Of a stretch of DNA of 64,000 bases, positions 1 through 64,000 are shown piece after piece; within the stretch, counting starts at the first letter, position 1, and every line of letters begins with the position of its first letter. The notes under the pieces are model-generated. The model was given only the letters and a program-made list of their open reading frames with translations, was not told the origin of the DNA and did no database searches. A program made the position numbers and the translations under genes. Origin of the DNA: Defluviitaleaceae bacterium. Lineage in GTDB: Bacteria > Bacillota > Clostridia > Lachnospirales > WQUN01. Location: the NCBI GenBank assembly GCA_009786925.1, contig WRGY01000127.1, positions 1-64,000 on the forward strand. The letters are read 5' to 3'.

Positions 1-1782
1 GGGAGCCATATCCGTCTGCCATGTGATGTTTGTGAGGCTTGTGGGCAGGCGCAGGTTTAGGCTTGGGCGGTCGGTGCGGTTGTAGTGTTCTACGAGATGG
101 GCTACAGAGTAATTTGTGCGGTCGGTGAGCCAGTTGCGTACTACGGACATTTGGTACAACCAGCCACTATTGTCTGTTTGGCGTTGTGCATCATGCAATC
201 TCCAGCGATATGAGTCCATACCCATGGTGGATGCACGTTCTTCGATGATGTTGTCAACAATATGATGTGCCATTTCCGGATGGAAAACTGTGCCTGTGTA
301 GGTGGAATATCTGGCGGCAAATGTGTTGCGGAACTCGGGTGTAGCAAACATGATATTAACAAGATTAAGCACCCATTGTGGTCTACGCCAAAACTCACTC
401 GGGTCGGGAGTCGTAAAGTCATGCAATACATTAAACTCTGCCGCAAAGTGGCTACCTATGGAATGGTCAAAATCCTGAACAATAAAGCGGTATCTTCCGT
501 CACCGCCATGCACATCGGGGATAATCTCGGTGCTTCTCCAATATTCAAAGTTGTTACCTATCCAATCCCAGTTGCCAAAATGGTAGCCGATGATGAGATA
601 GTCGATAAAATCATCCACACAAACACGCTGTGCAAAGGCATCCATACCGCCGTTGTTTACAAACTCACTGATGGCAGACGGTGACAGTTGGGTATTGCGC
701 AAGTTAGTAAAACCCCTCGCACGTAAAAAGTCCTCGATTATTTCATATATAAATATAGCATTTGCCCAATCCTGCTCGTCACCATTCATCCAGATACTGC
801 CGCGAGGCACATCAAACATTTCTCCCAGCAGATGCTGGTGCCTATGCGTACGAAGGCAGTACATCCCCCAAAATTCGCCATTTATAAACATCGCACCATA
901 TATAACATTTTGGATGGCAGGGCGTAGCGGCTCGCTCATCAAATGCACAATACTATCCCTCACGCCTGTGCTGTGTTGCTCAGAAAGGCGAGCATTTATA
1001 TGTCGAAAATCGCTGATTTCCGTTGTTGGGTCATAGAAATTTCTCATTGAGCCGGGGATGAAATCACTCATGCGGCGTATATCTCCGTCACCTTGGTTAA
1101 AGTTCATACGAAACGAACGCTTTGCGTGCCGTCTGGAATACTGCCCCATCACCCATGCCCTCGCCTCCTGCGCGACGATGAGTTCGCCGCCGGGCGCAAA
1201 CATTTCTAAACTCACAACATGGCGTGTGCCTTCCCATTGCGGATTTGGCCATGATGTTAACCTCGGGTCATATGCCTCACGGCGCGGCCCCCAGTTATTG
1301 TACATTCCGTTAATCCTATGCGTAAACTGATACGGCTCCATCACAAGGGAAATTACCCTGACGTTTTCAAACTCGCCCGCATCTACAAAAAATGACTGCG
1401 TCACTGTTTCGGAAGCAACACCCGCGCCAAACGCACGAGCGCGGATGACCATACCGTTGTACACCGGACGCGGACGGAAGGTGTTTGTCCATTCCCCTTC
1501 ATATGCCCATCCTATGCCATATACAGACATCGGACTGTTTGCAATCGTGGGTGCAGGGGAGCTGATTGTAATCGCTCCGCCAAATACAGGAGAAGCCTCC
1601 GTCGGCACACTGCCATCCGTAGTAAAACGAATCGTCGTACCCGGGTCAGATGTGAGTGTAAGCTCAAACGGCTCATCATAAAATCCCGCCGCATGGGAAA
1701 ACACAGGCGGCGAAAGTGTACTCTCCTCAGCATACACAGCAGTAGGGAATATAATAAGTAATAAAAATAATAGTCTTTTCAT
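1..1782 (-). CDS. CotH-like secreted protein with N-terminal chitobiase-C-like domain (partial)
   Basis: An open frame of 594 codons on the minus strand, starting at ATG 1780-1782 and still open at base 1, so the C-terminus is outside the window. Residues 1-18 form a signal peptide (KR, then a hydrophobic run, VYA|EE cleavage). Residues about 20-135 resemble the CHB_HEX_C Ig-like domain, with FTTDGSVPTEASP at 53-65. From about residue 140 the protein resembles the CotH family: NGEFWGMY at 301-308 and QDFDHSIG at 436-443 match the family's conserved NGxxxGxY and DxDxxxG regions. CotH proteins are spore-coat protein kinases in Bacillus, but many secreted relatives in Clostridia occur with carbohydrate-active proteins, so this is probably an exported, cell-surface CotH relative. 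An AAGGAGGAGA ribosome site lies just upstream. Kinase activity is not shown here. Confidence 0.75.
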   Translation of the reverse strand, partial: MKRLLFLLLIIFPTAVYAEESTLSPPVFSHAAGFYDEPFELTLTSDPGTTIRFTTDGSVPTEASPVFGGAITISSPAPTIANSPMSVYGIGWAYEGEWTNTFRPRPVYNGMVIRARAFGAGVASETVTQSFFVDAGEFENVRVISLVMEPYQFTHRINGMYNNWGPRREAYDPRLTSWPNPQWEGTRHVVSLEMFAPGGELIVAQEARAWVMGQYSRRHAKRSFRMNFNQGDGDIRRMSDFIPGSMRNFYDPTTEISDFRHINARLSEQHSTGVRDSIVHLMSEPLRPAIQNVIYGAMFINGEFWGMYCLRTHRHQHLLGEMFDVPRGSIWMNGDEQDWANAIFIYEIIEDFLRARGFTNLRNTQLSPSAISEFVNNGGMDAFAQRVCVDDFIDYLIIGYHFGNWDWIGNNFEYWRSTEIIPDVHGGDGRYRFIVQDFDHSIGSHFAAEFNVLHDFTTPDPSEFWRRPQWVLNLVNIMFATPEFRNTFAARYSTYTGTVFHPEMAHHIVDNIIEERASTMGMDSYRWRLHDAQRQTDNSGWLYQMSVVRNWLTDRTNYSVAHLVEHYNRTDRPSLNLRLPTSLTNITWQTDMAP

Positions 1783-1805
1783 TTTGTCTCCTCCTTGTAA
1801 CTCTA

Positions 1806-1834
1806 ATATAACATAAATATCAAATAAAAATCAA
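1806..1834 (-). promoter_or_regulatory. Predicted sigma-A promoter of the CotH-like gene
   Basis: On the minus strand, TTGATT (1829-1834) and TTATAT (1806-1811) are separated by 17 bases, and the start codon follows about 24 bases downstream. Prediction from consensus only. Confidence 0.5.
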
Positions 1835-1858
1835 AATCATTCTACGCAAAATGATTTT
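1833..1858. promoter_or_regulatory. Inverted repeat at the -35 region of the CotH-like gene, possible operator
   Basis: AAAATCATT (1833-1841) and AATGATTTT (1850-1858) are perfect inverted arms of 9 bases with an 8-base spacer. The left arm touches the predicted -35 box (1829-1834), as expected for a repressor or activator site. The neighbouring AraC-type gene is a possible binder, but nothing shown here proves it. Confidence 0.4.
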
Positions 1859-1874
1859 CCACATTGCGCCATAT

Positions 1875-1906
1875 AAAAAAGCCGCCTATGTTTGTAGGCA
1901 GCTTTT
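1875..1906 (-). terminator. Intrinsic terminator of the AraC/GyrI-type gene
   Basis: On the minus strand an A-rich run, GCTGCCTA, a short loop, TAGGCGGC and a T run form an 8-bp stem with one mismatch. The stem overlaps the last codons of the regulator gene, so the coding end and the terminator share sequence. Confidence 0.6.
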
Positions 1907-2776
1907 TTTTACAGGCACATAACACCAAAATTCAAAATCGGGCGAATCATGCGGCAATTTTGAGTAGACTTCTAAATCAGCACCCTCAACAGGGTCGTAA
2001 CCGGAGGAAGGCATCCACTCGCTAAAAATCATTTTTTCAGCATTTGGCATTGTCTTATGAAGCTCTCCCGTAAAATGAAACACAGCGTATGTGTTTTTTG
2101 GAAATGTGAAAATTTCTAATCCATCGGGGGCTTGCTCCAAGTCTGTAGATGTGGCGATAAAATAATCTAATCCGTCACTATCACCGTTAGTACATACACC
2201 GACCGCTTCCTCTTCGGATTTGCTTGCAAGAAATTTATCGTTGCAATGCTTTAAAATTTCTAAAAGCTTGCCGTTTTGCCGTAGTTCTTCCCAAAATCCC
2301 GAGATGCTGCTTTTGTTTTTCTGTTCGTCATGATAAAACCTACGCTTTAGGCCTACCACACGAAACGCTTCCATCTCTTTAATTTGAAACTCCATTGAAT
2401 TTCCTCCCTTGATTGAGATTTGGAAAAAGAGTTTTGGGAATACTTTCAAGGCCGTTCCGCCGTTTCGTGCCATTGAGGGCGACACACCATGCAACCGCGA
2501 AAAAGCACGAGAAAAGCTATCCATGCTGTCATAGCCATACTTTAGAGCCAAGTCAGTCACTTTTACTTTACTGCTTTGCAATTCTAGTGCCGCCAATGTC
2601 ATTTTTCGCCTGCGAATGTACTCGGCAAGCGAAATGTCCGTAAGATACGAAAATATCTTTTGCAAGTGGTACGCCGAGTAGGGGGTCGTTTCTGCCGCAG
2701 ACTCAATATCGACATCATTGCATATATTAGCTTCAATGTAGTCCATCGCACGATTAAGGCCTGTTAATATATCCAA
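1886..2776 (-). CDS. AraC-family regulator with GyrI-like effector-binding domain
   Basis: 296 residues. Residues about 8-105 are a double helix-turn-helix of the AraC/XylS type, placed at the N-terminus: YSAYHLQKIFSYLTDISL and later YGYDSMDSFSRAFSRLHGVSP are the two recognition helices. Residues about 125-290 resemble the GyrI-like (SOUL/AraC effector) domain that binds small hydrophobic or amphiphilic ligands in proteins such as Rob and BmrR. The start is TTG at 2774-2776, with GGGAG upstream; no ATG in frame gives a complete first helix. It probably senses a drug or metabolite. The target genes are unknown, although the CotH-like gene and the remnant hydrolase flank it. Confidence 0.85.
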   Translation of the reverse strand: MDILTGLNRAMDYIEANICNDVDIESAAETTPYSAYHLQKIFSYLTDISLAEYIRRRKMTLAALELQSSKVKVTDLALKYGYDSMDSFSRAFSRLHGVSPSMARNGGTALKVFPKLFFQISIKGGNSMEFQIKEMEAFRVVGLKRRFYHDEQKNKSSISGFWEELRQNGKLLEILKHCNDKFLASKSEEEAVGVCTNGDSDGLDYFIATSTDLEQAPDGLEIFTFPKNTYAVFHFTGELHKTMPNAEKMIFSEWMPSSGYDPVEGADLEVYSKLPHDSPDFEFWCYVPVKKSCLQT

Positions 2777-2852
2777 AACATCATCTCCCTGTGCAAAATA
2801 TTATCACCGCAGCAACGTTTTTTCTCGACTTTTTCAGAATACTTTTTCCGTA

Positions 2853-3434
2853 TTAAAGCCTTTTCATCTCCTCCAGCACAGTAAAAAATAGTTTGTTTTG
2901 GTTGATTAGATAGTTTGATAGCACAATGTATGCAAGTTTTTTGCGCTTATCGACCATAAGCAAGGAATCGAACGCACCCGTTCCACCATTATGAGCGATG
3001 ATTTCGTCATTGTCGCCCATCATAATCCAAGCAAGTCCGGAACGGGACATACCTTTTTTGATAGTTACATACTTTTCGTGCGTTAGGGCTAAATATGGCA
3101 ATTCTTCATGTATATGTTTTTGCGCATAAGTGAGCATATCTTTAGCGGTCGAACTGATGTCACCTGCACTTGAAAAAATTGTTTTCTCAAAATTCCAATT
3201 GCCTATATCTTTGTTTTTTCTTGAAAATCCATGCAAGTTTTTAGAGGGGTTTATACCTGTATAACTGTTTGGCATTTCAAGCTCCTGCATCAAAAAGTCA
3301 TCCATTGTGTCAGAATACCCTTTGCCGGAAGCTTTACCAATCGCATACCCAAGCAATCCAATTCCAAAATTTGAATACGCCCAGTTGTAATCCTTATCCT
3401 CTTTTTTGTTACTAAGCAGTAACGACAGTTTTTC
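2853..3434 (-). pseudogene. Truncated class C beta-lactamase-type serine hydrolase
   Basis: The frame is open from just below an in-frame TGA at 3435-3437 to TAA at 2853-2855, about 193 codons. It encodes only the C-terminal half of a penicillin-binding/class C hydrolase: the YSN motif (NWAYSNFGIGLLGYAIG, around 3345-3386) and HNGGTGAF, the equivalent of the KTG box. The N-terminal half with the catalytic SxxK is absent; in the region upstream (3438-3540) the same frame has several stops and no SxxK. Family members are usually 330 residues or more. Translation might restart at a TTG (3354-3356), but the product would lack the nucleophile. I read it as a decayed gene cut off near 3435. Confidence 0.75.
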
Positions 3435-3564
3435 TCAAGTACGCATTAGACTTCTCGTACAACTGTATTCTCATGACCGCAATTCGTCAAGAGATAATCG
3501 GGGTGAGCATTACGTAGATGTTTTGGTCAAAACCGCTCAAGCCCGCATGGATACTCGCGCCTCC

Positions 3565-3592
3565 TTGACATAGCCACCCTCTGTGCTATACT
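3565..3592 (+). promoter_or_regulatory. Predicted sigma-A promoter of rpsO-pnp
   Basis: TTGACA (3565-3570) and TATACT (3587-3592) with a 16-base spacer. About 80 bases of leader follow before rpsO, with a short GC-rich inverted segment (CCAACC...GGCTGG region near 3628-3642) that could take part in S15 autoregulation; the last point is inference. Confidence 0.65.
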
Positions 3593-3672
3593 TCCAATGA
3601 ACCCATGCTCTGCCATAGGCGACTCCAACCTTGGCTGGGCTTCGGGCAATTATAAAATAAAGGAGAATTATC

Positions 3673-3930
3673 ATGATTAACAAAAAAGAAATCATTGCAA
3701 AACACGGGCGTGGAGCGGCCGACACAGGTTCACCGGAGGTACAGGTTGCGTTGCTTACTGCACGGATTAACCACCTTACCGACCATCTTCGCACACATCC
3801 TAAAGATTTCCATTCCCGCAGAGGTTTGTTGAAGTTGGTGGGACAACGCCGCGGACTACTTGATTATATCCGCCGCCAAGACGTAGTAAAATATCGCGCA
3901 CTTATTGGCGAACTCGGATTAAGAAAGTAG
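3673..3930 (+). CDS. rpsO: 30S ribosomal protein S15
   Basis: 85 residues, close to the usual 88-89. The family signature is clear: [22 protein letters not shown] and the basic C-terminal part with [15 protein letters not shown]15 binds 16S rRNA early in assembly of the 30S platform. The start is ATG 3673 behind AAAGGAGAA. The gene lies 7 bases upstream of pnp, the usual rpsO-pnp pairing, so both are probably co-transcribed from the promoter at 3565. In other bacteria S15 represses its own mRNA through a 5' leader structure. Confidence 0.98.
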
Positions 3931-3937
3931 GACATTT

Positions 3938-6121
3938 ATGATTTATAAAACAACATTGGCGGGGCGGGAGCTATCCTGTGAGCTTAACCGTGTAGCGGAG
4001 CTTGCGGGTGGGTCTGCCCTTATGAAGTACGGAGAAACAGTAGTGCTGGTGACAGCAACCACAAGCGAAAAGCCGCGTGCGGGCATTGATTGGTTTCCGC
4101 TTAGTGTAGACTACGAAGAAAGATTTTATGCTGTAGGAAAAATCCCGGGGTCATGGTTTAGACGCGAAGGCCGCCCTACAGAACATGCAATTTTGGCATC
4201 AAGGCTCATCGACCGTCCCATTCGTCCACTATTCCCCGATGACTACCGCAATGATGTGGGTGTAGTAGCCACCGTCCTTTCCATGGACCAAGATGCAAGC
4301 CCCGAAATTGCGGCAATGATAGGCTCGTCCATTGCATTGTCGATTTCCGAAATCCCATTTGCAGGCCCCACCGCCGCCGTAAACATCGGCCTCGTGGATG
4401 GTCAGCTAATAGTCAACCCCGATGCCGCACAGCGCGAAGTGAGCAAGCTCGCACTAACGGTATCCTCGACACGCGAAAAGGTAATGATGATAGAAGCCGG
4501 CGCGGACGAAGTACCCGATGACAAGATGTTCGAGGCTATCATGCTCGCACATGAAGAAAACAAAAAAATCATCGAGTTTATTGACAAAATCGTCGCAGAA
4601 AACGGCAAACCAAAACGTGAATACGAGCAACATGTACTCCCGACAGAACTATACGAAAAAGTGACTTCCTTCATAACTGATGCACGCATGGAGGAGGCTG
4701 TATTCACAGACAAAAAGCAAGAACGCGACACCCGCATGAATGCTCTGAGGGACGAAGTAGAAGAAAAGCTTGTCCCCACATTCCCCGAGGATGTGGTTGA
4801 TGACTGGAAATCACAGCTCAGCGCAGTCATATACAAGTTTGAAAAAGAAACAGTGCGTCGCATGATTTTTGAGCAGGGCAAACGTCCTGACGGCCGCAAA
4901 AAAGGTGACATCCGCAATCTCTTTGCAGAGGTGGACATCCTCCCACGTACTCATGGCTCCGCCATATTTTCTCGCGGGCAGACACAAGTACTAACCGTCA
5001 CGACACTCGGCTCCAGCGGCGATACACAACGCCTCGACGGACTCGACGAGGCAGAAGAAAACAAACGCTACATGCATCACTACAACTTCCCGAGCTACTC
5101 TGTGGGCGAAACACGCCCATCCCGCGGCCCGGGTCGCCGCGAAATCGGACATGGTGCATTGGCGGAGCGCGCCCTTTTGCCTGTCATACCCAGTGAGGAC
5201 GATTTCCCATATGTAATCCGACTCGTCAGCGAAGTCCTCTCTTCTAACGGCTCCACCTCTCAGGCCGCTGTGTGCGGCTCCACCTTATCACTGATGGCCG
5301 CAGGTGTTCCCATCAAACGCCCCGTAGCCGGTATTTCTGTGGGTATGGTGACAGGTGCAACCACAGATGATTTTGTTCTGCTTACCGACATCCAAGGTCT
5401 CGAAGATTTCTTCGGGGACATGGACTTTAAGGTAGCAGGGACATCCGAGGGTATTACCGCCATCCAAATGGACATCAAAGTAGATGGCTTGACCCCGGAA
5501 ATCATCAAACAATCCCTCACGCAAACACGCGAAGCACGCGATGTTATTCTTAACGATGTTATGATTCCGACAATAGAGCTGCCACGCTCCGAAATATCAC
5601 CCCATGCTCCAAAGATTTCTATCATACGCATAAACCCTGACCAAATTGCAGAAGTAATAGGCGCACGCGGCAAGGTTATTAAGCGCATAATAGAAGAATC
5701 CGGTGTAGAAAAAATTGATACAGAGGATGATGGGCGTATTTTTGTGGCAGACCGCGACCTTAGCAAGGTTAATCGTGCGGTAGAAATCATCAATGCCATC
5801 GTCAACCCGCCGGAAATCGGAGCCATATACACAGGTAAAGTTACCCGCCTGATGTCCTTTGGTGCATTTGTAGAGCTGGCACCCGAAAAAGAAGGCCTTG
5901 TCCATATTTCTCAGTGGGATGTAGCCCGTACAGAGTCTATGGAAGCTGTCACCAAAGAGGGCGATATTGTACAAGTAAAAGTAACAGAAATAGATGACCA
6001 AGGACGCATAAACCTGTCACGCAAAGCAGTCATAGACCCCACCGCAGATACGACAGTGCGCCGTCCACCACCAAGAAGCTCAGGCGGCGGAGACAGACGA
6101 CCACCGCGCCGCAATCAATAA
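3938..6121 (+). CDS. pnp: Polyribonucleotide nucleotidyltransferase (PNPase)
   Basis: 727 residues, full length. It degrades RNA 3' to 5' by phosphorolysis and acts as a trimer in the cytoplasm. Two RNase PH-like domains (about 10-230 and 310-540) flank a helical linker; the second has the conserved GSSGDTQRLDG and SRGPGRREIGHGALAERAL regions. A KH domain (about 555-615, VIGARGKVIKRIIEESG) and an S1 domain (about 622-695, GKVTRLMSFGAFVEL) follow, then a short Arg/Pro-rich tail. ATG 3938 directly follows rpsO. Long minus-strand frames inside this gene are shadows. Confidence 0.98.
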   Translation: MIYKTTLAGRELSCELNRVAELAGGSALMKYGETVVLVTATTSEKPRAGIDWFPLSVDYEERFYAVGKIPGSWFRREGRPTEHAILASRLIDRPIRPLFPDDYRNDVGVVATVLSMDQDASPEIAAMIGSSIALSISEIPFAGPTAAVNIGLVDGQLIVNPDAAQREVSKLALTVSSTREKVMMIEAGADEVPDDKMFEAIMLAHEENKKIIEFIDKIVAENGKPKREYEQHVLPTELYEKVTSFITDARMEEAVFTDKKQERDTRMNALRDEVEEKLVPTFPEDVVDDWKSQLSAVIYKFEKETVRRMIFEQGKRPDGRKKGDIRNLFAEVDILPRTHGSAIFSRGQTQVLTVTTLGSSGDTQRLDGLDEAEENKRYMHHYNFPSYSVGETRPSRGPGRREIGHGALAERALLPVIPSEDDFPYVIRLVSEVLSSNGSTSQAAVCGSTLSLMAAGVPIKRPVAGISVGMVTGATTDDFVLLTDIQGLEDFFGDMDFKVAGTSEGITAIQMDIKVDGLTPEIIKQSLTQTREARDVILNDVMIPTIELPRSEISPHAPKISIIRINPDQIAEVIGARGKVIKRIIEESGVEKIDTEDDGRIFVADRDLSKVNRAVEIINAIVNPPEIGAIYTGKVTRLMSFGAFVELAPEKEGLVHISQWDVARTESMEAVTKEGDIVQVKVTEIDDQGRINLSRKAVIDPTADTTVRRPPPRSSGGGDRRPPRRNQ

Positions 6122-6132
6122 AACAACTATTT

Positions 6133-6178
6133 GGGGGAAGGGAAAATCAAAATTTCCCTTCCCCTAAGATTTGTTTTT
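6133..6178 (+). terminator. Intrinsic terminator after pnp
   Basis: GGGGAAGGGAAA (6134-6145) and TTTCCCTTCCCC (6153-6164) form a perfect 12-bp stem with a 7-base loop, followed by a T-rich stretch. It ends the rpsO-pnp unit. Confidence 0.8.
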
Positions 6179-6203
6179 AAAAATTTGTAAAGAGGTGCTT
6201 TTT

Positions 6204-7469
6204 TTGATAAAGGTACATGAACTGGACAATGGTTTGAGGGTTGTGATGGAGGCAATCCCATTTGTGCGCTCGGTTAGTTTTGGCGTATGGGTAAGGAATG
6301 GGTCGCGTAATGAAAACGAAGATAATAACGGGATTTCTCATTTTATAGAGCATATGCTTTTTAAGGGTACACAAAAACGCAGTGCCATGGATATTGCGGA
6401 TACCATGGATGCAGTCGGAGGACAACTCAATGCTTTTACGAGCAAGGAGTATACCTGTTATTTTGCGCGGACTTTGGATACCCATTTTGATGTCGCACTG
6501 GATGTTTTGTCCGATATGTTTTTCAATTCTAAATTGGAACAAGAGGATATTGACAAAGAGCGTGGCGTTATTTTAGAAGAAATTAGCATGTATGAGGATA
6601 CACCCGAGGATTTGGCAGTAGATATGTTGCAGGAGCGCGTATTCCCACGCAATCCGCTTGGGATGAGTATTTTGGGTACACCCGAGACTATCGACGGATT
6701 TACAGGCGAGCAGTTTCGTAAATTTATGGGGGAAAGATACGCACCACATAATGTGGTCATTGCCATAGCAGGGAATATTGACGAAGCCGAGGTGATTGAC
6801 AAGATTACCAAGGCTTTTGGACATTATCAGGGCGAGGCTGATACTTTTGAAGAAAAACCGACGATTTATACGCCCGGCTTTTCTCTGAAAGAGAAGGATA
6901 TTGAACAAGTGCATTTATGTGTTGGCTTCCCGGGGATTAGGACGGGGGTCGATGAGTCCTATGCTTTGGCGGCAGTCAATACAATACTGGGCGGCGGCAT
7001 GAGTTCTCGATTATTCCAAAAAATCAGGGAGCAACATGGACTTGTTTATACCGTCTATTCTTATAATGCAGGCTATTATGACACAGGCGTTTTTTTGGTA
7101 TATGCCGCGCTCAACCCCGATAATGTATACGATGTGCTTGGGCTGATTTCCCAAGAAGTGCGAGGTATGCTCACGGATAAAATAAATGCAGAACAGCTTT
7201 CTAAGGCTAAGGAGCAACTAAAGAGCAATTTCCTTTTGAGCCTGGAGAATGCCGCCAGCCGTATGAACAGTATAGGGCGCACTCTGCTTATGCTTGATAA
7301 AGTAATAACACCCGATGAGCTTGTTACTAAAATTGACGCAATAGACATGGATGCATTTTTTTCTGTTTGCGAAGAAATCTTTAAAATGGAACAACTTAGT
7401 CTTTCGCTTGTAGGAAAAAAGGTTGAGGGGCTGAAGGAAAGTGACCTTACAAACGCAATTCTTAATTAA
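6204..7469 (+). CDS. M16-family zinc peptidase (processing peptidase type)
   Basis: About 421 residues. The inverted zinc motif HFIEH is at residues 46-50, in the context [14 protein letters not shown], and the downstream [14 protein letters not shown] supplies the third ligand region. This is the M16B type often found next to pnp in Firmicutes (the YmxG/MlpA group). I chose the TTG at 6204-6206 because AGAGGTG lies just upstream and translation then begins [13 protein letters not shown] as in the family. An upstream in-frame start at 6171 would lie in the terminator of pnp. The C-terminal half (about 180-400) carries the non-catalytic M16 repeat. Its last 29 bases overlap dut. Its substrates are not known. 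Confidence 0.9.
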
Positions 7470-7893
7470 ACGGACAGCCAAAGATTTACCGATACCTGCA
7501 CGCCAAACAAAGTCTGCGGCAGGCTTAGATTTGTATGCAAATGTCACCGACAAAGTTATAATAAAAAAGGGAGAGCGGGCTTTGATTCCTACAGGAATCA
7601 AGCTTGCCCTCCCTTTTGGCTATGAGGCACAAATCCGCTCGCGCAGTGGACTTGCACATAAATACGGCGTGGTGGTGCTAAACTCACCCGGCACCGTGGA
7701 CGCGGACTATCGTGGTGAGGTAAAGGCATTGCTCATAAACCACGGCACAGAGGATTTTACAGTAGAACGTGGTGACAGGATTGCGCAGATGGTGATTGCA
7801 AAAATAGAAATGTGTGAACTCACAGAAGCCGATACGTTGCCCGACACAGAACGCGGCGAAGGTGGATATGGAAGCACAGGAGGGATAAAATGA
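7441..7893 (+). CDS. dut: Deoxyuridine 5'-triphosphate nucleotidohydrolase
   Basis: 150 residues, the size of a trimeric dUTPase. It hydrolyses dUTP to dUMP and PPi, keeping uracil out of DNA and supplying dUMP for thymidylate synthesis. All five family motifs are visible: [16 protein letters not shown], the substrate loop [23 protein letters not shown], and the C-terminal flap [10 protein letters not shown]. The start is GTG 7441, inside the end of the M16 peptidase gene, with GAAGGAAA upstream. The downstream gene begins 4 bases before its stop, so the three are translationally coupled. Confidence 0.97.
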
Positions 7894-8312
7894 CAGACCC
7901 ATTGAGTGATATTAAACAGTACAGCCCTACCATGACGATTTCGCAAGTATTAAAGTTTTGCGAAAAAAAGGAAATCGGGATAACAAGGGCTATGATACAA
8001 AACTACATCCGAGCGGGGTTGTTACCGCCGCCTATGGGCAAGCGGTTTTATACACATAAACATCTGGCGGCATTGGCAATCATCGACCGCCTAAAAACTG
8101 TATTCGAAATACCAACCATCCAAGAGGCTCTCACGCCATATATGGATGAAGAAGGCCTACCTACAGAAGTATATGCAGAACTCATCAAAAAGGTAGATGA
8201 CCTGACACAAAAATGGCTTGTCTGCAACGCGGACATCTTAAAAAACGAAGATGACGGCGGCACATTACTCACAATGGCCTGTGCCGCAGAGCTGAAAGGA
8301 GCGGTCTTATGA
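7890..8312 (+). CDS. DUF1836-like MerR-type helix-turn-helix protein
   Basis: 140 residues. Residues about 15-75 look like a MerR-type winged helix ([24 protein letters not shown]) followed by the [17 protein letters not shown] segment typical of DUF1836 proteins of Firmicutes. ATG 7890 follows AGGAGGGATAA. It overlaps dut by 4 bases upstream and nagB by 4 bases downstream, so it belongs to the same transcript. It has no obvious effector domain. Control of nagB is possible from the coupling but is only inference. Confidence 0.65.
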
Positions 8313-9028
8313 AAATCATAAAAGAAGCAAACTACGAGGCATTAAGCAAAAAAAGCGCGGAAATAATCAGAGCGCAAGTATCAGAAAACCCCGCAAGTGT
8401 GCTCGGCCTCGCGACGGGAAGCACACCGACAGGCACATACGAGGAGCTGGTGCGTATGTATAAACAAGGCGCGGTGGATTTTGCAAAAGTATCGGCATTT
8501 AATCTCGACGAGTATTTTCCGATTAAAAAATCAAGCGACCAGAGCTATGATTATTTTATGAAACAACAATTTTTTAGGCATGTAAATGTGGCAAAGACAT
8601 TTATACCTAACGGCGAGGCCCCCGACTATGCCGCCGAGTGCGAAAACTACGAGAAACAAGTAGCCGAAAGCGGAGGCATCGACCTACAACTGCTAGGTAT
8701 AGGAAACAACGGACATATAGGATTTAACGAGCCTAACGACTACTTTCCTGCGGCGACACATTATGTAATGCTGGACGAAAGCACAATCAAGGCTAACGCA
8801 CGCTTCTTTGCAAACGAAAGCGATGTACCCAGACACGCAATCACCATGGGCATACGCACGATTTTTAAGGCAAAAAAAATCCTGCTACTTGCAAGCGGCG
8901 CAGGCAAGGCAGAGATTGTTAAACAAATGGTAAGCGGCAAAATCACACCGCAAAATCCATCATCCATTTTACAACTACATCCCGATGTAACGATTATCGT
9001 GGATAATGATGCGGGACGGCTTTTGTAA
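8309..9028 (+). CDS. nagB: Glucosamine-6-phosphate deaminase
   Basis: 239 residues, the short form found in Firmicutes. It converts glucosamine 6-phosphate to fructose 6-phosphate and ammonia, feeding amino sugars into glycolysis. Family motifs: LGLATGSTPTGTYEEL (phosphate loop), FNLDEYFP with the catalytic Asp, and GIGNNGHIGFNEP with the catalytic His. ATG 8309 lies behind AAAGGAGCGG. nagA is not adjacent. The gene ends exactly next to the stop of the convergent phosphoribosyltransferase gene, with no room for a terminator between them. Confidence 0.96.
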   Translation: MKIIKEANYEALSKKSAEIIRAQVSENPASVLGLATGSTPTGTYEELVRMYKQGAVDFAKVSAFNLDEYFPIKKSSDQSYDYFMKQQFFRHVNVAKTFIPNGEAPDYAAECENYEKQVAESGGIDLQLLGIGNNGHIGFNEPNDYFPAATHYVMLDESTIKANARFFANESDVPRHAITMGIRTIFKAKKILLLASGAGKAEIVKQMVSGKITPQNPSSILQLHPDVTIIVDNDAGRLL

Positions 9029-9718
9029 CTACTCCACAATAGCCATCTCGGCGAGTTTTTTATGTATTCTTCGCGTTGACGAAAACATCAATAGGTATCG
9101 GGCTTGGGAGTTGGTCATTTCTTCGAACGAAGAAATAAGCCCTACATCTTGCATCCAAAATATTGACGACCCAAATTTTAAAAACAAGCGGACATACTTT
9201 TCTCTTGTGGGAGCAATGTGGTAACTGCCAATGGAATACGCCAAAGCCATAACAGCCACGACTTTTCCGCCATTGGACAATATATAATTACGCAAGGCGA
9301 CGACCGTGCCGCCTTGCGTAATCACATCATCTACGATTACATATTTTGCACCTCGTTTGACAGCCCCCCTAAAAACAGGCTTATGTTGCAGTCTTTTGAT
9401 TGCGGGGAGTTGTTTGCGCTTAACGGTATCAATCCGATAAACCTTATCCCATAGCTTTAGGCCGGTTTCATTTGCCAGTGCCGTGGGCAGAGCGTTTTTG
9501 CCGCTGATGACCGGTACTACAAATGCACCGGCAAACCTTTTCCTAAATTTAGCGAGGCGTTTAGGCTTTACACATCGCCTCACAACATATTGTGCGGCGA
9601 GGATATTTCCATTGCGTGCATCTTCGTAGCCAAAGCAGTTTTTTAAATAAGCAATTGAAGTATGACCGTACCCGAGCGGGAAGTTCCCCCACATAAATCC
9701 TGATTCATTTTCATTCAT
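9029..9718 (-). CDS. Orphan phosphoribosyltransferase-like protein
   Basis: 229 residues. The PRPP-binding motif of type I phosphoribosyltransferases is clear at residues 127-138 (VIVDDVITQGGT), within a Rossmann-like core of about 60-160. The N-terminal 50 residues and the C-terminal 60 do not match purine, pyrimidine or ComF enzymes that I recognise, so the base substrate is unknown. Such lone enzymes also occur on plasmids and phages. ATG 9716-9718 has GGTGATAAT upstream. It converges on nagB with no spacer. Confidence 0.7.
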   Translation of the reverse strand: MNENESGFMWGNFPLGYGHTSIAYLKNCFGYEDARNGNILAAQYVVRRCVKPKRLAKFRKRFAGAFVVPVISGKNALPTALANETGLKLWDKVYRIDTVKRKQLPAIKRLQHKPVFRGAVKRGAKYVIVDDVITQGGTVVALRNYILSNGGKVVAVMALAYSIGSYHIAPTREKYVRLFLKFGSSIFWMQDVGLISSFEEMTNSQARYLLMFSSTRRIHKKLAEMAIVE

Positions 9719-9999
9719 ATTATCACCATGCGTATTTTTGCGTTAATATGTACGGATGGGTGAATTTATCGGCAAAATGCGTATTTAATAATATCTTGAG
9801 CTTTACACAGGCAAAATATTCCTTGTTTGGCAATTAAGCTACAATTTTCGACAGATGCTTGGCTCATATAGCAAAAAACGTGACACATCACGATGTGGCC
9901 AACCTTAAAAGCTTGACAAAGCATAAATTAAGCCGAAAATCCGCATGGTTGTCCGAGGTCGTATATCATACGGTCATAAAGCTTCCGAGGAGTGAGTTT
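9719..9999. other. Intergenic region between phosphoribosyltransferase and agr genes
   Basis: 281 bases, divergent, so it must hold both promoters, but I see no convincing -35/-10 pair. A 10-base direct repeat, ATGCGTATTT, occurs at 9728-9737 and 9777-9786. The in-frame reading from 9859 into the small membrane protein lacks a ribosome site and is not taken as coding. Confidence 0.35.
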
Positions 10000-10182
10000 A
10001 TGCGGAGAACGGAAATTAAGTCATTGCTCATTCTAATCCTCTGCATTATCGGCTTTGTTGCGGTGTTTGTTTTAACCGCAGGGCTTAGTGCAATTGTTAC
10101 AGCATCAGCTGTATCGCTCCTCTTTATGGGTGCGGCTCTAATATGCATAAGCTATCGTATTTTTCGGAGTAATTTGCTATGA
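10000..10182 (+). CDS. Small two-TM protein at the head of the agr operon
   Basis: 60 residues. ATG 10000 lies behind GAGGAGTGAG; a longer frame starting at 9859 has no ribosome site. It begins MRRTEIKS, then has two hydrophobic segments (about 9-29 and 32-52) and a short basic tail, so it is predicted to sit in the membrane as a hairpin. Its TGA overlaps the agrB start as ATGA (10179-10182), which couples it to agrB. I recognise no family. The position suggests an accessory part of signal export or processing, or a second membrane peptide. Confidence 0.6.
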   Translation: MRRTEIKSLLILILCIIGFVAVFVLTAGLSAIVTASAVSLLFMGAALICISYRIFRSNLL

Positions 10183-10808
10183 CAGCAACGATGACTCATC
10201 GAGCCGCTGTCGTAGTAGCCCACAAAATCAACCAGCACATGACCACACCCAAAGAAGGCGTTGCTTTCAAAAAAATAGTCCTTGGAGTTGAAATACTGTT
10301 CATCAATATTTCAAAGTTGACAATACTGGTTGCCCTTGCCGCTATTTTGGGTGTGTTGCCGCAGACGATTCTTGCCCTTATCGGATTCAATGCACTAAGG
10401 TGTACCGCGGCCGGAGTCCATGCGGAGTCAAAATACGGTTGTATCATCACGAGTACTATCCTTATGGTTATTGTCCCCTTCTTCACATGGGGCATCTACA
10501 TCCCTCGCTCGGCCACAGTTATAATATTCGCCCTTATCTTCATTGCAATGTGGAAATACGCGCCGATGGATACAAAGTCTCGTCCGTTGCTCGGACAGAA
10601 AAAACGAGAAATGCTAAAACTGGTGAGTATGGTTACAAGTGTAGTTATTGCTGCATTTTTAATAGTAAGTCCGTTCCAAGAGGCAAATTTTATGGTGATT
10701 TTGGGGGCTGTTTATGCAACCGTAGCCATTTTGCCGGCAACATACAAACTACTAAACAGGGAGGTGAATAATTATGAAAAATATGAACATAATAAACAAA
10801 ATAGCTAA
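10179..10808 (+). CDS. agrB: AgrB-type peptide-processing membrane protease
   Basis: 209 residues with five to six hydrophobic segments. AgrB cleaves the AgrD precursor at the membrane and forms the thiolactone of the signal peptide. The catalytic pair of the family is visible: H81 and C88 in CTAAGVHAESKYGCI, with the same 7-residue spacing as H77/C84 of Staphylococcus aureus AgrB. APMDTKSRPL at about 129-138 matches the conserved loop after the fourth helix. It overlaps the upstream small gene by 4 bases and agrD by 35 bases. Confidence 0.9.
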   Translation: MTATMTHRAAVVVAHKINQHMTTPKEGVAFKKIVLGVEILFINISKLTILVALAAILGVLPQTILALIGFNALRCTAAGVHAESKYGCIITSTILMVIVPFFTWGIYIPRSATVIIFALIFIAMWKYAPMDTKSRPLLGQKKREMLKLVSMVTSVVIAAFLIVSPFQEANFMVILGAVYATVAILPATYKLLNREVNNYEKYEHNKQNS

Positions 10809-10920
10809 CTTTTTTGGCGAAAAGTTCGAAAAGACAGCTGATGCGGGCAAAACATTGTGTATCTTGCTTATGATAGGCGAGCCAAAGTTTGACCATGACA
10901 TACTAATGAGTGATGAATAA
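10774..10920 (+). CDS. agrD: AgrD-type autoinducing peptide precursor
   Basis: 48 residues, ATG 10774, behind AGGGAGGTGA. It has the three AgrD parts: an amphipathic N-terminal helix (KNMNIINKIANFFGEKF), a central signal region with one cysteine (C29 in GKTLCILLMI), and an acidic C-terminal recognition tail with Pro (GEPKFDHDILMSDE). By analogy with staphylococcal AgrD, where Cys plus four residues form the ring, the mature signal would be a thiolactone of CILLM with a short N-terminal tail. The exact ends are inference. It overlaps the end of agrB. Confidence 0.85.
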   Translation: MKNMNIINKIANFFGEKFEKTADAGKTLCILLMIGEPKFDHDILMSDE

Positions 10921-10922
10921 AA

Positions 10923-10956
10923 GGACGCTACCGAACATCCGGTAGCGTTCTTTTTT
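10923..10956 (+). terminator. Intrinsic terminator after agrD
   Basis: ACGCTACCG (10925-10933), a 6-base loop, CGGTAGCGT (10940-10948), then a T run. It ends the agrBD transcript and separates it from the toxin-antitoxin and agrCA genes. Confidence 0.85.
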
Positions 10957-10974
10957 GAATTCTTGATACATTCA

Positions 10975-11003
10975 TTGATACAGGGGTTGTGTCATGCTAT
11001 AAT
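10975..11003 (+). promoter_or_regulatory. Predicted sigma-A promoter of the toxin-antitoxin pair
   Basis: TTGATA (10975-10980) and TATAAT (10998-11003) with a 17-base spacer, 44 bases before the antitoxin start. Confidence 0.7.
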
Positions 11004-11046
11004 CAAGCCGATGAAGCATTTGTTTTTTGAAAGGGAGTTTTGACAT

Positions 11047-11241
11047 ATGATGGGAAAAGTAAAAGTGCGCGAAGAAAATAAAATTATCACCATCGCACCC
11101 GCTGAGGAATCTGTACCCGCAAAAACATATAACTGCCCTTTTCTGGGCATAGCCACCGACAGCAAGATAACCGTAGAAAGATTTCTTGAATGGAAAAACG
11201 GAGAAAGAGAAGCTGAATATGAAAAAGAATTACATTCTTGA
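11047..11241 (+). CDS. Putative antitoxin of a VapC-type pair
   Basis: 64 residues; start at ATG 11047 or the adjacent ATG 11050, behind AAAGGGAG. The family is not recognised. The protein is small and charged, with a C-terminal acidic helix (VERFLEWKNGEREAEYEKEL) of the kind antitoxins use to block a toxin. The function is inferred from position: it overlaps the PIN-domain gene by 23 bases and has its own promoter. No AbrB, RHH or Phd fold is obvious in the N-terminal half. Confidence 0.6.
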   Translation: MMGKVKVREENKIITIAPAEESVPAKTYNCPFLGIATDSKITVERFLEWKNGEREAEYEKELHS

Positions 11242-11635
11242 TGCTTGTGCGTTAATTGCGGCAATAAAGCAAGAAAATGGTGCTTTGGTGGTTGCCGAGC
11301 TATACGAAGAAGCGATTAAGGGCGAATTAAATATTATTATTAATAAGGTCAATCTGCTTGAAGTTTATTATGGTTTCCGGCGTGAGCATGGCAAAGAATA
11401 TGCGGAAATAATTCTAAAAAGCGTAGTGGATTCGGTAGTTAAAGTTTCCGATATTAGCATGGATGTGCTAATAGAAGCTGGTAAAATCAAGTCAGATTAT
11501 CGCCGCATATCGCTTGCGGATTCTATCGCTTTGGCGGAAGCTTCTGTGAGTGGTGGCTATGTCGTTACGGCAGACCACCATGAAATGGATGTACTTGATA
11601 AAGCAGGGGTTGTGAAGTTTTTATGGATTCGGTAA
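11219..11635 (+). CDS. PIN-domain ribonuclease, VapC-type toxin
   Basis: 138 residues from ATG 11219, behind GGAGAAAGAG; the longer in-frame start at 11186 is less likely. The PIN acidic residues are visible: D8 in YILDACALIA, E44 in NLLEVYYG, and D97 plus D116 in ISLADSIALAEA and VVTADHHEMD. PIN toxins cleave tRNA or rRNA, with Mg2+ at this acidic site. It is the second gene of a pair with the overlapping small gene. The pair lies between agrD and agrC. Confidence 0.85.
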   Translation: MKKNYILDACALIAAIKQENGALVVAELYEEAIKGELNIIINKVNLLEVYYGFRREHGKEYAEIILKSVVDSVVKVSDISMDVLIEAGKIKSDYRRISLADSIALAEASVSGGYVVTADHHEMDVLDKAGVVKFLWIR

Positions 11636-11698
11636 GAGGTGCCTAACATTGAGTTTGTAATGATGCAACAATTGCGATTTTATAACTTGACCACGACA

Positions 11699-11707
11699 TG
11701 GTATAAT
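11699..11707 (+). promoter_or_regulatory. Extended -10 promoter element before agrC
   Basis: TGGTATAAT at 11699-11707 is an extended -10 element (TGnTATAAT). The hexamer 17 bases upstream (TTATAA) is a poor -35, which fits an extended -10 or activator-dependent promoter. It suggests that agrCA is transcribed separately from agrBD. Confidence 0.5.
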
Positions 11708-11732
11708 TCGACAACAAAATCTGATTGAATTG

Positions 11733-13070
11733 GTGAAAACCATGATTTACGTTGGATTGTTTGTTCTCGGAATTTTCATGTCATCTGTCGTGTGTTTTTC
11801 AATCTTGTGCAACCTGGCAAAAATAAAAGTTACATTTCGCGTCGTTTGTATGGTTATGCTTGCGTCATTAGTGCTTGGTTTTATTAGCTATCTCTTTTAC
11901 AATGAGTTTATCGCCGCAATATTTAATGCTATATTTTTGACATTGTTTGCCTATAGATACACTAAAAATGGAACTGACAGTTTGCTACTAAGTGCGTTAT
12001 CGCTGACACTCTTGATGCCTGTTCAGAGTGTTGTCGCCACTACATACTCTCAAATATTTGGCATTCCTCTTATTGACATAAGCTATTACGATAGTTCCTA
12101 TTGGATAATACTTGTTATGTCCAGTGTATTTGCATACATGAGTTCAAACTATTTAGGCAAATTGGTTAAAAGATTATATGATTCGCCATTATTTGATTCT
12201 GACAAAAAAAGTAAAAGGCTAATTTTATTGTCAATAACCGCCTTTTCCGTAGTATTGTTGATTGTTTTTTTCTCGATTTCATTTACTTCCGAAAACATTG
12301 ATAATATTGAAACCTTGCAAATCTTAAATACTTTTCTCCTGTTCATTGTTTGTACTTTCGTCATCCTCATATGCTACGGATTTTTTAAGGCGATGTTCCA
12401 AAGTATGACATTAAAGCATCATCAAGAGTTGGTAAAGAATTTGCAGGAGTATAATATCAGCATAGAAAATCTTTATACCGAGATGCGGCATTTTCGGCAC
12501 GATACCGTAAACATCCTTTCCACCGCCTATAGATTTATCGAAAACGATAATTTTGAAGCATGGAAAGACTATTTTGAAAAAGAGGTATCGCCGCTTTATA
12601 AAAACATCTGCCAGCAAAGCGATATGTTTAAGCAATTTGAAAAAATCTCATCCGATGCCTGCAAGGGTTTTCTTATGCTAAAAACGCTTGCGGCCATTGA
12701 TGCAAAATGCACCGTATCGGTCGGCATAGAAGAAACACATATCACAGGTGTTTCGGACATTGACATGATTAGGATGCTTGGCATAATATTTGATAACGCC
12801 ATAGACGAAGGGCGAAAAAACGAAGGAACAAACATAAGACTTGTGATTTTTAATCGTGACAACAGCCTGACAATCCATATTTCCAATCAGTTTTATGGAG
12901 AGCCGCCCAACATTGCCGAGATTTATCAAAATGGCTATTCTACAAAAGGAAAGGGCAGAGGCGTAGGGCTGTGCGACCTGCGGAGGCTCGTTGACAACCA
13001 CGACACGGCTTGTTTGCAAACATTCATAGACGAGGATTGGTTTGTGCAAGAACTGAATTTTGGAGTTTGA
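11733..13070 (+). CDS. agrC: AgrC-type sensor histidine kinase
   Basis: About 442-445 residues; start GTG 11733 or ATG 11742. Six to seven hydrophobic segments fill residues about 5-220, the sensor part for a peptide signal. A coiled region (about 225-250) leads to the phosphoacceptor in RHFRHDTVN. The GHKL ATPase follows, with the N box GIIFDNAIDEG and the G box STKGKGRGVGLCDL. This is the HPK10/AgrC type. It is followed after 12 bases by the matching response regulator. It presumably reads the peptide made by agrBD upstream, although two transcription units and a toxin-antitoxin pair separate them. Confidence 0.9.
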   Translation: MKTMIYVGLFVLGIFMSSVVCFSILCNLAKIKVTFRVVCMVMLASLVLGFISYLFYNEFIAAIFNAIFLTLFAYRYTKNGTDSLLLSALSLTLLMPVQSVVATTYSQIFGIPLIDISYYDSSYWIILVMSSVFAYMSSNYLGKLVKRLYDSPLFDSDKKSKRLILLSITAFSVVLLIVFFSISFTSENIDNIETLQILNTFLLFIVCTFVILICYGFFKAMFQSMTLKHHQELVKNLQEYNISIENLYTEMRHFRHDTVNILSTAYRFIENDNFEAWKDYFEKEVSPLYKNICQQSDMFKQFEKISSDACKGFLMLKTLAAIDAKCTVSVGIEETHITGVSDIDMIRMLGIIFDNAIDEGRKNEGTNIRLVIFNRDNSLTIHISNQFYGEPPNIAEIYQNGYSTKGKGRGVGLCDLRRLVDNHDTACLQTFIDEDWFVQELNFGV

Positions 13071-13082
13071 GGCGGTGGCTCT

Positions 13083-13838
13083 GTGATAAAAGTATTTATC
13101 TGCGAGGATAATGATGTTGAACGAGACAGCTTGTGCAAAGGGATAGAAAACGTCATTTTGATTGAAGAATACGACATGAGGGTTGAGATTGTAACGGCCA
13201 ACCCCCATGACATCCTTGATTATATGAAAAAATCCGAAGATACAACGTCTACGGGACTCTATTTTATTGACGTAGAACTCGGCAGCGACATCAACGGCAT
13301 AGAGCTGGCCGCAAAAATACGCGAGTATGACCCGATGGGCTTTATCGTGATTATTACTTCCCATGTCGGGACAATGCCGACAGTTTTTACACTCAAAGTC
13401 GAACCTCTGGACTTCATCAACAAGGGCGATTTGTTCAACTTTCGCAACAATGTCGAAATTTGCGTAAAACATGCCTACAAGCGTTATACAGAAAAATCAA
13501 AGGAGCGGCACAACGCCCTGACATTCAAGCATGACGGCAGACTCAATGTTGTCAAATTTTCGGACATCATCTCAATAGAAACATCTGCGACCCGCAACTC
13601 TCATAAACTACGCCTTACCACCCTTAACCGAATTTATGAATTTCGCGGCAACCTAAAGGACATAATCCTAAAGCTTAACGACTCCTTCATCCGTCTATGC
13701 CAGTCCTATCTGGTAAACAAAATCCACGTCGATAATTTCGACATTTCAAACAGAGAAATCATCATGACTAATGGCACCGGGTTTTCTGTGCCGGCTATGT
13801 ACATGAACGCCACAAAAAAGGCGTTGCAAGAGATTTAG
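13083..13838 (+). CDS. agrA: AgrA-type LytTR response regulator
   Basis: 251 residues from GTG 13083. The receiver domain spans residues 1-125, with the acidic pocket CEDND and phosphoacceptor D63 in LYFIDVEL. The LytTR DNA-binding domain covers about 145-250 (VKFSDIISIETSATRNSHKLRL, FIRLCQSYLVNKIHVD). LytTR regulators bind pairs of 9-base direct repeats; no such pair is obvious upstream of the small membrane gene, apart from ATGCGTATTT at 9728 and 9777. Its stop overlaps the stop of clpA by 3 bases in convergent orientation, without a terminator. Confidence 0.92.
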   Translation: MIKVFICEDNDVERDSLCKGIENVILIEEYDMRVEIVTANPHDILDYMKKSEDTTSTGLYFIDVELGSDINGIELAAKIREYDPMGFIVIITSHVGTMPTVFTLKVEPLDFINKGDLFNFRNNVEICVKHAYKRYTEKSKERHNALTFKHDGRLNVVKFSDIISIETSATRNSHKLRLTTLNRIYEFRGNLKDIILKLNDSFIRLCQSYLVNKIHVDNFDISNREIIMTNGTGFSVPAMYMNATKKALQEI

Positions 13839-16045
13839 GGATAAATCTTAACGCTCCCTACTTTTACTTTAAACTCCCCCTTAGCGAAGGTCAGCTTACA
13901 TACCCCGCCGTTTTTTAGCTCGCCGAAGAGGACTTCGTCTACGAGCAATTTTTTTATGTCATTTTCTACGAGACGTATGATTTCGCGTGCGCCGTATGTT
14001 TCGGAGAGACCCTTGGCAGCGATATGTTCCAGAGCGATTTTTCCTGCGGAGAAGGTGATGTTTTTTGCCAAAAGCTTTGCAGAAAGCCTGCCGATGGATT
14101 TTTTTGCAATTTGGAGAGCCATTTCTTTGTCTACTGATTTAAAACGAATGACAGCGTCCAAACGGTTGCGGAACTCGGGGCTAAAAATACGCTCTACGGC
14201 CTTGTCTGCTGCCGCCGCGTCGAGGTCGCCACCAAATCCTATTGTCTGGCGTGTCATTTCGCGTGCGCCTGCATTGGAGGTCATTATGATGATTACGTTT
14301 CGGAAGTCGGCTTTTTTGCCGGTGTTGTCGGTCAGTGAGCCGTAATCCATCACCTGTAACAACACGTTTAAAATATCAGGATGTGCCTTTTCGATTTCAT
14401 CGAGAAGCAACACAGAATGCGGATTTTTGCGAATAGAATCAGTGAGCAAGCCGCCTTCTTCATAACCTACATAACCCGGAGGCGAGCCGATAAGCCGCGC
14501 AACAGAGTGTTTTTCTTGATACTCACTCATATCGAAGCGCGACAAGCTAATCCCCAAAAGCTCAGCGAGCTGTTTTGCTACCTCGGTTTTGCCCACGCCC
14601 GTAGGCCCTACAAAAAGCAAACTGGCTACAGGCTTGTCGGGTTCGTTTAGTCCTGCACGCGACGAATGGATGGCATGTGTGATGCTCTGCACCGCTTCTT
14701 CCTGTCCAAAAACGCGGGCGCACAAATCACTTTGGAGATTTTTTAATGCAATCGTCTCGTTTGCCGCCACACTTTTTTCGGGGACTTTTGCGGCACGAGC
14801 GACAACACGCTCCACCGCCGCCTCGGTGACTGTATATGGTTTTTGGAAATTAAGACGCGCAAAAACACCCGCTTCGTCCATTGTATCAATGGCTTTGTCG
14901 GGAAGGAAACGGTCGTTCATATGCTTTGAACTAAGTGCAACGATTTTTTCTAAAATTTCGTCGTTATATTTTACATTATGGAATTTTTCATAATTTGGTC
15001 GCAGACCTTGCAAAATGCGCACACATTCTTCTTCGCTTGGCTCCGTAATATCAATGCGCGCAAAACGACGCGCAAGCGCACGGTCTTTTTCAAAATGCTT
15101 CTTGTATTCCTCGAATGTAGTAGAGCCTATAAATCGAATCTCCCCGCGTGAAAGATATGGCTTGATAATACTCGTAGCGTCCATGCTGCCACCTGATACG
15201 GCTCCGGTACCCACCACGGTATGAATCTCGTCAATATACAAAATCGGCTTTTTTAAATTTGCCACAGCCTCCAGCAGTTTTACCAGCCTTTCTTCAAAAT
15301 CACCGCGATAACGTGTACCTGCCACCAATGCACCCATATCTACACGCAAAATTTTTACGTTTTTAAGCTGTGCAGGGACATCCCCCGTTGCAACACGCTG
15401 TGCAAGCCCTTCTACAATCGCAGTTTTACCTACCCCGGGGTCGCCCACATGAACGGGATTATTTTTTAAACGACGGCAAAGCACATGTACAGTCCGTTCC
15501 AAAACATCTTCGCGTCCCACCAGCGGGTCGAGCTTTTTGGCCTTTGCCGCCGCCACGAGGTCTGCGGTATATAAAGAAAGATGCTTGTCCACCCCGGAAT
15601 CCTGCTTTTCCTTTTCTTCTGTTTCCTGCGGGGCAGAATTAATATTATCCAAAATCACCTGCTTACCCACGCCGTTTTTGGAAAGAATATATTGTGCAAA
15701 GCTTTCTCTCAATGTAAAAATCGCAAGCAAAAATTCCATCATAGTAACCTGCGTCTTGCCCGCGTTGCGAGCATTTACCGCCGCCAAATCTACCATCTGA
15801 TTAAATGCAAAACTCTCCATGGGTGATGTGGTAATCTTCCTCGGCAGTTGTTCATTAAAAAAAAGATTAAGCTCTTGCATGATTGTTTCCAAGTTTCCGC
15901 CGCCACTCTCCACAAGCTCCTTACCGTCATCAAACATCAACGCGCTATACAAAAAATGCTCGGGCATAACATACTCATGCCCGTGCAATCTCGCCTCGTT
16001 TACAGCAACCACATATATCTGGCTGGTCAAATTGTCAAGCTTCAC
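13835..16045 (-). CDS. clpA: ATP-dependent Clp protease ATP-binding subunit ClpA
   Basis: 736 residues. An N-domain (about 1-145) precedes two AAA modules. The first has [13 protein letters not shown] and [12 protein letters not shown]; the second has [16 protein letters not shown] and [14 protein letters not shown]. The IGF loop (RQTIGFGGD) that docks on ClpP is present. There is no UVR/middle domain, which separates it from ClpC. It unfolds substrates for ClpP in the cytoplasm. clpS lies directly upstream, 1 base away, the classical N-end-rule pairing. Having ClpA rather than only ClpC is less common in Firmicutes but is seen in Clostridia. Confidence 0.95.
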
Positions 16046-16046
16046 A

Positions 16047-16352
16047 CTAAACGCCTTCTTCCCTAATCGTAAGTTTTAGCGGAAAGCCCCGCTCCGCCGC
16101 CATTATATCGGCCTGTGACTTTTTTGTCACTGCAATGTCATAAACATAAACCCCTGCCACACCATGACCCAGCTCATGTACCTCTATCATGAGAGCGGCG
16201 GCGGCCGGCGGTGTTTTATGAAAAACTCTCATCAAAACTTCTGTCACAAAGTCCATGGTGGTCACGTCATCATTGTGTATGATGACGGCATACATGCTCG
16301 GAGTCCGCAACGAAACATCATGCTCCAATAAATCTTGTGTCAATACCGACAT
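16047..16352 (-). CDS. clpS: ClpS adaptor protein
   Basis: 101 residues. The ClpS fold signature is clear: YAVIIHNDDVTTMDFVTEVL (NDD binding site for N-degrons) and ALMIEVHELGHGVAGVY. It delivers substrates with destabilising N-terminal residues to ClpA. ATG 16350-16352 has GAGGAG upstream, and the stop lies one base before the clpA start. A predicted minus-strand promoter sits at 16367-16395. Confidence 0.95.
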   Translation of the reverse strand: MSVLTQDLLEHDVSLRTPSMYAVIIHNDDVTTMDFVTEVLMRVFHKTPPAAAALMIEVHELGHGVAGVYVYDIAVTKKSQADIMAAERGFPLKLTIREEGV

Positions 16353-16366
16353 ATAACTTGCTCCTC

Positions 16367-16395
16367 ATATAAGCTTTTATTTGATTTTACAACAA
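16367..16395 (-). promoter_or_regulatory. Predicted promoter of clpS-clpA
   Basis: On the minus strand TTGTTG (16390-16395) and TTATAT (16367-16372) with 17 bases between. It interleaves with the plus-strand promoter at 16381-16410, so the two divergent units may compete for polymerase. Confidence 0.5.
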
Positions 16396-16410
16396 CATAT
16401 CTGTTACAAT
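16381..16410 (+). promoter_or_regulatory. Predicted promoter of the pRiA4b-ORF3-like gene
   Basis: TTGATT (16381-16386) and TACAAT (16405-16410), 18-base spacer, 33 bases before the chosen GTG start. Confidence 0.45.
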
Positions 16411-16442
16411 CAAGGAAACTCTGTAGGAAGTTGGAAATATTA

Positions 16443-18074
16443 GTGGAAGAAAATAAATATATAAAAATATTGCACAACCTCTTCGAAACAAATTTTATGG
16501 AAGCATATCGCTCTGCCAATAATAAGAAACGGCGGAGGGTTTTGCCTTATTTGCAAGCAATCCATCGACGATGGTACTATGCCACGTTGGTGGAGCATAC
16601 GCCGTTATCCCCTGCAAATTTGGTAGAATGCATCGGAGCATATTTTGGAGAAGCCACGGATAAATATCCTGTGGCTGTTTTGCGTACGCCTTCTAAGGTA
16701 CAATCCGTGGATTATCGCATGACAGAGTACACAGTAGAAAACCACCCTGCTGTGACAGATATGCGTAAACTGATGGAATACTGTATGCCGCATATTGATT
16801 TGCACGAAAACAATTGCCTCACAGACGTACAAGCATTAGAAATTGCAGGGTTTTTGAGTATCAATGACCCTCATTATGCCTCGTTTTTGTTGGAGCTTGC
16901 AGTTTGGATGAAGCTTCTGTCAAAGGTGCCTTCGTTATATGTGCAAAGGATGCAACTTTCTAAAAAAAGCGCGGATATTTTGGAACAACCTAACGAGGAT
17001 TTGTTGCGCGATATTATCAATGCCGCAGTGCAGATGTCGGCCTGGGGTTTGGGTAACTCTGTCCCTATGCCGGAGCATATTTTTTCGGAGTCTTTTGTAC
17101 GCTCGTTGCTTGCACAACCGCTGGAGACGGATGAGATTTTTTCTCGTGTATTTGAAGTGATGGGCTATGATATAGAAGATTTATTGGAAATCAGCAATAT
17201 GCCCGTACCCGAAGGTATGTCGCCTGACCACTTTGGTATTGATATAGAGCTATTGTCGGGTACTTTTGTGATGGGTATTGTGCTTGACAGATTCTTTTTT
17301 ACGCCCTTTGGGCATTTTTTACGCCTAATCAGGCCGCTTTATGCTTTGCCGTTTTCGTTTTCGGAAGAAGTAAAAGACTATATCAATGTCTCCGAGGACC
17401 CGGAAGAAGCATTTGTTGCTTTTTTTGCACCTTGCAGTAGCTATACCCTTACAGACCTTGGCTTACAGGTGCTGGGTATTACTAAAACCAATGAAAATTA
17501 TTTTGATGCAAGCGAGCTGGAGTTTGAACAAATGAAGGAAACAGTTTTTTCAAGCGACGAGTCACTAAAAACTTTTGTAGAAATGGCTACGTATCTTTCA
17601 CCATTGGCACTAGGTGGTAGTCTGCCTCGTATGATTTACTCATTCCGTGTGCGCATGGAAGCGGATAACTCTGTATGGCTCCATCTCCATGTCCCTGATA
17701 ACTTTACTCTTGCGGAGCTATATGACGAAATTACGCATTATTTTGAGCTTAAAAATAACGACGATTATAGCTTTTTTCATGATAAGGTCGAAAACCGCTT
17801 TGCAGAGTATCCATCTGCAAAACGTGCCGCAAAATCTAAAAATCCAAAGCCGCCCGCTGATGACAGCCACCTGCATGAGCTGGATTTTGGGCATATGAAT
17901 CATTTAATTTTGGCGGCGTATGGTCAGAACTCTCTGTTTGCAAAAGAGCCGCCCACCGTCCGCTTGCAACTCGAACGCTTAAACGAAAAGCCGCCCGAAC
18001 CGGGAGAAATCTACCCGCAAGCAGGCAGAATGAGTAAGAATATGCGTGCAAAATTACTAAAAAATATTTATTGA
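16443..18074 (+). CDS. Unknown protein with C-terminal pRiA4b-ORF3-like domain
   Basis: 543 residues from GTG 16443 (VEENKYIK), behind TAGGAAG; the frame extends upstream but overlaps the promoter and clpS. The first 390 residues are mostly helical and acidic, with no motif that I recognise. Residues about 400-450 (MIYSFRVRMEADNSVWLHL, then VPDNFTLAELYDEI) match the pattern of plasmid pRiA4b ORF-3 domains, Y-x-I-x-v-x-l....W-r..-V...-TL-x-x-Lh. A Pro/Lys-rich linker and a basic tail follow. No enzymatic role is known for that domain. The gene is probably monocistronic and is followed by tRNA-Asp. Confidence 0.6.
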   Translation: MEENKYIKILHNLFETNFMEAYRSANNKKRRRVLPYLQAIHRRWYYATLVEHTPLSPANLVECIGAYFGEATDKYPVAVLRTPSKVQSVDYRMTEYTVENHPAVTDMRKLMEYCMPHIDLHENNCLTDVQALEIAGFLSINDPHYASFLLELAVWMKLLSKVPSLYVQRMQLSKKSADILEQPNEDLLRDIINAAVQMSAWGLGNSVPMPEHIFSESFVRSLLAQPLETDEIFSRVFEVMGYDIEDLLEISNMPVPEGMSPDHFGIDIELLSGTFVMGIVLDRFFFTPFGHFLRLIRPLYALPFSFSEEVKDYINVSEDPEEAFVAFFAPCSSYTLTDLGLQVLGITKTNENYFDASELEFEQMKETVFSSDESLKTFVEMATYLSPLALGGSLPRMIYSFRVRMEADNSVWLHLHVPDNFTLAELYDEITHYFELKNNDDYSFFHDKVENRFAEYPSAKRAAKSKNPKPPADDSHLHELDFGHMNHLILAAYGQNSLFAKEPPTVRLQLERLNEKPPEPGEIYPQAGRMSKNMRAKLLKNIY

Positions 18075-18100
18075 CAAACCCCACGCACAAGGTGTATTAT
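18071..18100 (+). promoter_or_regulatory. Predicted promoter of tRNA-Asp
   Basis: TTGACA (18071-18076) and TATTAT (18095-18100) with an 18-base spacer; the tRNA begins 10 bases downstream. TTGACA overlaps the stop region of the preceding gene. Confidence 0.6.
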
Positions 18101-18109
18101 ACTCCTCGT

Positions 18110-18183
18110 GGCCCAGTAGCTCAGTTGGTTAGAGTGCCGGCCTGTCACGCCGGAGGCCGAGGGTTCGAGTCCCTTCTGGGTCG
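18110..18183 (+). tRNA. tRNA-Asp (anticodon GTC)
   Basis: 74 bases forming a full cloverleaf: acceptor GGCCCAG / CTGGGTC with discriminator G, D arm with AGCTCAGTTGGTTAGAG, anticodon stem CCGGC / GCCGG around the loop CTGTCAC (anticodon GTC), and T arm GAGGG-TTCGAGT-CCCTT. CCA is not encoded. Confidence 0.97.
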
Positions 18184-18208
18184 TAGAGTCGGGTGGTTTA
18201 CACTCAGG

Positions 18209-18232
18209 AAAACGCGCATTGCGCGTTTTTTT
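18209..18232. terminator. Bidirectional terminator between tRNA-Asp and the ABC genes
   Basis: AAAACGCGC-ATT-GCGCGTTTT followed by T on the plus strand and preceded by A (T on the other strand). It ends the tRNA transcript and the convergent ABC exporter operon, whose stop codon begins at 18231. Confidence 0.8.
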
Positions 18233-20012
18233 ATTGTATAAATTTCAAATATCGTGATGTTTGCGCATTCCACATCTGTGCGTATTTGCCGTTTTGGGCA
18301 AGCAACTCTTTGTGGTTGCCGCATTCTGCGAGTTGACCGTTTTCGATTAAGAATATGGTATCGGCTATGCGCGTGGTGGAGAGTCTGTGGGATATAAAAA
18401 TTTTTGTGCCGCCGGCAGAACTCGCCGCCACCACTTGGTTAAAATGGTACTCGGCGATGGGGTCTAATGCGCTGGACGGCTCATCCAATATAATCAATGG
18501 CGAATCCTTGTAAAATGCGCGAGCTATGGCTAGTTTTTGGGCTTCGCCGCCGGAGAGATTTACGCCGTTTTCCGCAAACTCTGTGGTCAATGGCTGTTCT
18601 GTACCCAGGGGAAGGGCTTGGAGTTTTTCTGCAAAACCGGCTCTTTGCAAAGCCGAAGTGACATCAGAGTCGTCTGCGATGTCCAGCAAGATATTTTCTC
18701 GCACAGTTGCCGCAAATATTTTATAATCTTGGAAAATCACGCCCAATGTTTGGCGATATTCTTCTACGTTATAATCCTTTATGTTTATGCCGTTTAGCAG
18801 GATTTCGCCCTCGGTAGGGTCGTAGAGGCGCATTATGAGTTTTACTAATGTGGATTTTCCCGCGCCGTTGTAGCCGACTATTGCGGCTTTTTCGTTTATC
18901 TTCATATTGATATTATGCAGTACATAGTCGGAGTTTTCTGAGTAGCGGAAGGAGACGTTTTTAAACTCGATTTCCGCAGTGGTATTATTTGAAAGGGGTA
19001 GATTTTTTTTGCTTATTATTTGAGGCTTCTTGTCCAAGAATACATAGATTCTCTCAACATATCGGCTAATGTCGGCGATGTCCGTAAATGTGCGCGACAT
19101 ATCGGCCATACCGTAACTAAGCCGCCGCGCCGTACCGTGGAAAATCACGACATTTCCCATAGAAATCCTACCCAAAACAGCCGCACTAAATACAAGATAC
19201 GCCATGTAAAGCGCGTTGAATATAAAGTTTCCGACGACATATCGGCGCAACCATCCAAGCACGGTCAATTTTTTTGCATATTTTATGTCAAACGACTTTA
19301 GCTCATCATTTATTTCTGTATGCTCACGCTGTAGGCGGTCGGCGGCCTCGGGGTTTAGCCTTAGCTCCTTTGCATAGTCGGGCAGATAAAACACGCGATT
19401 TATATATTGGAACTTGCGCTCGATTGGATTTTTTTGCATTCGGATTTTAAAATTTAATTTATTGATTGCTGTTTCTAAAAAAAACTGCAATCCAAAGGAT
19501 ACAAATACAAATACAAACGAAATCGGGTCTACAAATATAAAAAATGCACCCGCAAAAAATACTCGTGTAGCGGCACCTACAAAATGCTCCATCGTCATTA
19601 GGATTTTATTTATTTGGTTGTCGCTTTCGTTGATTGCCATGATGTAGTCGTTGTAAAACTGCGGATTGTCGTAGGAATCGAGGTCTATTTCGTGAGCTTT
19701 CTCAAAAAGCAGACCCTTTAGCCGTCTTTGCATCACGGGCAAAGCCTTTGGCGCAAGCTTTTTTTGCCGTGCAGAATCAAAAAACAGGTGGATGACCTCA
19801 TAGAGGCAGAAGACCGAAAAAATGAGCAATACATTTATGAATGGCAGACCAAACTCCGCCGCATTAAGTGCATATTGAAAAAACACGGTAAAACCAAGGA
19901 AAATGCCCAGCTCTTTTCTAAAAATATCGAAGGCATATGCAAGGACATAACCCGGTGCGGCGGTTAGGCATATTTTGAACAAAAACCAGTTGTTTTTCAG
20001 CATCTTTAACAC
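18231..20012 (-). CDS. ABC exporter half-transporter with canonical ATPase
   Basis: 593 residues. An exporter-type membrane domain (about 1-315, with five to six hydrophobic segments) is fused to an ATP-binding domain with Walker A GYNGAGKST, signature NLSGGEAQKLAIARAF, Walker B LIILDEPSSALDP and the switch His in IFISHRLST. The GTG start at 20012 has GGAGGGGG upstream. It lies one base after the stop of a related half-transporter, so the two probably form a heterodimer. The substrate is unknown; the type is used for peptides, lipids and drugs. The preceding genes are metF and metH. Confidence 0.88.
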   Translation of the reverse strand: MLKMLKNNWFLFKICLTAAPGYVLAYAFDIFRKELGIFLGFTVFFQYALNAAEFGLPFINVLLIFSVFCLYEVIHLFFDSARQKKLAPKALPVMQRRLKGLLFEKAHEIDLDSYDNPQFYNDYIMAINESDNQINKILMTMEHFVGAATRVFFAGAFFIFVDPISFVFVFVSFGLQFFLETAINKLNFKIRMQKNPIERKFQYINRVFYLPDYAKELRLNPEAADRLQREHTEINDELKSFDIKYAKKLTVLGWLRRYVVGNFIFNALYMAYLVFSAAVLGRISMGNVVIFHGTARRLSYGMADMSRTFTDIADISRYVERIYVFLDKKPQIISKKNLPLSNNTTAEIEFKNVSFRYSENSDYVLHNINMKINEKAAIVGYNGAGKSTLVKLIMRLYDPTEGEILLNGINIKDYNVEEYRQTLGVIFQDYKIFAATVRENILLDIADDSDVTSALQRAGFAEKLQALPLGTEQPLTTEFAENGVNLSGGEAQKLAIARAFYKDSPLIILDEPSSALDPIAEYHFNQVVAASSAGGTKIFISHRLSTTRIADTIFLIENGQLAECGNHKELLAQNGKYAQMWNAQTSRYLKFIQ

Positions 20013-20013
20013 T

Positions 20014-21789
20014 TTATGCCCCCTCCAAATCGGCGGAATAACTCTGTGCTTGCATCATAAACATTTCGGCGTATTTTTTGCCCGCCGCCATAAGCTCGTG
20101 GTGGCTGCCTCTTTCGATGATTTCGCCGTTTTCCATTACATATACGATGTCTGCATCGGCTACGGAGCTTAGTCTATGCGAAATAAAAAGTGTGGTATGG
20201 CCTCGGCTTGCCGCCATTATGCTTGTGTATAAATTGTACTCCGCGATGGGGTCGAGCGCGCTGGACGGCTCATCATATACCTGCACAGGTGCAGGATTTG
20301 CAAATGCGCGGGCGACGACGACTTTTTGGATATTTCCTTCGGAGAGTACCGCACCGTTTTCGTCAAACTCCTTGGTCAGGGTTGTGCCTATTCCGTTTTG
20401 CAATTTGTTTATTTCTTCCCATACACCCGCTTGTTTTAATGCGGCTTCTGCATCACCGCTTTTTTCAAGCAATACATTGTCGCGCACACTCATAGAAAAT
20501 ATTTTATAATCCTGAAATGCCGCCGCAAACAGCCGACGATACGCCTTTAGATTGTACTCCTTGATATTTATGCCGTTAAGCAAAATTTCGCCCTCTGTGG
20601 GGTCGTAGAGGCGGAAGAGCAGTTTAATTAGGGTAGATTTCCCCGCGCCGTTATGCCCCGCAAAAGCTATTGTCTCGCCGCCGTGGATGACAAGCGAGCA
20701 GTTTTTTATTGCATGATGTCCGTTTTTATAGACAAACGAAACATTTTTAAATTCGATGGTGGATATTTTTTCTGCGAGTGCCAAACCGTCTTGCTCCTCG
20801 GGGATTTCTTCTTTATATTCCAAAAACCCTCGCAAATAATTTATAAATACACAATTTTTTAACGATTCGCTAATCATGCCAAACAGTCCAATAAAAATCC
20901 ACGAGGTCGTGACCATCGCAGAAAACAAAATAGCAAGCTCTGCCAGTCCTATAGACTCTGTCACCATAGCACGGTATGCGGCATAGATTACCATCCCTTG
21001 AAATACAAGTGAAAATGTCGTGATATTCTTTAGCCACAGAGAAAATGTGCCACGCACGGCAAACTTGTCTGCAACGGCGTGATTGCCGCGTACCGACTCA
21101 TCAAAACGGCTGACCATCAATCTAAAAATATTTGACATGCGTACTTCTTTTGCAAACTCTGCCAGATACATCACTCTTGTTACATAGCCCGCTTTGCGGT
21201 TATGCGGTGTGTTTTCGGCATATTGTTTTGCCTCCAAGCGGCTCATAATCGCGCCGAAAAAGAAATTGCCCAAAATCGGCGAAAGCACAAACAACACCGA
21301 AAAAGGGTCAATAGTATACATCACATAAAAGGCTACACCACTGGCAACAATCCCGGAGAGTATGCCAAAAAATGTACGCCCTGTCTGCATGATTCTTCCA
21401 TCTGCGTCATCCAGTGCCATCGTATATTTGTTATAAAACTCCGCGTCCTCATAACAGCGCAATTCTACATTGCGCGCTTTGGCATATAGCCTTGCGTATA
21501 GCCCACGCCGCACTATGTTACCTGTAATCGGGTTGACACACATGTCTACATAGCTTGAATACAGGGCGCATACCCCAAGCACCAAAGCAACAACAAAAAT
21601 AAAAGTCATAATCTCCGAAAAAGCGGCCTCTGTCTCCAAAGCATGGACGATATAACGCGCAAAAAATATCGAGCCAAAAAGCCATTCAAAATAGCCTACA
21701 GCACTTTTGACAGCCATATGTAAAACGCGGCTTTTGCTAAGTCCCCAAAGGGTCTTTACCGCATATATGTTTTGTTTAAAAAAATTCAT
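20014..21789 (-). CDS. ABC exporter half-transporter with degenerate signature motif
   Basis: 591 residues with the same architecture as its downstream partner, including an identical stretch (LYDPTEGEILLNGINIK). Walker A is GHNGAGKST and the Walker B region is VQVYDEPSSALDP, but the signature reads VLSEGNIQKVVVARAF instead of LSGGQ. One altered signature is typical of asymmetric heterodimeric exporters, in which only one ATP site hydrolyses well. The start ATG (21787-21789) overlaps the metH stop as ATGA, so translation is coupled to methionine synthase. Confidence 0.88.
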   Translation of the reverse strand: MNFFKQNIYAVKTLWGLSKSRVLHMAVKSAVGYFEWLFGSIFFARYIVHALETEAAFSEIMTFIFVVALVLGVCALYSSYVDMCVNPITGNIVRRGLYARLYAKARNVELRCYEDAEFYNKYTMALDDADGRIMQTGRTFFGILSGIVASGVAFYVMYTIDPFSVLFVLSPILGNFFFGAIMSRLEAKQYAENTPHNRKAGYVTRVMYLAEFAKEVRMSNIFRLMVSRFDESVRGNHAVADKFAVRGTFSLWLKNITTFSLVFQGMVIYAAYRAMVTESIGLAELAILFSAMVTTSWIFIGLFGMISESLKNCVFINYLRGFLEYKEEIPEEQDGLALAEKISTIEFKNVSFVYKNGHHAIKNCSLVIHGGETIAFAGHNGAGKSTLIKLLFRLYDPTEGEILLNGINIKEYNLKAYRRLFAAAFQDYKIFSMSVRDNVLLEKSGDAEAALKQAGVWEEINKLQNGIGTTLTKEFDENGAVLSEGNIQKVVVARAFANPAPVQVYDEPSSALDPIAEYNLYTSIMAASRGHTTLFISHRLSSVADADIVYVMENGEIIERGSHHELMAAGKKYAEMFMMQAQSYSADLEGA

Positions 21790-24119
21790 GCAAACACTTC
21801 TTCCGCATATCGTACCGCTCCCATTGCGTCAGGTGAGTAGCAATCGGCACCGATTTTTTTTGCGTGGCTCTCTGTCAGCACTGCGCCCCCCACCATTATT
21901 TTGCACGCGGGGGCTTCTCTGCGAAGCAGTAATATTGTCTCTTCCATGGACGCGACGGTCGTTGTCATCAACGCACTAAGACCCACGAGTGTAATGTTTT
22001 TGGCTTGCACTGTCTGCAAAATTTCGTCGGGGTCTACGTTTTTGCCCAAATCTATTACATCAAAGTTATAGTTTTTAAGCAATGTGCATACGATGTTTTT
22101 TCCGATGTCGTGGATGTCGCCCTTGACTGTTGCCATGACAATTTTGCCGCGTTTTTCGGCAGTTGCGCCTTGCTCCGCCATATGGGCATTAATCACATCA
22201 AAAGAAGCAGTCGCCGCCGCCGCACTCTTTAACAACTGCGGCAAAAATGTCTTGCCTTCGCCAAAAGTTTTTCCTGCATTATCCAACGCAGGGATGAGCT
22301 GTGTGTTTATGATTTCCATGGGTTCTGTGGTTTTTAGCATTTCCTGTGTCGCATTTTTTGCTTCTGCATCCAGCCCGCTTATGATGGCCTCGAATGCAGA
22401 TTTTTTTGCGGTGGGTTTTGTGACTTCTTCTTGTGAAGAAAAACGCTCTACATAATCGGCGCAGTTTTCGTCATGCCCCGCCAAAACCTTTGCAACAGCA
22501 ATCGTATCAGAAATCACACTGTTGGCGGGATTGGAAATAGCCGCAGAAAGTCCCCTATCTGCCGCCAGAGCCAAAAAGCCCGCATTAAGTACACCTCTCT
22601 GTGGCAGTCCAAACGATATATTGGAAAGCCCAAGCACCGTACATATACCCATCTGCGTCAACTGCGCCACTGCGTCGAGTGTGATTTTTGCATTTTGTGG
22701 ATTTGTGCTTAATGTCATCGTAAGTGCATCTACCACGATGTCATGTTTTCCAATCCCATACTCTGCCGCCGCCGCGATGATTTTTTTGGCAATGGCTACA
22801 CGCCCGTCAGCGGTTTCGGGGATTCCGTCATCATCCAAAGTAAGTGCGACAACCGCCGCACCGTATTTTTTTACAAGCGGCAAAATCTGCTCCAGAGACT
22901 CTGCCTTGCCGTTGACCGAGTTTAACAATGGCTTGCCGTTATAAATCCTCAAGGCCGCCTCTGCCGCAGCCACATCCGATGTATCTATCACAAGCGGCAG
23001 AGGACAAATCCCCTGCACTGCCTGCACTGCCGAGACAAGCATCGCCTTTTCGTCTATGCCCGGCAGACCCACATTTATATCCAGCAAATGCGCCCCCTGC
23101 CCCGACTGTGTTAATGCCTCGTTGCAAATAAAGTTCATATCATTGTCGGCCAGAGCCTTCTTTAGCTTGGGCTTGCCCGTAGGGTTTATACGCTCGCCGA
23201 TAATTTTTAGGTCTTTGCCTAATACTACGGTCTGCGAAAAAGACGATACCCGCGTCAAAGGTAGGGTGCGGGGTCGAAGTCCCTGCGATTTTGTTCTTTT
23301 AATCATCTCGCCAATATGAGCAGGTGTGGTACCGCAACAACCGCCCAAGATGGACGCACCGAGATTTGCCATCTCGACCATTTGTGTAGCGTAATCCTCG
23401 GGGGATAGGTCAAACACGGTCTTGCCGTCCACGATTTTTGGCATACCGCCATTTGGGTTAAAGATAACGGGGATGTTTACACATGAGATTAGCTCTTCCA
23501 GCAATCCACGCATTTGGTAGGGGCCGAAGCCGCAGTTTAGGCCTACCGCACACGCCCCAAGTGACTCTATCAGCGTAGCCGCTGTAACAATATCCGCGCC
23601 TGTAAGCAATCGACCGTTTTCGTCGGGCGAGAATGTCACCATAATGGGCAAATCACAGTTTTCCTTTGCGGCAAGCATCGCGGCCTTGATTTCATATGTG
23701 TCACTCATTGTTTCGATTAATGCTAAATCTGCTTCCGCGCCCGCGCAGAGCATCTCCGCAAAAACAGATACGGCTTCTTCAAACGCAAGCTCGCCCACAG
23801 GGGCAAGCAGTTTGCCCAGTGAGCCTATGTCCATAGCGACTTTAGCACCAAACCCTGCTCCATCCGCCGCTTTTTTTGCAAGCTTTATACCCGCCGAAAT
23901 CAGCTCATGCAAATCGTATCCGCTGTCTGCTAATTTTAGGCGATTGGCACCGAAGGTATTTGCTTTGATAATATTGCAACCCGCCGCGGCATACGCACTA
24001 TGTATTTCGAAAATAGCCTGAGGGTTTGTTACATTCCAGATTTCGGGCAAAACATCAAGACCCTGCGCCTGTAAAAGAGTACCCATTCCACCATCGAAAA
24101 ACATAATTTTATTATCCAT
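21786..24119 (-). CDS. metH: Cobalamin-dependent methionine synthase, short form without activation domain
   Basis: 777 residues. It transfers the methyl group of methyltetrahydrofolate to homocysteine through cob(I)alamin. Residues 1-290 are the homocysteine domain with zinc ligands C196, C261 and C262 (GGCCGTTP). Residues about 305-570 are the pterin domain (IGERINPTGKPKL). Residues about 585-777 are the cobalamin module with DIHDIG at 668-673 (base-off ligand H670). The AdoMet-binding activation domain of E. coli MetH is absent, as in many Clostridia, so reactivation needs a separate partner that is not seen here. metF lies 2 bases upstream. Confidence 0.93.
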   Translation of the reverse strand: MDNKIMFFDGGMGTLLQAQGLDVLPEIWNVTNPQAIFEIHSAYAAAGCNIIKANTFGANRLKLADSGYDLHELISAGIKLAKKAADGAGFGAKVAMDIGSLGKLLAPVGELAFEEAVSVFAEMLCAGAEADLALIETMSDTYEIKAAMLAAKENCDLPIMVTFSPDENGRLLTGADIVTAATLIESLGACAVGLNCGFGPYQMRGLLEELISCVNIPVIFNPNGGMPKIVDGKTVFDLSPEDYATQMVEMANLGASILGGCCGTTPAHIGEMIKRTKSQGLRPRTLPLTRVSSFSQTVVLGKDLKIIGERINPTGKPKLKKALADNDMNFICNEALTQSGQGAHLLDINVGLPGIDEKAMLVSAVQAVQGICPLPLVIDTSDVAAAEAALRIYNGKPLLNSVNGKAESLEQILPLVKKYGAAVVALTLDDDGIPETADGRVAIAKKIIAAAAEYGIGKHDIVVDALTMTLSTNPQNAKITLDAVAQLTQMGICTVLGLSNISFGLPQRGVLNAGFLALAADRGLSAAISNPANSVISDTIAVAKVLAGHDENCADYVERFSSQEEVTKPTAKKSAFEAIISGLDAEAKNATQEMLKTTEPMEIINTQLIPALDNAGKTFGEGKTFLPQLLKSAAAATASFDVINAHMAEQGATAEKRGKIVMATVKGDIHDIGKNIVCTLLKNYNFDVIDLGKNVDPDEILQTVQAKNITLVGLSALMTTTVASMEETILLLRREAPACKIMVGGAVLTESHAKKIGADCYSPDAMGAVRYAEEVFA

Positions 24120-24121
24120 GC

Positions 24122-24982
24122 CTATCTAAACACCTCCGAAAGGTTGTCCATTATGCTTTTTGCATTGCGTGGGCGGTTCATAGTATAGATGTGGATATTG
24201 TTTATTCCGTTTGCAATCAAATCAAAAATCTGCTCGGTTGCATAAGCAATACCCGCCTGGCGCATTGCCTTTGGATGAGAGTAAAACCTGTCCACTATTG
24301 CCTTAAATCTCGGCGGCACGGGCGCACCGCTCAGTTTAAAAATCCTGTTTATTTGTTTAGCATTAGTAACAGGCATGACCCCCGCAACCACGGGTACATC
24401 AATCCCATTTTTGAGTAATCTGTACATATAGTTATACAAGATATTATTGTCGAAAAACATCTGTGTGGTCAAAAATTGACAACCCGCGTCTACTTTGATT
24501 TTTAGATGCTCGATGTCTTTTTGCAATGTCTCTGCCTCGGGGTGACACTCGGGATAACAACCGCCACCCACACAAAAATCGCCGCTTTTGTGGATTTCTG
24601 TGATGAGGTCGCTTGCATATTTGTAATATCCTGTGTTTTCGCTAACGCCTTCGGGCAAGTCTCCGCGCAAAGCCATTATATTCTTTATGCCTGCCGCCTT
24701 CAGGCCGTCCAGCATAGAAGCTACTTCTTCTTTTTTAAGTCCTGCCGCTACCAGATGAGCCAATGCAGGTATTTTGTACTGCTCGACCTCTTTTACTACT
24801 TCTAATGTGTTTTGTGAGCCTCCGCCACCCGCCCCGCATGTCACACTCATAAACGACGGCGCGAGTTCTGCACAGCCCGCTACCACTTCTTTTATATCAC
24901 CAAACCCAACACCCGGCTTTGGCGGAAAAAGCTCCAACGATACAGTCACATTGTTGGTGTTTAATAAATCTATTATTTTCAT
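24122..24982 (-). CDS. metF: Methylenetetrahydrofolate reductase
   Basis: 286 residues from ATG 24980-24982, behind GAGGGAG; a longer frame upstream overlaps the preceding gene. TIM-barrel motifs are present: SLELFPPKPG at the start, SVTCGAGGG, ALRGD, QFLTTQMFFDN and VVAGVMP. It reduces 5,10-methylene-THF to 5-methyl-THF with FAD and supplies the methyl donor for the metH product encoded 2 bases downstream. Its start overlaps the stop of the oxidoreductase gene as ATGA. Confidence 0.95.
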   Translation of the reverse strand: MKIIDLLNTNNVTVSLELFPPKPGVGFGDIKEVVAGCAELAPSFMSVTCGAGGGGSQNTLEVVKEVEQYKIPALAHLVAAGLKKEEVASMLDGLKAAGIKNIMALRGDLPEGVSENTGYYKYASDLITEIHKSGDFCVGGGCYPECHPEAETLQKDIEHLKIKVDAGCQFLTTQMFFDNNILYNYMYRLLKNGIDVPVVAGVMPVTNAKQINRIFKLSGAPVPPRFKAIVDRFYSHPKAMRQAGIAYATEQIFDLIANGINNIHIYTMNRPRNAKSIMDNLSEVFR

Positions 24983-26070
24983 TCGTACTCCCTCACGATT
25001 CCTTTTGCCTTTTCGGCAATACGTTGTGCCTTTACACAAAGCTCTGCCGCTTTAAATGCATGTTCCTGTGTCATTGCATTTTCTGTACGGTTTAGGCAGT
25101 CCAATATCAACTGCCCGAAATACGGATGCCCGACATTGCCTTCGCAGTCGATATATTCCTCCGTCTTATTGTTTGCCAAGTACAAATGCCCTCCGCGTTT
25201 GCTGCGCCCTATGTCACAGTATTTGCGAAGCTCTATATAACCATCCGTCCCCAAAATAAACATACGACCGTCGCCCCATGTACTAAGCCCATCCGGTGTA
25301 AACCAGTCCACACGGAAATACCCCGTAGCTCCGTTGTCGGCCTTTAGTGTACAGTCACCAAAGTCATCCAATCCCGGATATTTTGGATTATTATAATTCT
25401 CGACCTGTGCCGCTACTATTTCTGCATCTTTGGCACCTGTGTAAAACAAAAATTGCTCGATTTGGTGGCTCCCTATATCACATAAAATCCCACCATACTG
25501 CTCCCTCTTAAAAAACCAATCGGGGCGGTAATGGAATCCCGCACGATGAGGCCCCATCCCCAATGTCTGCACAACGCGACCAATCGCACCTTCTTCTATA
25601 AGTTGCCCTGCAAAAACAGCCGACTCAACATGAAGGCGTTCTGAATAATAAACAGCATATTTTAGCCCTGTTTTTTTGACCATGGCCTTTGCTTCTTCTA
25701 ATTGCCCCAAAGTGGTAAGCGGTGCCTTGTCCGTAAAATAATCTTTGCCCGCCGCCATCGCACGCATACCAAGCGCGCAACGCTCCGAGGCAATATTGGC
25801 ACTGGTCACGAGCTTTACTTCTGCATCCTGAAAAACCTCTTCTTCCGAACGTGCCGCCTTTGCACCGGGATACTGCTTTAGGTAGTTTTCCAGTTTATTT
25901 AGGTCAGGGTCATATATCCATTTTAGTGTAGCTCCCGCCTCTATCAACCCATTGCACTGACCACCAATATGCCCATGGTCAAGACCTATCGCCGCAAATA
26001 CAAATTCCCCGGGCTTTACAACAGGGTTTGGCTTGCCCTTTGGTGCATATGTCATTCCACTCTCTGCCAT
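24979..26070 (-). CDS. Gfo/Idh/MocA-family oxidoreductase
   Basis: 363 residues from ATG 26068-26070, with AAAGGAG at the right distance; a GTG 9 bases earlier sits too close to that ribosome site. The N-terminal Rossmann domain has VFAAIGLDHGHIGG. The usual EKP is replaced by DKAPLTTLGQLEEAKAM. The C-terminal domain has ILCDIGSHQIEQFLFYTG, the D-x-G-x-H motif with the catalytic His. It probably oxidises a sugar or inositol-like hydroxyl with NAD(P). Its place at the head of the metF-metH-ABC run is unexplained. Confidence 0.85.
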   Translation of the reverse strand: MAESGMTYAPKGKPNPVVKPGEFVFAAIGLDHGHIGGQCNGLIEAGATLKWIYDPDLNKLENYLKQYPGAKAARSEEEVFQDAEVKLVTSANIASERCALGMRAMAAGKDYFTDKAPLTTLGQLEEAKAMVKKTGLKYAVYYSERLHVESAVFAGQLIEEGAIGRVVQTLGMGPHRAGFHYRPDWFFKREQYGGILCDIGSHQIEQFLFYTGAKDAEIVAAQVENYNNPKYPGLDDFGDCTLKADNGATGYFRVDWFTPDGLSTWGDGRMFILGTDGYIELRKYCDIGRSKRGGHLYLANNKTEEYIDCEGNVGHPYFGQLILDCLNRTENAMTQEHAFKAAELCVKAQRIAEKAKGIVREYE

Positions 26071-26104
26071 GTGAAACACTCCTTTTTGATTTGCTTTTTA
26101 GTCA

Positions 26105-27613
26105 TTAAACTACCACATGAAAAACGTCTTTGCCATAAATTTTTAACCATTCAGCTTTTTTCTTTTTATTCTTTCTAAAATCGAATGTTAGCAAATAACC
26201 GGTGCCAGTATGTTTGCTTTCAAGATATCCACAAAGTTGCTTGTATGCATCCTCTTGTTTAGCCTTGCCATCCCACAACTTTAGCTCAATGATAAACTGC
26301 TGTCTGCCAAAATCTACAACTATATCCATACGCCTCATGTCAATCAGCTGACTTTCTATATGATAGAAGCCGTTACCGTTTATGAGCGGTTTTAGATAAG
26401 ACAGAAATAGAAGTCTACCATGACGCTCTAAAAATTCCTCATCCATGTTGCTAAAGATTTCACCATAATGTTCTGAAAATTTGCGCAAGCATAGTTCCAT
26501 ATCAAATACACCGCCCTGAACTATATCATGTTGCAGAACGCCTGTAATCTGTTTTTTATTTCGCAAATCCTTAGAGATGTAGTAATTGACCATCCTAAGT
26601 TCAAAGATTTTATTGGCTATTGCAATTTTATCGTCTGTATTTACCAAAAAACCATACATAACACCTATACCAACAATGGGGTCATCTATAACAAAGGGCT
26701 TCACTGCTCTCATGATTAATAAATCATATATTAAGGACGATAGCTCCTTGTTGTTTTCAAGGTTTTTAAACATATCATCAAACAAGGTATTGCTTTCGAT
26801 TAGCATTTCCCTTATAGCACCCTGTATTCCGGCTAATGTCCAGTCTCTGCCTGCTTCCTCATCAATACATTGGCAGAGCCTTGATACCAAAAATGGATAC
26901 CCGCTTGTATAGCTATAAATTTCTTTAGATATTAAGTCTACGTCCATCCCTGTATTATGGTCGATTTCATATTTTGAAAGCATGGTCGCGATTTCTGTAG
27001 CACTAAACGACATGTCAACCTTAAAGTTAATGGCTATATTCCATGGCGAATTGTATAGTTTGATATTTTTTATATCATAGACACCCGCAAGTATAACGCT
27101 GTGGAAAGTATTTCTTCTGCCGGCTTTGCGAGCCAAAAACTTTGCTCTTAATATGTCTATAAATTGCAAAAATACACTATTATTACTTGTCCTGTCAACT
27201 TCGTCTATGATTAATACAATTTTTTTGCCTTCACACATTTTTTCAATATGTTCTCCAAGTTCTCCCATACCCTGTATGCTTTTTTCATCCCAGTTTTTAA
27301 TATAATCCATAGAAGCAGTTGTAAATTTTAATGCCTGTACAACCTTCCTTATAAATGCTTTGCAAAACAATTCCGACGACTTAAAACAATCTTCGCCCAT
27401 TTCTTGAAAGCAAATAGATATTACAATATATTCATCAGCCAGAGCCTTAACCAACTCGTTAAGGGTTGTTGTTTTGCCATATTGTCTGGCTCGATTAATA
27501 GTAAAGTAACAACGTCTCTCAACAAGCTCTCTGATTTGCTTTATTTTCCCGCTTATATCAACCATATAATCTTCTTCCGGAGTACATAAGCCTGTTGTAT
27601 TAAATTTATGCAT
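26105..27613 (-). CDS. AAA-like ATPase with C-terminal PD-(D/E)XK domain
   Basis: 502 residues. Residues 41-49 (RARQYGKTT) form the variant Walker A of the AAA-ATPase-like/STAND-type family common in Clostridia and Bacteroidetes; KIVLIIDEVDR is Walker B. The C-terminal 100 residues have the nuclease-type pattern IVVDFGRQQFIIELKLWDG (D..E-x-K), followed by a conserved Q/Y helix. These proteins occur in many copies per genome and their role is not established; defence or genome maintenance has been suggested. ATG 27611-27613. It points away from the ParB-like pair and ends 34 bases before the oxidoreductase gene. Confidence 0.8.
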   Translation of the reverse strand: MHKFNTTGLCTPEEDYMVDISGKIKQIRELVERRCYFTINRARQYGKTTTLNELVKALADEYIVISICFQEMGEDCFKSSELFCKAFIRKVVQALKFTTASMDYIKNWDEKSIQGMGELGEHIEKMCEGKKIVLIIDEVDRTSNNSVFLQFIDILRAKFLARKAGRRNTFHSVILAGVYDIKNIKLYNSPWNIAINFKVDMSFSATEIATMLSKYEIDHNTGMDVDLISKEIYSYTSGYPFLVSRLCQCIDEEAGRDWTLAGIQGAIREMLIESNTLFDDMFKNLENNKELSSLIYDLLIMRAVKPFVIDDPIVGIGVMYGFLVNTDDKIAIANKIFELRMVNYYISKDLRNKKQITGVLQHDIVQGGVFDMELCLRKFSEHYGEIFSNMDEEFLERHGRLLFLSYLKPLINGNGFYHIESQLIDMRRMDIVVDFGRQQFIIELKLWDGKAKQEDAYKQLCGYLESKHTGTGYLLTFDFRKNKKKKAEWLKIYGKDVFHVVV

Positions 27614-27790
27614 GAAAACCTGCCTTCTTTATGGGCATGTTGAAAATCCAAAAAATGAGGACGTGAGCAGGACTTGCCCCTACGAACGCCCACAATACCA
27701 CTATAAAAAAAGATAACACGTACATATACTCATGTCAAACTCCCGGACATTGTCATAACATCTGTCACTGTGGCTCGGATATTCTGGGTC
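27614..27790. other. Divergent intergenic region before the inverted repeat
   Basis: About 180 bases with no gene. It must carry the promoter of the AAA-like ATPase and probably that of the ParB-like pair, but no clear -35/-10 pair is seen. It contains GAGCAGGACTTGCCCCTACG (27665-27684), a GC-rich patch unlike its surroundings that may be part of a dispersed intergenic repeat; only one copy is in this window. Confidence 0.3.
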
Positions 27791-27853
27791 TTATTGCTCC
27801 CCCGATTAAATCCTTACCATTATTAATTCATGATTTAATCGGGGGAGCAATAA
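27791..27853. repeat. Perfect 22-bp inverted repeat upstream of the ParB-like pair
   Basis: The left arm 27791-27812 and right arm 27832-27853 are exact reverse complements (TTATTGCTCC... to ...GGGGGAGCAATAA), with a 19-base AT-rich spacer. The right arm ends 8 bases before the AAGGAGG ribosome site of the first ParB-like gene. It could act as an operator for a dimeric DNA-binding protein, as an RNA hairpin in the leader, or be the remnant of a small mobile element. It is not similar to the known parS consensus. Confidence 0.85.
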
Positions 27854-27873
27854 TAAAAAAAGGAGGCATAACA

Positions 27874-28578
27874 ATGACACCAAAAACAGACCCCGAGTTT
27901 AAATCACTAATCCCACCCCTGTCGGATGAAGAGTATGCACAATTAGAAGAAAACATACTCGCCAAAAAACAATGCCACGACGCGATTATCCTGTGGGAAG
28001 GCACGATAATCGACGGATACAATCGCTTTGCGATATGCGTAGCCCATGGCATAAAGTTTGCTACACGAGAAATATCATTTGCATCAAAGCAGGACGCAAA
28101 AGTGTGGATAATAGAAAACCAACTCGGCAGAAGAAACCTACACGACGCGGCAAGGATAGAGCTTGCACTGGTAAAAACGGAGCTGTTGCGAGAGAAGGCA
28201 AAAGAGAATCTGAAACGCGGCGGCAAACCTTCATCCAAAACGACAAAGTTAAGCACAAAGGATGCAGTAGACATCCAAAAAGTCACCGCAGACGAAGCAG
28301 GTGTAGGGGTCGGCACAGTTAGCCGTTACACACAAATCAAAGAGCATGGCGACCCCGAGCTTTTGGCAAAGGTTAAGTCCGGCGAGCTAAAAATTGGTAC
28401 GGCACACCGAATGATGACGGAGACAATCACAAAGCTAAAACAAGCCACCAAAATGTACGCATATATAGAAGAGCGTTATCCCTTTGCCGATGACGAAATA
28501 AATACCAAAATCCAAAGCGGACTGGAAAAACTATACGAGCAACTGCAAAAACTAAAAGGAGGCGTATTAAATGTCTAA
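27874..28578 (+). CDS. ParB-like nuclease/DNA-binding protein, copy 1
   Basis: 234 residues, ATG 27874, behind AAAAGGAGG. Residues about 10-110 resemble the ParB/Spo0J N-terminal domain (LIPPLSDEEYAQLEENI, IIDGYNRFAIC where ParB has GxxRxxA, and IIENQLGRRNLHDAARIELAL). Residues about 140-185 look like a helix-turn-helix (TADEAGVGVGTVSRYTQI, then ELKIGTAHRM). This arrangement is usual for ParB-like proteins of plasmids and integrative elements. It overlaps copy 2 by 8 bases. No ParA is nearby, so a role in segregation is unlikely; regulation through the adjacent inverted repeat is possible. Confidence 0.75.
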   Translation: MTPKTDPEFKSLIPPLSDEEYAQLEENILAKKQCHDAIILWEGTIIDGYNRFAICVAHGIKFATREISFASKQDAKVWIIENQLGRRNLHDAARIELALVKTELLREKAKENLKRGGKPSSKTTKLSTKDAVDIQKVTADEAGVGVGTVSRYTQIKEHGDPELLAKVKSGELKIGTAHRMMTETITKLKQATKMYAYIEERYPFADDEINTKIQSGLEKLYEQLQKLKGGVLNV

Positions 28579-29281
28579 AAAACTAAAAATCCATGCTGAT
28601 TTTAAAAATCTAATCCCACCACTGCAAGAAGAGGAATTTAAACAACTGGAGCAAAACATCCTATCCCACAAAAAATGTCGCGACTCCATAAAAACATGGA
28701 GGGACTACATCGTAGACGGTCACAACCGCTACGAGATATGCAACAAACACAACATCCCCTACTCCACCACAAGGCTCAGTTTTTCTTCTAAAGAAGAAGC
28801 AAAACTCTGGATTGCAGAAAACCAACTCGGCCGCCGCAACATCACAAAAGCCGCAAGAATCGAACTGGCTCTCACAAAGGCAGAACTACTGCGAGACAAT
28901 GCAAAACATCAAAACGAACATTACAACACAAGAAAAATAGCCGCCGACCTTGCCAATGTAAGCGAAGAGACTATCTACAAGTATATGCAAATAACAAAAA
29001 ACGGCTCGGATGAACTGGTCGAACAGGTAAAAAATGGCGAGGTCAAAATCGGCACAGCACACAAAACTCTCCACACAAGGGAAGTAACCGTACTGTACGA
29101 CGACAGCGATGTTAGGTTTAAAAACACATCTATATGCCACGATAATGTGATGCGGTGCATGGGGGAGATAAGTAAAATTTATACCGCCACAGACAAGATG
29201 TCTCTCAGTGATAAAAATGTTTTAAAATTGCTGGACGGACATGTGAATATGATGGAGAGGGTTTTGTCGTTAGGATTGTAA
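28571..29281 (+). CDS. ParB-like nuclease/DNA-binding protein, copy 2
   Basis: 236 residues, ATG 28571, behind AAAGGAGGC. It is clearly a diverged copy of the preceding protein: NLIPPLQEEEFKQLEQNIL, IVDGHNRYEIC, IAENQLGRRNITKAARIELAL, and an HTH with NVSEETIYKYMQI and EVKIGTAHKTL align in order. The C-terminal 60 residues differ. The two genes are translationally coupled and arose by tandem duplication. Their partner system is not visible. Confidence 0.75.
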   Translation: MSKKLKIHADFKNLIPPLQEEEFKQLEQNILSHKKCRDSIKTWRDYIVDGHNRYEICNKHNIPYSTTRLSFSSKEEAKLWIAENQLGRRNITKAARIELALTKAELLRDNAKHQNEHYNTRKIAADLANVSEETIYKYMQITKNGSDELVEQVKNGEVKIGTAHKTLHTREVTVLYDDSDVRFKNTSICHDNVMRCMGEISKIYTATDKMSLSDKNVLKLLDGHVNMMERVLSLGL

Positions 29282-29310
29282 AGTTTATTGTAAATGATGA
29301 CGATATAAAT

Positions 29311-29332
29311 GAGCAGTGTCGACGCACTGCTC
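29311..29332. promoter_or_regulatory. Hairpin between the ParB-like pair and the glycan locus
   Basis: GAGCAGTG-TCGACG-CACTGCTC, a perfect 8-bp stem. There is no T run after it, so it is either a weak terminator or a protein-binding site. Confidence 0.4.
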
Positions 29333-29347
29333 AGTACACTGCAATGG

Positions 29348-29376
29348 TTGACCACTATCAATAATCGTGATATATT
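29348..29376 (+). promoter_or_regulatory. Predicted promoter of the glycan locus
   Basis: TTGACC (29348-29353) and TATATT (29371-29376) with a 17-base spacer. It is the best promoter candidate before the long run of plus-strand genes to 60354, where gaps are short. It lies 62 bases before the first start codon. Confidence 0.55.
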
Positions 29377-29437
29377 TTTCGACGATTTAGCTCATTAATC
29401 ATTGAGTCTCAAATGTCTGATTAGGCGGGTAAAAATT

Positions 29438-31936
29438 ATGGAAAAGTCACAATACAAACAGATACAGGAATCATTAAATGCAATAGAAAAAGCACAGTCC
29501 TCAAAGATTTACGGTGACTGTCAAGAGAAGGCTCTGTCACTGTGCGATTTTATTGACAAAATAAAAAACAGCGAGACAAAAACTGTTTCCATGCTAGTAG
29601 AATATTGTGAGCTTTTGTTTAAAGTCAACAATGGTGAACTAAAAGAAAAAGTACTAATCGAGAAGCTAGCAAAGATTTCAAACATGGTACGCGCAGAATT
29701 AAAGTCCGACATACTTGAGGTCGTCTTTTTGCCATATCGTGCCGCCATGTTTGATGCACTCGAATCCGTATATTTTGCCGCTTCTGCAGATCCATTTTGC
29801 AATGCATATGTTATCCCCATCCCATATTATGAAATAAATCGAGACAAAACCCTCGGCGTATCTCACTACGACGGAAAAATATACCCGCCAAATATCACCA
29901 TCACCCACTGGGAAGACTATGATATACCTACACGCCGCCCGGATATTATTTTTACACATGTTCCCTATGATGACTTTGGCAATAACTTTACTATCCACCC
30001 CAACTATTACCATAAGAATCTCAGGCAGTTTTGTGATAAGGTTGTTTATATACCTTATTATGTACACGGTGAAAGTTCCTCAGGGTCAAACGCAGGCTTT
30101 GCGACTACTCCCGGTCCTATCCATGCTCACCACACAATCTTAGAAAATGAAAACATAAGGCAGTTTTATATTAGTGTTTATAAAGAGCTGGGAAAAGACC
30201 AAGGCAAACATGCCGCTGATTATTTAGGAAACCTGGATAAAAAATTCTTGGCTCTTGGCTCACCTAAATATGACAAAATAATCAACTTGCAACCGGAGGA
30301 CTGCAATCTACCGGAAGCATGGAAAAAATTGATATATAAACCTAACGCCACACGTAAAAAAGTAATCCTATACAATACACACTGGTCCCCCTTTGTGAAC
30401 AACTCCGCAAGATATTTTAAAAAAGTGCTTAATGTTTTTGCGGATTTTCAAAAAAGGGATGATGTCGTGTTATGGTGGCGGCCTCACCCCAACTGCGAAA
30501 AAAACTTTAGGACATTTAGACCGGAAAATTTGAATGCTTATCTGGAGTTGGTTAGCACTTACAAAAAAGAGGCATGGGGTATATATGACGATACTCCGGA
30601 TTTGCATAGAGCAATAGCTTGTACTGATGCTTATTATGGTAGCTCCGAGTCTTCGCTTACAGCGATGTATAACGCAGCAGCAAAGCCATTCCTGATTGAA
30701 AACATTGAACTCTTACCAACAAAACGAAACGTCATTCCTGTAAATATATGTGATACAAAAGAACATCTTGTTTTTTCGGCATACACAATTAACTCTTTAT
30801 TTTGCATAAACAAGTCGGATGGCAAGGTCAAGAGTTTGGGTGACTTCCCACATGAGCCAGCAGTACAGCTGTTTCAGTATGGGCAATCCGCATCTGTCGG
30901 TGATGTTATTTATTTTGCCCCACTTTCTGCACAAGACATTGCAAGCTACTCTTTGACTGATTTATCGTTTAACAAAATATCATATAATCGCAGCGGCAAC
31001 CCCGGCATATCCAACCGTGCGTTTTATGGTGTTGTGGTTTATGACAAATATGTTTATTTTACTCCATGGAACCATCCCTCCATAATGAGGCTAAATACAG
31101 AGACTAATGAAATCACGTATTTTGATGACTGGATAAAACCCATTGAAAAATTTAAACATATAGATGACGACTTGCAATTCCTTGACCCAATAATAGTTGG
31201 CGAGACAATGTACCTTGCATATGCGCGGGGCAATGCTGTTTTGGCACTCGATATTAACACATTAAAGTTTACGGTATACGAAGTAGGTCAAAAAGGATAC
31301 AGGTATTCAAATATCTGCTATGACGGCGACAGTTATTGGCTAATCCCAAGAATGTGCGACACACCATTGATAAAATGGCATCCTCAAAAAGGCATATTAA
31401 ATGAAATCAACAGCATCCATGAAAAAAATGAGCCAACGCACAAGTACTCCATGTGTACCGCCGCTTTTTGTAATGGCTATTTATGGTTGTTGCCTATTGG
31501 TGCAAGACATGCATATAAAGTTGATGTGACTACCAACGAAGTTCATGTTTTGGATGATTTTGCAAGTGATTGTAATGAAATACACGCAGACTCTCCGCTC
31601 CCAAAATTTAATTACATGAAGAGTGTAGGCGACAGCCTCTATATAACTAAAGTCCGCAATGGAGAGCCGACACTCATACAATACGACACCAAAAATTTAA
31701 AAAAGCATGTGCTTTTGTTACAGACATCCGCAGAAGATAACATTAAAATCGAAAAATTAATCTCTCGGGCAATTGCAAGTGAAAATGCACATCAAGTTTA
31801 TTTTTATGAGTCCGGCTCTATATTTTTAGCTGATTTTATTTCAGGTGTTGTAGATGCCGATACAAGCAAACGAACAAACCCTAATTTTGATGGCAACGCC
31901 GGGGCAAACATTTATGAATACTTTAGAAGGAAATGA
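29438..31936 (+). CDS. CDP-glycerol glycerophosphotransferase-like protein fused to a putative beta-propeller
   Basis: About 832 residues from ATG 29438; an earlier in-frame ATG (29402) has no ribosome site. Residues about 75-430 resemble the TagB/TagF-type CDP-glycerol glycerophosphotransferase fold: RRPDIIFTHVPYDD, VVYIPYYVHG, KFLALGSPKYDKI, VVLWWRPHPNCE and DTPDLHRAIACTDAYYGSSES. Residues about 440-790 hold repeated beta-rich units with a conserved pattern (VGDVIYFAP, YDKYVYFTP, VGETMYLAY, DGDSYWLIP, CNGYLWLLP) spaced 45-60 residues apart, as expected for a propeller. It probably transfers a polyol-phosphate or phosphonate-type group to a glycan at the inner membrane face; the substrate is inferred from the PEP mutase and LicD genes that follow. 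Confidence 0.75.
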   Translation: MEKSQYKQIQESLNAIEKAQSSKIYGDCQEKALSLCDFIDKIKNSETKTVSMLVEYCELLFKVNNGELKEKVLIEKLAKISNMVRAELKSDILEVVFLPYRAAMFDALESVYFAASADPFCNAYVIPIPYYEINRDKTLGVSHYDGKIYPPNITITHWEDYDIPTRRPDIIFTHVPYDDFGNNFTIHPNYYHKNLRQFCDKVVYIPYYVHGESSSGSNAGFATTPGPIHAHHTILENENIRQFYISVYKELGKDQGKHAADYLGNLDKKFLALGSPKYDKIINLQPEDCNLPEAWKKLIYKPNATRKKVILYNTHWSPFVNNSARYFKKVLNVFADFQKRDDVVLWWRPHPNCEKNFRTFRPENLNAYLELVSTYKKEAWGIYDDTPDLHRAIACTDAYYGSSESSLTAMYNAAAKPFLIENIELLPTKRNVIPVNICDTKEHLVFSAYTINSLFCINKSDGKVKSLGDFPHEPAVQLFQYGQSASVGDVIYFAPLSAQDIASYSLTDLSFNKISYNRSGNPGISNRAFYGVVVYDKYVYFTPWNHPSIMRLNTETNEITYFDDWIKPIEKFKHIDDDLQFLDPIIVGETMYLAYARGNAVLALDINTLKFTVYEVGQKGYRYSNICYDGDSYWLIPRMCDTPLIKWHPQKGILNEINSIHEKNEPTHKYSMCTAAFCNGYLWLLPIGARHAYKVDVTTNEVHVLDDFASDCNEIHADSPLPKFNYMKSVGDSLYITKVRNGEPTLIQYDTKNLKKHVLLLQTSAEDNIKIEKLISRAIASENAHQVYFYESGSIFLADFISGVVDADTSKRTNPNFDGNAGANIYEYFRRK

Positions 31937-31942
31937 TGCTTA

Positions 31943-33517
31943 ATGACTAAGAGAGAAAAATTTCGCAAACTGCTTAATCACAATAAACATTTTTTTTTGA
32001 TGGAGGCTCATGACGGCCTCTCGTCTAAAATCGTGGAGGAAACGGGGTTTTCTGCGATATGGGCGAGCGGGTTGTCTATCACTGCGTCGCTAGGTGTGCG
32101 TGATAATAACGAAATCTCATACACACAGTTATTGGATGTCCTTGAATATATGAATGACGCAACAAGCTTACCTATTTTAGTCGATGGCGATACAGGCTAT
32201 GGTAATTTTAACAACGCTTCTGTTCTTTTGCGAAAACTGGAAGAGAGAGGCATTGCGGCCGTATGCATTGAAGACAAAAAATTCCCAAAAACAAACTCAT
32301 TTTTAGAGGATAGCATGGATGCATTAGCCGACCCTTTAGAGTTTGCAGGAAAAATAAGAGCAATGAAAGCGGCACAAAGCTCCCCTGATTTTACTGTAGT
32401 AGCAAGATTAGAGTCTTTTAATGTTGGGGCAGGGCTTGATGATGCAATAAAACGGGCGCGTATTTATGTAGAAGCCGGTGCAGATGCACTGCTTGTGCAT
32501 TCTAAACGTTCGGACTCAAAGGATATTGATGATTTCCTTTCAAGTTTTGATATGGACGTACCCATTTTCTTGGTACCCACAAAGTATTACACCGTCCCCG
32601 TAAACCACCTCACAAAAGACATACGTGTACGAGGTATAATCTGGGCTAACCAAAGTGTACGCGCATGTGTAAGTGCAATGCAATCCATTTGCAAGCAAAT
32701 TTTTAACGAAGGCTCTATCGCCAACGCAGAGGAATCAATTGCTTCGGTCTCTGAAATATTCAGGCTCCAAAGGCATGACGAATATGTTGAAATGGAGAAA
32801 AAATACCTCCCACCCGGTACCCCCTCTTCCGCCATTATCTTAGCGGCAGGCTCACCCGGAAAATTTGGAATAGAAAAGCCTAAAGCACTAATTTCGATAA
32901 ATGGACAAAGCCTACTGGAACATCAAATCACAGCATTGACATCTGTTGGCATTGCTAACAAAACCATTGTGCGAGGTTATAAAAAAGAACATATCTCTAT
33001 GCAAGGATACTCTTACGTTGATAACGACAAATGGCAGACTACCGATGCCATGTATTCACTTTCACTCGCATCTAAGGGCATAGTCGAGCCATATCTGGTG
33101 CTATACAGCGATGTGTTTTTTAAACGCTACTTGTTGCATAATTTAATTTTGTTCTCTAATCAAACAGATGCGGATATTATATTAGTGTGCGTGAAAGAAA
33201 ATTATATATTTAGCGGCTCTTTGGTGGTGGACAACTCGCCGGACTATCTTGGAAACAATGACACTGCATTAATCACCGGGGTTTCGGACAGTAGTTATGG
33301 CGACACCGAAAAAACCGTATACTTTAGTGGCTTGATGATGGTGAAAAATCACGAAGGTATAAATAATCTCTTGGAGTGTAAAGACATTGATACATTATCA
33401 TCAAGGATGCTGTTTTCTCGCGCACTAGAGTACGGAATGAAAATTGCTGCAATAATAGCCTCTACAGATGCCATAGTTGACATAAACACCGTTCAGGACT
33501 TGATGAAGGTGAGGTAG
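31943..33517 (+). CDS. Phosphoenolpyruvate mutase fused to a nucleotidyltransferase
   Basis: 524 residues. Residues 1-285 are a PEP phosphomutase: DGDTGYGNF at 81-89 and the signature EDKKFPKTNS at 110-119 distinguish it from isocitrate lyase relatives. It makes the C-P bond, phosphonopyruvate from PEP. Residues about 295-524 are an NTP-transferase domain (AIILAAGSPGKFGIEKPKAL; VLYSDVFF with the metal Asp), the type that in PntC-like proteins couples CTP to 2-aminoethylphosphonate. The usual Arg of the GxGxR loop is missing (GSPGKF), so activity of this half is uncertain. The decarboxylase gene follows after 2 bases. Confidence 0.92.
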   Translation: MTKREKFRKLLNHNKHFFLMEAHDGLSSKIVEETGFSAIWASGLSITASLGVRDNNEISYTQLLDVLEYMNDATSLPILVDGDTGYGNFNNASVLLRKLEERGIAAVCIEDKKFPKTNSFLEDSMDALADPLEFAGKIRAMKAAQSSPDFTVVARLESFNVGAGLDDAIKRARIYVEAGADALLVHSKRSDSKDIDDFLSSFDMDVPIFLVPTKYYTVPVNHLTKDIRVRGIIWANQSVRACVSAMQSICKQIFNEGSIANAEESIASVSEIFRLQRHDEYVEMEKKYLPPGTPSSAIILAAGSPGKFGIEKPKALISINGQSLLEHQITALTSVGIANKTIVRGYKKEHISMQGYSYVDNDKWQTTDAMYSLSLASKGIVEPYLVLYSDVFFKRYLLHNLILFSNQTDADIILVCVKENYIFSGSLVVDNSPDYLGNNDTALITGVSDSSYGDTEKTVYFSGLMMVKNHEGINNLLECKDIDTLSSRMLFSRALEYGMKIAAIIASTDAIVDINTVQDLMKVR

Positions 33518-33519
33518 CC

Positions 33520-34593
33520 ATGATAAATACCGACGATTTTTTAGAACATTTATTAAATAACGGTATTGAAAAAATTGCAGGTGTGCCATGCTCATTTCTT
33601 AGTTCTTTAATAAATCGTGCAACTGATAGAGGTATGTATGTGCCATTTACCAACGAGGGAGATGCAACTGCATATGCTGCCGGTTATGCCCTTACAGGTA
33701 AAAAATGTGCAGTAATCATGCAAAACTCCGGATTATCCAATGCATTATCGCCCTTGTCATCATTAAACAAACTTTTTGGGCTAAATACTTTGTTGATTAT
33801 AGGAAATCGTGGCGTGGATGACGAACCTCAGCATAAGATAATGGCAGGAGCAGTAAAGCCTTTTTTAGATGCATTAAAAATACCTTATTACGATGCTGAA
33901 AACGGCGATAAATCTCTGCTTAATACATTTGAGGCGATTTCTAAAAACTCCGTAGCTATCCTTGTTAATCAAAAAGATACTTTTTCGTCTGCAAAAAGAG
34001 ATGTGATTTTTTACCCGGAAAAGCCTTTAAGGCATAATATACTCGAAGCTATCGCGGGATGTGCCAAGGATAAAGATGTCGCAATACTCACCACAACAGG
34101 GTTTACAAGCCGAGAAATGTATTCCATAAAGGACAGAGCATTTAATTTTTACATGGTTGGGTCGATGGGTTGCCTCTCGTCCCTCGCTATGGGTGTAGCT
34201 GAGTCGATGCCGGGCAAAAAGGTTATTGCAATAGATGGTGACAGCGCATGTCTTATGAGACTTGGTGCTCTATACACACTTACTGCACATGCCCCTGACA
34301 ACCTGTGTTATATAGTATTGGATAATGACGGAAACGAATCCACCGGGAACCAACCCAATTCTATATGCGAGAGTAGATTATTTAATGTGATGTCAGCGTT
34401 ACATGAGACAAAAAAAACAGAGTCCCCCGAAGCAGTTGCAAATGAGGTTTCGGCTTTTTTCAGGCTCGGTAAGTATACACAGATATACAACCCGATACGT
34501 ATGGGAAGCATAGATAACTTGCCAAGGCCTGACAGGGAATTGATTTTTAACCAAGCCAATCGCTTCACATCCCATATTACACAACACTCATGA
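33520..34593 (+). CDS. Phosphonopyruvate decarboxylase
   Basis: 357 residues. A ThDP-dependent enzyme that drives phosphonate synthesis by converting phosphonopyruvate to phosphonoacetaldehyde. Family motifs: GVPCSFLSSLINRA at about 20-33, FTNEGDATAYAAGYALTG with the catalytic Glu, and the ThDP site GDSACLMRLGAL...LDNDGNESTGNQP, where the usual GDGS reads GDSA. ATG 33520 begins 2 bases after the mutase stop. Its stop overlaps the phosphoesterase start as ATGA. No phosphonoacetaldehyde aminotransferase of the AepZ type follows. Confidence 0.92.
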   Translation: MINTDDFLEHLLNNGIEKIAGVPCSFLSSLINRATDRGMYVPFTNEGDATAYAAGYALTGKKCAVIMQNSGLSNALSPLSSLNKLFGLNTLLIIGNRGVDDEPQHKIMAGAVKPFLDALKIPYYDAENGDKSLLNTFEAISKNSVAILVNQKDTFSSAKRDVIFYPEKPLRHNILEAIAGCAKDKDVAILTTTGFTSREMYSIKDRAFNFYMVGSMGCLSSLAMGVAESMPGKKVIAIDGDSACLMRLGALYTLTAHAPDNLCYIVLDNDGNESTGNQPNSICESRLFNVMSALHETKKTESPEAVANEVSAFFRLGKYTQIYNPIRMGSIDNLPRPDRELIFNQANRFTSHITQHS

Positions 34594-35285
34594 AGATTGC
34601 GGTGATGGCAGACATCCATGCAAATATACACGCACTCAATGCTGTTTTGCATGATTGTGAAAAAGAATGTGTTGAAAAGTTTTGGTTGCTCGGTGATTAT
34701 GTAGACTATGGCGCGGCTACTATCCCCGTGTTAAATAAATTAAAGTCCCTCCGCGCAGAACATGCTTTGGCAGGCAATCACGATGCCTGTTTGTTTTCGG
34801 TTCATATACGCCCAAGCCAAACGCCACATGGATATGCGTCATACCAACATACAAAAATGCAGTATGAAAAAAATGCAGACTCCTTTAGTTGGCTTAAAGA
34901 CCTTTTGCCGTCTCAGATTGCTCAAGGTGGCAATACACTGCTTGTACATGGAACACCCAATGACCCTTATTGGGGCAAATTTTTACCAACTGACACATCA
35001 ACTTTACAAGAAATAATTTCATACATGGAGATAAACAATCACGAGTATTTATTTATGGGGCATTCTCACATCAGCTTTATGCTTACTCTCGATGGGAGAA
35101 GGATAATAAACCCCGGTAGTGTAGGACAACCCAGAAACGGCTACCCAAATGCACAGTACTTAATTTTTGATGACGGCGAAATTATCTTTAAAAATATATG
35201 TTACGATATAAATGCTGCGGCATCTGAAATAGAAGCCGCCGGATTGCCTGAATATTTATCAAAAAGGCTTTTTATAGGAAAGTAG
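34590..35285 (+). CDS. Calcineurin-like metallophosphoesterase (YfcE/MJ0936 type)
   Basis: 231 residues. The two-metal phosphoesterase motifs are complete: DIHANIHALNAVL, GDYVDYG, GNHDA, LVHGTPND and GHSHIS. It starts inside the decarboxylase stop (ATGA), so it is part of the phosphonate unit. Close relatives hydrolyse small phosphodiesters. Here it might trim a nucleotide-linked intermediate, but the substrate is unknown. Confidence 0.85.
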   Translation: MKIAVMADIHANIHALNAVLHDCEKECVEKFWLLGDYVDYGAATIPVLNKLKSLRAEHALAGNHDACLFSVHIRPSQTPHGYASYQHTKMQYEKNADSFSWLKDLLPSQIAQGGNTLLVHGTPNDPYWGKFLPTDTSTLQEIISYMEINNHEYLFMGHSHISFMLTLDGRRIINPGSVGQPRNGYPNAQYLIFDDGEIIFKNICYDINAAASEIEAAGLPEYLSKRLFIGK

Positions 35286-35295
35286 AGCTGATAAA

Positions 35296-36255
35296 ATGCG
35301 TGTTTTAATTACAGGTGCAGCAGGGCTTACAGGTGCGCATCTCGTGAGAGAGTGCTTAAACTCAGGAGATACAGTGGTCGGTATTGATAATTTTTTCCGA
35401 GGAAAATATGAAAACATTAAAGACGTAATTGGCCATGACAGATTCGAATTTTTTGAATGTGATTTTATTGATTATATCAAAGACCCTTGCTCCGATACTG
35501 CATTCGACGGTATATACCACTTAGCGGCAATAGTACCGACAAAATATTTTTATGAAGAGCCTGAGCTAACATATGAGGTTAACTGTCGTGGAACCCATGA
35601 TATATTTAAGTGGGCTGTCAAACATGGTATTAAACGTTTTGTAAATGCATCTTCTTCCGAGATATATGGCCATGCTCCCGATTTCCCCACAAAAGAGACA
35701 ACCCGCTCTGTGTACGACTCTGTCGAAGACTCTACTCGTTGGTCATATGCACATGGCAAAATTTTGACAGAATATTTGCTAAACCATTACAGTAGCCAAA
35801 TTGATGTATGTCATTTGCGTTACGCTAATGTGTACGGCCCTTATGACGATGATGACCATCACGTTATCCCTTATATGATAAATTGCATAGCAAATAGTAT
35901 CCCCATTAATTTGTCCAAAAATTATAAAGAAGCCCGCCGCTCATTTTTGTACATGAGTGATTGCGCCATCGCTACACGACTTGCAATGACGCATATGAGA
36001 ACAGGCACAAGCTACAATATCGGAAACCCGGAAGAAACAACTATAGAAAATCTATGGAACATTTGCTTAAAGGCCATGCAGGATTTGGGGATTTATTACA
36101 ATCAACCGCTTACCTGCAATATGGAGCGTGCAGGCGACCCGACTCGCCGTGTCTTAGACATAAATCGTGCCCGTGACCATCTGGGTTACATTCCGGTCGT
36201 TATGCTCGAAGAGGGCATAGCAAAAACAGCAAAATGGATAGTAGGGCGTGCATAA
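35296..36255 (+). CDS. NAD-dependent epimerase/dehydratase (extended SDR)
   Basis: 319 residues. The Rossmann motif GAAGLTGAHL, acidic GIDNFFRGK, and catalytic SYAHGK (Y-x-x-x-K) with NASSSEIYG upstream mark an extended SDR acting on a nucleotide sugar, for instance a 4-epimerase or 4,6-dehydratase. It sits between phosphonate genes and a nucleotidyltransferase whose ATG follows its stop directly. Confidence 0.88.
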   Translation: MRVLITGAAGLTGAHLVRECLNSGDTVVGIDNFFRGKYENIKDVIGHDRFEFFECDFIDYIKDPCSDTAFDGIYHLAAIVPTKYFYEEPELTYEVNCRGTHDIFKWAVKHGIKRFVNASSSEIYGHAPDFPTKETTRSVYDSVEDSTRWSYAHGKILTEYLLNHYSSQIDVCHLRYANVYGPYDDDDHHVIPYMINCIANSIPINLSKNYKEARRSFLYMSDCAIATRLAMTHMRTGTSYNIGNPEETTIENLWNICLKAMQDLGIYYNQPLTCNMERAGDPTRRVLDINRARDHLGYIPVVMLEEGIAKTAKWIVGRA

Positions 36256-37032
36256 ATGGGAAAGGCGGCAGTAATATTATGTGCCGGTGTAGGAAGCAGA
36301 ATGGGACTGCCTCCTGACATAAACAAATGTGCCGCTGCTTTTGGCGGATACAGTGCGGTTGGCCATACATTGTCATCCCTTTTATATGCAGGTGTCAGCA
36401 ATTTTTATATAGTGGTAGGCCATGCAGAGGACTCTGTCCGAAATGCGTTATCAAATTATATCGGAAAGATTGACATAAAGTTTTGCATTAACAGTAGCTA
36501 TGATTTTCATGGTTGCAATTATTCGCTTGCATGTGGAGTAATGGCGGTGGATGACAACTGCACAGGACTGATAGTAGCCGAAGGGGACTCTCTATTACAC
36601 CCTGACTCATTCAAACAACTTGCCGAAGTAAAACAAAATGCGGCTTCACTAATACGCTCACCCGAGTATATTAATCCAAAACGTAGCGTTGTTGCCGCAG
36701 GTAAAAATAAAATCATAGAAAAATACCTGTATGACCAAAGCCATACAGGCATACTGCCTGCCCTTGACGACGAGGAGAGTATACTGGGTGAAAGTATGCA
36801 ATTATGGTATTTTTCTGGAGAGCCATTAAAAAAACTAATTCGCAACTTGAATGAATATAAAAATCTCGCCAATAACAGCGAGATGCCAATGACAGAGTCC
36901 GGGGTTTACACAATTAACAATATTGAATTTCCGATTACTCCGGTGATGTCAAAACACCCTGATGACTGGTTAAACCTTAATACAAAAAAAGACATGGAAA
37001 GCGCGAGTGAGTTAAGATGGCTACAAAAATAA
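36256..37032 (+). CDS. MobA/GlmU-type nucleotidyltransferase
   Basis: 258 residues. The N-terminal loop AVILCAGVGSRMG is the intact G-x-G-x-R nucleotide-binding motif, unlike the degenerate one in the PEP mutase fusion. VAEGDSLLHPDSF carries the metal-binding Asp. LicC, PntC and sugar-1-phosphate nucleotidylyltransferases share this fold. In this position it is the best candidate for activating the phosphonate (or choline-like group) as a CMP derivative for LicD. It overlaps the next gene by 16 bases. Confidence 0.82.
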   Translation: MGKAAVILCAGVGSRMGLPPDINKCAAAFGGYSAVGHTLSSLLYAGVSNFYIVVGHAEDSVRNALSNYIGKIDIKFCINSSYDFHGCNYSLACGVMAVDDNCTGLIVAEGDSLLHPDSFKQLAEVKQNAASLIRSPEYINPKRSVVAAGKNKIIEKYLYDQSHTGILPALDDEESILGESMQLWYFSGEPLKKLIRNLNEYKNLANNSEMPMTESGVYTINNIEFPITPVMSKHPDDWLNLNTKKDMESASELRWLQK

Positions 37033-38123
37033 TGATTATAGGCTTTGGGAGTACGGGCAAATATGTGCTGGACATGGCAACTAAAATGAATGTTTTTAAG
37101 GACTGCACATTCATCGTAGTTTCCAGGACATCCGAAGAAGAGGTCGAAAAAAGAATTAATATAACTCGTATATCTTCCGGCATTTTTGACTATTTTCCAC
37201 GCATCAGCTATCATGAATGTGATATTAACAACTTGGTACAAATGAGTGAATTACTTTCTAACGAGGCACCCGACATAATTGCTTATACAGGCAGATACAT
37301 GAAGGGTTTTAAATATGGTGAGTTTTCGTATCCAAATGAAATAGGCTATGGTGCCTGGACTCCGATGGCAGTTGTCTTGGTAGAAAAACTCATGAAAGCT
37401 GTAAAACAGTCAGGTATTTCTACTCGCGTAATAAACACGAGTTTTGGCGATGCAGTTTCTCCTGCTTTAGCTACAGTCGGACTTGCACCATATACCAGCG
37501 CAGGCAATCTCAATCATCTAATCCCACGAATAAAAATGGCATATGCAAATATAACAAACGAAAACTATGATGATATAGATGCAACCTTTGTAGGTGCTCA
37601 TTATGCTAACACATATATCTCTAAAGAGGGGATTCCAAAAGGCTCACCTTACCTCCTAAACATATCCGGCAAATTAAAAAAGACCGTATCTGACGACGAA
37701 ATATTTAAACATTGTGCGATACCTACCATATCCGGAGCAGAACGAAACTGGATGATAGCATCTGATGTGGTGATGCTTTTACGTTTGATGACAGATAAAA
37801 GCAGGGCAAAATTAAAAACACATGCACCCGGTCCGTTTGGTCTACCGGGGGGCTATCCGCTTTTATTCGAAAACGGAGAAATGCATGTTGATGAAATCCA
37901 TTTTTCTATAGATGATATGAAAAAGGTAAATCACGGCAGTTTAGCTTGTGATGGTATAGAGGATATTAACGCAAACGGAATCGTATTTACTGATGATGTT
38001 ATATATAAAATGAAAAAGGTGTTTGGCGTAGATTATCCCAAATCCATATCTGTAAACGATTGTGAGATGTTTTCTGTTAAAATTGCCGATACATTAAAGG
38101 GCGCAGGGAGAGTCTCTAAGTGA
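37017..38123 (+). CDS. Rossmann-fold protein of unknown function in the phosphonate unit
   Basis: 368 residues. The first 40 residues are a dinucleotide-binding fold (KIMIIGFGSTGKYVLDMAT), resembling saccharopine-dehydrogenase-like or opine-dehydrogenase-like proteins. The remainder has a conserved-looking segment, PGPFGLPGGYPLLF, near residue 270. Residues 85-150 contain TGRYMKGF and NTSFGDAVSPAL. I do not recognise the exact family. It overlaps the nucleotidyltransferase (16 bases) and licD (4 bases), so a linked role is likely, such as reducing phosphonoacetaldehyde or modifying the phosphonate; that is inference. Confidence 0.6.
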   Translation: MATKIMIIGFGSTGKYVLDMATKMNVFKDCTFIVVSRTSEEEVEKRINITRISSGIFDYFPRISYHECDINNLVQMSELLSNEAPDIIAYTGRYMKGFKYGEFSYPNEIGYGAWTPMAVVLVEKLMKAVKQSGISTRVINTSFGDAVSPALATVGLAPYTSAGNLNHLIPRIKMAYANITNENYDDIDATFVGAHYANTYISKEGIPKGSPYLLNISGKLKKTVSDDEIFKHCAIPTISGAERNWMIASDVVMLLRLMTDKSRAKLKTHAPGPFGLPGGYPLLFENGEMHVDEIHFSIDDMKKVNHGSLACDGIEDINANGIVFTDDVIYKMKKVFGVDYPKSISVNDCEMFSVKIADTLKGAGRVSK

Positions 38124-39076
38124 AAAAGCAACCAAGAGAAATAGTCATCTCCGGCGAAGATTTGCGAAAACTGCAAATGATAGAACTGGATATACTAAAA
38201 GAAGTAGACAGAGTTTGTCGCAAGCACGATATTAATTATTTTTTGATATACGGCACATTGCTTGGTGCAGTGAGGCATAAGGGATTTATCCCCTGGGACG
38301 ACGACTTGGATATTGGTTTTTTGCGCAAAGACTACGAAAAATTTTGCAAAATATTCCAACATGAGGCAGATACATGTAAATACTTTATACAAACATGGAA
38401 AACCGATAAGCATTATTATTGGAACTATGGAAAAATAAGGAGACTGGATACAGAATATATACGCCTGGGTCAAGAACATATGAAATATGTGACAGGTATC
38501 TATATTGATATATTTCCATTTGATTATCTCCCACTTAGCAATAAAGCCAGCGATGATATAATCAAATATTATAATGATAACGTTAAACAAGGAAGCAGCA
38601 CAGACAACTTGCTCCAGAGGGACAAGTGCTTTATCTCACAAAAGCAAATGAAGCCTACTATCATGCAGTCGCGCATATGTAAGCTTTTTAGAAAAGGTGC
38701 ATGGTCTCATACCGGTAAATATCACGAAAAAAAATTTTGGTTGCGCATTCTGTATCATCTTATGTCATTAATACCGGGTAGGGTTTATGCTTCCATGCTG
38801 GAACACTGGTCTACTAAGTACAACAATGATACAAGATATGCAAAAAAACATTTGCACTCTTTTGGGTATGCCGACGCTCACCATGATGACCCCAGAGTCG
38901 ATTTTTCGTCAGATATTTTTGAGGAATATATAGATATTGAGTTTGAAGGTTTTTATTTTAAGACGATAAAAGAATGGCATAAATTTTTAACTATACACTA
39001 TGGCAATTATATGGAGCCACCACCTATAGAAAAAAGATGCGGTGTTGCACCCGCATCAAAAATCGATTTTGGATGA
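38120..39076 (+). CDS. LicD-family phosphotransferase, copy 1
   Basis: 318 residues from GTG 38120, overlapping the previous stop. LicD motifs: IELDILKEVDRVCRKHDI, YFLIYGTLLGAVRHKGFIPWDDDLDIG with the catalytic Asp residues, and a C-terminal IEFEGFYFKTIKEWHKFL-x-x-HYG segment. Family members move phosphocholine or similar groups from a CMP donor to surface sugars. With PEP mutase and two nucleotidyltransferases upstream and no choline uptake or kinase genes, the likely donor here is a CMP-phosphonate. Confidence 0.9.
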   Translation: MKKQPREIVISGEDLRKLQMIELDILKEVDRVCRKHDINYFLIYGTLLGAVRHKGFIPWDDDLDIGFLRKDYEKFCKIFQHEADTCKYFIQTWKTDKHYYWNYGKIRRLDTEYIRLGQEHMKYVTGIYIDIFPFDYLPLSNKASDDIIKYYNDNVKQGSSTDNLLQRDKCFISQKQMKPTIMQSRICKLFRKGAWSHTGKYHEKKFWLRILYHLMSLIPGRVYASMLEHWSTKYNNDTRYAKKHLHSFGYADAHHDDPRVDFSSDIFEEYIDIEFEGFYFKTIKEWHKFLTIHYGNYMEPPPIEKRCGVAPASKIDFG

Positions 39077-39116
39077 CATAAATTTATTACCATAATGCAC
39101 TGGAGGTAATCTTATA

Positions 39117-40166
39117 ATGCGTAACTTATCAGTCGTTCCTATTTCAAATGCAATGGATTCCGTGATTGATGGAAACTCTTCTATCGCAGACAGGATATTT
39201 CACTTGCCGTGTGGAGGGATAGAGCAAAAGGGAGTCGATTCACTAGATGGTCTGCTTTTTGTAGTTAATGAGACCAGTCAATTAATCGGCACTTTAACGG
39301 CATCTGATTTTCACCAGTTAGACAACGTGTTATCCGTAAACATGAAAGTAAAAAACATCATGAATAAAAATTTTAAGTTTGTGACATCTGAAAACAGCGA
39401 AAGCCAAGCTGTTTCTATTTTTGATGCCCATAGTGGAATACATGCAGTCCCGGTTGTTGATGAAGAGGGAAGGATGGTTTCTGTTATTTGCAAAGCCAGT
39501 GATTACAAATTTACTGTGCCTTTTTCAAATGCAGACATAGAATCTGTGTTTGCCGGATATAAACTGTTAAACACATGGCATCACAGGGGATATTTGCGCA
39601 ACTGGGGAGCCACATTGCCGGCCAGACGATTTGTGTTGGAAAGTATAATAAACAAGTGCGATGTTAATAGCAAAATACTGGATGTCGCTTGTGGCACAGG
39701 ACTTATGAGTTTTTACTTAGCGGCAGCAGGATTTACAAATCTTTATGGTTTTGATATTGACGAAAATTTAATAAACGCAGGAAAAAATTTATCAGATATA
39801 AAAGGATATAACGTTGATTTTCAGATAGATGACGCATTTTTACCATCATGTGATATTTCGTCATTTGATGTTGTTATCATGTTGGGGTGGGTTTTTGCTA
39901 ACTTCGATGGTAAGAACACACCAATTGATGAAGTTGCAAACAGCTTGTTTTCAACTTCGTACAAAATAAAGACAGGAGCTTATGTTTTTCTTGATTTATA
40001 CGATGATTTATCCAACTTTAACGTATACAAAGAAGCCGCACATTTTCCAACCGTTAAATACGAAGATTTAAAACCTGTTTTTGAGAAACATGGATTTAAA
40101 CTAGTGGACAAATGCTACGATTGTAGTACAGATGTTAAAGTTATATATCTTTTGAAAAAAACTTAA
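39117..40166 (+). CDS. CBS-domain pair fused to a SAM methyltransferase
   Basis: 349 residues, ATG 39117, behind CTGGAGG. Residues about 10-140 form two CBS repeats (VDSLDGLLFVVNETSQLIGTL; GIHAVPVVDEEGRMVSVIC). Residues about 180-345 are a class I methyltransferase: ILDVACGTGLMSFYLA (motif I), FDIDENLI, DVVIMLGWVFANF. CBS pairs bind adenosine-type ligands, including SAM, and usually regulate transporters or IMP dehydrogenase, or guide sugar nucleotidyltransferases in glycan loci. A fusion to a methyltransferase is unusual. The acceptor is presumably a sugar or phosphonate in this pathway. Confidence 0.75.
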   Translation: MRNLSVVPISNAMDSVIDGNSSIADRIFHLPCGGIEQKGVDSLDGLLFVVNETSQLIGTLTASDFHQLDNVLSVNMKVKNIMNKNFKFVTSENSESQAVSIFDAHSGIHAVPVVDEEGRMVSVICKASDYKFTVPFSNADIESVFAGYKLLNTWHHRGYLRNWGATLPARRFVLESIINKCDVNSKILDVACGTGLMSFYLAAAGFTNLYGFDIDENLINAGKNLSDIKGYNVDFQIDDAFLPSCDISSFDVVIMLGWVFANFDGKNTPIDEVANSLFSTSYKIKTGAYVFLDLYDDLSNFNVYKEAAHFPTVKYEDLKPVFEKHGFKLVDKCYDCSTDVKVIYLLKKT

Positions 40167-40194
40167 AATCTTTTATCTCACTGGAGGATGCAAA

Positions 40195-41364
40195 ATGGCA
40201 GATGTTAAAGCTCACAGCTTTTTGCCTCAAATCGCAGATGATGTTTCAAACATAATTTCAAATTTTCCTGAAAAAAAAATAATATGGTTTGGATATGATT
40301 ACACTCATTGGGTAGACGTTTTGCAAGCGGCACTTATAGAAAGAGGACAATGCCTCGACTACATCATTGATAACGATAAGGTAAAATGGGGTCGCTCATC
40401 TTGCAAGGGTACAATTGTGTCTCCACCAAAATATGTTTTAGATTTGCATAAAAACGATTCTGTTTTGATTGTTATGTCAAATCATAAGGAAGCGATAATT
40501 GAAGGTGTTAAAAAATATGGCTACCCACAGGAGCAAATAGTGGTCATGAAAACACCTTACGAATACACCGAAAAAGCCGAAGAAATATTTTATGACAGCA
40601 TTAAAAACCTTAAACAGATGAATTTAAGAGATTTTCAGCTATGTGGACTTGAAATATTAAAGGAACTAAAATACTTTTGTGATAAACACAAGCTAAAATA
40701 TTATTTATCCGGTGGCACATGCTATGGTGCAGCTCATTATAAGGGATTTATACCCTGGGATGACGATATTGATATTGATATGCCATATGATGATTTTATG
40801 TATTTAATCGAAAATTTTCCCAAGGGCGGAAGATACGAAATAATATTTTGGAAAACACATCCCGACTTTTATTATCCCTTTGCCCAAGTAGTCGACAATG
40901 CTACTATCACAGTCTATGGCAGCAACCCGATAAGCCTGTTGCAAGGTGCCTTTATTGACATTTTCCCTTTAACCGGAGCCCCTACATGTGCAGAGGAGTT
41001 TAAGTTTTTAAAGGAATACACATGCTACTTGGATTCCCAATGGAGATGGTACTACAACGCTAAAGGCGTACTAAACGAAACAATACCTGACATGAGACAA
41101 AACATATGGGATAAAAAATTTTTTATTAATTTTAATGATGCTAAAATGATTACTCAGCCGGTAGAAGGTGGGGGCGGTAATGAACTCTGGTGGATACCAA
41201 GCAGTGCATATGAATATGGCAATACTCTTGAATTTGAGGGCGAAAGGTTTTCTGCCATGATGGACTGGAACGCACTTGTACTTTCTCGATACCCTAACTG
41301 GAGACCATTGACAGAAAAGGAACAGTTGCTTTATGCACATCCGATAAAGGCATTTTGGAAATAA
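40195..41364 (+). CDS. Rossmann module plus LicD-family phosphotransferase, copy 2
   Basis: 389 residues, behind CTGGAGG. Residues about 25-120 form a Rossmann-like unit (KKIIWFGYDYTHW, IIDNDKVKWG, DSVLIVMSNHKEAI) shared with several proteins of this locus. Residues about 140-385 are LicD: YYLSGGTCYGAAHYKGFIPWDDDIDIDMPYDDF and the C-terminal LEFEGERFSAMMDWNALV. A second LicD suggests that two acceptor positions or two groups are transferred. Confidence 0.85.
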   Translation: MADVKAHSFLPQIADDVSNIISNFPEKKIIWFGYDYTHWVDVLQAALIERGQCLDYIIDNDKVKWGRSSCKGTIVSPPKYVLDLHKNDSVLIVMSNHKEAIIEGVKKYGYPQEQIVVMKTPYEYTEKAEEIFYDSIKNLKQMNLRDFQLCGLEILKELKYFCDKHKLKYYLSGGTCYGAAHYKGFIPWDDDIDIDMPYDDFMYLIENFPKGGRYEIIFWKTHPDFYYPFAQVVDNATITVYGSNPISLLQGAFIDIFPLTGAPTCAEEFKFLKEYTCYLDSQWRWYYNAKGVLNETIPDMRQNIWDKKFFINFNDAKMITQPVEGGGGNELWWIPSSAYEYGNTLEFEGERFSAMMDWNALVLSRYPNWRPLTEKEQLLYAHPIKAFWK

Positions 41365-41385
41365 TTAATTAGGGGTTTGATAAAT

Positions 41386-42948
41386 ATGGCCAAGCTTAAT
41401 CACTGTAGCTTTGACGATTTCGTTAGCAGGCTTAACACTAAAAAACTCGCCTGTTTTGGCGCAGGTGTAAATCTGGGCGAGTTTATTAGCCAATATCAAG
41501 ATTATGGAATCAAGGATAAAATCAACTGTATAATTGACAATTACAAAGGACGTTCAGACAACGAACTATATGACAAATCTATACCGATTATTTCTCTCAA
41601 AAAATTTATAAATAAACATAAAAACGAATATGTAATTGTAATAACAAGCTACCAATACGTTGATGATATTTTTGACCAGATTAATGGGTATAAAAGTCTC
41701 AATGATATTGATTGCTATTTTTACAAACTGTTTGAGCTGGATTCCGACATTGATATAAATAATAAAGACATCACGGATGTGATAAACCAAAATACAAATG
41801 CATCAATGTCTGGCAATAAAAGTGTCATTAAAATGGCTTACATTGCTAATTTCAAAAAAATGGATATATATTATTCAGGTGTTATAAAAAAGATTGACAA
41901 CCAAATTTCTGCATTTAGCAAGTCGAGCATAAATGTCCTAAAATGTAGCGCGAAAAAACATCCATTGAACTCCTTGAACAGGAAAATCGGGTTTTTACCT
42001 TTTTGCTCTCAATGGAATTATACACAACTAATAGATAACTATGGCAACTACGACACATACTACATCAGATTTTTCTTTAACATTGACCGGCCATTTATTG
42101 CTTTTTGTAAAGAACTAAAAAAAATCAACCCTGCGGTAAAAATTATTTTGGAAATACCAACATACCCCTACGATGGAGAAAACGCTTTCAAGACTGTGAG
42201 CGATGCCTTAAAAGATAAAATTAATAGAAAAAGGCTATATAAATATGTAGACCGACTTGTAGTATTTACCGACCAAAAGGATATTTGGGGCATAAAAACT
42301 ATCAATATTATCAATGGTGTAGATGTAGAAGGAACAAGAAAAAGGGTTGTGCATTTTGATAATGCTAAAATTTCAATAATTGCTGTTGCTAATTTTGAAT
42401 TTTGGCATGGATATGATAGATTTATATGTGGATTGGGAGAATATTATAAACATGGTGGAAAAAGAAATATAATACTTCATCTGGTCGGCCCCGGAACACC
42501 AAATGTTAAAAAACTATATGACGATATTATCGACCGATATAACCTAAAAAATCATGTCATCATGCACGGAAAAAAAACCCACAACGACCTAGATGATGTG
42601 TATGACAAATGTAGTATTGCATTGGGGTCTTTAGGATTGCATAGGGTTGATAAGGATTTGAATACCAGCACTTTAAAAACAGGTGAATATACTGCAAAAG
42701 GACTGCCGGTGATGTCCTCCGGAAGAGTAGATATGTACGATAGAGATTATCCGTACTTTTTAAAATTAGTGGCAGATGAAACTCCGATTGATATAAATCA
42801 GGTGATAACTTTTTATGACAAAATTTATCACAGTGATGAGACTTATACCATAATAAACGACGAAATAAGGCAACTTGCAATGAAAACATGCGACATTTCT
42901 ATCACGATGGAGCCTGTTATCGACTATATTAAAGGGGAGCGAGCTTAG
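41386..42948 (+). CDS. Rossmann module plus GT4-type glycosyltransferase
   Basis: 520 residues from ATG 41386, with AGGGG upstream; an in-frame TTG 9 bases earlier is less likely. Residues about 15-115 are the Rossmann-like unit (KLACFGAGVNLGEFI, INCIIDNYKG). Residues about 145-515 are a GT-B glycosyltransferase: IIAVANFEFWHGYDRFICGL starts the C-terminal half, LHLVGPGTP follows, and KTGEYTAKGLPVMSS holds the nucleotide-binding Glu. Its stop adjoins the start of the next gene. Confidence 0.8.
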   Translation: MAKLNHCSFDDFVSRLNTKKLACFGAGVNLGEFISQYQDYGIKDKINCIIDNYKGRSDNELYDKSIPIISLKKFINKHKNEYVIVITSYQYVDDIFDQINGYKSLNDIDCYFYKLFELDSDIDINNKDITDVINQNTNASMSGNKSVIKMAYIANFKKMDIYYSGVIKKIDNQISAFSKSSINVLKCSAKKHPLNSLNRKIGFLPFCSQWNYTQLIDNYGNYDTYYIRFFFNIDRPFIAFCKELKKINPAVKIILEIPTYPYDGENAFKTVSDALKDKINRKRLYKYVDRLVVFTDQKDIWGIKTINIINGVDVEGTRKRVVHFDNAKISIIAVANFEFWHGYDRFICGLGEYYKHGGKRNIILHLVGPGTPNVKKLYDDIIDRYNLKNHVIMHGKKTHNDLDDVYDKCSIALGSLGLHRVDKDLNTSTLKTGEYTAKGLPVMSSGRVDMYDRDYPYFLKLVADETPIDINQVITFYDKIYHSDETYTIINDEIRQLAMKTCDISITMEPVIDYIKGERA

Positions 42949-44220
42949 ATGCGTTATTATATTTTCGGCGCAGGCTTGTTTGGTATAAATTGCTATCACT
43001 TACTTAAACAAGACTATGATATTATTGCTTTTATTGATAACGATAAACACAAAATCGGGACAAGCATCATAGACAATAAAAGAGTTATTTCTGTTGACGA
43101 GCTGGCTCATTTAAAAGAAGAATATTTTGTTTTTATAACCGGAACATACGCACACGAAATGAGCAACCAATTAGAAGAAATGGGGATTACAAATTATTCG
43201 TTCTATCCATGCTATGAGTATATGCACGGTTATGAAAATAAGGAATTAGGACAAAGGCTGGACAAAGGCTGTAGAGTATTATTTAAAAAGATAAAATCAT
43301 TAAATCCCGATACCCTAAACATCTCTGACTATAATAAAAAATATCTGCGTAGCAAGGGCTGGGCGCAAATTTTTGTATATGCCCGCATACTTTATACCGT
43401 ACTAATGGAAAACCCAAACCCCGACACGATTTTGGATTATGGAGGAGGTACAGGGCTACTTTCTTTACTGGCATTGGAGCTTGGTATTCCGAACGTGTAT
43501 TACAATGATATTTATGAAGTATCTGTGGACGATGCACGCGAAATTGCGACTGCTTGCGGCTATACCAGAGCGGGATATGTCGCGGGTGATATTGATAAGG
43601 TAATTGATTATTGCAGTAAACATAAAACAACTTTTGATGTTGTTGCATCTTATGATGTCCTAGAGCATATCTACGATTTGCGTACATTTTTTAATGACTT
43701 AAAAAAGACGCTGTCCCGCGATTTTGTTGTGTGCATGAAGACAGGAGCAAATACTTACAACAAAGAAATATATGATAATCTTGCTATTGGCCATTTGAAA
43801 ATAGACAGCCTTAGCCGAAATCATGAGTATGGGCATAAGGAAAGAGATAGCCTTAACGCCTTCTTTGATATACGTTTACACATAATACATTGCCATATCA
43901 ATGAGAATAATCTTTCAATTAACGAGATTGAGGCCATTGGCCTTGCATATACCACCAGGGGGTATATAAAAGAGGATATTTGCAATTGCGTAGAACTGTA
44001 TGCAAAAACAGGTAAAGTCGACCCCCGTGATTTTATTGGAGCGTTCGAGTTTAACACATGTGACCCACTGACAGGCAACTGGCAAGAGCATATTATTGAT
44101 TACGAAAAATTGACAAAAACATGTGAATCTTTAGGCTACAACACCAAGATATTGTTTGATGTAGATAAGAGTACCTCCATGACATTGCAACTTGTGTTAG
44201 CAAATAAGATGATTTTTTAA
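42949..44220 (+). CDS. Rossmann module plus SAM methyltransferase
   Basis: 423 residues. Residues 1-90 are the Rossmann-like unit (YYIFGAGLFGINCYHLL, IIAFIDNDKHKIG, EEYFVFITGTYAHEM). Residues about 140-330 are a class I methyltransferase with DTILDYGGGTGLLSLLALE (motif I) and VVASYDVLEHIYDLRTFF. The last 90 residues are not recognised. ATG 42949 directly follows the preceding stop. The acceptor is unknown. Confidence 0.78.
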   Translation: MRYYIFGAGLFGINCYHLLKQDYDIIAFIDNDKHKIGTSIIDNKRVISVDELAHLKEEYFVFITGTYAHEMSNQLEEMGITNYSFYPCYEYMHGYENKELGQRLDKGCRVLFKKIKSLNPDTLNISDYNKKYLRSKGWAQIFVYARILYTVLMENPNPDTILDYGGGTGLLSLLALELGIPNVYYNDIYEVSVDDAREIATACGYTRAGYVAGDIDKVIDYCSKHKTTFDVVASYDVLEHIYDLRTFFNDLKKTLSRDFVVCMKTGANTYNKEIYDNLAIGHLKIDSLSRNHEYGHKERDSLNAFFDIRLHIIHCHINENNLSINEIEAIGLAYTTRGYIKEDICNCVELYAKTGKVDPRDFIGAFEFNTCDPLTGNWQEHIIDYEKLTKTCESLGYNTKILFDVDKSTSMTLQLVLANKMIF

Positions 44221-44272
44221 ATGCTGAATTATCTATACATGAATTTATTTTGGGTTATAGGGGGACATTGAT

Positions 44273-45511
44273 ATGCAAACTGCATATATATTTGGCACAG
44301 GACAAATATCAAATCTTGCTTATGAACAATGCAAGGAAAAATATAAAATCCTAGGCTTTATAGACAATGATAATACTAAACACGGAAAAACACACCATGG
44401 ATTACTAATAGAGCCACCATCAAAAAAGCTTGATTGCGTTGATGCAATTATAATAGGGAGTGCCGACGCAAATAAAGATGAGATGGAAATCCAGTTAGTA
44501 AATGATTTTGGCATCCCACCGGACCGTTTGATTGCTCCTATCCCGTCGCAACCTCTGGATTCATATACGTCTAAAAATCCTCCGGGATTATCTATAAGCT
44601 TAGGCTCTGACAAGTGTATAAACCGTTGCATTATTTGCCCTCAGCATTTGGGCGGAATTAATACGCAATTTTTATCACCTGATGTTTTAAAAAAGGTAGT
44701 GTCAGAAATACCAGAAGAGGAGTTTAACGTTACTTTAACCGGTTTTCTTGAACCCTTTCTTGCCCCTAATATAGTAGAATGCGCAAGAACAATAAAACAA
44801 ATAAAGCCTAAGGCTAAAATAATGGTTAATACCGCCGGCTTAATTTATGATGAAGATTTTTTAGTGCAACTTTTTCCATATTTAAGCGTACTTAAAGTAA
44901 GTTTAAATACAATGACATCTGATGATTATGCATTTTTATCCGGTACAGGCAATGAGGGCAACTTTCACAAAGTAATGGATAATATTTTAAAATTCCAAAA
45001 TTTGTCTATACAAAAATATCCTAACTTAAAAATAACTTTACAAATGATGAAATTTAAAAAATATAAGTACAAAGATTTAACACATTTTTTGGCACCCTTT
45101 AGGCAAAAGGGTGTAGCTGTGCATTATTGTGACGTTTACAATTGGGGAGGGGGGAACAACGACAGGAAGAAAATAACATCCGAGCTGCATAACCGGGAAC
45201 TATTGCCTATGTTGCGGACTCCTCAAGGTGAACAATACCCCTGCCTTGCCTTATTTACATCTATACATTTGTTTGAAGATGGATACTACTATCCCTGCCC
45301 TCCTTCTATGAAACATGGGCAAGATGGCCGTGATTTTCCGATAGGTAATGCACTCACTATGTCTTTCTCCGAGGCATATCATGTTCTGCAAACGTATCAA
45401 CAGATGCATTTGCAAAACGAATTTAACTGCCTTGACTGTGCCACCTGCAATGGCTGGACTATTCATAATAAAAATATTTTTGAAAATCACAAAAAGGGGT
45501 GCGCGTGTTGA
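44273..45511 (+). CDS. Rossmann module plus radical SAM enzyme
   Basis: 412 residues. Residues 1-95 are the Rossmann-like unit (AYIFGTGQISNLAYEQC, ILGFIDNDNTKHG). Residues about 100-330 are a radical SAM barrel with the cluster motif CINRCIIC (C-x3-C-x2-C). A Cys-rich C-terminal region (YYYPCPP, CLDCATCNGW, CAC end) could bind a second Fe-S cluster, as in SPASM/twitch proteins. There is no cobalamin domain. Substrate unknown; a carbohydrate or phosphonate step is likely from context. It overlaps the next radical SAM gene. Confidence 0.82.
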   Translation: MQTAYIFGTGQISNLAYEQCKEKYKILGFIDNDNTKHGKTHHGLLIEPPSKKLDCVDAIIIGSADANKDEMEIQLVNDFGIPPDRLIAPIPSQPLDSYTSKNPPGLSISLGSDKCINRCIICPQHLGGINTQFLSPDVLKKVVSEIPEEEFNVTLTGFLEPFLAPNIVECARTIKQIKPKAKIMVNTAGLIYDEDFLVQLFPYLSVLKVSLNTMTSDDYAFLSGTGNEGNFHKVMDNILKFQNLSIQKYPNLKITLQMMKFKKYKYKDLTHFLAPFRQKGVAVHYCDVYNWGGGNNDRKKITSELHNRELLPMLRTPQGEQYPCLALFTSIHLFEDGYYYPCPPSMKHGQDGRDFPIGNALTMSFSEAYHVLQTYQQMHLQNEFNCLDCATCNGWTIHNKNIFENHKKGCAC

Positions 45512-46761
45512 ATATAGAAATCACAAATCGTTGCAATGCAAACTGCCAGTTTTGTTATAGGCATGTAGTGATAGAAAGGAATAAACAAACAGACGTATCT
45601 TTTGATGATGCTGTCAAAATGATGGAGTATGCAAAAACATGGCGACACAGTGTTGGGTTAAAAGATGGTCATTTTTCTATAAGTGGTTATGGCGAGCCTT
45701 TATTGCATAAGGATGTTACCAACATCATAAACAAGGCCTGCACTATGTTCAAAGATGTAGTTTTTATTTCTAATGGTATAGCCTTGTCTAAAACAACTAC
45801 AGATAAACTGCTCCAAACCGGCCTTTCTCGCATTGAGTTTTCTGTGACAGGTTTTTCGCATAACATCTATAATAAATATCAAGGTTTTGGTTCTGTTGAT
45901 GATACATTAAGAAATAGAGTCTATGAAAACATAAGGCATTTAATAGAAAAAAGAAATGAAACAATGCATAAACTGTCTATCACAATACGATATATCTTAA
46001 ACAAGGAAACAATGGGTGAACTACTTGACTTTATTAACCACTGGAGTGGTCTGGTTGATGATATTAAAATTACGCCTATGGTTAACTTCAATCAAAAATT
46101 TGACAAGATTAAATCCTTTGACGATACAATGACATATGAACAAAAATTTTTTAGGCCTTGCAATCTTTTTGAAATCAGTGGCCAGATATGTGCAAATGGT
46201 GACATCACCCCTTGTTGCTCTGCACCATCCGAGGTACTATATGTTGGAAATTATGCAAAACACACCCCCGATGAAATAATTAACTCAACAAAATATAAAG
46301 AGTTAAAGCGCGTACTGACAGAAACACTAGACTATGGGGTAGCACCCGAGATTTGCAAGATATGTCCAGTTGTGACCACAAAAGAAAGCGCGATATCATA
46401 TTTATTTTATTCCAAAATGGAAGCATTTGATTCACAAAAGATCGACCATTTAAAGGGTGTTCCTGTTGTTTTTTTTGGACTAAGCGAAATGCTAGTTAAT
46501 TTGATTGGCAAAATAAAGCTCTATAGCGACGCTGATTTATTTGATTTTGTAATTATTGACAACTATAAAGACAAGCTATTAATAAACCCTGCTGTTATCG
46601 CTAATGACTCTCCTGATAAATATAAAGTCTACAAGCCCACATCTGATATTCTCTCAAACAGAAAGATAATCGTATTTTCGGATTTGCATTTTGAAGATAT
46701 TAATAACCAATTAGCGCAGTTGGGATTAGGGTGCGAATCATATAAGCATCTTTTAAAATAA
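45505..46761 (+). CDS. Radical SAM/SPASM-like enzyme with C-terminal Rossmann module
   Basis: About 418 residues; start GTG 45505 (or TTG 45508) with AAAAGGGG upstream. The cluster motif CNANCQFC lies within the first 20 residues (C-x3-C-x2-C). A SPASM-like segment (CNLFEISGQICANGDITPCC, then ICKIC) follows at about 235-300. Residues about 315-418 are a Rossmann-like unit (VPVVFFGLSEMLVNLI, FDFVIIDNYKDK), here at the C-terminus. It is the second of two adjacent radical SAM genes of the same general type; the two coding ends overlap by 7 bases. Confidence 0.82.
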   Translation: MLNIEITNRCNANCQFCYRHVVIERNKQTDVSFDDAVKMMEYAKTWRHSVGLKDGHFSISGYGEPLLHKDVTNIINKACTMFKDVVFISNGIALSKTTTDKLLQTGLSRIEFSVTGFSHNIYNKYQGFGSVDDTLRNRVYENIRHLIEKRNETMHKLSITIRYILNKETMGELLDFINHWSGLVDDIKITPMVNFNQKFDKIKSFDDTMTYEQKFFRPCNLFEISGQICANGDITPCCSAPSEVLYVGNYAKHTPDEIINSTKYKELKRVLTETLDYGVAPEICKICPVVTTKESAISYLFYSKMEAFDSQKIDHLKGVPVVFFGLSEMLVNLIGKIKLYSDADLFDFVIIDNYKDKLLINPAVIANDSPDKYKVYKPTSDILSNRKIIVFSDLHFEDINNQLAQLGLGCESYKHLLK

Positions 46762-46783
46762 ACCCATGGAAGGACAAGCATAG

Positions 46784-47671
46784 ATGACTTTTCCCGGAGA
46801 GCAAGATGTGAAAAACTATTTAAAACTGGACTCAACATTACCCGCCTCTTTTGACCCAAACAAAACAGATATGGCATACTATATCAAAAGATATAACACC
46901 AAACTCGAATATTATATAAACCGGATAGACAATCTTATGCTTTCGGGAGACAAAATTTTAGACGCAGGGTGTGGCTCGGGTGCTTGGTCTATTGCGTTGT
47001 CACAGCGTTATAAAAGTGTGGTAGCGCGGGATTTGAGCCAAGACGGTTTAGATGTATTTAATGCAGTAAAATCGCTAATGGGTATTAATAATATACAAAC
47101 TGACAGAGGCGACTTAGAAAAATTGCCATACGATGACAACTCTTTTGATGATATATTTTGTTATAGCGTAATCATGTACTGCAATGTCCCGGATGTCTTA
47201 TCGGAGTTTTTTCGAGTGCTAAAGCCCAGTGGACGAGTGTATCTATGCCTAAACAATGATGGCTACTATCATTACTTGATTAACGAGCGTGGTAAAAGAG
47301 AAAAAGACCAAGAAGAATACGGCAAAAAGACTTTATATAACACTTACATTAAGCGGTTTATGCAAAATCAAGACATCGAAATCAAAGCAAACATATCACA
47401 ATACTGTGGTAGACAATGGCTTGCTACGCTGGATGAAGATTTGAAACTGCATAGTAAAAATGAGCCTATCTCCGTTTCCGGTTATGACACACGCGCCTAC
47501 TCTTTTGCAGAGATGGAAGACCTTGCTGTACACGCGGGTTTTACAGACTTTAAAGCTCAGACAGAGGGAATGCTAATCACAAATGAGCAGGGTATTAAGC
47601 TGGAGCCTTTGTATCATGGTTATTACAATGACACTGTGACCGTTTGGGAATGCTTATTTAAGAAATCATAA
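46784..47671 (+). CDS. SAM-dependent methyltransferase (UbiE/COQ5 type)
   Basis: 295 residues. Class I methyltransferase with ILDAGCGSGAWSIALSQ (motif I), GDLEKLPYDDNSFDDIFCYSVIMY and VLKPSGRVYL. No extra module. ATG 46784 follows a weak GGAAGGAC site. Acceptor unknown, presumably the glycan or its nucleotide-linked precursor. Confidence 0.85.
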   Translation: MTFPGEQDVKNYLKLDSTLPASFDPNKTDMAYYIKRYNTKLEYYINRIDNLMLSGDKILDAGCGSGAWSIALSQRYKSVVARDLSQDGLDVFNAVKSLMGINNIQTDRGDLEKLPYDDNSFDDIFCYSVIMYCNVPDVLSEFFRVLKPSGRVYLCLNNDGYYHYLINERGKREKDQEEYGKKTLYNTYIKRFMQNQDIEIKANISQYCGRQWLATLDEDLKLHSKNEPISVSGYDTRAYSFAEMEDLAVHAGFTDFKAQTEGMLITNEQGIKLEPLYHGYYNDTVTVWECLFKKS

Positions 47672-47688
47672 TAAATCGAGGTGTACAA

Positions 47689-49395
47689 ATGTATAGCAAC
47701 GATGACTTTGATACAATCGTTAATCTCCGAAAGGCTTGGTTTAATGCATATGCAGATACTAAAGAACGAAATAGAATATCTGACTTGATTGCTTGTATAG
47801 AATACAAAGATTATGATGAGGCACAAGTTGCAAAAATCAAAAGATACAAAATGCAGGCAATTGAATATGTAAAAATGAGGGTCATATTCCCTCACAAAAA
47901 CATTAATCTAAAAGACTTTATAACAGAAGAAAAAATAGACTTATGCCATCAGAAAATTTTGTTTCTTCCAATAGATATTGCAAACTTTGGTCATACATTT
48001 GCTGACGCAATCAGGAAGTGCAATATAGAAGCCTATATGATTAGTTTTTGGGGTACACATAAGTTTAAATATGAGTCCGATTTAAGCAGATATTTGTTTT
48101 TCAATAATTATATCGAGACTTTAGAAATCATTGATTTTGTAGCGGAACTTATAGTAGAGTTTGATGTTTTTAATTTTTTCTTTTCCTATTCGTTGTTGCC
48201 TGATTTTGCGGATTTACCGATTTACAGAGAACTTGGAAAAAAAACAGTAATACATTACTTTGGCAGCGATATACGTTTGTACTCCGAAGCAGTAAAGGAA
48301 AATCATTATTTATCACTAGCCAAAGACACTTTTTATAAAAATCATACAGAAAATGAGAAAAAAATCCTTTCTAATTTAAAAAAATGCTCTTTTTATATAG
48401 ACCAATGCATGGTAGGGGGAGCAGAGTTCAGGAGCATACTAACACGTTATTATAACAACTACTATGAGTACAAACAGCCCATTTCACTTGGAGAGTTTGA
48501 ATGCTTTCACAAGACACAAAATGAAAAATTTTTGATTGTACACCCACCATCAAATCCCGCAATAAAAGGGACATCCATTATTTTAGAGGCAATTGATGAG
48601 TTGAAAAAGGAATATGATTTTGATTTTGTGTTTATACAAAACATGCCACGCAAAGAGGCATTAGCAATGTATAACAAGGCAGACTTGGTTATCGACCATA
48701 TAATATACGGATGGTTTGGCATGGTAACTCTGGAGTCGATGGCACTGGGTACTCCTGTGATTATTCATATTGCAGATTGTTTTAAAGATTTTTTACATGA
48801 AGATAATCCCATAATAAATGCAAATCCATCAAATATTAAAGAAAAAATAGAGTGGGCTTTAAATAATAAAAATGAGCTGATAGAAATTGGAAAAAAGGGA
48901 CGCAAGTATGTAGAAGAGCATCACGACTCAAACATAGTCACTCAATCTATTTTGGATGTATACGATAATATGAGCGTACACCCCCCAAAGCTCGACCCTG
49001 ATACTACAAAAAGAAACAATCATGTGGATTTTGAAGGGATATACTACGGCCTATATGTGAAAAAAGAAAAAGGCAAATCAGTGGCCGATTACTTACAAAA
49101 GAACAGATACAATCGAGTAGCAATTTACGGCTTTGGCACTTGTGGGAGATTGTTGTATGATGAGTTGTCATCATCCGATATTGATGTAAAATATATCATA
49201 GACAGAAACATAACTCCGCACAAATCAAGCAGTGTAGAGTCAATGCTTGTCGCAAAAGAAGATATATCTATATGCAGTGATGTTGACCTTATTATATTAA
49301 CCATCCCTTGTGATTTGGATGAAGTGGAGGGCTATATAAAAGATACCATAGGCATTAAAGTGTTAACGATATCCGAGTTGATATTATTGATATAG
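47689..49395 (+). CDS. Glycosyltransferase with C-terminal Rossmann module
   Basis: 568 residues. The middle part is GT-B: KTVIHYFGSDIRLYSEAV, FLIVHPPSNPAIKGTSIIL, and GWFGMVTLESMALGTPVIIH with the donor-binding Glu region (GT4-like). The last 90 residues are the Rossmann-like unit (NRVAIYGFGTCGRLLYDEL, VKYIIDRN). The domain order is the reverse of the 41386 protein. The N-terminal 85 residues are helical. Confidence 0.8.
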   Translation: MYSNDDFDTIVNLRKAWFNAYADTKERNRISDLIACIEYKDYDEAQVAKIKRYKMQAIEYVKMRVIFPHKNINLKDFITEEKIDLCHQKILFLPIDIANFGHTFADAIRKCNIEAYMISFWGTHKFKYESDLSRYLFFNNYIETLEIIDFVAELIVEFDVFNFFFSYSLLPDFADLPIYRELGKKTVIHYFGSDIRLYSEAVKENHYLSLAKDTFYKNHTENEKKILSNLKKCSFYIDQCMVGGAEFRSILTRYYNNYYEYKQPISLGEFECFHKTQNEKFLIVHPPSNPAIKGTSIILEAIDELKKEYDFDFVFIQNMPRKEALAMYNKADLVIDHIIYGWFGMVTLESMALGTPVIIHIADCFKDFLHEDNPIINANPSNIKEKIEWALNNKNELIEIGKKGRKYVEEHHDSNIVTQSILDVYDNMSVHPPKLDPDTTKRNNHVDFEGIYYGLYVKKEKGKSVADYLQKNRYNRVAIYGFGTCGRLLYDELSSSDIDVKYIIDRNITPHKSSSVESMLVAKEDISICSDVDLIILTIPCDLDEVEGYIKDTIGIKVLTISELILLI

Positions 49396-49415
49396 ATTTT
49401 ATAGGAGATGGCGTG

Positions 49416-50033
49416 ATGCACAAGACTAATGAAAATGAAAGCAATTCAATGATTCATTTATGGAACATATTAAAAAAAGACGCAAGACTAAACGAACTTG
49501 TTTCGGAGATTGAAAACGCCATAGCGTGCTTCAAAGACGATGAACGCAATACGGACTTACGGAATAATGTTATTTTTCGTCAGTTTGCAGACAAGTTACT
49601 TACAGAAGAAGAGCGTGCTCATTACTACTCTTTGCCTGAAGGATGCCGAATGAGGGAAAACGCAAAAATACTGTATCTCGAAAATCTAAAATGCGGGGAA
49701 TTTGTAAATATTAACGAAGGTGCTATTCTAGACGCAAGCGGAGGTCTTGAAATAGGAAGCCATACCAGCATTGGTAATGGGGTGTATGTGTGGACTCATA
49801 CCACATATCAGGCTAATTTGGCAATGGCAAACCACATAAAAAGTCCTTTGAATACAAGGGCTCCTGTAAAAATAGGCAATGGTTGCTTCATTGCCGGCCC
49901 CTCTGTAATAAATCCGGGAGTTACGCTTGGTGACCGCACTGTTGTATTACCCATGAGTTACGTTTCAAAAAGCTTTAAAGGCAACTGCATTATTTCCGGA
50001 AATCCTGCCACAATACTATGGGAGATTGATTAA
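49416..50033 (+). CDS. Left-handed beta-helix acyltransferase
   Basis: 205 residues from ATG 49416, with AGGAGATGG upstream. After a helical start (about 1-75), hexapeptide repeats run from about 90 to 195 (VNINEGAILDASGGLEIGSHTSIGNGVYVWTHTTY, CFIAGPSVINPGVTLGDRTVV). The His in WTHTTY is the usual catalytic base of such acetyltransferases. It may use acetyl-CoA or the acyl carrier protein encoded at 53108. Confidence 0.85.
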   Translation: MHKTNENESNSMIHLWNILKKDARLNELVSEIENAIACFKDDERNTDLRNNVIFRQFADKLLTEEERAHYYSLPEGCRMRENAKILYLENLKCGEFVNINEGAILDASGGLEIGSHTSIGNGVYVWTHTTYQANLAMANHIKSPLNTRAPVKIGNGCFIAGPSVINPGVTLGDRTVVLPMSYVSKSFKGNCIISGNPATILWEID

Positions 50034-50034
50034 G

Positions 50035-50943
50035 ATGAACCAAAATACTTTGTTTGAGCAGTTTAAAAAAAAGCTTTCAGAGGACTTTATTGCAGCAGGA
50101 CTTATTGAGCAGATGGAGCTTATGCAAGAGAGATATGGGGAAGAATATTTACATCTTGCCACGAAAATTTTGTCTGTGTTGGAAAAACTGGGCTACAATG
50201 CATTCAACGTATGCCAAGCTTATCTTTATGACTACTTGAAACAAATGAGCAGATTCCTTAAAACAGGTACTTATGGAAATGCAGAATACGAAAAAATAAA
50301 AGAGACCATTTACAACAATGAAGATGTTATGATTAACACCTATATGCCCGGCCTTTTGCTTGCATATGCAAGTACATCAATTTTATATACAAAGTACCAC
50401 CTTTTTAAAACACGATTTATTCCTCTAATAAATAATTGCCTTGCATATGGAGGGGTAGAAGTCGGATTTGGCGAAGGCTTCTACTTGTGGGAACTGAGCA
50501 ACAATATCCCAAATGTTAAATTTTCCGGGTTTGATATAAGTGAACATGCTGTAAATTTTGCATTTAATCTACTTAGTTGTAATAACATACCGAAAAAAAA
50601 TTACCAATTACAAACAGGAGATATCATGACAGGTTTACCTGTACCCGATAGTTTTTATAGTTTTGGGATTTTAGCAGAAGTAATTGAGCATGTTGAAAAT
50701 CCACAAAATGCTATTAAGGAAATGCATCGAATAATCAAGGATGGCGGTTATTTATTCATTACTACAGTGATGGACAGCAATCATATGGATCACATAACGA
50801 ACTTTGAAACACCCGAAGCTATTGATAGAATGCTTGAGGCTGCCGGCTTTTCAGTTATTGATAAATCAATATACCGCATACAAGATGACTTTCCTAAAAC
50901 AAAGGACATATCTGTTGGGTTGGCATATGTATGTAGGTGTTAA
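50035..50943 (+). CDS. SAM-dependent methyltransferase with helical N-terminus
   Basis: 302 residues from ATG 50035, behind GGGAGATTG; the in-frame TTG at 50026 overlaps that ribosome site. Residues about 1-125 are helical and unknown. Residues about 140-260 are a class I methyltransferase: GGVEVGFGEGFYLWELS in the motif I position (G-x-G-x-G replaced by GFGEG), FSGFDISEHAV, GILAEVIEHVENPQNAIKEMHRIIKDGG. Acceptor unknown. Confidence 0.78.
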   Translation: MNQNTLFEQFKKKLSEDFIAAGLIEQMELMQERYGEEYLHLATKILSVLEKLGYNAFNVCQAYLYDYLKQMSRFLKTGTYGNAEYEKIKETIYNNEDVMINTYMPGLLLAYASTSILYTKYHLFKTRFIPLINNCLAYGGVEVGFGEGFYLWELSNNIPNVKFSGFDISEHAVNFAFNLLSCNNIPKKNYQLQTGDIMTGLPVPDSFYSFGILAEVIEHVENPQNAIKEMHRIIKDGGYLFITTVMDSNHMDHITNFETPEAIDRMLEAAGFSVIDKSIYRIQDDFPKTKDISVGLAYVCRC

Positions 50944-50978
50944 AAATTTTATGATTCACTTTTAAGGGATGTTTGCAA

Positions 50979-51416
50979 ATGAAAATACATCATATCGGGT
51001 ATCTCGTTGATAGCATTGAATCAGCGTGGCCGGAATTTGAATTACTGGGATTTTCTAAAATTAGCGAAACTACAGAAGATGTTACTCGCAAAATTTATAT
51101 TCTTTTTATTAAAAATGACAACTATGTAGTGGAACTCATCCAACCCGTCAGTGAACAGTCCCCTGTATTTAAACTAACGAGGAGATACAAAAATACTCCG
51201 TATCATATTTGTTATCAAGTTGAAAACTTGCAGTATGAAATAGAAAACCTGTTGAATAATGATGCAAGATATGCCATTTTACAGCCTCCGCAGAGTGCGC
51301 CTGCACTTGGCAATGGCAAGGTAGCTTTTTTGGTAAGCCCTAAAATTGGGCTTATAGAATTATATGAGGAGCAGGTGAATGCAGAACACATTTGTCCAAC
51401 TTGCAAAAAATTGTAA
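50979..51416 (+). CDS. VOC-family (glyoxalase/epimerase-like) protein
   Basis: 145 residues from ATG 50979. Start MKIHHIGYLVDSIESAWPEF, then VELIQP and a second half YHICYQVENLQYEI... IGLIELYE are typical of the methylmalonyl-CoA epimerase branch; metal ligands would be the two His (HHIG, YHICYQV) and two Glu (VELI, IELYE). The gene overlaps the FkbH-like gene by 38 bases. VOC proteins are often found with FkbH and ACP and may epimerise or isomerise the carrier-bound acyl group. Confidence 0.8.
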   Translation: MKIHHIGYLVDSIESAWPEFELLGFSKISETTEDVTRKIYILFIKNDNYVVELIQPVSEQSPVFKLTRRYKNTPYHICYQVENLQYEIENLLNNDARYAILQPPQSAPALGNGKVAFLVSPKIGLIELYEEQVNAEHICPTCKKL

Positions 51417-53121
51417 AAAAGACATGTCGTCCTTTCCTGTTTACAAAATCGCTATGCTTGGTGATTGCTCGATGGAGCATTTGGCAACAGCTATTAAAGG
51501 ACATGCATACGACTTTAATCTTGCGCTAGAGATACTTGATACAGGGTATAACAACATCCTTCCATGCATAATGCAAGCCGATTCTAACATGTACAAATTT
51601 TCACCTAATGCAGTACTAATTTATATGTGTGTTGAACAACTGTACATTGTTTGGTGTGCTACACCAGAAAATGAACGCATAACATTTGCAGTGTCAAATT
51701 TTAATAACATACAAACTATTTGGGCTCATATTTCGTCGCAATGTGTTGCCAATATTATACAATTTACATTTGCCGAGTACGATGATGCCGTTTTTGGAAA
51801 CCGAGGTTGTGTTCAGCCGGAGGCTTTTGTTTATCAATTAAGAAAATTAAACATGTTATTGATAGAGGGAGGTCCGTCATATAAAAACGTTTTTTTAGTC
51901 GACCTTTTCGGGATTCAATCTCGGATTGGCCGTGATGCTATGCATGACTCTAAACTATATTTGGCTTCAAAAATTCCAATTGCCATTTCGGCTTTGCCAA
52001 TAATAGCGTCAAGTGTTGTTAGTATATTGCTTGCACTAAATGGTAGAGTGAATAAGTGTATCGTGCTGGACTTAGATAATACCATTTGGGGTGGTGTTAT
52101 CGGCGATGATGGGCTTTCAGGGATAGAAATTGGAGAACTAGGTATTGGCCAAGCGTTTTCATCTCTACAGTTATGGCTTAAAGAACTTAAAAATCGCGGT
52201 GTTCTTCTTGCCGTATGCAGTAAAAACAATGAGGATATTGCAAAAAAGGCGTTCGAAAAGCACAATGATATGATTTTGGCACTCGATGATTTTGCTGTAT
52301 TTACAGCAAACTGGGAGGACAAGGTAACAAATATAAAGCGCATACAGCAAACGCTTAATATAGGGATGGATAGTATCGTGTTTATAGATGATTCTCCATT
52401 TGAAAGAAGTCTTGTTCGCTCTTTCTTGCCTGATATCATAGTTCCCGAGTTGCCAGATGACCCTGCGGAGTACCTTAATTATCTAAAAAAATTAAATCTG
52501 TTTGAAACCATATCATTTTCGAATGAGGACAAGAAACGCACAGAACAGTATCGAGCAGAAGCAGGACGCGAACTATTACGCATTGAATACACTGACTATG
52601 ATGAATACTTAAAAGAACTTAAAATGACATCCTGTGCATTGCCTTTTGATGAATATCATGTGCCGAGAATTGCACAACTTACACAAAGGTCTAACCAGTT
52701 TAATTTGCGTACAGTGCGTTACACAGAATCGGATATTGATATAATAAAAAATGACACTGAATTAATCACATTTTACTTTATGCTTAAAGATAAATTGATG
52801 GATTATGGGCTGGTTAGTGTGGTAATATTAAAAAATCATGGTGACGGAATACTGTTCATAGATACTTGGTTAATGAGTTGCCGTGTATTAAAACGAGGCA
52901 TGGAAGAATTTGTTATCAATAAAGTATTTGAAACAGCAAAACATCACAAATATAAAAAAGTGGTTGGTGAATACATTGAGACACAAAAAAACACCATGGT
53001 AAAAAACATATACGAGGATTTAGGATTTATTCGAAAAAAGAACAATTTTTTTACAGCTAATGTAGCTGAGTACAAGTACAATAAAACTTTTATAAAGGAG
53101 TACCAAAATGAAGAAGAATGA
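51379..53121 (+). CDS. FkbH-like HAD-IIIC phosphatase/acyltransferase
   Basis: 580 residues from ATG 51379, with GAGGAGCAGG upstream. The HAD motif VLDLDNTIWGGVIGDDG has D231 and D233; VCSKNNED and IVFIDDSPFE are motifs II-III. The last 150 residues are GNAT-like (TYFMLKDKLMDYGLVS region, FIDTWLMSCRVLKRGMEEFV). Characterised FkbH proteins load 1,3-bisphosphoglycerate onto a carrier as glyceryl-S-ACP and remove the phosphate. The ACP gene is next, overlapping by 14 bases, so the unit probably makes a glyceryl- or related hydroxyacyl-ACP. Confidence 0.9.
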   Translation: MQNTFVQLAKNCKKDMSSFPVYKIAMLGDCSMEHLATAIKGHAYDFNLALEILDTGYNNILPCIMQADSNMYKFSPNAVLIYMCVEQLYIVWCATPENERITFAVSNFNNIQTIWAHISSQCVANIIQFTFAEYDDAVFGNRGCVQPEAFVYQLRKLNMLLIEGGPSYKNVFLVDLFGIQSRIGRDAMHDSKLYLASKIPIAISALPIIASSVVSILLALNGRVNKCIVLDLDNTIWGGVIGDDGLSGIEIGELGIGQAFSSLQLWLKELKNRGVLLAVCSKNNEDIAKKAFEKHNDMILALDDFAVFTANWEDKVTNIKRIQQTLNIGMDSIVFIDDSPFERSLVRSFLPDIIVPELPDDPAEYLNYLKKLNLFETISFSNEDKKRTEQYRAEAGRELLRIEYTDYDEYLKELKMTSCALPFDEYHVPRIAQLTQRSNQFNLRTVRYTESDIDIIKNDTELITFYFMLKDKLMDYGLVSVVILKNHGDGILFIDTWLMSCRVLKRGMEEFVINKVFETAKHHKYKKVVGEYIETQKNTMVKNIYEDLGFIRKKNNFFTANVAEYKYNKTFIKEYQNEEE

Positions 53122-53356
53122 AGTTATAGATAAGTTGACTGTTGTTTTTCGTGACGTTTTTGATGACAACACTATGATGCTTACAGAAACGATGCTTTTC
53201 AAGGACATAGAAGGCTGGGACAGCTTGATGCATTTTACCCTCATCAGCGAAATTGAAAATGCATTTAATTGTAAATTTAAAATGAGCGATTTATTGAGAA
53301 TAAAATGTGTAGGCGATATTATCAGTTCGATTTGCGGTGAAAGGAATGGTGGCTAA
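53108..53356 (+). CDS. Acyl carrier protein
   Basis: 82 residues. The phosphopantetheine attachment site is S39 in EGWDSLMHF, in the four-helix ACP setting. It is encoded between fkbH and an epimerase gene, with a 14-base overlap with fkbH, and is therefore the carrier for that enzyme rather than the fatty-acid ACP. Confidence 0.92.
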   Translation: MKKNEVIDKLTVVFRDVFDDNTMMLTETMLFKDIEGWDSLMHFTLISEIENAFNCKFKMSDLLRIKCVGDIISSICGERNGG

Positions 53357-54328
53357 ATGATGAAAAATAAAACAGTGTTTATAACAGGTGGAGCCGGTTT
53401 TTTGGGGGTACAACTCATAAATCGACTGATAGAAAATAATAAAATCGTTATCTATGACAATCTAACACGGGATTCCGTAAAATACACAAATATTTTGAAG
53501 CACAAAAATGTTACATTTATACAAGGCGATGTTCTCGACTTCGATAATATAAAAAAAAGTGTAGATGAACATAGTCCACAAGTTATTATCCACTTAGCAG
53601 CGGTTGTTGGGATTGATAATGTAATCGTAAACCCCATTCATACGATAGAGGTGGATTTTATCGGCACCTATAACCTACTAAAAGCATTAGAGTCTAATAT
53701 ATCAAGGGTAGAAAAATTTTTATATCTTTCAACCAGTGAAGTTTTTGGAGCTTTTGCATACAATGTAGACGAAATGCATACCACAAATCTTTCTCCCGTA
53801 GGTGAAGCACGGTGGACATATCAAATGAGCAAACTTGCAGGTGAACATCTTTTGAATGGCTATTATAAGGTGCATGGATTGCCTATTGTCCTTATACGTC
53901 CGTTTAATGTCTTTGGTGCAGGGCAAACAGGCTCTACTGCTGTAGGTACGTTCATTAAACAAGCATTAAAAAATGAAACGATAACAATATTTGGGACAGG
54001 CAACCAAATACGCTCTTGGTGCTATGTAGATGACTTTATGGATGGTGTAATGGCTTGTTTAGAAAAAGATGTAGCGGTCGGTGGTGTATTTAATATAGGC
54101 AACCCTGACAATACTTTGACAATCAAGTTTTTGGCGCAGATGATAGTCGGGTGGCTCGGTTCATCTTCTAAAATACAACATATACCTCAAACAGCTGCTG
54201 ATGTCGAGCTTAGGATACCGTCTATAGAGAAGGCAGAAACACTACTCGGCTATAGCCCGACAATCTCGCTACACGAGGGTGTTTTGAAAATGGCAGATTG
54301 GTTTAAAAGCGTAAACATTAATGGTTAG
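53357..54328 (+). CDS. NAD-dependent nucleotide-sugar epimerase/dehydratase
   Basis: 323 residues, ATG 53357 or 53360. Extended SDR with TGGAGFLGVQL, LSTSEVFGAF and the catalytic YQMSK. Resembles UDP-sugar 4-epimerases and 4,6-dehydratases. It precedes a DegT-type aminotransferase, a common pair for making a 4-keto sugar and aminating it. Confidence 0.9.
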   Translation: MMKNKTVFITGGAGFLGVQLINRLIENNKIVIYDNLTRDSVKYTNILKHKNVTFIQGDVLDFDNIKKSVDEHSPQVIIHLAAVVGIDNVIVNPIHTIEVDFIGTYNLLKALESNISRVEKFLYLSTSEVFGAFAYNVDEMHTTNLSPVGEARWTYQMSKLAGEHLLNGYYKVHGLPIVLIRPFNVFGAGQTGSTAVGTFIKQALKNETITIFGTGNQIRSWCYVDDFMDGVMACLEKDVAVGGVFNIGNPDNTLTIKFLAQMIVGWLGSSSKIQHIPQTAADVELRIPSIEKAETLLGYSPTISLHEGVLKMADWFKSVNING

Positions 54329-54340
54329 GACTGTGCCGAC

Positions 54341-55552
54341 ATGAGACAAGTACCTGTATTTGCTCCGCATTTTGATATGTTAGAAAACGAGTTGATTGCA
54401 AAATGTTTGCAATCCGGCTGGGTAGCACAAGGACCCATGGTAGCCGAGTTTGAAAAGATGGTAGCCGACTATGAGGGTGTCAAACATGGGGTCGCAGTCA
54501 CATCTTGCACAACTGCGATTCATCTGGCTTTGGTGGCAATGGGTCTGGAGAGCAAGCACGATGTTTTAATTCCTTCTTTTACTTTTATTGCTACAGCAAA
54601 TGCTGTCGAGTACACAGGTGCCACAGCAGTTTTAGTAGATGTAAGGACAGACACCTATTGTATTGATACCGTTTTTTTAGAAAAATACATTGATGAGCGA
54701 TATGTAAAAAACGCTAATGTTTGGGTTAATCGCAAAACAGGCAAAGAGCTATGGGGAGTAATACCCGTAGGACTTTTTGGCATTTGCGCAGATATTCACG
54801 AAGTGAACAGGATAGCAAAACAATATAACATACATGTATTGGAGGATAATGCGTGCGCTCTAGGGGCTAATATAGACGGAGTACACGAAGGTGGTTTTGG
54901 AAACCCTACATGTCTTAGCTTTCATGCCAGAAAATCCATTACCACAGGCGAGGGTGGTATGGTATTGACAAATGATACTGACTTGGCCAATACAATACGC
55001 AAACTACGTACTCATGGTGCTTCTGTTTCTGCGACAGAAAGACATGCCGGACGTGGTTTTTTAATGCCCAACTTTGATGAGCTTGGTTATAATTACCGCA
55101 TGACAGATGTGCAAGGTGCCATGGGGGTCGCACAAATGCGTAAGTATAATACGATACTGGAAAAAAAGCGGGCTGTAGCAAAAAGATATGATGACATGCT
55201 AACGGCTGTACCTTTTTTGCAAATACCTACAACGCCGAGCAGACAATCTCATACCTACCAATCATACGTATGTATGGTTGATTATGTGGCTATGGGATGC
55301 AAGACGATAGAAGAGGGCAATTTGCTTCGCAATAAGCTGATGGCGTTTTTAGAAGATAATGGAGTAAGTACAAGGCAAGGAACACATGCTGTACACATGC
55401 TGGGTTACTACCGTAACAGATATGGTTATAAACCTAACGAGCTCCCGGGGGCTTATGCATGTGATAAGTTGAGCATTGCCATTCCTCTGTATGCTGACCT
55501 ATCTACTTCTGACCAGGATTATGTCATAGAAACACTTAAATCCGGTATTTGA
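54341..55552 (+). CDS. DegT/DnrJ/EryC1-type sugar aminotransferase
   Basis: 403 residues. PLP-dependent; the Schiff-base lysine lies in LSFHARKSITTGEGGMV. The N-terminus (PVFAPHFDMLENELIAKCLQSGWVAQGP) and HGVAVTSCTTAIHLAL are typical. With the preceding epimerase/dehydratase it probably aminates a keto sugar. It could instead aminate phosphonoacetaldehyde, but that enzyme is usually of a different class. Confidence 0.92.
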   Translation: MRQVPVFAPHFDMLENELIAKCLQSGWVAQGPMVAEFEKMVADYEGVKHGVAVTSCTTAIHLALVAMGLESKHDVLIPSFTFIATANAVEYTGATAVLVDVRTDTYCIDTVFLEKYIDERYVKNANVWVNRKTGKELWGVIPVGLFGICADIHEVNRIAKQYNIHVLEDNACALGANIDGVHEGGFGNPTCLSFHARKSITTGEGGMVLTNDTDLANTIRKLRTHGASVSATERHAGRGFLMPNFDELGYNYRMTDVQGAMGVAQMRKYNTILEKKRAVAKRYDDMLTAVPFLQIPTTPSRQSHTYQSYVCMVDYVAMGCKTIEEGNLLRNKLMAFLEDNGVSTRQGTHAVHMLGYYRNRYGYKPNELPGAYACDKLSIAIPLYADLSTSDQDYVIETLKSGI

Positions 55553-55554
55553 CT

Positions 55555-56274
55555 ATGGATTTTAGCAAAAAAATATTTCTTACATTTGATGTAGATTGGG
55601 CAATTGATAGTGTAATGACTTTTACCTATGATATATTAGGAAAGCAAAAGGTAAAGGCGACGTTTTTTACTACACATGATTCTCTGTTTTTTGATACGTT
55701 GCGCAATGATAAAAATATCGAAATCGGATTGCACCCAAACTTTAACCCCCTACTCGATGGCTCCACAAGTGGAAAAGGCTTCGGGCAGATAATTGATGAT
55801 TTGTTAAAAATAGCACCTAGTGCTGTGTCCTACAGGTCTCATTGTTTGGTACAGGGGTCTACTATATCTAAGTATGTTTCAAAACATTTAAAATATGACG
55901 CTAATTGCTTTATACCACATACGGCAAATATGACATTGCGTCCATTTACAAATCACTGCGGCATGTTAGTTGTTCCATATTTTTTTGAAGATAATGCGGC
56001 ATTTTCCGGAGAAGGATTCAAGCCTGTGTCAGAATATATGACAGACAAGGATTCGTTAAAAATCTTTAGTTTTCACCCCATACATGTTTTCCTTAACACC
56101 GAAAACATACAAAGATACGAACATGCAAAACCGCATTATAAAGACCTTGCGTCCTTACAGGCGCATGTAAACAAAATAGGATATGGAACAATGAATTTTT
56201 TAGAGGATATTATTGAGTTTGGCAAAAACAAAGGGTTTGAGTTTTTAAACATACGTGATATAAGGTTGGGATGA
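55555..56274 (+). CDS. Polysaccharide deacetylase-like protein, WbmS type
   Basis: 239 residues from ATG 55555, overlapping the preceding frame region. The NodB-like barrel starts FLTFDVDWAIDSVMTF (D-x-D replacing the usual DD pair), then EIGLHPNFNPLL (metal His) and SYRSHCL. The same small branch occurs in surface-glycan loci such as Bordetella wbm. It may remove an N- or O-acetyl group. Its last bases overlap the acetyltransferase start. Confidence 0.78.
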   Translation: MDFSKKIFLTFDVDWAIDSVMTFTYDILGKQKVKATFFTTHDSLFFDTLRNDKNIEIGLHPNFNPLLDGSTSGKGFGQIIDDLLKIAPSAVSYRSHCLVQGSTISKYVSKHLKYDANCFIPHTANMTLRPFTNHCGMLVVPYFFEDNAAFSGEGFKPVSEYMTDKDSLKIFSFHPIHVFLNTENIQRYEHAKPHYKDLASLQAHVNKIGYGTMNFLEDIIEFGKNKGFEFLNIRDIRLG

Positions 56275-56816
56275 CGCAGGTGGAAAATTATTATGTACAC
56301 GAAAGCAGCTATATAGACGAAAATGTATCCATAGGCGAAGGCACAAAAATATGGCATTTTTGTCATATTTCCAGCGGGGCTATTATAGGTAAAGGTTGCA
56401 CCATCGGGCAAAATGTATATATAGGTGCGGACGTACAAATAGGTAATGGCTGTAAGATACAAAACAATGTATCTGTATACACCGGGGTTGTGTTGGAGGA
56501 TTATGTTTTTTGCGGACCGTCTTGCGTTTTTACAAATGACATTACACCCAGAAGCAAATTTCCTAAAGGTAAAGAGGCTTTTCTTATAACATTGGTCAAA
56601 GAAGGAGCGACGATAGGAGCAAATGCCACAATCGTCTGTGGAAATACTATAGGCAAAAGTGCAATGATTGCCGCCGGATGTGTTGTTACTCGTGATGTTG
56701 ATGACTACGCGCTTATGATAGGTACGCCGGCAAGACAACATGGATGGGTGTGCGAATGCGGATTGCCTCTTTCTACAAAAGGGCTTGTATGTACGTCTTG
56801 CAATCATAGACTTTAG
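56271..56816 (+). CDS. UDP-3-amino-sugar N-acetyltransferase, WbpD/WlbB type
   Basis: 181 residues. Left-handed beta-helix: VHESSYIDENVSIGEGTKIWHFCHISSGAIIGKG and YVFCGPSCVFTNDITPRSKFPKG match WbpD/WlbB, which N-acetylates UDP-GlcNAc(3N)A. The C-terminal tail has a short Cys cluster (CECG...CTSC), as in many family members. WbpA-, WbpB- and WbpE-type genes follow immediately. Confidence 0.88.
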   Translation: MTQVENYYVHESSYIDENVSIGEGTKIWHFCHISSGAIIGKGCTIGQNVYIGADVQIGNGCKIQNNVSVYTGVVLEDYVFCGPSCVFTNDITPRSKFPKGKEAFLITLVKEGATIGANATIVCGNTIGKSAMIAAGCVVTRDVDDYALMIGTPARQHGWVCECGLPLSTKGLVCTSCNHRL

Positions 56817-56847
56817 TTTCAAATAATATTAGGATGGGGCGTTAAAC

Positions 56848-58149
56848 ATGGTAGCCGATTTATTAAGAAAAATAGATGCACACGAAATCCGCGTCGGTGT
56901 CGTTGGGCTTGGCTATGTTGGACTACCGCTGGCTGTAGAAAAAGCAAAAGCAGGGTTTACAACAATTGGATTTGATATACAAGCAAAAAAAGTTGACATG
57001 GTAAACCGTGGCGAAAACTACATCGGGGATGTGGTCGATAAGGAGCTTTCTGATATTGTAAAAAAGAAAATGCTTTCGGCGACTTCGGATTTTTCTTTTA
57101 TAAAGGACATGGATTTTGTTGCAATATGCGTACCTACACCTTTGGACAAGTATCAACAACCCGATGTGCGATATATAAAGTCTAGCGTTACAGAAATTTC
57201 AAAATATATAAAAAAAGGTGTCATGATTGTGCTGGAGTCAACTACATATCCCGGCACCACCGAGGAGCTTATTAAGCCATTGTTAGAAGAAGGTAGTGGC
57301 TTGGTTTGTGGTGAGGATTTTTTTCTTGGGTTTTCACCGGAGCGCGTAGACCCCGGCAACCTTGTATATAAGATACAAAACACTCCCAAAGTCGTGGGGG
57401 CGATAGGTGCAGATGCCCTAAAAGTTATTTCTCATATGTATCGCGCAGTGCTGGGGAGTGATGTTTTTGAAGCAAGCAGTCCTGCGGTTGCAGAAATGGA
57501 AAAAATACTTGAAAACACATATCGTAATGTAAACATAGCCTTGGCAAACGAAATGGCTATGCTTTGTGACAAGATGGGTATTAATGTTTGGGAAGTAATA
57601 GATGCCGCTAAAACCAAGCCTTATGGTTTCCAAGCATTTTATCCCGGGTGTGGACCGGGAGGACATTGCATCCCCCTTGACCCATTTTATTTAAGCTGGA
57701 AAGCGCGAGAATATGGCTTCCATACATCCTTAATAGAAACATCCGCCATGATAAATGACCGTATGCCGGAGTATGTAGTTGAGAGAGCGGCACGGATACT
57801 TAATCGCACGAAAAAACCCTTAAACGGCTCAAGGGTTTTGGTGCTTGGTGCGGCTTATAAACAGGATATAGACGATTATCGCGAGAGTCGCGCATTAGAT
57901 GTGATTAAACTCTTAGAAGAGTCAGGTGCTGATGTAAACTACCATGACCCCTATGTAAAAACATACACATATAAAGGCGTAACCAAAAAGAGCGTAGCTT
58001 GTAATGCAACAGGATATGATTTAGTTATTATTGCAACATCCCACACTAATGTTGATTATAATGCGATTTCTATTACAAAAGTACCCATTTTAGATACTAA
58101 AAACGCAATGAAGGACATAAACGATAGGGATAATATCGAACTTTTGTAA
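56848..58149 (+). CDS. UDP-N-acetylglucosamine 6-dehydrogenase, WbpA type
   Basis: 433 residues. NAD-binding VGVVGLGYVGLPLAVEKAKAG, the ESTTYPGTTEE segment, LANEMAMLCDKMGINVWEVIDAAKTKPYGFQAFYPGCGPGGHCIPLDP with the catalytic Cys, and YKQDIDDYRESRALDV near the C-terminus. It oxidises C6 of UDP-GlcNAc (or a related sugar) to the uronic acid, the first step of the GlcNAc3NAcA pathway. Confidence 0.93.
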   Translation: MVADLLRKIDAHEIRVGVVGLGYVGLPLAVEKAKAGFTTIGFDIQAKKVDMVNRGENYIGDVVDKELSDIVKKKMLSATSDFSFIKDMDFVAICVPTPLDKYQQPDVRYIKSSVTEISKYIKKGVMIVLESTTYPGTTEELIKPLLEEGSGLVCGEDFFLGFSPERVDPGNLVYKIQNTPKVVGAIGADALKVISHMYRAVLGSDVFEASSPAVAEMEKILENTYRNVNIALANEMAMLCDKMGINVWEVIDAAKTKPYGFQAFYPGCGPGGHCIPLDPFYLSWKAREYGFHTSLIETSAMINDRMPEYVVERAARILNRTKKPLNGSRVLVLGAAYKQDIDDYRESRALDVIKLLEESGADVNYHDPYVKTYTYKGVTKKSVACNATGYDLVIIATSHTNVDYNAISITKVPILDTKNAMKDINDRDNIELL

Positions 58150-58163
58150 GAGGAGTGGTCGGT

Positions 58164-59237
58164 TTGACATATGCTTTAATCGGGTGCGGAAGGATTGCGC
58201 GCCACCACATAGATGCCGTTTTAGCAAACAATCTTAACATAATCGCGTTATGTGATGTAGATACAAAAAATGCACATACATTGGCTGAGATGAGTAACAT
58301 TAATCCCTCTTTTTTCACAGACTATATGGATATGCTAAACTCCTGCAAGCCGGATTTAGTAGCCATAGCAACGCCTAGTGGCAATCATACAAAAATTGCC
58401 TTAGACTGCATAGCCATGGGCGCGAATGTGCTTATAGAAAAGCCCGTTTCACTCTCTATCGAAGATGCAGATGAAATCATAAAAGCGGCAAAAGAAAAAG
58501 GGGTTGTGGTGGGGGCTTGCCACCAAAACCGCTTTAATCGCTCTGTACAAAAATTAAAAGAAGCAGTGGATACAGGGCGTTTTGGACAAATCTTTCATAT
58601 TACGGCAAACATCCGTTGGAACAGAAATAAAAACTACTATGACCAAGCAAAATGGAGAGGCACATGGGCGCAAGACGGCGGTTGCCTTATGAATCAATGT
58701 ATACACAATATCGACTTGTTGCGCTGGATAATGGGAAGTGAAGCTATAGAGGTTTTTTCATATACAAAAAATTTTTGCCATCCCTACATTGAAGCAGAAG
58801 ATTTTGGTGTTGGGGTTGTTAAATTTGCAAATGGGGGCATTGGCATAATCGAAGGCACTGTAAATGTTTTCCCTAAAAATCTTGAAGAAACACTATATGT
58901 CTTTGGCGAACGTGGCACTGTCAAGCTGGGTGGAGCTTCTGTAAACCGTATCGACGAGTGGATTTTTGAGGATGGGCTTGATTGCTTAGACGATGTCAGG
59001 AGAGAATTTTCTGAGACTCCGCCAGATGTATATGGATTTGGTCATACCCCACTCTACAGGGATTTAATTAATGCAATCAAATACAAATCAGAGCCAAGTG
59101 TAACAGCCCTGGAAGGCAAAAAAAGCATGGAGCTGATACTTGCTATGTACGAGTCTTCTTTTGAAGGCAAACCCATACAACTTCCACTAAAAAACGTTTC
59201 TACTTTAAACTATATAGGAGGGCATCATGCAGTTTAG
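58164..59237 (+). CDS. UDP-GlcNAcA 3-dehydrogenase, WbpB/WlbA type
   Basis: About 357 residues from TTG 58164, with AGAGGAGTGG upstream; the GTG at 58155 overlaps that site. Gfo/Idh/MocA fold: YALIGCGRIARHHIDAVL, NVLIEKPVSLSIEDAD (EKP) and GGCLMNQCIHNIDLLRWIMG (catalytic His). In WbpB/WlbA it oxidises C3 of UDP-GlcNAcA and hands the keto sugar to the aminotransferase, whose gene overlaps by 11 bases. Confidence 0.88.
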   Translation: MTYALIGCGRIARHHIDAVLANNLNIIALCDVDTKNAHTLAEMSNINPSFFTDYMDMLNSCKPDLVAIATPSGNHTKIALDCIAMGANVLIEKPVSLSIEDADEIIKAAKEKGVVVGACHQNRFNRSVQKLKEAVDTGRFGQIFHITANIRWNRNKNYYDQAKWRGTWAQDGGCLMNQCIHNIDLLRWIMGSEAIEVFSYTKNFCHPYIEAEDFGVGVVKFANGGIGIIEGTVNVFPKNLEETLYVFGERGTVKLGGASVNRIDEWIFEDGLDCLDDVRREFSETPPDVYGFGHTPLYRDLINAIKYKSEPSVTALEGKKSMELILAMYESSFEGKPIQLPLKNVSTLNYIGGHHAV

Positions 59238-60354
59238 GGACTTAAATCTGCAATATAATGCATTAAAAAAAGAATTAGATACTGCTATTAATAAGGTACT
59301 TGGTAGCGGAGCTTTTATATTAGGCTCGCAAGTAAGGGAGCTGGAAGAAAAACTTGCCGATTATATCGGAGTTAAACATTGTATCACTTGTGCAAATGGT
59401 ACCGACGCACTGTCCCTTGTACTCATGGCATGGGGGATTGGCAAGGGCGATGCAGTGTTTGTACCTAACTTTACCTATGTGGCTACTGCATCAGCAGTAT
59501 CTGTACTCGGTGCTACTCCTGTTTTCGTTGACATTGACAAAGAGACATATAATATGTCCACGTCTGCACTGGAATCTTCGATAGAAAAAATAGTTTGCGA
59601 AGGTACGCTTTCTCCTAAGGTTATTATCCCCGTAGATTTATTTGGATTGCCCGCGGATTATGATGAGATAAAAATAATAGCCGAAAAGCATGGCCTTTTT
59701 ATATTAGAGGACGGAGCCCAAGGCTTTGGGGGGGAATACAAAGGAAAAAAAGCTTGCTCCTTCGGCAATGCGGCGACGACATCTTTTTTTCCTGCAAAAC
59801 CTCTTGGCTGTTATGGTGACGGTGGAGCGATATTCACAAACGACGATGAATTATGTACTACACTTAAAATGCTAAGGGTAAATGGCGCGTCTCCAGAAAA
59901 CAAATATGATAATAAAATAGTCGGCATAAACTCTCGCCTGGATACTATCCAAGCAGCAATACTTCTCGTTAAACTCGATGCATTTATAAAATACGAGCTA
60001 GACACAGTCAATCACATTGCCACTCGCTACACAACTAATCTTTCAAACAAAGTAGTGACACCTTTTATACCTGATGGTTATTTTTCTTCTTGGGCGCAAT
60101 ATACTATACGTCTCCCTGACAAAAACATACGCGATATAGTGAAAGCAAGATTGCACAAAAAAAATATCCCTACTATGGTTTATTACCCAAAACCTCTACA
60201 CAAACAGGAAGCATTTGCAGGCTCTGCACAATCCGCTTTTCCAAATTCGATTGCCGCAACAGAGCAGGTTTTGTCTCTTCCTATGCATCCTTATTTAAAA
60301 GAAGATGATATAGACCTAATTTGCGAGTTGCTCCATCTCTTCCTTGACCTGTGA
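59227..60354 (+). CDS. UDP-3-keto-sugar aminotransferase, WbpE/WlbC type
   Basis: 375 residues, ATG 59227, behind AGGAGGG. DegT-type PLP enzyme with lysine in FFPAKPLGCYGDGGAIF and ITCANGTDALSLVLMAWG. It aminates C3 of the keto sugar with glutamate to give UDP-GlcNAc(3N)A. It closes the plus-strand locus. Its last 39 bases overlap the 3' end of the convergent GT2 gene, with no terminator between. Confidence 0.92.
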   Translation: MQFRDLNLQYNALKKELDTAINKVLGSGAFILGSQVRELEEKLADYIGVKHCITCANGTDALSLVLMAWGIGKGDAVFVPNFTYVATASAVSVLGATPVFVDIDKETYNMSTSALESSIEKIVCEGTLSPKVIIPVDLFGLPADYDEIKIIAEKHGLFILEDGAQGFGGEYKGKKACSFGNAATTSFFPAKPLGCYGDGGAIFTNDDELCTTLKMLRVNGASPENKYDNKIVGINSRLDTIQAAILLVKLDAFIKYELDTVNHIATRYTTNLSNKVVTPFIPDGYFSSWAQYTIRLPDKNIRDIVKARLHKKNIPTMVYYPKPLHKQEAFAGSAQSAFPNSIAATEQVLSLPMHPYLKEDDIDLICELLHLFLDL

Positions 60355-62271
60355 CACAAGAAGCCAAATTATATCTTTCATGTTAGGGTTTATTGTAAGA
60401 GCGGTACTCAGATTGCGCATATAGTTGAGGGTATCGCCGAGGTCTTTTAGCTGATAAGCTGTGCCGACACAAAAGACAAAGGCATCGTTTTCGGATAGGT
60501 TGGTTACATTTTGGGCGGAGTAGATTTCGGGTTTGTACACCATGCTCAGATATAGATGGTTGAGTCGCATTGTCATCTCAAAAAATGCGATTTTTTCATT
60601 TTCTGACAAGGTGTTTTTTGTTTTTTCAAAGGCTATGCTCGAAAGCCCTGACAAGAGCCTGTTAATTTTGATGGAGTAAGCATCCCATCTACCCATTTCT
60701 ATAAATCTTTGGAGTATCCCATGGCTATCTGTGTTAGAGCTAATAATCCGCGACATTAACCTTGTAGACTTTGTAATCAGCATGTTTTCTGCAAAGTTTG
60801 AAAAGTTTGTAAGCCATTTCATAGCAAATAAAATCACGTCGCCATAGTGATGAGTAAAAGACTTGTCCGACTTTAAAAAGTAATCAAGGCATTCCAAATA
60901 TTTAAACATGCCTCCGTCATTTATAGTGGTTGCATCTGCGTTACGCAACAAATGCAATCGCAAATAGTCGTCATTTTTGTTGAGCGATTTTGTATCTGAC
61001 AAAGTTTTGGCTATTTCCTTTTTATCTTCAAAATTATCACAGTAGTTTTCTATTATTGTTTGGATGTTGTGATAGTGGTCAGACTCTGCGCCACATTTTT
61101 GTGCATATGAGTAAAGGGCAGGTACGTCATGCCAGCTACCGCGCTCCTTGCAAACCTTCATATATAAGTCGAAAACATTTATGTCACCGCACTCTTGGGC
61201 ATATTTGAGTGCCGTATCAAAGTCTCCGCCCAGTGTAGCAGAATATACCAATGTCTCCGCGTGGACAGAGAAGTCCTCTAAATGAGTCCATGGTATAGAG
61301 CAAAAACTGGACAGCTCTTCTTTTAACTTGCCTTGTTGGTTTAGTTTAAAGTATTTTATTGCTTCTTTTGCAACGGATGATGCATTTGCATAGTCGCTCT
61401 TCATCATAAGAGAGTTTGCATAATAATAATGAATGTGTACGAGGGTGATGGAGTTATACTCTATCTTTTTTAAATATTTTTTTGCAAAATTTATTACACT
61501 CGAATAGTCTTTTAAGGCGTAATAGCCTTGCATAAGCATAAAGTTAAACACATGATAGGCTATAGAGCCTTTGTCCTTATCACCAAGCACCTTTAACCCT
61601 TCCAGAGAGTATTCTATGGATTTAATGGTATCGGAGCCTTGATAGTTTTGCGCAAGTAGTATGATTGTCCTTGCATTTGTAGGGTCTTGTTCTAACTCCT
61701 CCAGCAACAATGCGGCATAGCTCTCTTGCTTTTGCCGTTTCTTTTTTTCCCCTTCTTCGCCTACAAAATAATAGCCATAGTGGTCTGCAATACTCTGCAA
61801 GGCTTTTTGCGGGGATTTGGCTTCAATTGATTCATGCACCGCACCTACAAAATGCGTGTCTTTTTCCATCTCAAATAAGCGAACAGGGGCAAAAAGACCA
61901 AATGTTGTATCGTCAAAAATATTGCGCCAACGATAGCTGGCACTCTTATATTTTTTATACTCTCCACTGTTAAAAAATGAAATAAGGTCGGACACATCAG
62001 TAAACATTTCGTCAGCATCCACATACATAAACCATTTACCCTTAGCTTTTTTTACGGTATGGTTGCGCGCCCAAGAAAAATCATTGCGCCACTCAATGGT
62101 ATGCACATTGTCTGTAAATTCTTTTGCGATTTCTACCGTTGTGTCTGTAGAGCCTGTATCATAAATAATCAGCTCACTATGCACAGCGTCTAAAATGGGC
62201 TTTATGCCGGCAAGGCAGTCACGCAGATGGTTTTCTTCATTTTTTACAATCATACCTATAGAAAGTAACAC
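60316..62271 (-). CDS. GT2 glycosyltransferase with C-terminal helical repeats, copy 1
   Basis: 651 residues from GTG 62269-62271, with AAAAGGGG upstream. Residues about 1-240 are GT-A: LSIGMIVKNEENHLRDCL, IIYDTGSTDTTVEIA, and MYVDADEMF with the metal D-x-D. Residues about 250-640 are TPR-like helical repeats of the type that follows GT2 domains in Firmicutes surface-glycan proteins (for example YGYYFVGEEGEKKKRQKQESY). It is followed by a copy of itself upstream in the same orientation and converges on the glycan locus. Confidence 0.85.
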   Translation of the reverse strand: MLLSIGMIVKNEENHLRDCLAGIKPILDAVHSELIIYDTGSTDTTVEIAKEFTDNVHTIEWRNDFSWARNHTVKKAKGKWFMYVDADEMFTDVSDLISFFNSGEYKKYKSASYRWRNIFDDTTFGLFAPVRLFEMEKDTHFVGAVHESIEAKSPQKALQSIADHYGYYFVGEEGEKKKRQKQESYAALLLEELEQDPTNARTIILLAQNYQGSDTIKSIEYSLEGLKVLGDKDKGSIAYHVFNFMLMQGYYALKDYSSVINFAKKYLKKIEYNSITLVHIHYYYANSLMMKSDYANASSVAKEAIKYFKLNQQGKLKEELSSFCSIPWTHLEDFSVHAETLVYSATLGGDFDTALKYAQECGDINVFDLYMKVCKERGSWHDVPALYSYAQKCGAESDHYHNIQTIIENYCDNFEDKKEIAKTLSDTKSLNKNDDYLRLHLLRNADATTINDGGMFKYLECLDYFLKSDKSFTHHYGDVILFAMKWLTNFSNFAENMLITKSTRLMSRIISSNTDSHGILQRFIEMGRWDAYSIKINRLLSGLSSIAFEKTKNTLSENEKIAFFEMTMRLNHLYLSMVYKPEIYSAQNVTNLSENDAFVFCVGTAYQLKDLGDTLNYMRNLSTALTINPNMKDIIWLLVSQVKEEMEQLAN

Positions 62272-62288
62272 TTTATCTGCCCCTTTTA

Positions 62289-64000
62289 CTATGCTTGCTT
62301 TTCAAGTTCTTCCTTTGCTTTCTCTACTAAAAGCCACACCATATCCTTCATATCCGGGTTGATGGTGAGTGCAGAACGCAGGTTGCGCATATAGCTCAAC
62401 ATGTCTCCGAGGTCTTTTTGCTGATATGCTGTGCCTACACAAAAAACGAAGGCATCATTTTCTGACAGAGACATTACATTTTGTGCAGAATATGCCTCGG
62501 CTCTGTACACCATACCAAGGTATCTGTGATTTAGACGTATCATCATCTCGAAAAGTCTGATTTTTTCGTCATCCGACAATGTATTTTTTTCTTTTTCGAA
62601 GGCAATGACAGCGAGGTTTGACATAAGCCTGTTAAGCTTAACAGACAAATTATCCCATTGACCCATATCAATAAATTTTTGTAATACGACATGGCTGTTT
62701 TCGTTTGTAAAAATCAGAGCACGGACTAATCCCGTCGAATCCGTAATCTTCATGTTTTTTGCAAATTTAGAAAAATCTCTGGTCAGCTTCATGGCATAGA
62801 AGATTGCATCGCCATAATGATGAGAAAAGGACTTGTCCGACCTTAGGAAATAATCAAGGCTTGTCGTGACCCCATCTGCCGCACGCAACAAATGCAAATG
62901 CATGTAGTCGTCGTCTGCGTTTTGAAGTGACTTAGCTTCTGCCATGGCCTGTGATATATGTTTTTTAATCTCGTGGTCATTATTCATGCTCTCTATGGCG
63001 GTGATGATATTGTGATAGTTGTCAGAGCCATAGCCCGATTTAACCGCATATGAATACAGGGCCGGTATGTCGCTCCAACACTCACGCTCTATGCAGTCCT
63101 GCATATACAGTGAAAAGACATCAACTGTATCATCCTCACACTGAGGCAGATATTCCAGTGCGGTATCAAAGTCACAAGCCAGAGTGGCCGCCAGCACCAG
63201 GGTTTTTGTATGTTTTGTGCGTTTGTTCAAAATATCGCTCGGCATTACATGATAACTGGCGATTTCGGTATCAAGCTTGCCCTGTTGGTTTAAGTCAAAA
63301 TACTTTATTGTTTCTTTTGATATTTTTACTGCATCTTTGTGTTTCCCAAGCGTTGTGCAAGCGTTAGCATAGTGATGGTATATGATAACCAGAGCTTGGT
63401 GCATGTATTGTACATCTTTTAAATATTTTTTTGACGCAGTTATCGTTTCCTTGTACATTTTATTTGAATAATAATTTCTGATTAGCATGGTATTAAAAAC
63501 ATGATAAAATATGTTTTCCTGATTGTCACCCAAAATTTTGATGCCCTTTTTAATAAACTCGCGGGATTTAACAGGGTCGCGATTGCCGTAGTCCTGGGCG
63601 ATGAGTCCGATTGTACGCGGGTTTTTTGGGTCATCCTTGTGCATATCGAGCAAGAGTTTCATATTACGCTCGAATTTTTCTCTTGATTTTTTGCCACCTT
63701 CTAAGCCGGAATAATCGTAACCATGGTGGTCGGCTATACTCTCCAAGTGCTTCATCGGGAGTTTGTTATTTATTACTTCATGGATTTTGCCTTCAAAGCG
63801 AATGCCTTTTTCCATCTCATATAGGCGGAGGGGACGAAAATCAGCAGTCCTGCCATTGCCGATTATATTACGCCAACGATAGCTCGCACATTTATAATTT
63901 TTATATTCACCTGTATTAAAAAAGGAAATCAGGTCGGTAACGTCAGTAAACACCTCATCTGCGTCTACATACATAAACCACTCACCCTTGGACTTTTCCA
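62289..64000 (-). CDS. GT2 glycosyltransferase with C-terminal helical repeats, copy 2 (partial)
   Basis: Open to the right edge: the frame reads EKSKGEWFMYVDADEVF from 63998 downwards, so the N-terminus lies outside the window and the ATG near 63974 is internal. The metal motif MYVDADEVF and the helical region align with copy 1 over their whole common length; the C-termini are nearly identical in pattern (NLSTALTINPNMKD versus NLRSALTINPDMKD). It arose by tandem duplication and lies 17 bases upstream of copy 1. Confidence 0.85.
   Translation of the reverse strand, partial: EKSKGEWFMYVDADEVFTDVTDLISFFNTGEYKNYKCASYRWRNIIGNGRTADFRPLRLYEMEKGIRFEGKIHEVINNKLPMKHLESIADHHGYDYSGLEGGKKSREKFERNMKLLLDMHKDDPKNPRTIGLIAQDYGNRDPVKSREFIKKGIKILGDNQENIFYHVFNTMLIRNYYSNKMYKETITASKKYLKDVQYMHQALVIIYHHYANACTTLGKHKDAVKISKETIKYFDLNQQGKLDTEIASYHVMPSDILNKRTKHTKTLVLAATLACDFDTALEYLPQCEDDTVDVFSLYMQDCIERECWSDIPALYSYAVKSGYGSDNYHNIITAIESMNNDHEIKKHISQAMAEAKSLQNADDDYMHLHLLRAADGVTTSLDYFLRSDKSFSHHYGDAIFYAMKLTRDFSKFAKNMKITDSTGLVRALIFTNENSHVVLQKFIDMGQWDNLSVKLNRLMSNLAVIAFEKEKNTLSDDEKIRLFEMMIRLNHRYLGMVYRAEAYSAQNVMSLSENDAFVFCVGTAYQQKDLGDMLSYMRNLRSALTINPDMKDMVWLLVEKAKEELEKQA

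Follow-up and report, generated by a model that had tools for sequence, protein, structure and literature searches.

A conserved gene set in the place of the usual phosphonoacetaldehyde enzymes at a phosphonate locus of a Defluviitaleaceae bacterium

Results

Genes of the phosphonate locus

We analysed 64,000 nucleotides of a Defluviitaleaceae contig (the whole stretch is called the window here), DNA of a gut-type bacterium. It carries a phosphonate gene run that includes PEP mutase (PepM) and two LicD genes, all on the plus strand. Genes are named by their start positions.

29402..31936 (or start 29438), plus strand: large orphan protein (832-844 aa) that opens the run, a candidate transferase of GT-B-like type
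31943..33517, plus strand: one fusion protein of PEP mutase (residues 1-290) and a LicC/PntC-like nucleotidyltransferase (NTase) domain (residues ~296-524)
33520..34593, plus strand: phosphonopyruvate decarboxylase (Ppd), diverged TPP enzyme, best family TIGR03297
34590..35285, plus strand: YfcE-like metallophosphoesterase (MPE), metal motifs DxH, GDxxD, GNHD, HGT and GHSH complete
35296..36255, plus strand: extended SDR with conserved S-x-S-E and Y-x3-K
36256..37032, plus strand: stand-alone LicC/PntC-like nucleotidyltransferase, NTP_transf_3 (PF12804) / DUF6564, conserved GxGSR...K
37017..38123, plus strand: orphan oxidoreductase with a modelled lactate/malate-dehydrogenase (LDH/MDH) fold
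38120..39076, plus strand: LicD family phosphotransferase, PF04991 at 133 bits over the full profile
39117..40166, plus strand: tandem CBS fused to a SAM-methyltransferase, not kept with the cassette
40195..41364, plus strand: N-terminally extended LicD-family protein, the second of the run, PF04991 at 99.5 bits over profile positions 1-110 only
41377..60354, plus strand: remaining same-strand surface-glycan run, following the second LicD gene

The last of these stretches holds glycosyltransferases, methyltransferases, two SPASM/radical-SAM-type proteins, an FkbH-like protein, two DegT proteins, a WbmS-like protein and a UDP-sugar dehydrogenase. Eight genes of the run are syntenic in other genomes at 32-68% identity, so the arrangement is far beyond chance. 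Promoter and terminator counts were at chance level, and an Rfam scan returned a tRNA as the sole match.

A first-pass annotation had listed PEP mutase, the decarboxylase, two nucleotidyltransferase domains, two LicD proteins and a CDP-glycerol glycerophosphotransferase-like protein, and our searches bear out this inventory with the exception of the last label. The 31943 mutase scores 329.5 bits against TIGR02320 (cut-off 319.55) and carries EDKKFPKTNS at residues 110-119, fitting EDKxxxxxNS. The 33520 protein reaches 245.8 bits against TIGR03297, still its best family and under the equivalog cut-off of 312.5, while both of its TPP domains score above cut-off; it is thus a diverged member of phosphonopyruvate/sulfopyruvate type. 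Both LicD proteins pass the PF04991 gathering cut-off of 22.6, 40195 with the first half of the profile. The label that fell belongs to 29402, which has no Glyphos_transf or other Pfam match, no NCBIfam match and no PDB sequence relative. Its weak model (pLDDT 68) retrieves GT-B-like epimerases at TM ~0.35 and only suggests a fold of that kind. Homologues of 29402 adjoin PepM in loci L006, L009, L012, L017, L082 and L083. The genes 34590, 35296 and 37017, passed over in the first-pass annotation although they lie inside its interval, are the key genes.

Nucleotidyltransferases and the orphan oxidoreductase

PF12804 is found both in the fused domain of 31943 (46.5 bits) and in 36256. The stand-alone protein passes the GxG(T/S)R...(P)K motif test: its version is GVGSR...NK, with R15 and K24 invariant in 10/10 sequences and N replacing the P of PK, and among PDB entries its profile matches LicC best. 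An acidic residue (AEGD) lies near the position of PntC Glu104, as placed by eye. The PepM-fused domain fails the GxG(T/S)R...PK test, since the PK lysine is kept and the consensus Arg is missing in 7/7 sequences; LicC is still its best PDB match. Judged by these residues, the two nucleotidyltransferases are not equivalent, with the predicted catalytic Arg and Lys in 36256 and the Arg absent from the fused domain. The nearest solved relatives of the 35296 SDR are UDP-glucuronate decarboxylases.

No significant match to 37017 came from a sequence search against the PDB, and we therefore turned to a fold search. A model built from 6 sequences (pLDDT 82.5) showed an LDH/MDH fold over the whole chain (Foldseek E 6e-10). 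Likewise, hhalign of 37017 against LDH/MDH gave 93.6%, and the invariant His195 falls in the region of the catalytic His of LDH. Asp168, which binds the 2-oxo acid in the LDH fold, is not clearly conserved, so the substrate cannot be read off. A PF00056 search of the bacterium's own genome gave no match. In rhizobia and cyanobacteria, distant homologues occur in settings unrelated to phosphonates; thus the wider family is not phosphonate-specific.

The usual finishing enzymes are absent

Two fates dominate known bacterial phosphonate tailoring: transamination of phosphonoacetaldehyde to AEP, and its reduction by an iron alcohol dehydrogenase (Fe-ADH) to HEP. Profile searches and tblastn found neither AEP transaminase (AEPT) nor Fe-ADH in the window. 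In the bacterium's own genome (~90% complete) no AEPT (TIGR03301/PhnW) scored above cut-off, the best family score being 37 bits against 360.8. Fe-ADH-family matches of that genome all lie on other contigs: an AdhE-type fusion and a 392-aa Fe-ADH, together with a protein of 343 aa that looks like a 3-dehydroquinate synthase. As the finishing enzymes of the usual pathway are absent, the surface decoration may differ from both of the usual ones.

The first-pass annotation had stated that the next enzyme is missing. This stands for AEPT and Fe-ADH themselves, but their slot is filled by a conserved MPE-SDR-NTase-37017 set in 13 loci (the window and 12 others). None of these 13 adjoins an AEPT or Fe-ADH gene, whereas 20 of the 29 other PepM loci do (Fisher 2e-5, ignoring relatedness). 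No AEPT above cut-off was found in the 13 cassette genomes; the L010 genome served as positive control, and G295 gave a single sub-cut-off match. The L010 genome, which is AEPT-positive, has a similar sub-cut-off TIGR03297 member.

The gene set is conserved with PepM

The order MPE-SDR-NTase-37017 is constant in the 13 loci, each with PepM; locus L028 begins inside the SDR, and in L007 a 29402 homologue is inserted ahead of 37017. In an unbiased profile search of 344 genomes of the order, 5 carried a 37017 homologue, and each of these belongs to the 35 with PepM (hypergeometric 8e-6, ignoring relatedness). The six-gene set is also present in other gut bacteria, and in L029 and L030 the operon consists of just six genes, with neighbours on one side differently oriented or unrelated. 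The open-licence literature searched does not describe this gene set.

PepM itself occurs in two fusion types, type 2 carrying an N-terminal PF01467 fusion. In L007 a PepM of type 1 stands with a type-2 MPE-SDR-NTase-37017-Ppd set, so the set functions independently of the PepM fusion type. A Ppd homologue is encoded in 13/13 genomes with 37017, outside the cassette in two loci. We considered that L017 and L114, whose loci have no Ppd, might do without decarboxylation and rejected this, since Ppd lies elsewhere in both genomes. In G1001, the genome of L017, the same contig bears a second PepM cluster, this one with Fe-ADH, and the only Ppd of the genome lies there. Direct, MDH-like reduction of phosphonopyruvate by 37017 is less likely given the presence of Ppd throughout.

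Among 50,697 phage records, Vibrio phage Va2 is the sole carrier of a 37017 homologue, which groups in the Firmicute clade (support 0.999). Va2 homologues of PepM, Ppd, SDR, NTase and MPE lie between 80.9 and 122.5 kb, so that all six genes are represented. That the Va2 PepM bears the same C-terminal NTase domain is unsupported (hhalign 0.1%). Scans of viral contigs with 37017, DUF6564 and Va2 proteins gave no matches. A PepM candidate of Acinetobacter phage MD-2021a was discarded; the gene is prpB, within a prpBC/lactate island that is likely to be bacterial DNA.

Discussion

Proposed pathway and its alternatives

We favour, with somewhat more confidence than doubt, the reading that PepM through 37017 form one conserved phosphonate-tailoring module that replaces AEPT or Fe-ADH and yields a phosphonate other than AEP. 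Fold, synteny and co-occurrence were observed as described; the chemistry of the module we infer. By family assignment, PepM would make phosphonopyruvate and Ppd would decarboxylate it to phosphonoacetaldehyde. In place of AEPT or Fe-ADH, the MPE, the extended SDR, the PntC-like nucleotidyltransferase and LDH/MDH-fold 37017 would then convert this aldehyde. Its reduction would most likely fall to 37017 or the SDR, and 36256 would form a CMP-phosphonate. The SDR may act on the nucleotide-linked phosphonate, which the phosphoesterase may release or proofread. LicD, perhaps together with the 29402 protein, would move the activated phosphonate onto the surface glycan. The first-pass proposal, in which a C-P compound is formed, activated with CMP and passed by LicD to a surface polymer, is partly supported, as the genes fit published Pnt logic (PMC6697681).

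The HEP pathway offers a different reading, in which 37017 is a non-homologous replacement of Fe-ADH (FomC/PhpC type), CMP-HEP is attached, and SDR and MPE act in the synthesis of the adjacent glycan. The dehydrogenase fold predicted for 37017 speaks for it, as does the fact that Fe-ADH and the 37017 set hold the same position beside PepM and Ppd in different loci. The PF01467 fusion of type-2 PepM is also shared with Fom1, the CMP-HEP enzyme (PMC6697681). However, PF01467-PepM fusions occur with AEPT too, G1001 retains an Fe-ADH cluster plus the 37017 set, and SDR, second NTase and MPE stay inseparable from 37017 even in Va2, which this account leaves unexplained. We regard it as unlikely. 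Ordinary AEP tailoring is more improbable still; here AEP would come from one of the DegT proteins of the window (54341, 59227) or from an aminotransferase encoded elsewhere that escaped recognition, 36256 would be PntC, and SDR and 37017 would serve another sugar. The presence of these two DegT genes and the PntC-like residues of 36256 are in its favour. Against it are the AEPT searches of the cassette genomes, the fact that no DegT was seen beside several type-2 cassettes, and that no transaminase is annotated in the Va2 stretches read.

The unclear conservation of Asp168, the distant 37017 homologues outside phosphonate settings and the Fe-ADH cluster of G1001 count against the reading that we favour. 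The SDR and NTase might also produce a sugar donor, a further point against a single pathway. CDP-polyols are made by NTase and reductase pairs, extended SDRs are usually nucleotide-sugar enzymes, and UDP-glucuronate decarboxylases are closest to this one; MPE-SDR-NTase-37017 might then build an activated sugar or polyol that bears the phosphonate. Since the strict tie to PepM holds for both PepM fusion types and extends to a phage, and since L029 and L030 are self-contained, we hold this to be very improbable.

Returning to the one-module reading, the product is probably not AEP. A broader version, to which we give rather less than even credence, is that the phosphonate produced by the six genes differs from both AEP and HEP and arises via a nucleotide-linked intermediate handled by SDR and 37017. 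Gut Firmicutes would use this pathway on surface glycans, and the Vibrio phage would put it to another use, perhaps to modify DNA or particles. A conserved gene set in place of both usual fates of phosphonoacetaldehyde would be a third route, and it points to 37017 as a new enzyme family. The set indicates in which gut bacteria and in which phage to look for an unlisted C-P compound, its self-contained operons narrow the pathway to six genes, and DUF6564, an uncharacterised Pfam family, gains context.

Comparison with known systems

The lactate/malate dehydrogenase superfamily shares with 37017 ~280 residues that align in VIA-align at Z 20-22 (rmsd 3.4-4.1), with a His at the catalytic position, but identity is ~12%, Asp168 is not clearly kept and no Ldh_1 match appears at E 0.001. 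The Lic (LicD/CDP-choline) pathway likewise has LicD family transferases and a LicC-like NTase; no choline genes were seen among the genes examined, and the donor here would be a CMP-phosphonate. The capsule locus of Bacteroides fragilis resembles the window in having PEP mutase within a surface-polysaccharide locus, but its capsular polysaccharide carries AEP (PMC6697681), whose making enzyme is missing in the window.

The early steps of fosfomycin synthesis (Fom1, Fom2, FomC), which follow the HEP branch, share the PepM-cytidylyltransferase fusion, Ppd, a candidate NAD(P)-type oxidoreductase and the logic of a CMP tag. The window differs in having no Fe-ADH at the locus and a 37017 of LDH/MDH fold, and nothing in those early steps corresponds to its SDR and second NTase; the MPE might have a role like that of FomD.

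In the Pnt phosphonyl tailoring pathway with PntC of Treponema denticola and Atopobium rimae (PMC6697681), a C-P compound is formed, activated with CMP and transferred by LicD to a surface polymer. Both systems have PepM, Ppd, PepM-fused and separate LicC/PntC-like nucleotidyltransferases, and LicD or glycan genes nearby. Unlike the Pnt pathway, the window has no AEP transaminase, and MPE, SDR, 37017 and the DUF6564-type NTase are conserved instead. CMP-activated phosphonate tailoring is already known (Rice 2019); the new part is the gene set that fills the AEPT/Fe-ADH gap.

The phosphonate-glycan gene run

A single same-strand gene run spans 29402 to 60354 of the window, and in the ORF table its first eight genes are nearly gapless.

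First eight genes of the run, by start position
29402, large orphan protein
31943, PEP mutase (PepM) fused to a nucleotidyltransferase domain
33520, phosphonopyruvate decarboxylase (Ppd)
34590, metallophosphoesterase (MPE)
35296, extended SDR
36256, stand-alone nucleotidyltransferase (NTase)
37017, orphan protein of 368 aa, between the stand-alone NTase and LicD
Eighth gene, LicD

Beyond LicD the run consists of ordinary surface-glycan machinery. The first-pass annotation had read this region as a phosphonate-glycan run, and the ORF table and family matches bear this out, except that its CDP-glycerol transferase label for the first gene is not supported. Just upstream (27874-29281) are two neighbouring look-alike genes resembling, by eye, ParB-like nuclease-domain proteins. 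After the run, on the opposite strand, lie two long adjoining paralogues (60316-63974), the first with a GT2 domain.

A conserved cassette lacking the AEP transaminase

A PepM protein scan of reference genomes and 37017 profile searches yielded 12 further loci. The order MPE-SDR-NTase-37017 is constant, with PepM in the same run, at 13/13 loci (the L028 sequence begins within the SDR). Two types differ in the domain fused to PepM: PF12804 at the C-terminus in type 1 (the window, L006, L009, L012, L017) and PF01467 at the N-terminus in type 2 (L027-L030, L112-L114), the latter tested for L029. Locus L007, where a type-1 PepM stands with a set of type 2, indicates that the set is independent of the fused domain. 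The six-gene operon is complete in L029, L030, L112 and L113. At L012 (11590-17600), Ppd, MPE, SDR and LicD are frame-broken, reflecting decay or sequencing errors. Searching 398 genomes of the phylum with 37017 returned the window's own match and one very distant match only.

The absence of an AepZ-type aminotransferase and an iron alcohol dehydrogenase (Fe-ADH) from the window, as first reported, was confirmed by family searches there, which found neither AEP transaminase (AEPT) nor Fe-ADH. Across the whole genome (~90% complete), the best AEPT match reached 37 bits where the cut-off is 361, the weakly matching ORFs being cysteine desulfurase-like and SerC-like; Fe-ADH-family genes are present, unlinked to the run. 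None of the 13 cassette genomes has an AEPT above the cut-off, against 407 bits in a control genome with AEPT beside PepM (L010), and all 13 have Ppd, stop-interrupted in the genome of L012. AEPT or Fe-ADH adjoins PepM in 20/29 other extracted PepM loci versus 0/13 37017 loci (Fisher 2e-5), and among 344 genomes of the order PepM occurs in 35 and 37017 in five, all within those 35 (probability 8e-6 if independent), both values overstating independence because genomes are related and some contigs short. A caution comes from L017: some 15-25 kb from the cassette, its contig holds another PepM cluster (L115, L116), which includes Ppd and an Fe-ADH/ATP-grasp fusion.

A phage carries homologues of all six genes

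Searching 50,697 phage records with the 37017 protein matched one, Vibrio phage Va2 (29%, E 5e-34). Its record (MW073017.1; loci L096, L119, L121) holds homologues of PepM, Ppd and the four cassette genes at 80.9-122.5 kb.

Va2 homologues, by position, with E value against the cassette
80916, NTase/DUF6564, 4e-23
86429, 37017 homologue, 7e-53
104837, Ppd, 2e-39
109638, phosphoenolpyruvate mutase, from the record annotation
111676, SDR, 2e-55, annotated 'metallophosphatase'
121782, MPE, 3e-46

The six are scattered across about 41 kb, some among nucleotide-metabolism and replication genes. That Va2 carries all six is the strongest single argument that these genes belong together. Va2 PepM has the motif EDKNPSAKINS, one residue longer, and a C-terminal extension. 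When Va2 PepM and NTase were used as queries, neither had a match of similar length in another phage. The Va2 37017 homologue falls inside the Firmicute clade (0.999), separate from rhizobial, cyanobacterial and other homologues, which occupy unrelated gene settings. Distant homologues on rhizobial plasmids (L092, L093, L094) lie opposite to an alanine racemase gene; a HAD hydrolase accompanies them, joined in some by a DMT transporter, and these surroundings look like catabolic islands and lack PepM. A record named Acinetobacter phage MD-2021a (L120) was rejected: with its prpBC and lactate genes, it resembles bacterial DNA. Two human faecal scaffolds labelled 'Bacteriophage sp.' (unverified; L122, L123) with PepM/Ppd clusters are probably bacterial fragments; L122 additionally has AEPT.

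Predicted enzymes and pathway

The AlphaFold model of 37017 (pLDDT 82.5) has an LDH/MDH fold from end to end (Z 20-22 over about 280 residues), and hhalign against LDH proteins gave 93.6%. His195, invariant in 15/15 homologues, falls in the LDH catalytic His region. Arg replaces Asp at the end of the second strand, which would favour NADP(H). The nearest PDB relatives of the SDR are UDP-glucuronate decarboxylases (E 1e-40), and its active-site S/E/Y/K residues are invariant. MPE has the full set of metal-binding motifs. The best PDB match of NTase 36256 is LicC, with R and K retained; the PepM-fused domain lacks the Arg kept in 36256. Changing Arg to Ala in Tde-PntC left activity below 10% (PMC6697681).

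Beyond what we observed in gene content, synteny, co-occurrence and folds, family knowledge suggests that PEP would be converted to phosphonopyruvate and then phosphonoacetaldehyde, that NTase would form a CMP-phosphonate, and that LicD would carry out transfer. The substrate of 37017 and/or the SDR may be either phosphonoacetaldehyde itself or a derivative linked to CMP, and MPE may cleave a CMP-phosphonate or a by-product. The product is probably not AEP; HEP or a new phosphonate would fit. The first-pass annotation had part of this chemistry right; what is of interest sits in genes that it passed over.

Most PEP mutases carry fused nucleotidyltransferase domains, a third of them PF12804; fused and separate nucleotidyltransferases coexist in several clusters, CMP-AEP is made by a separate PntC, and LicD-like transferases are frequently nearby (Rice et al. 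2019, PMC6697681). The clusters in that study also produce AEP via a transaminase. Because these parts were reported there, C-P formation, CMP activation and LicD follow published logic and are not novel here. We found no description in the searchable literature of the present variant of phosphonate tailoring, which is real and conserved; it includes a family of orphan oxidoreductases and, unexpectedly, has a copy in a phage.
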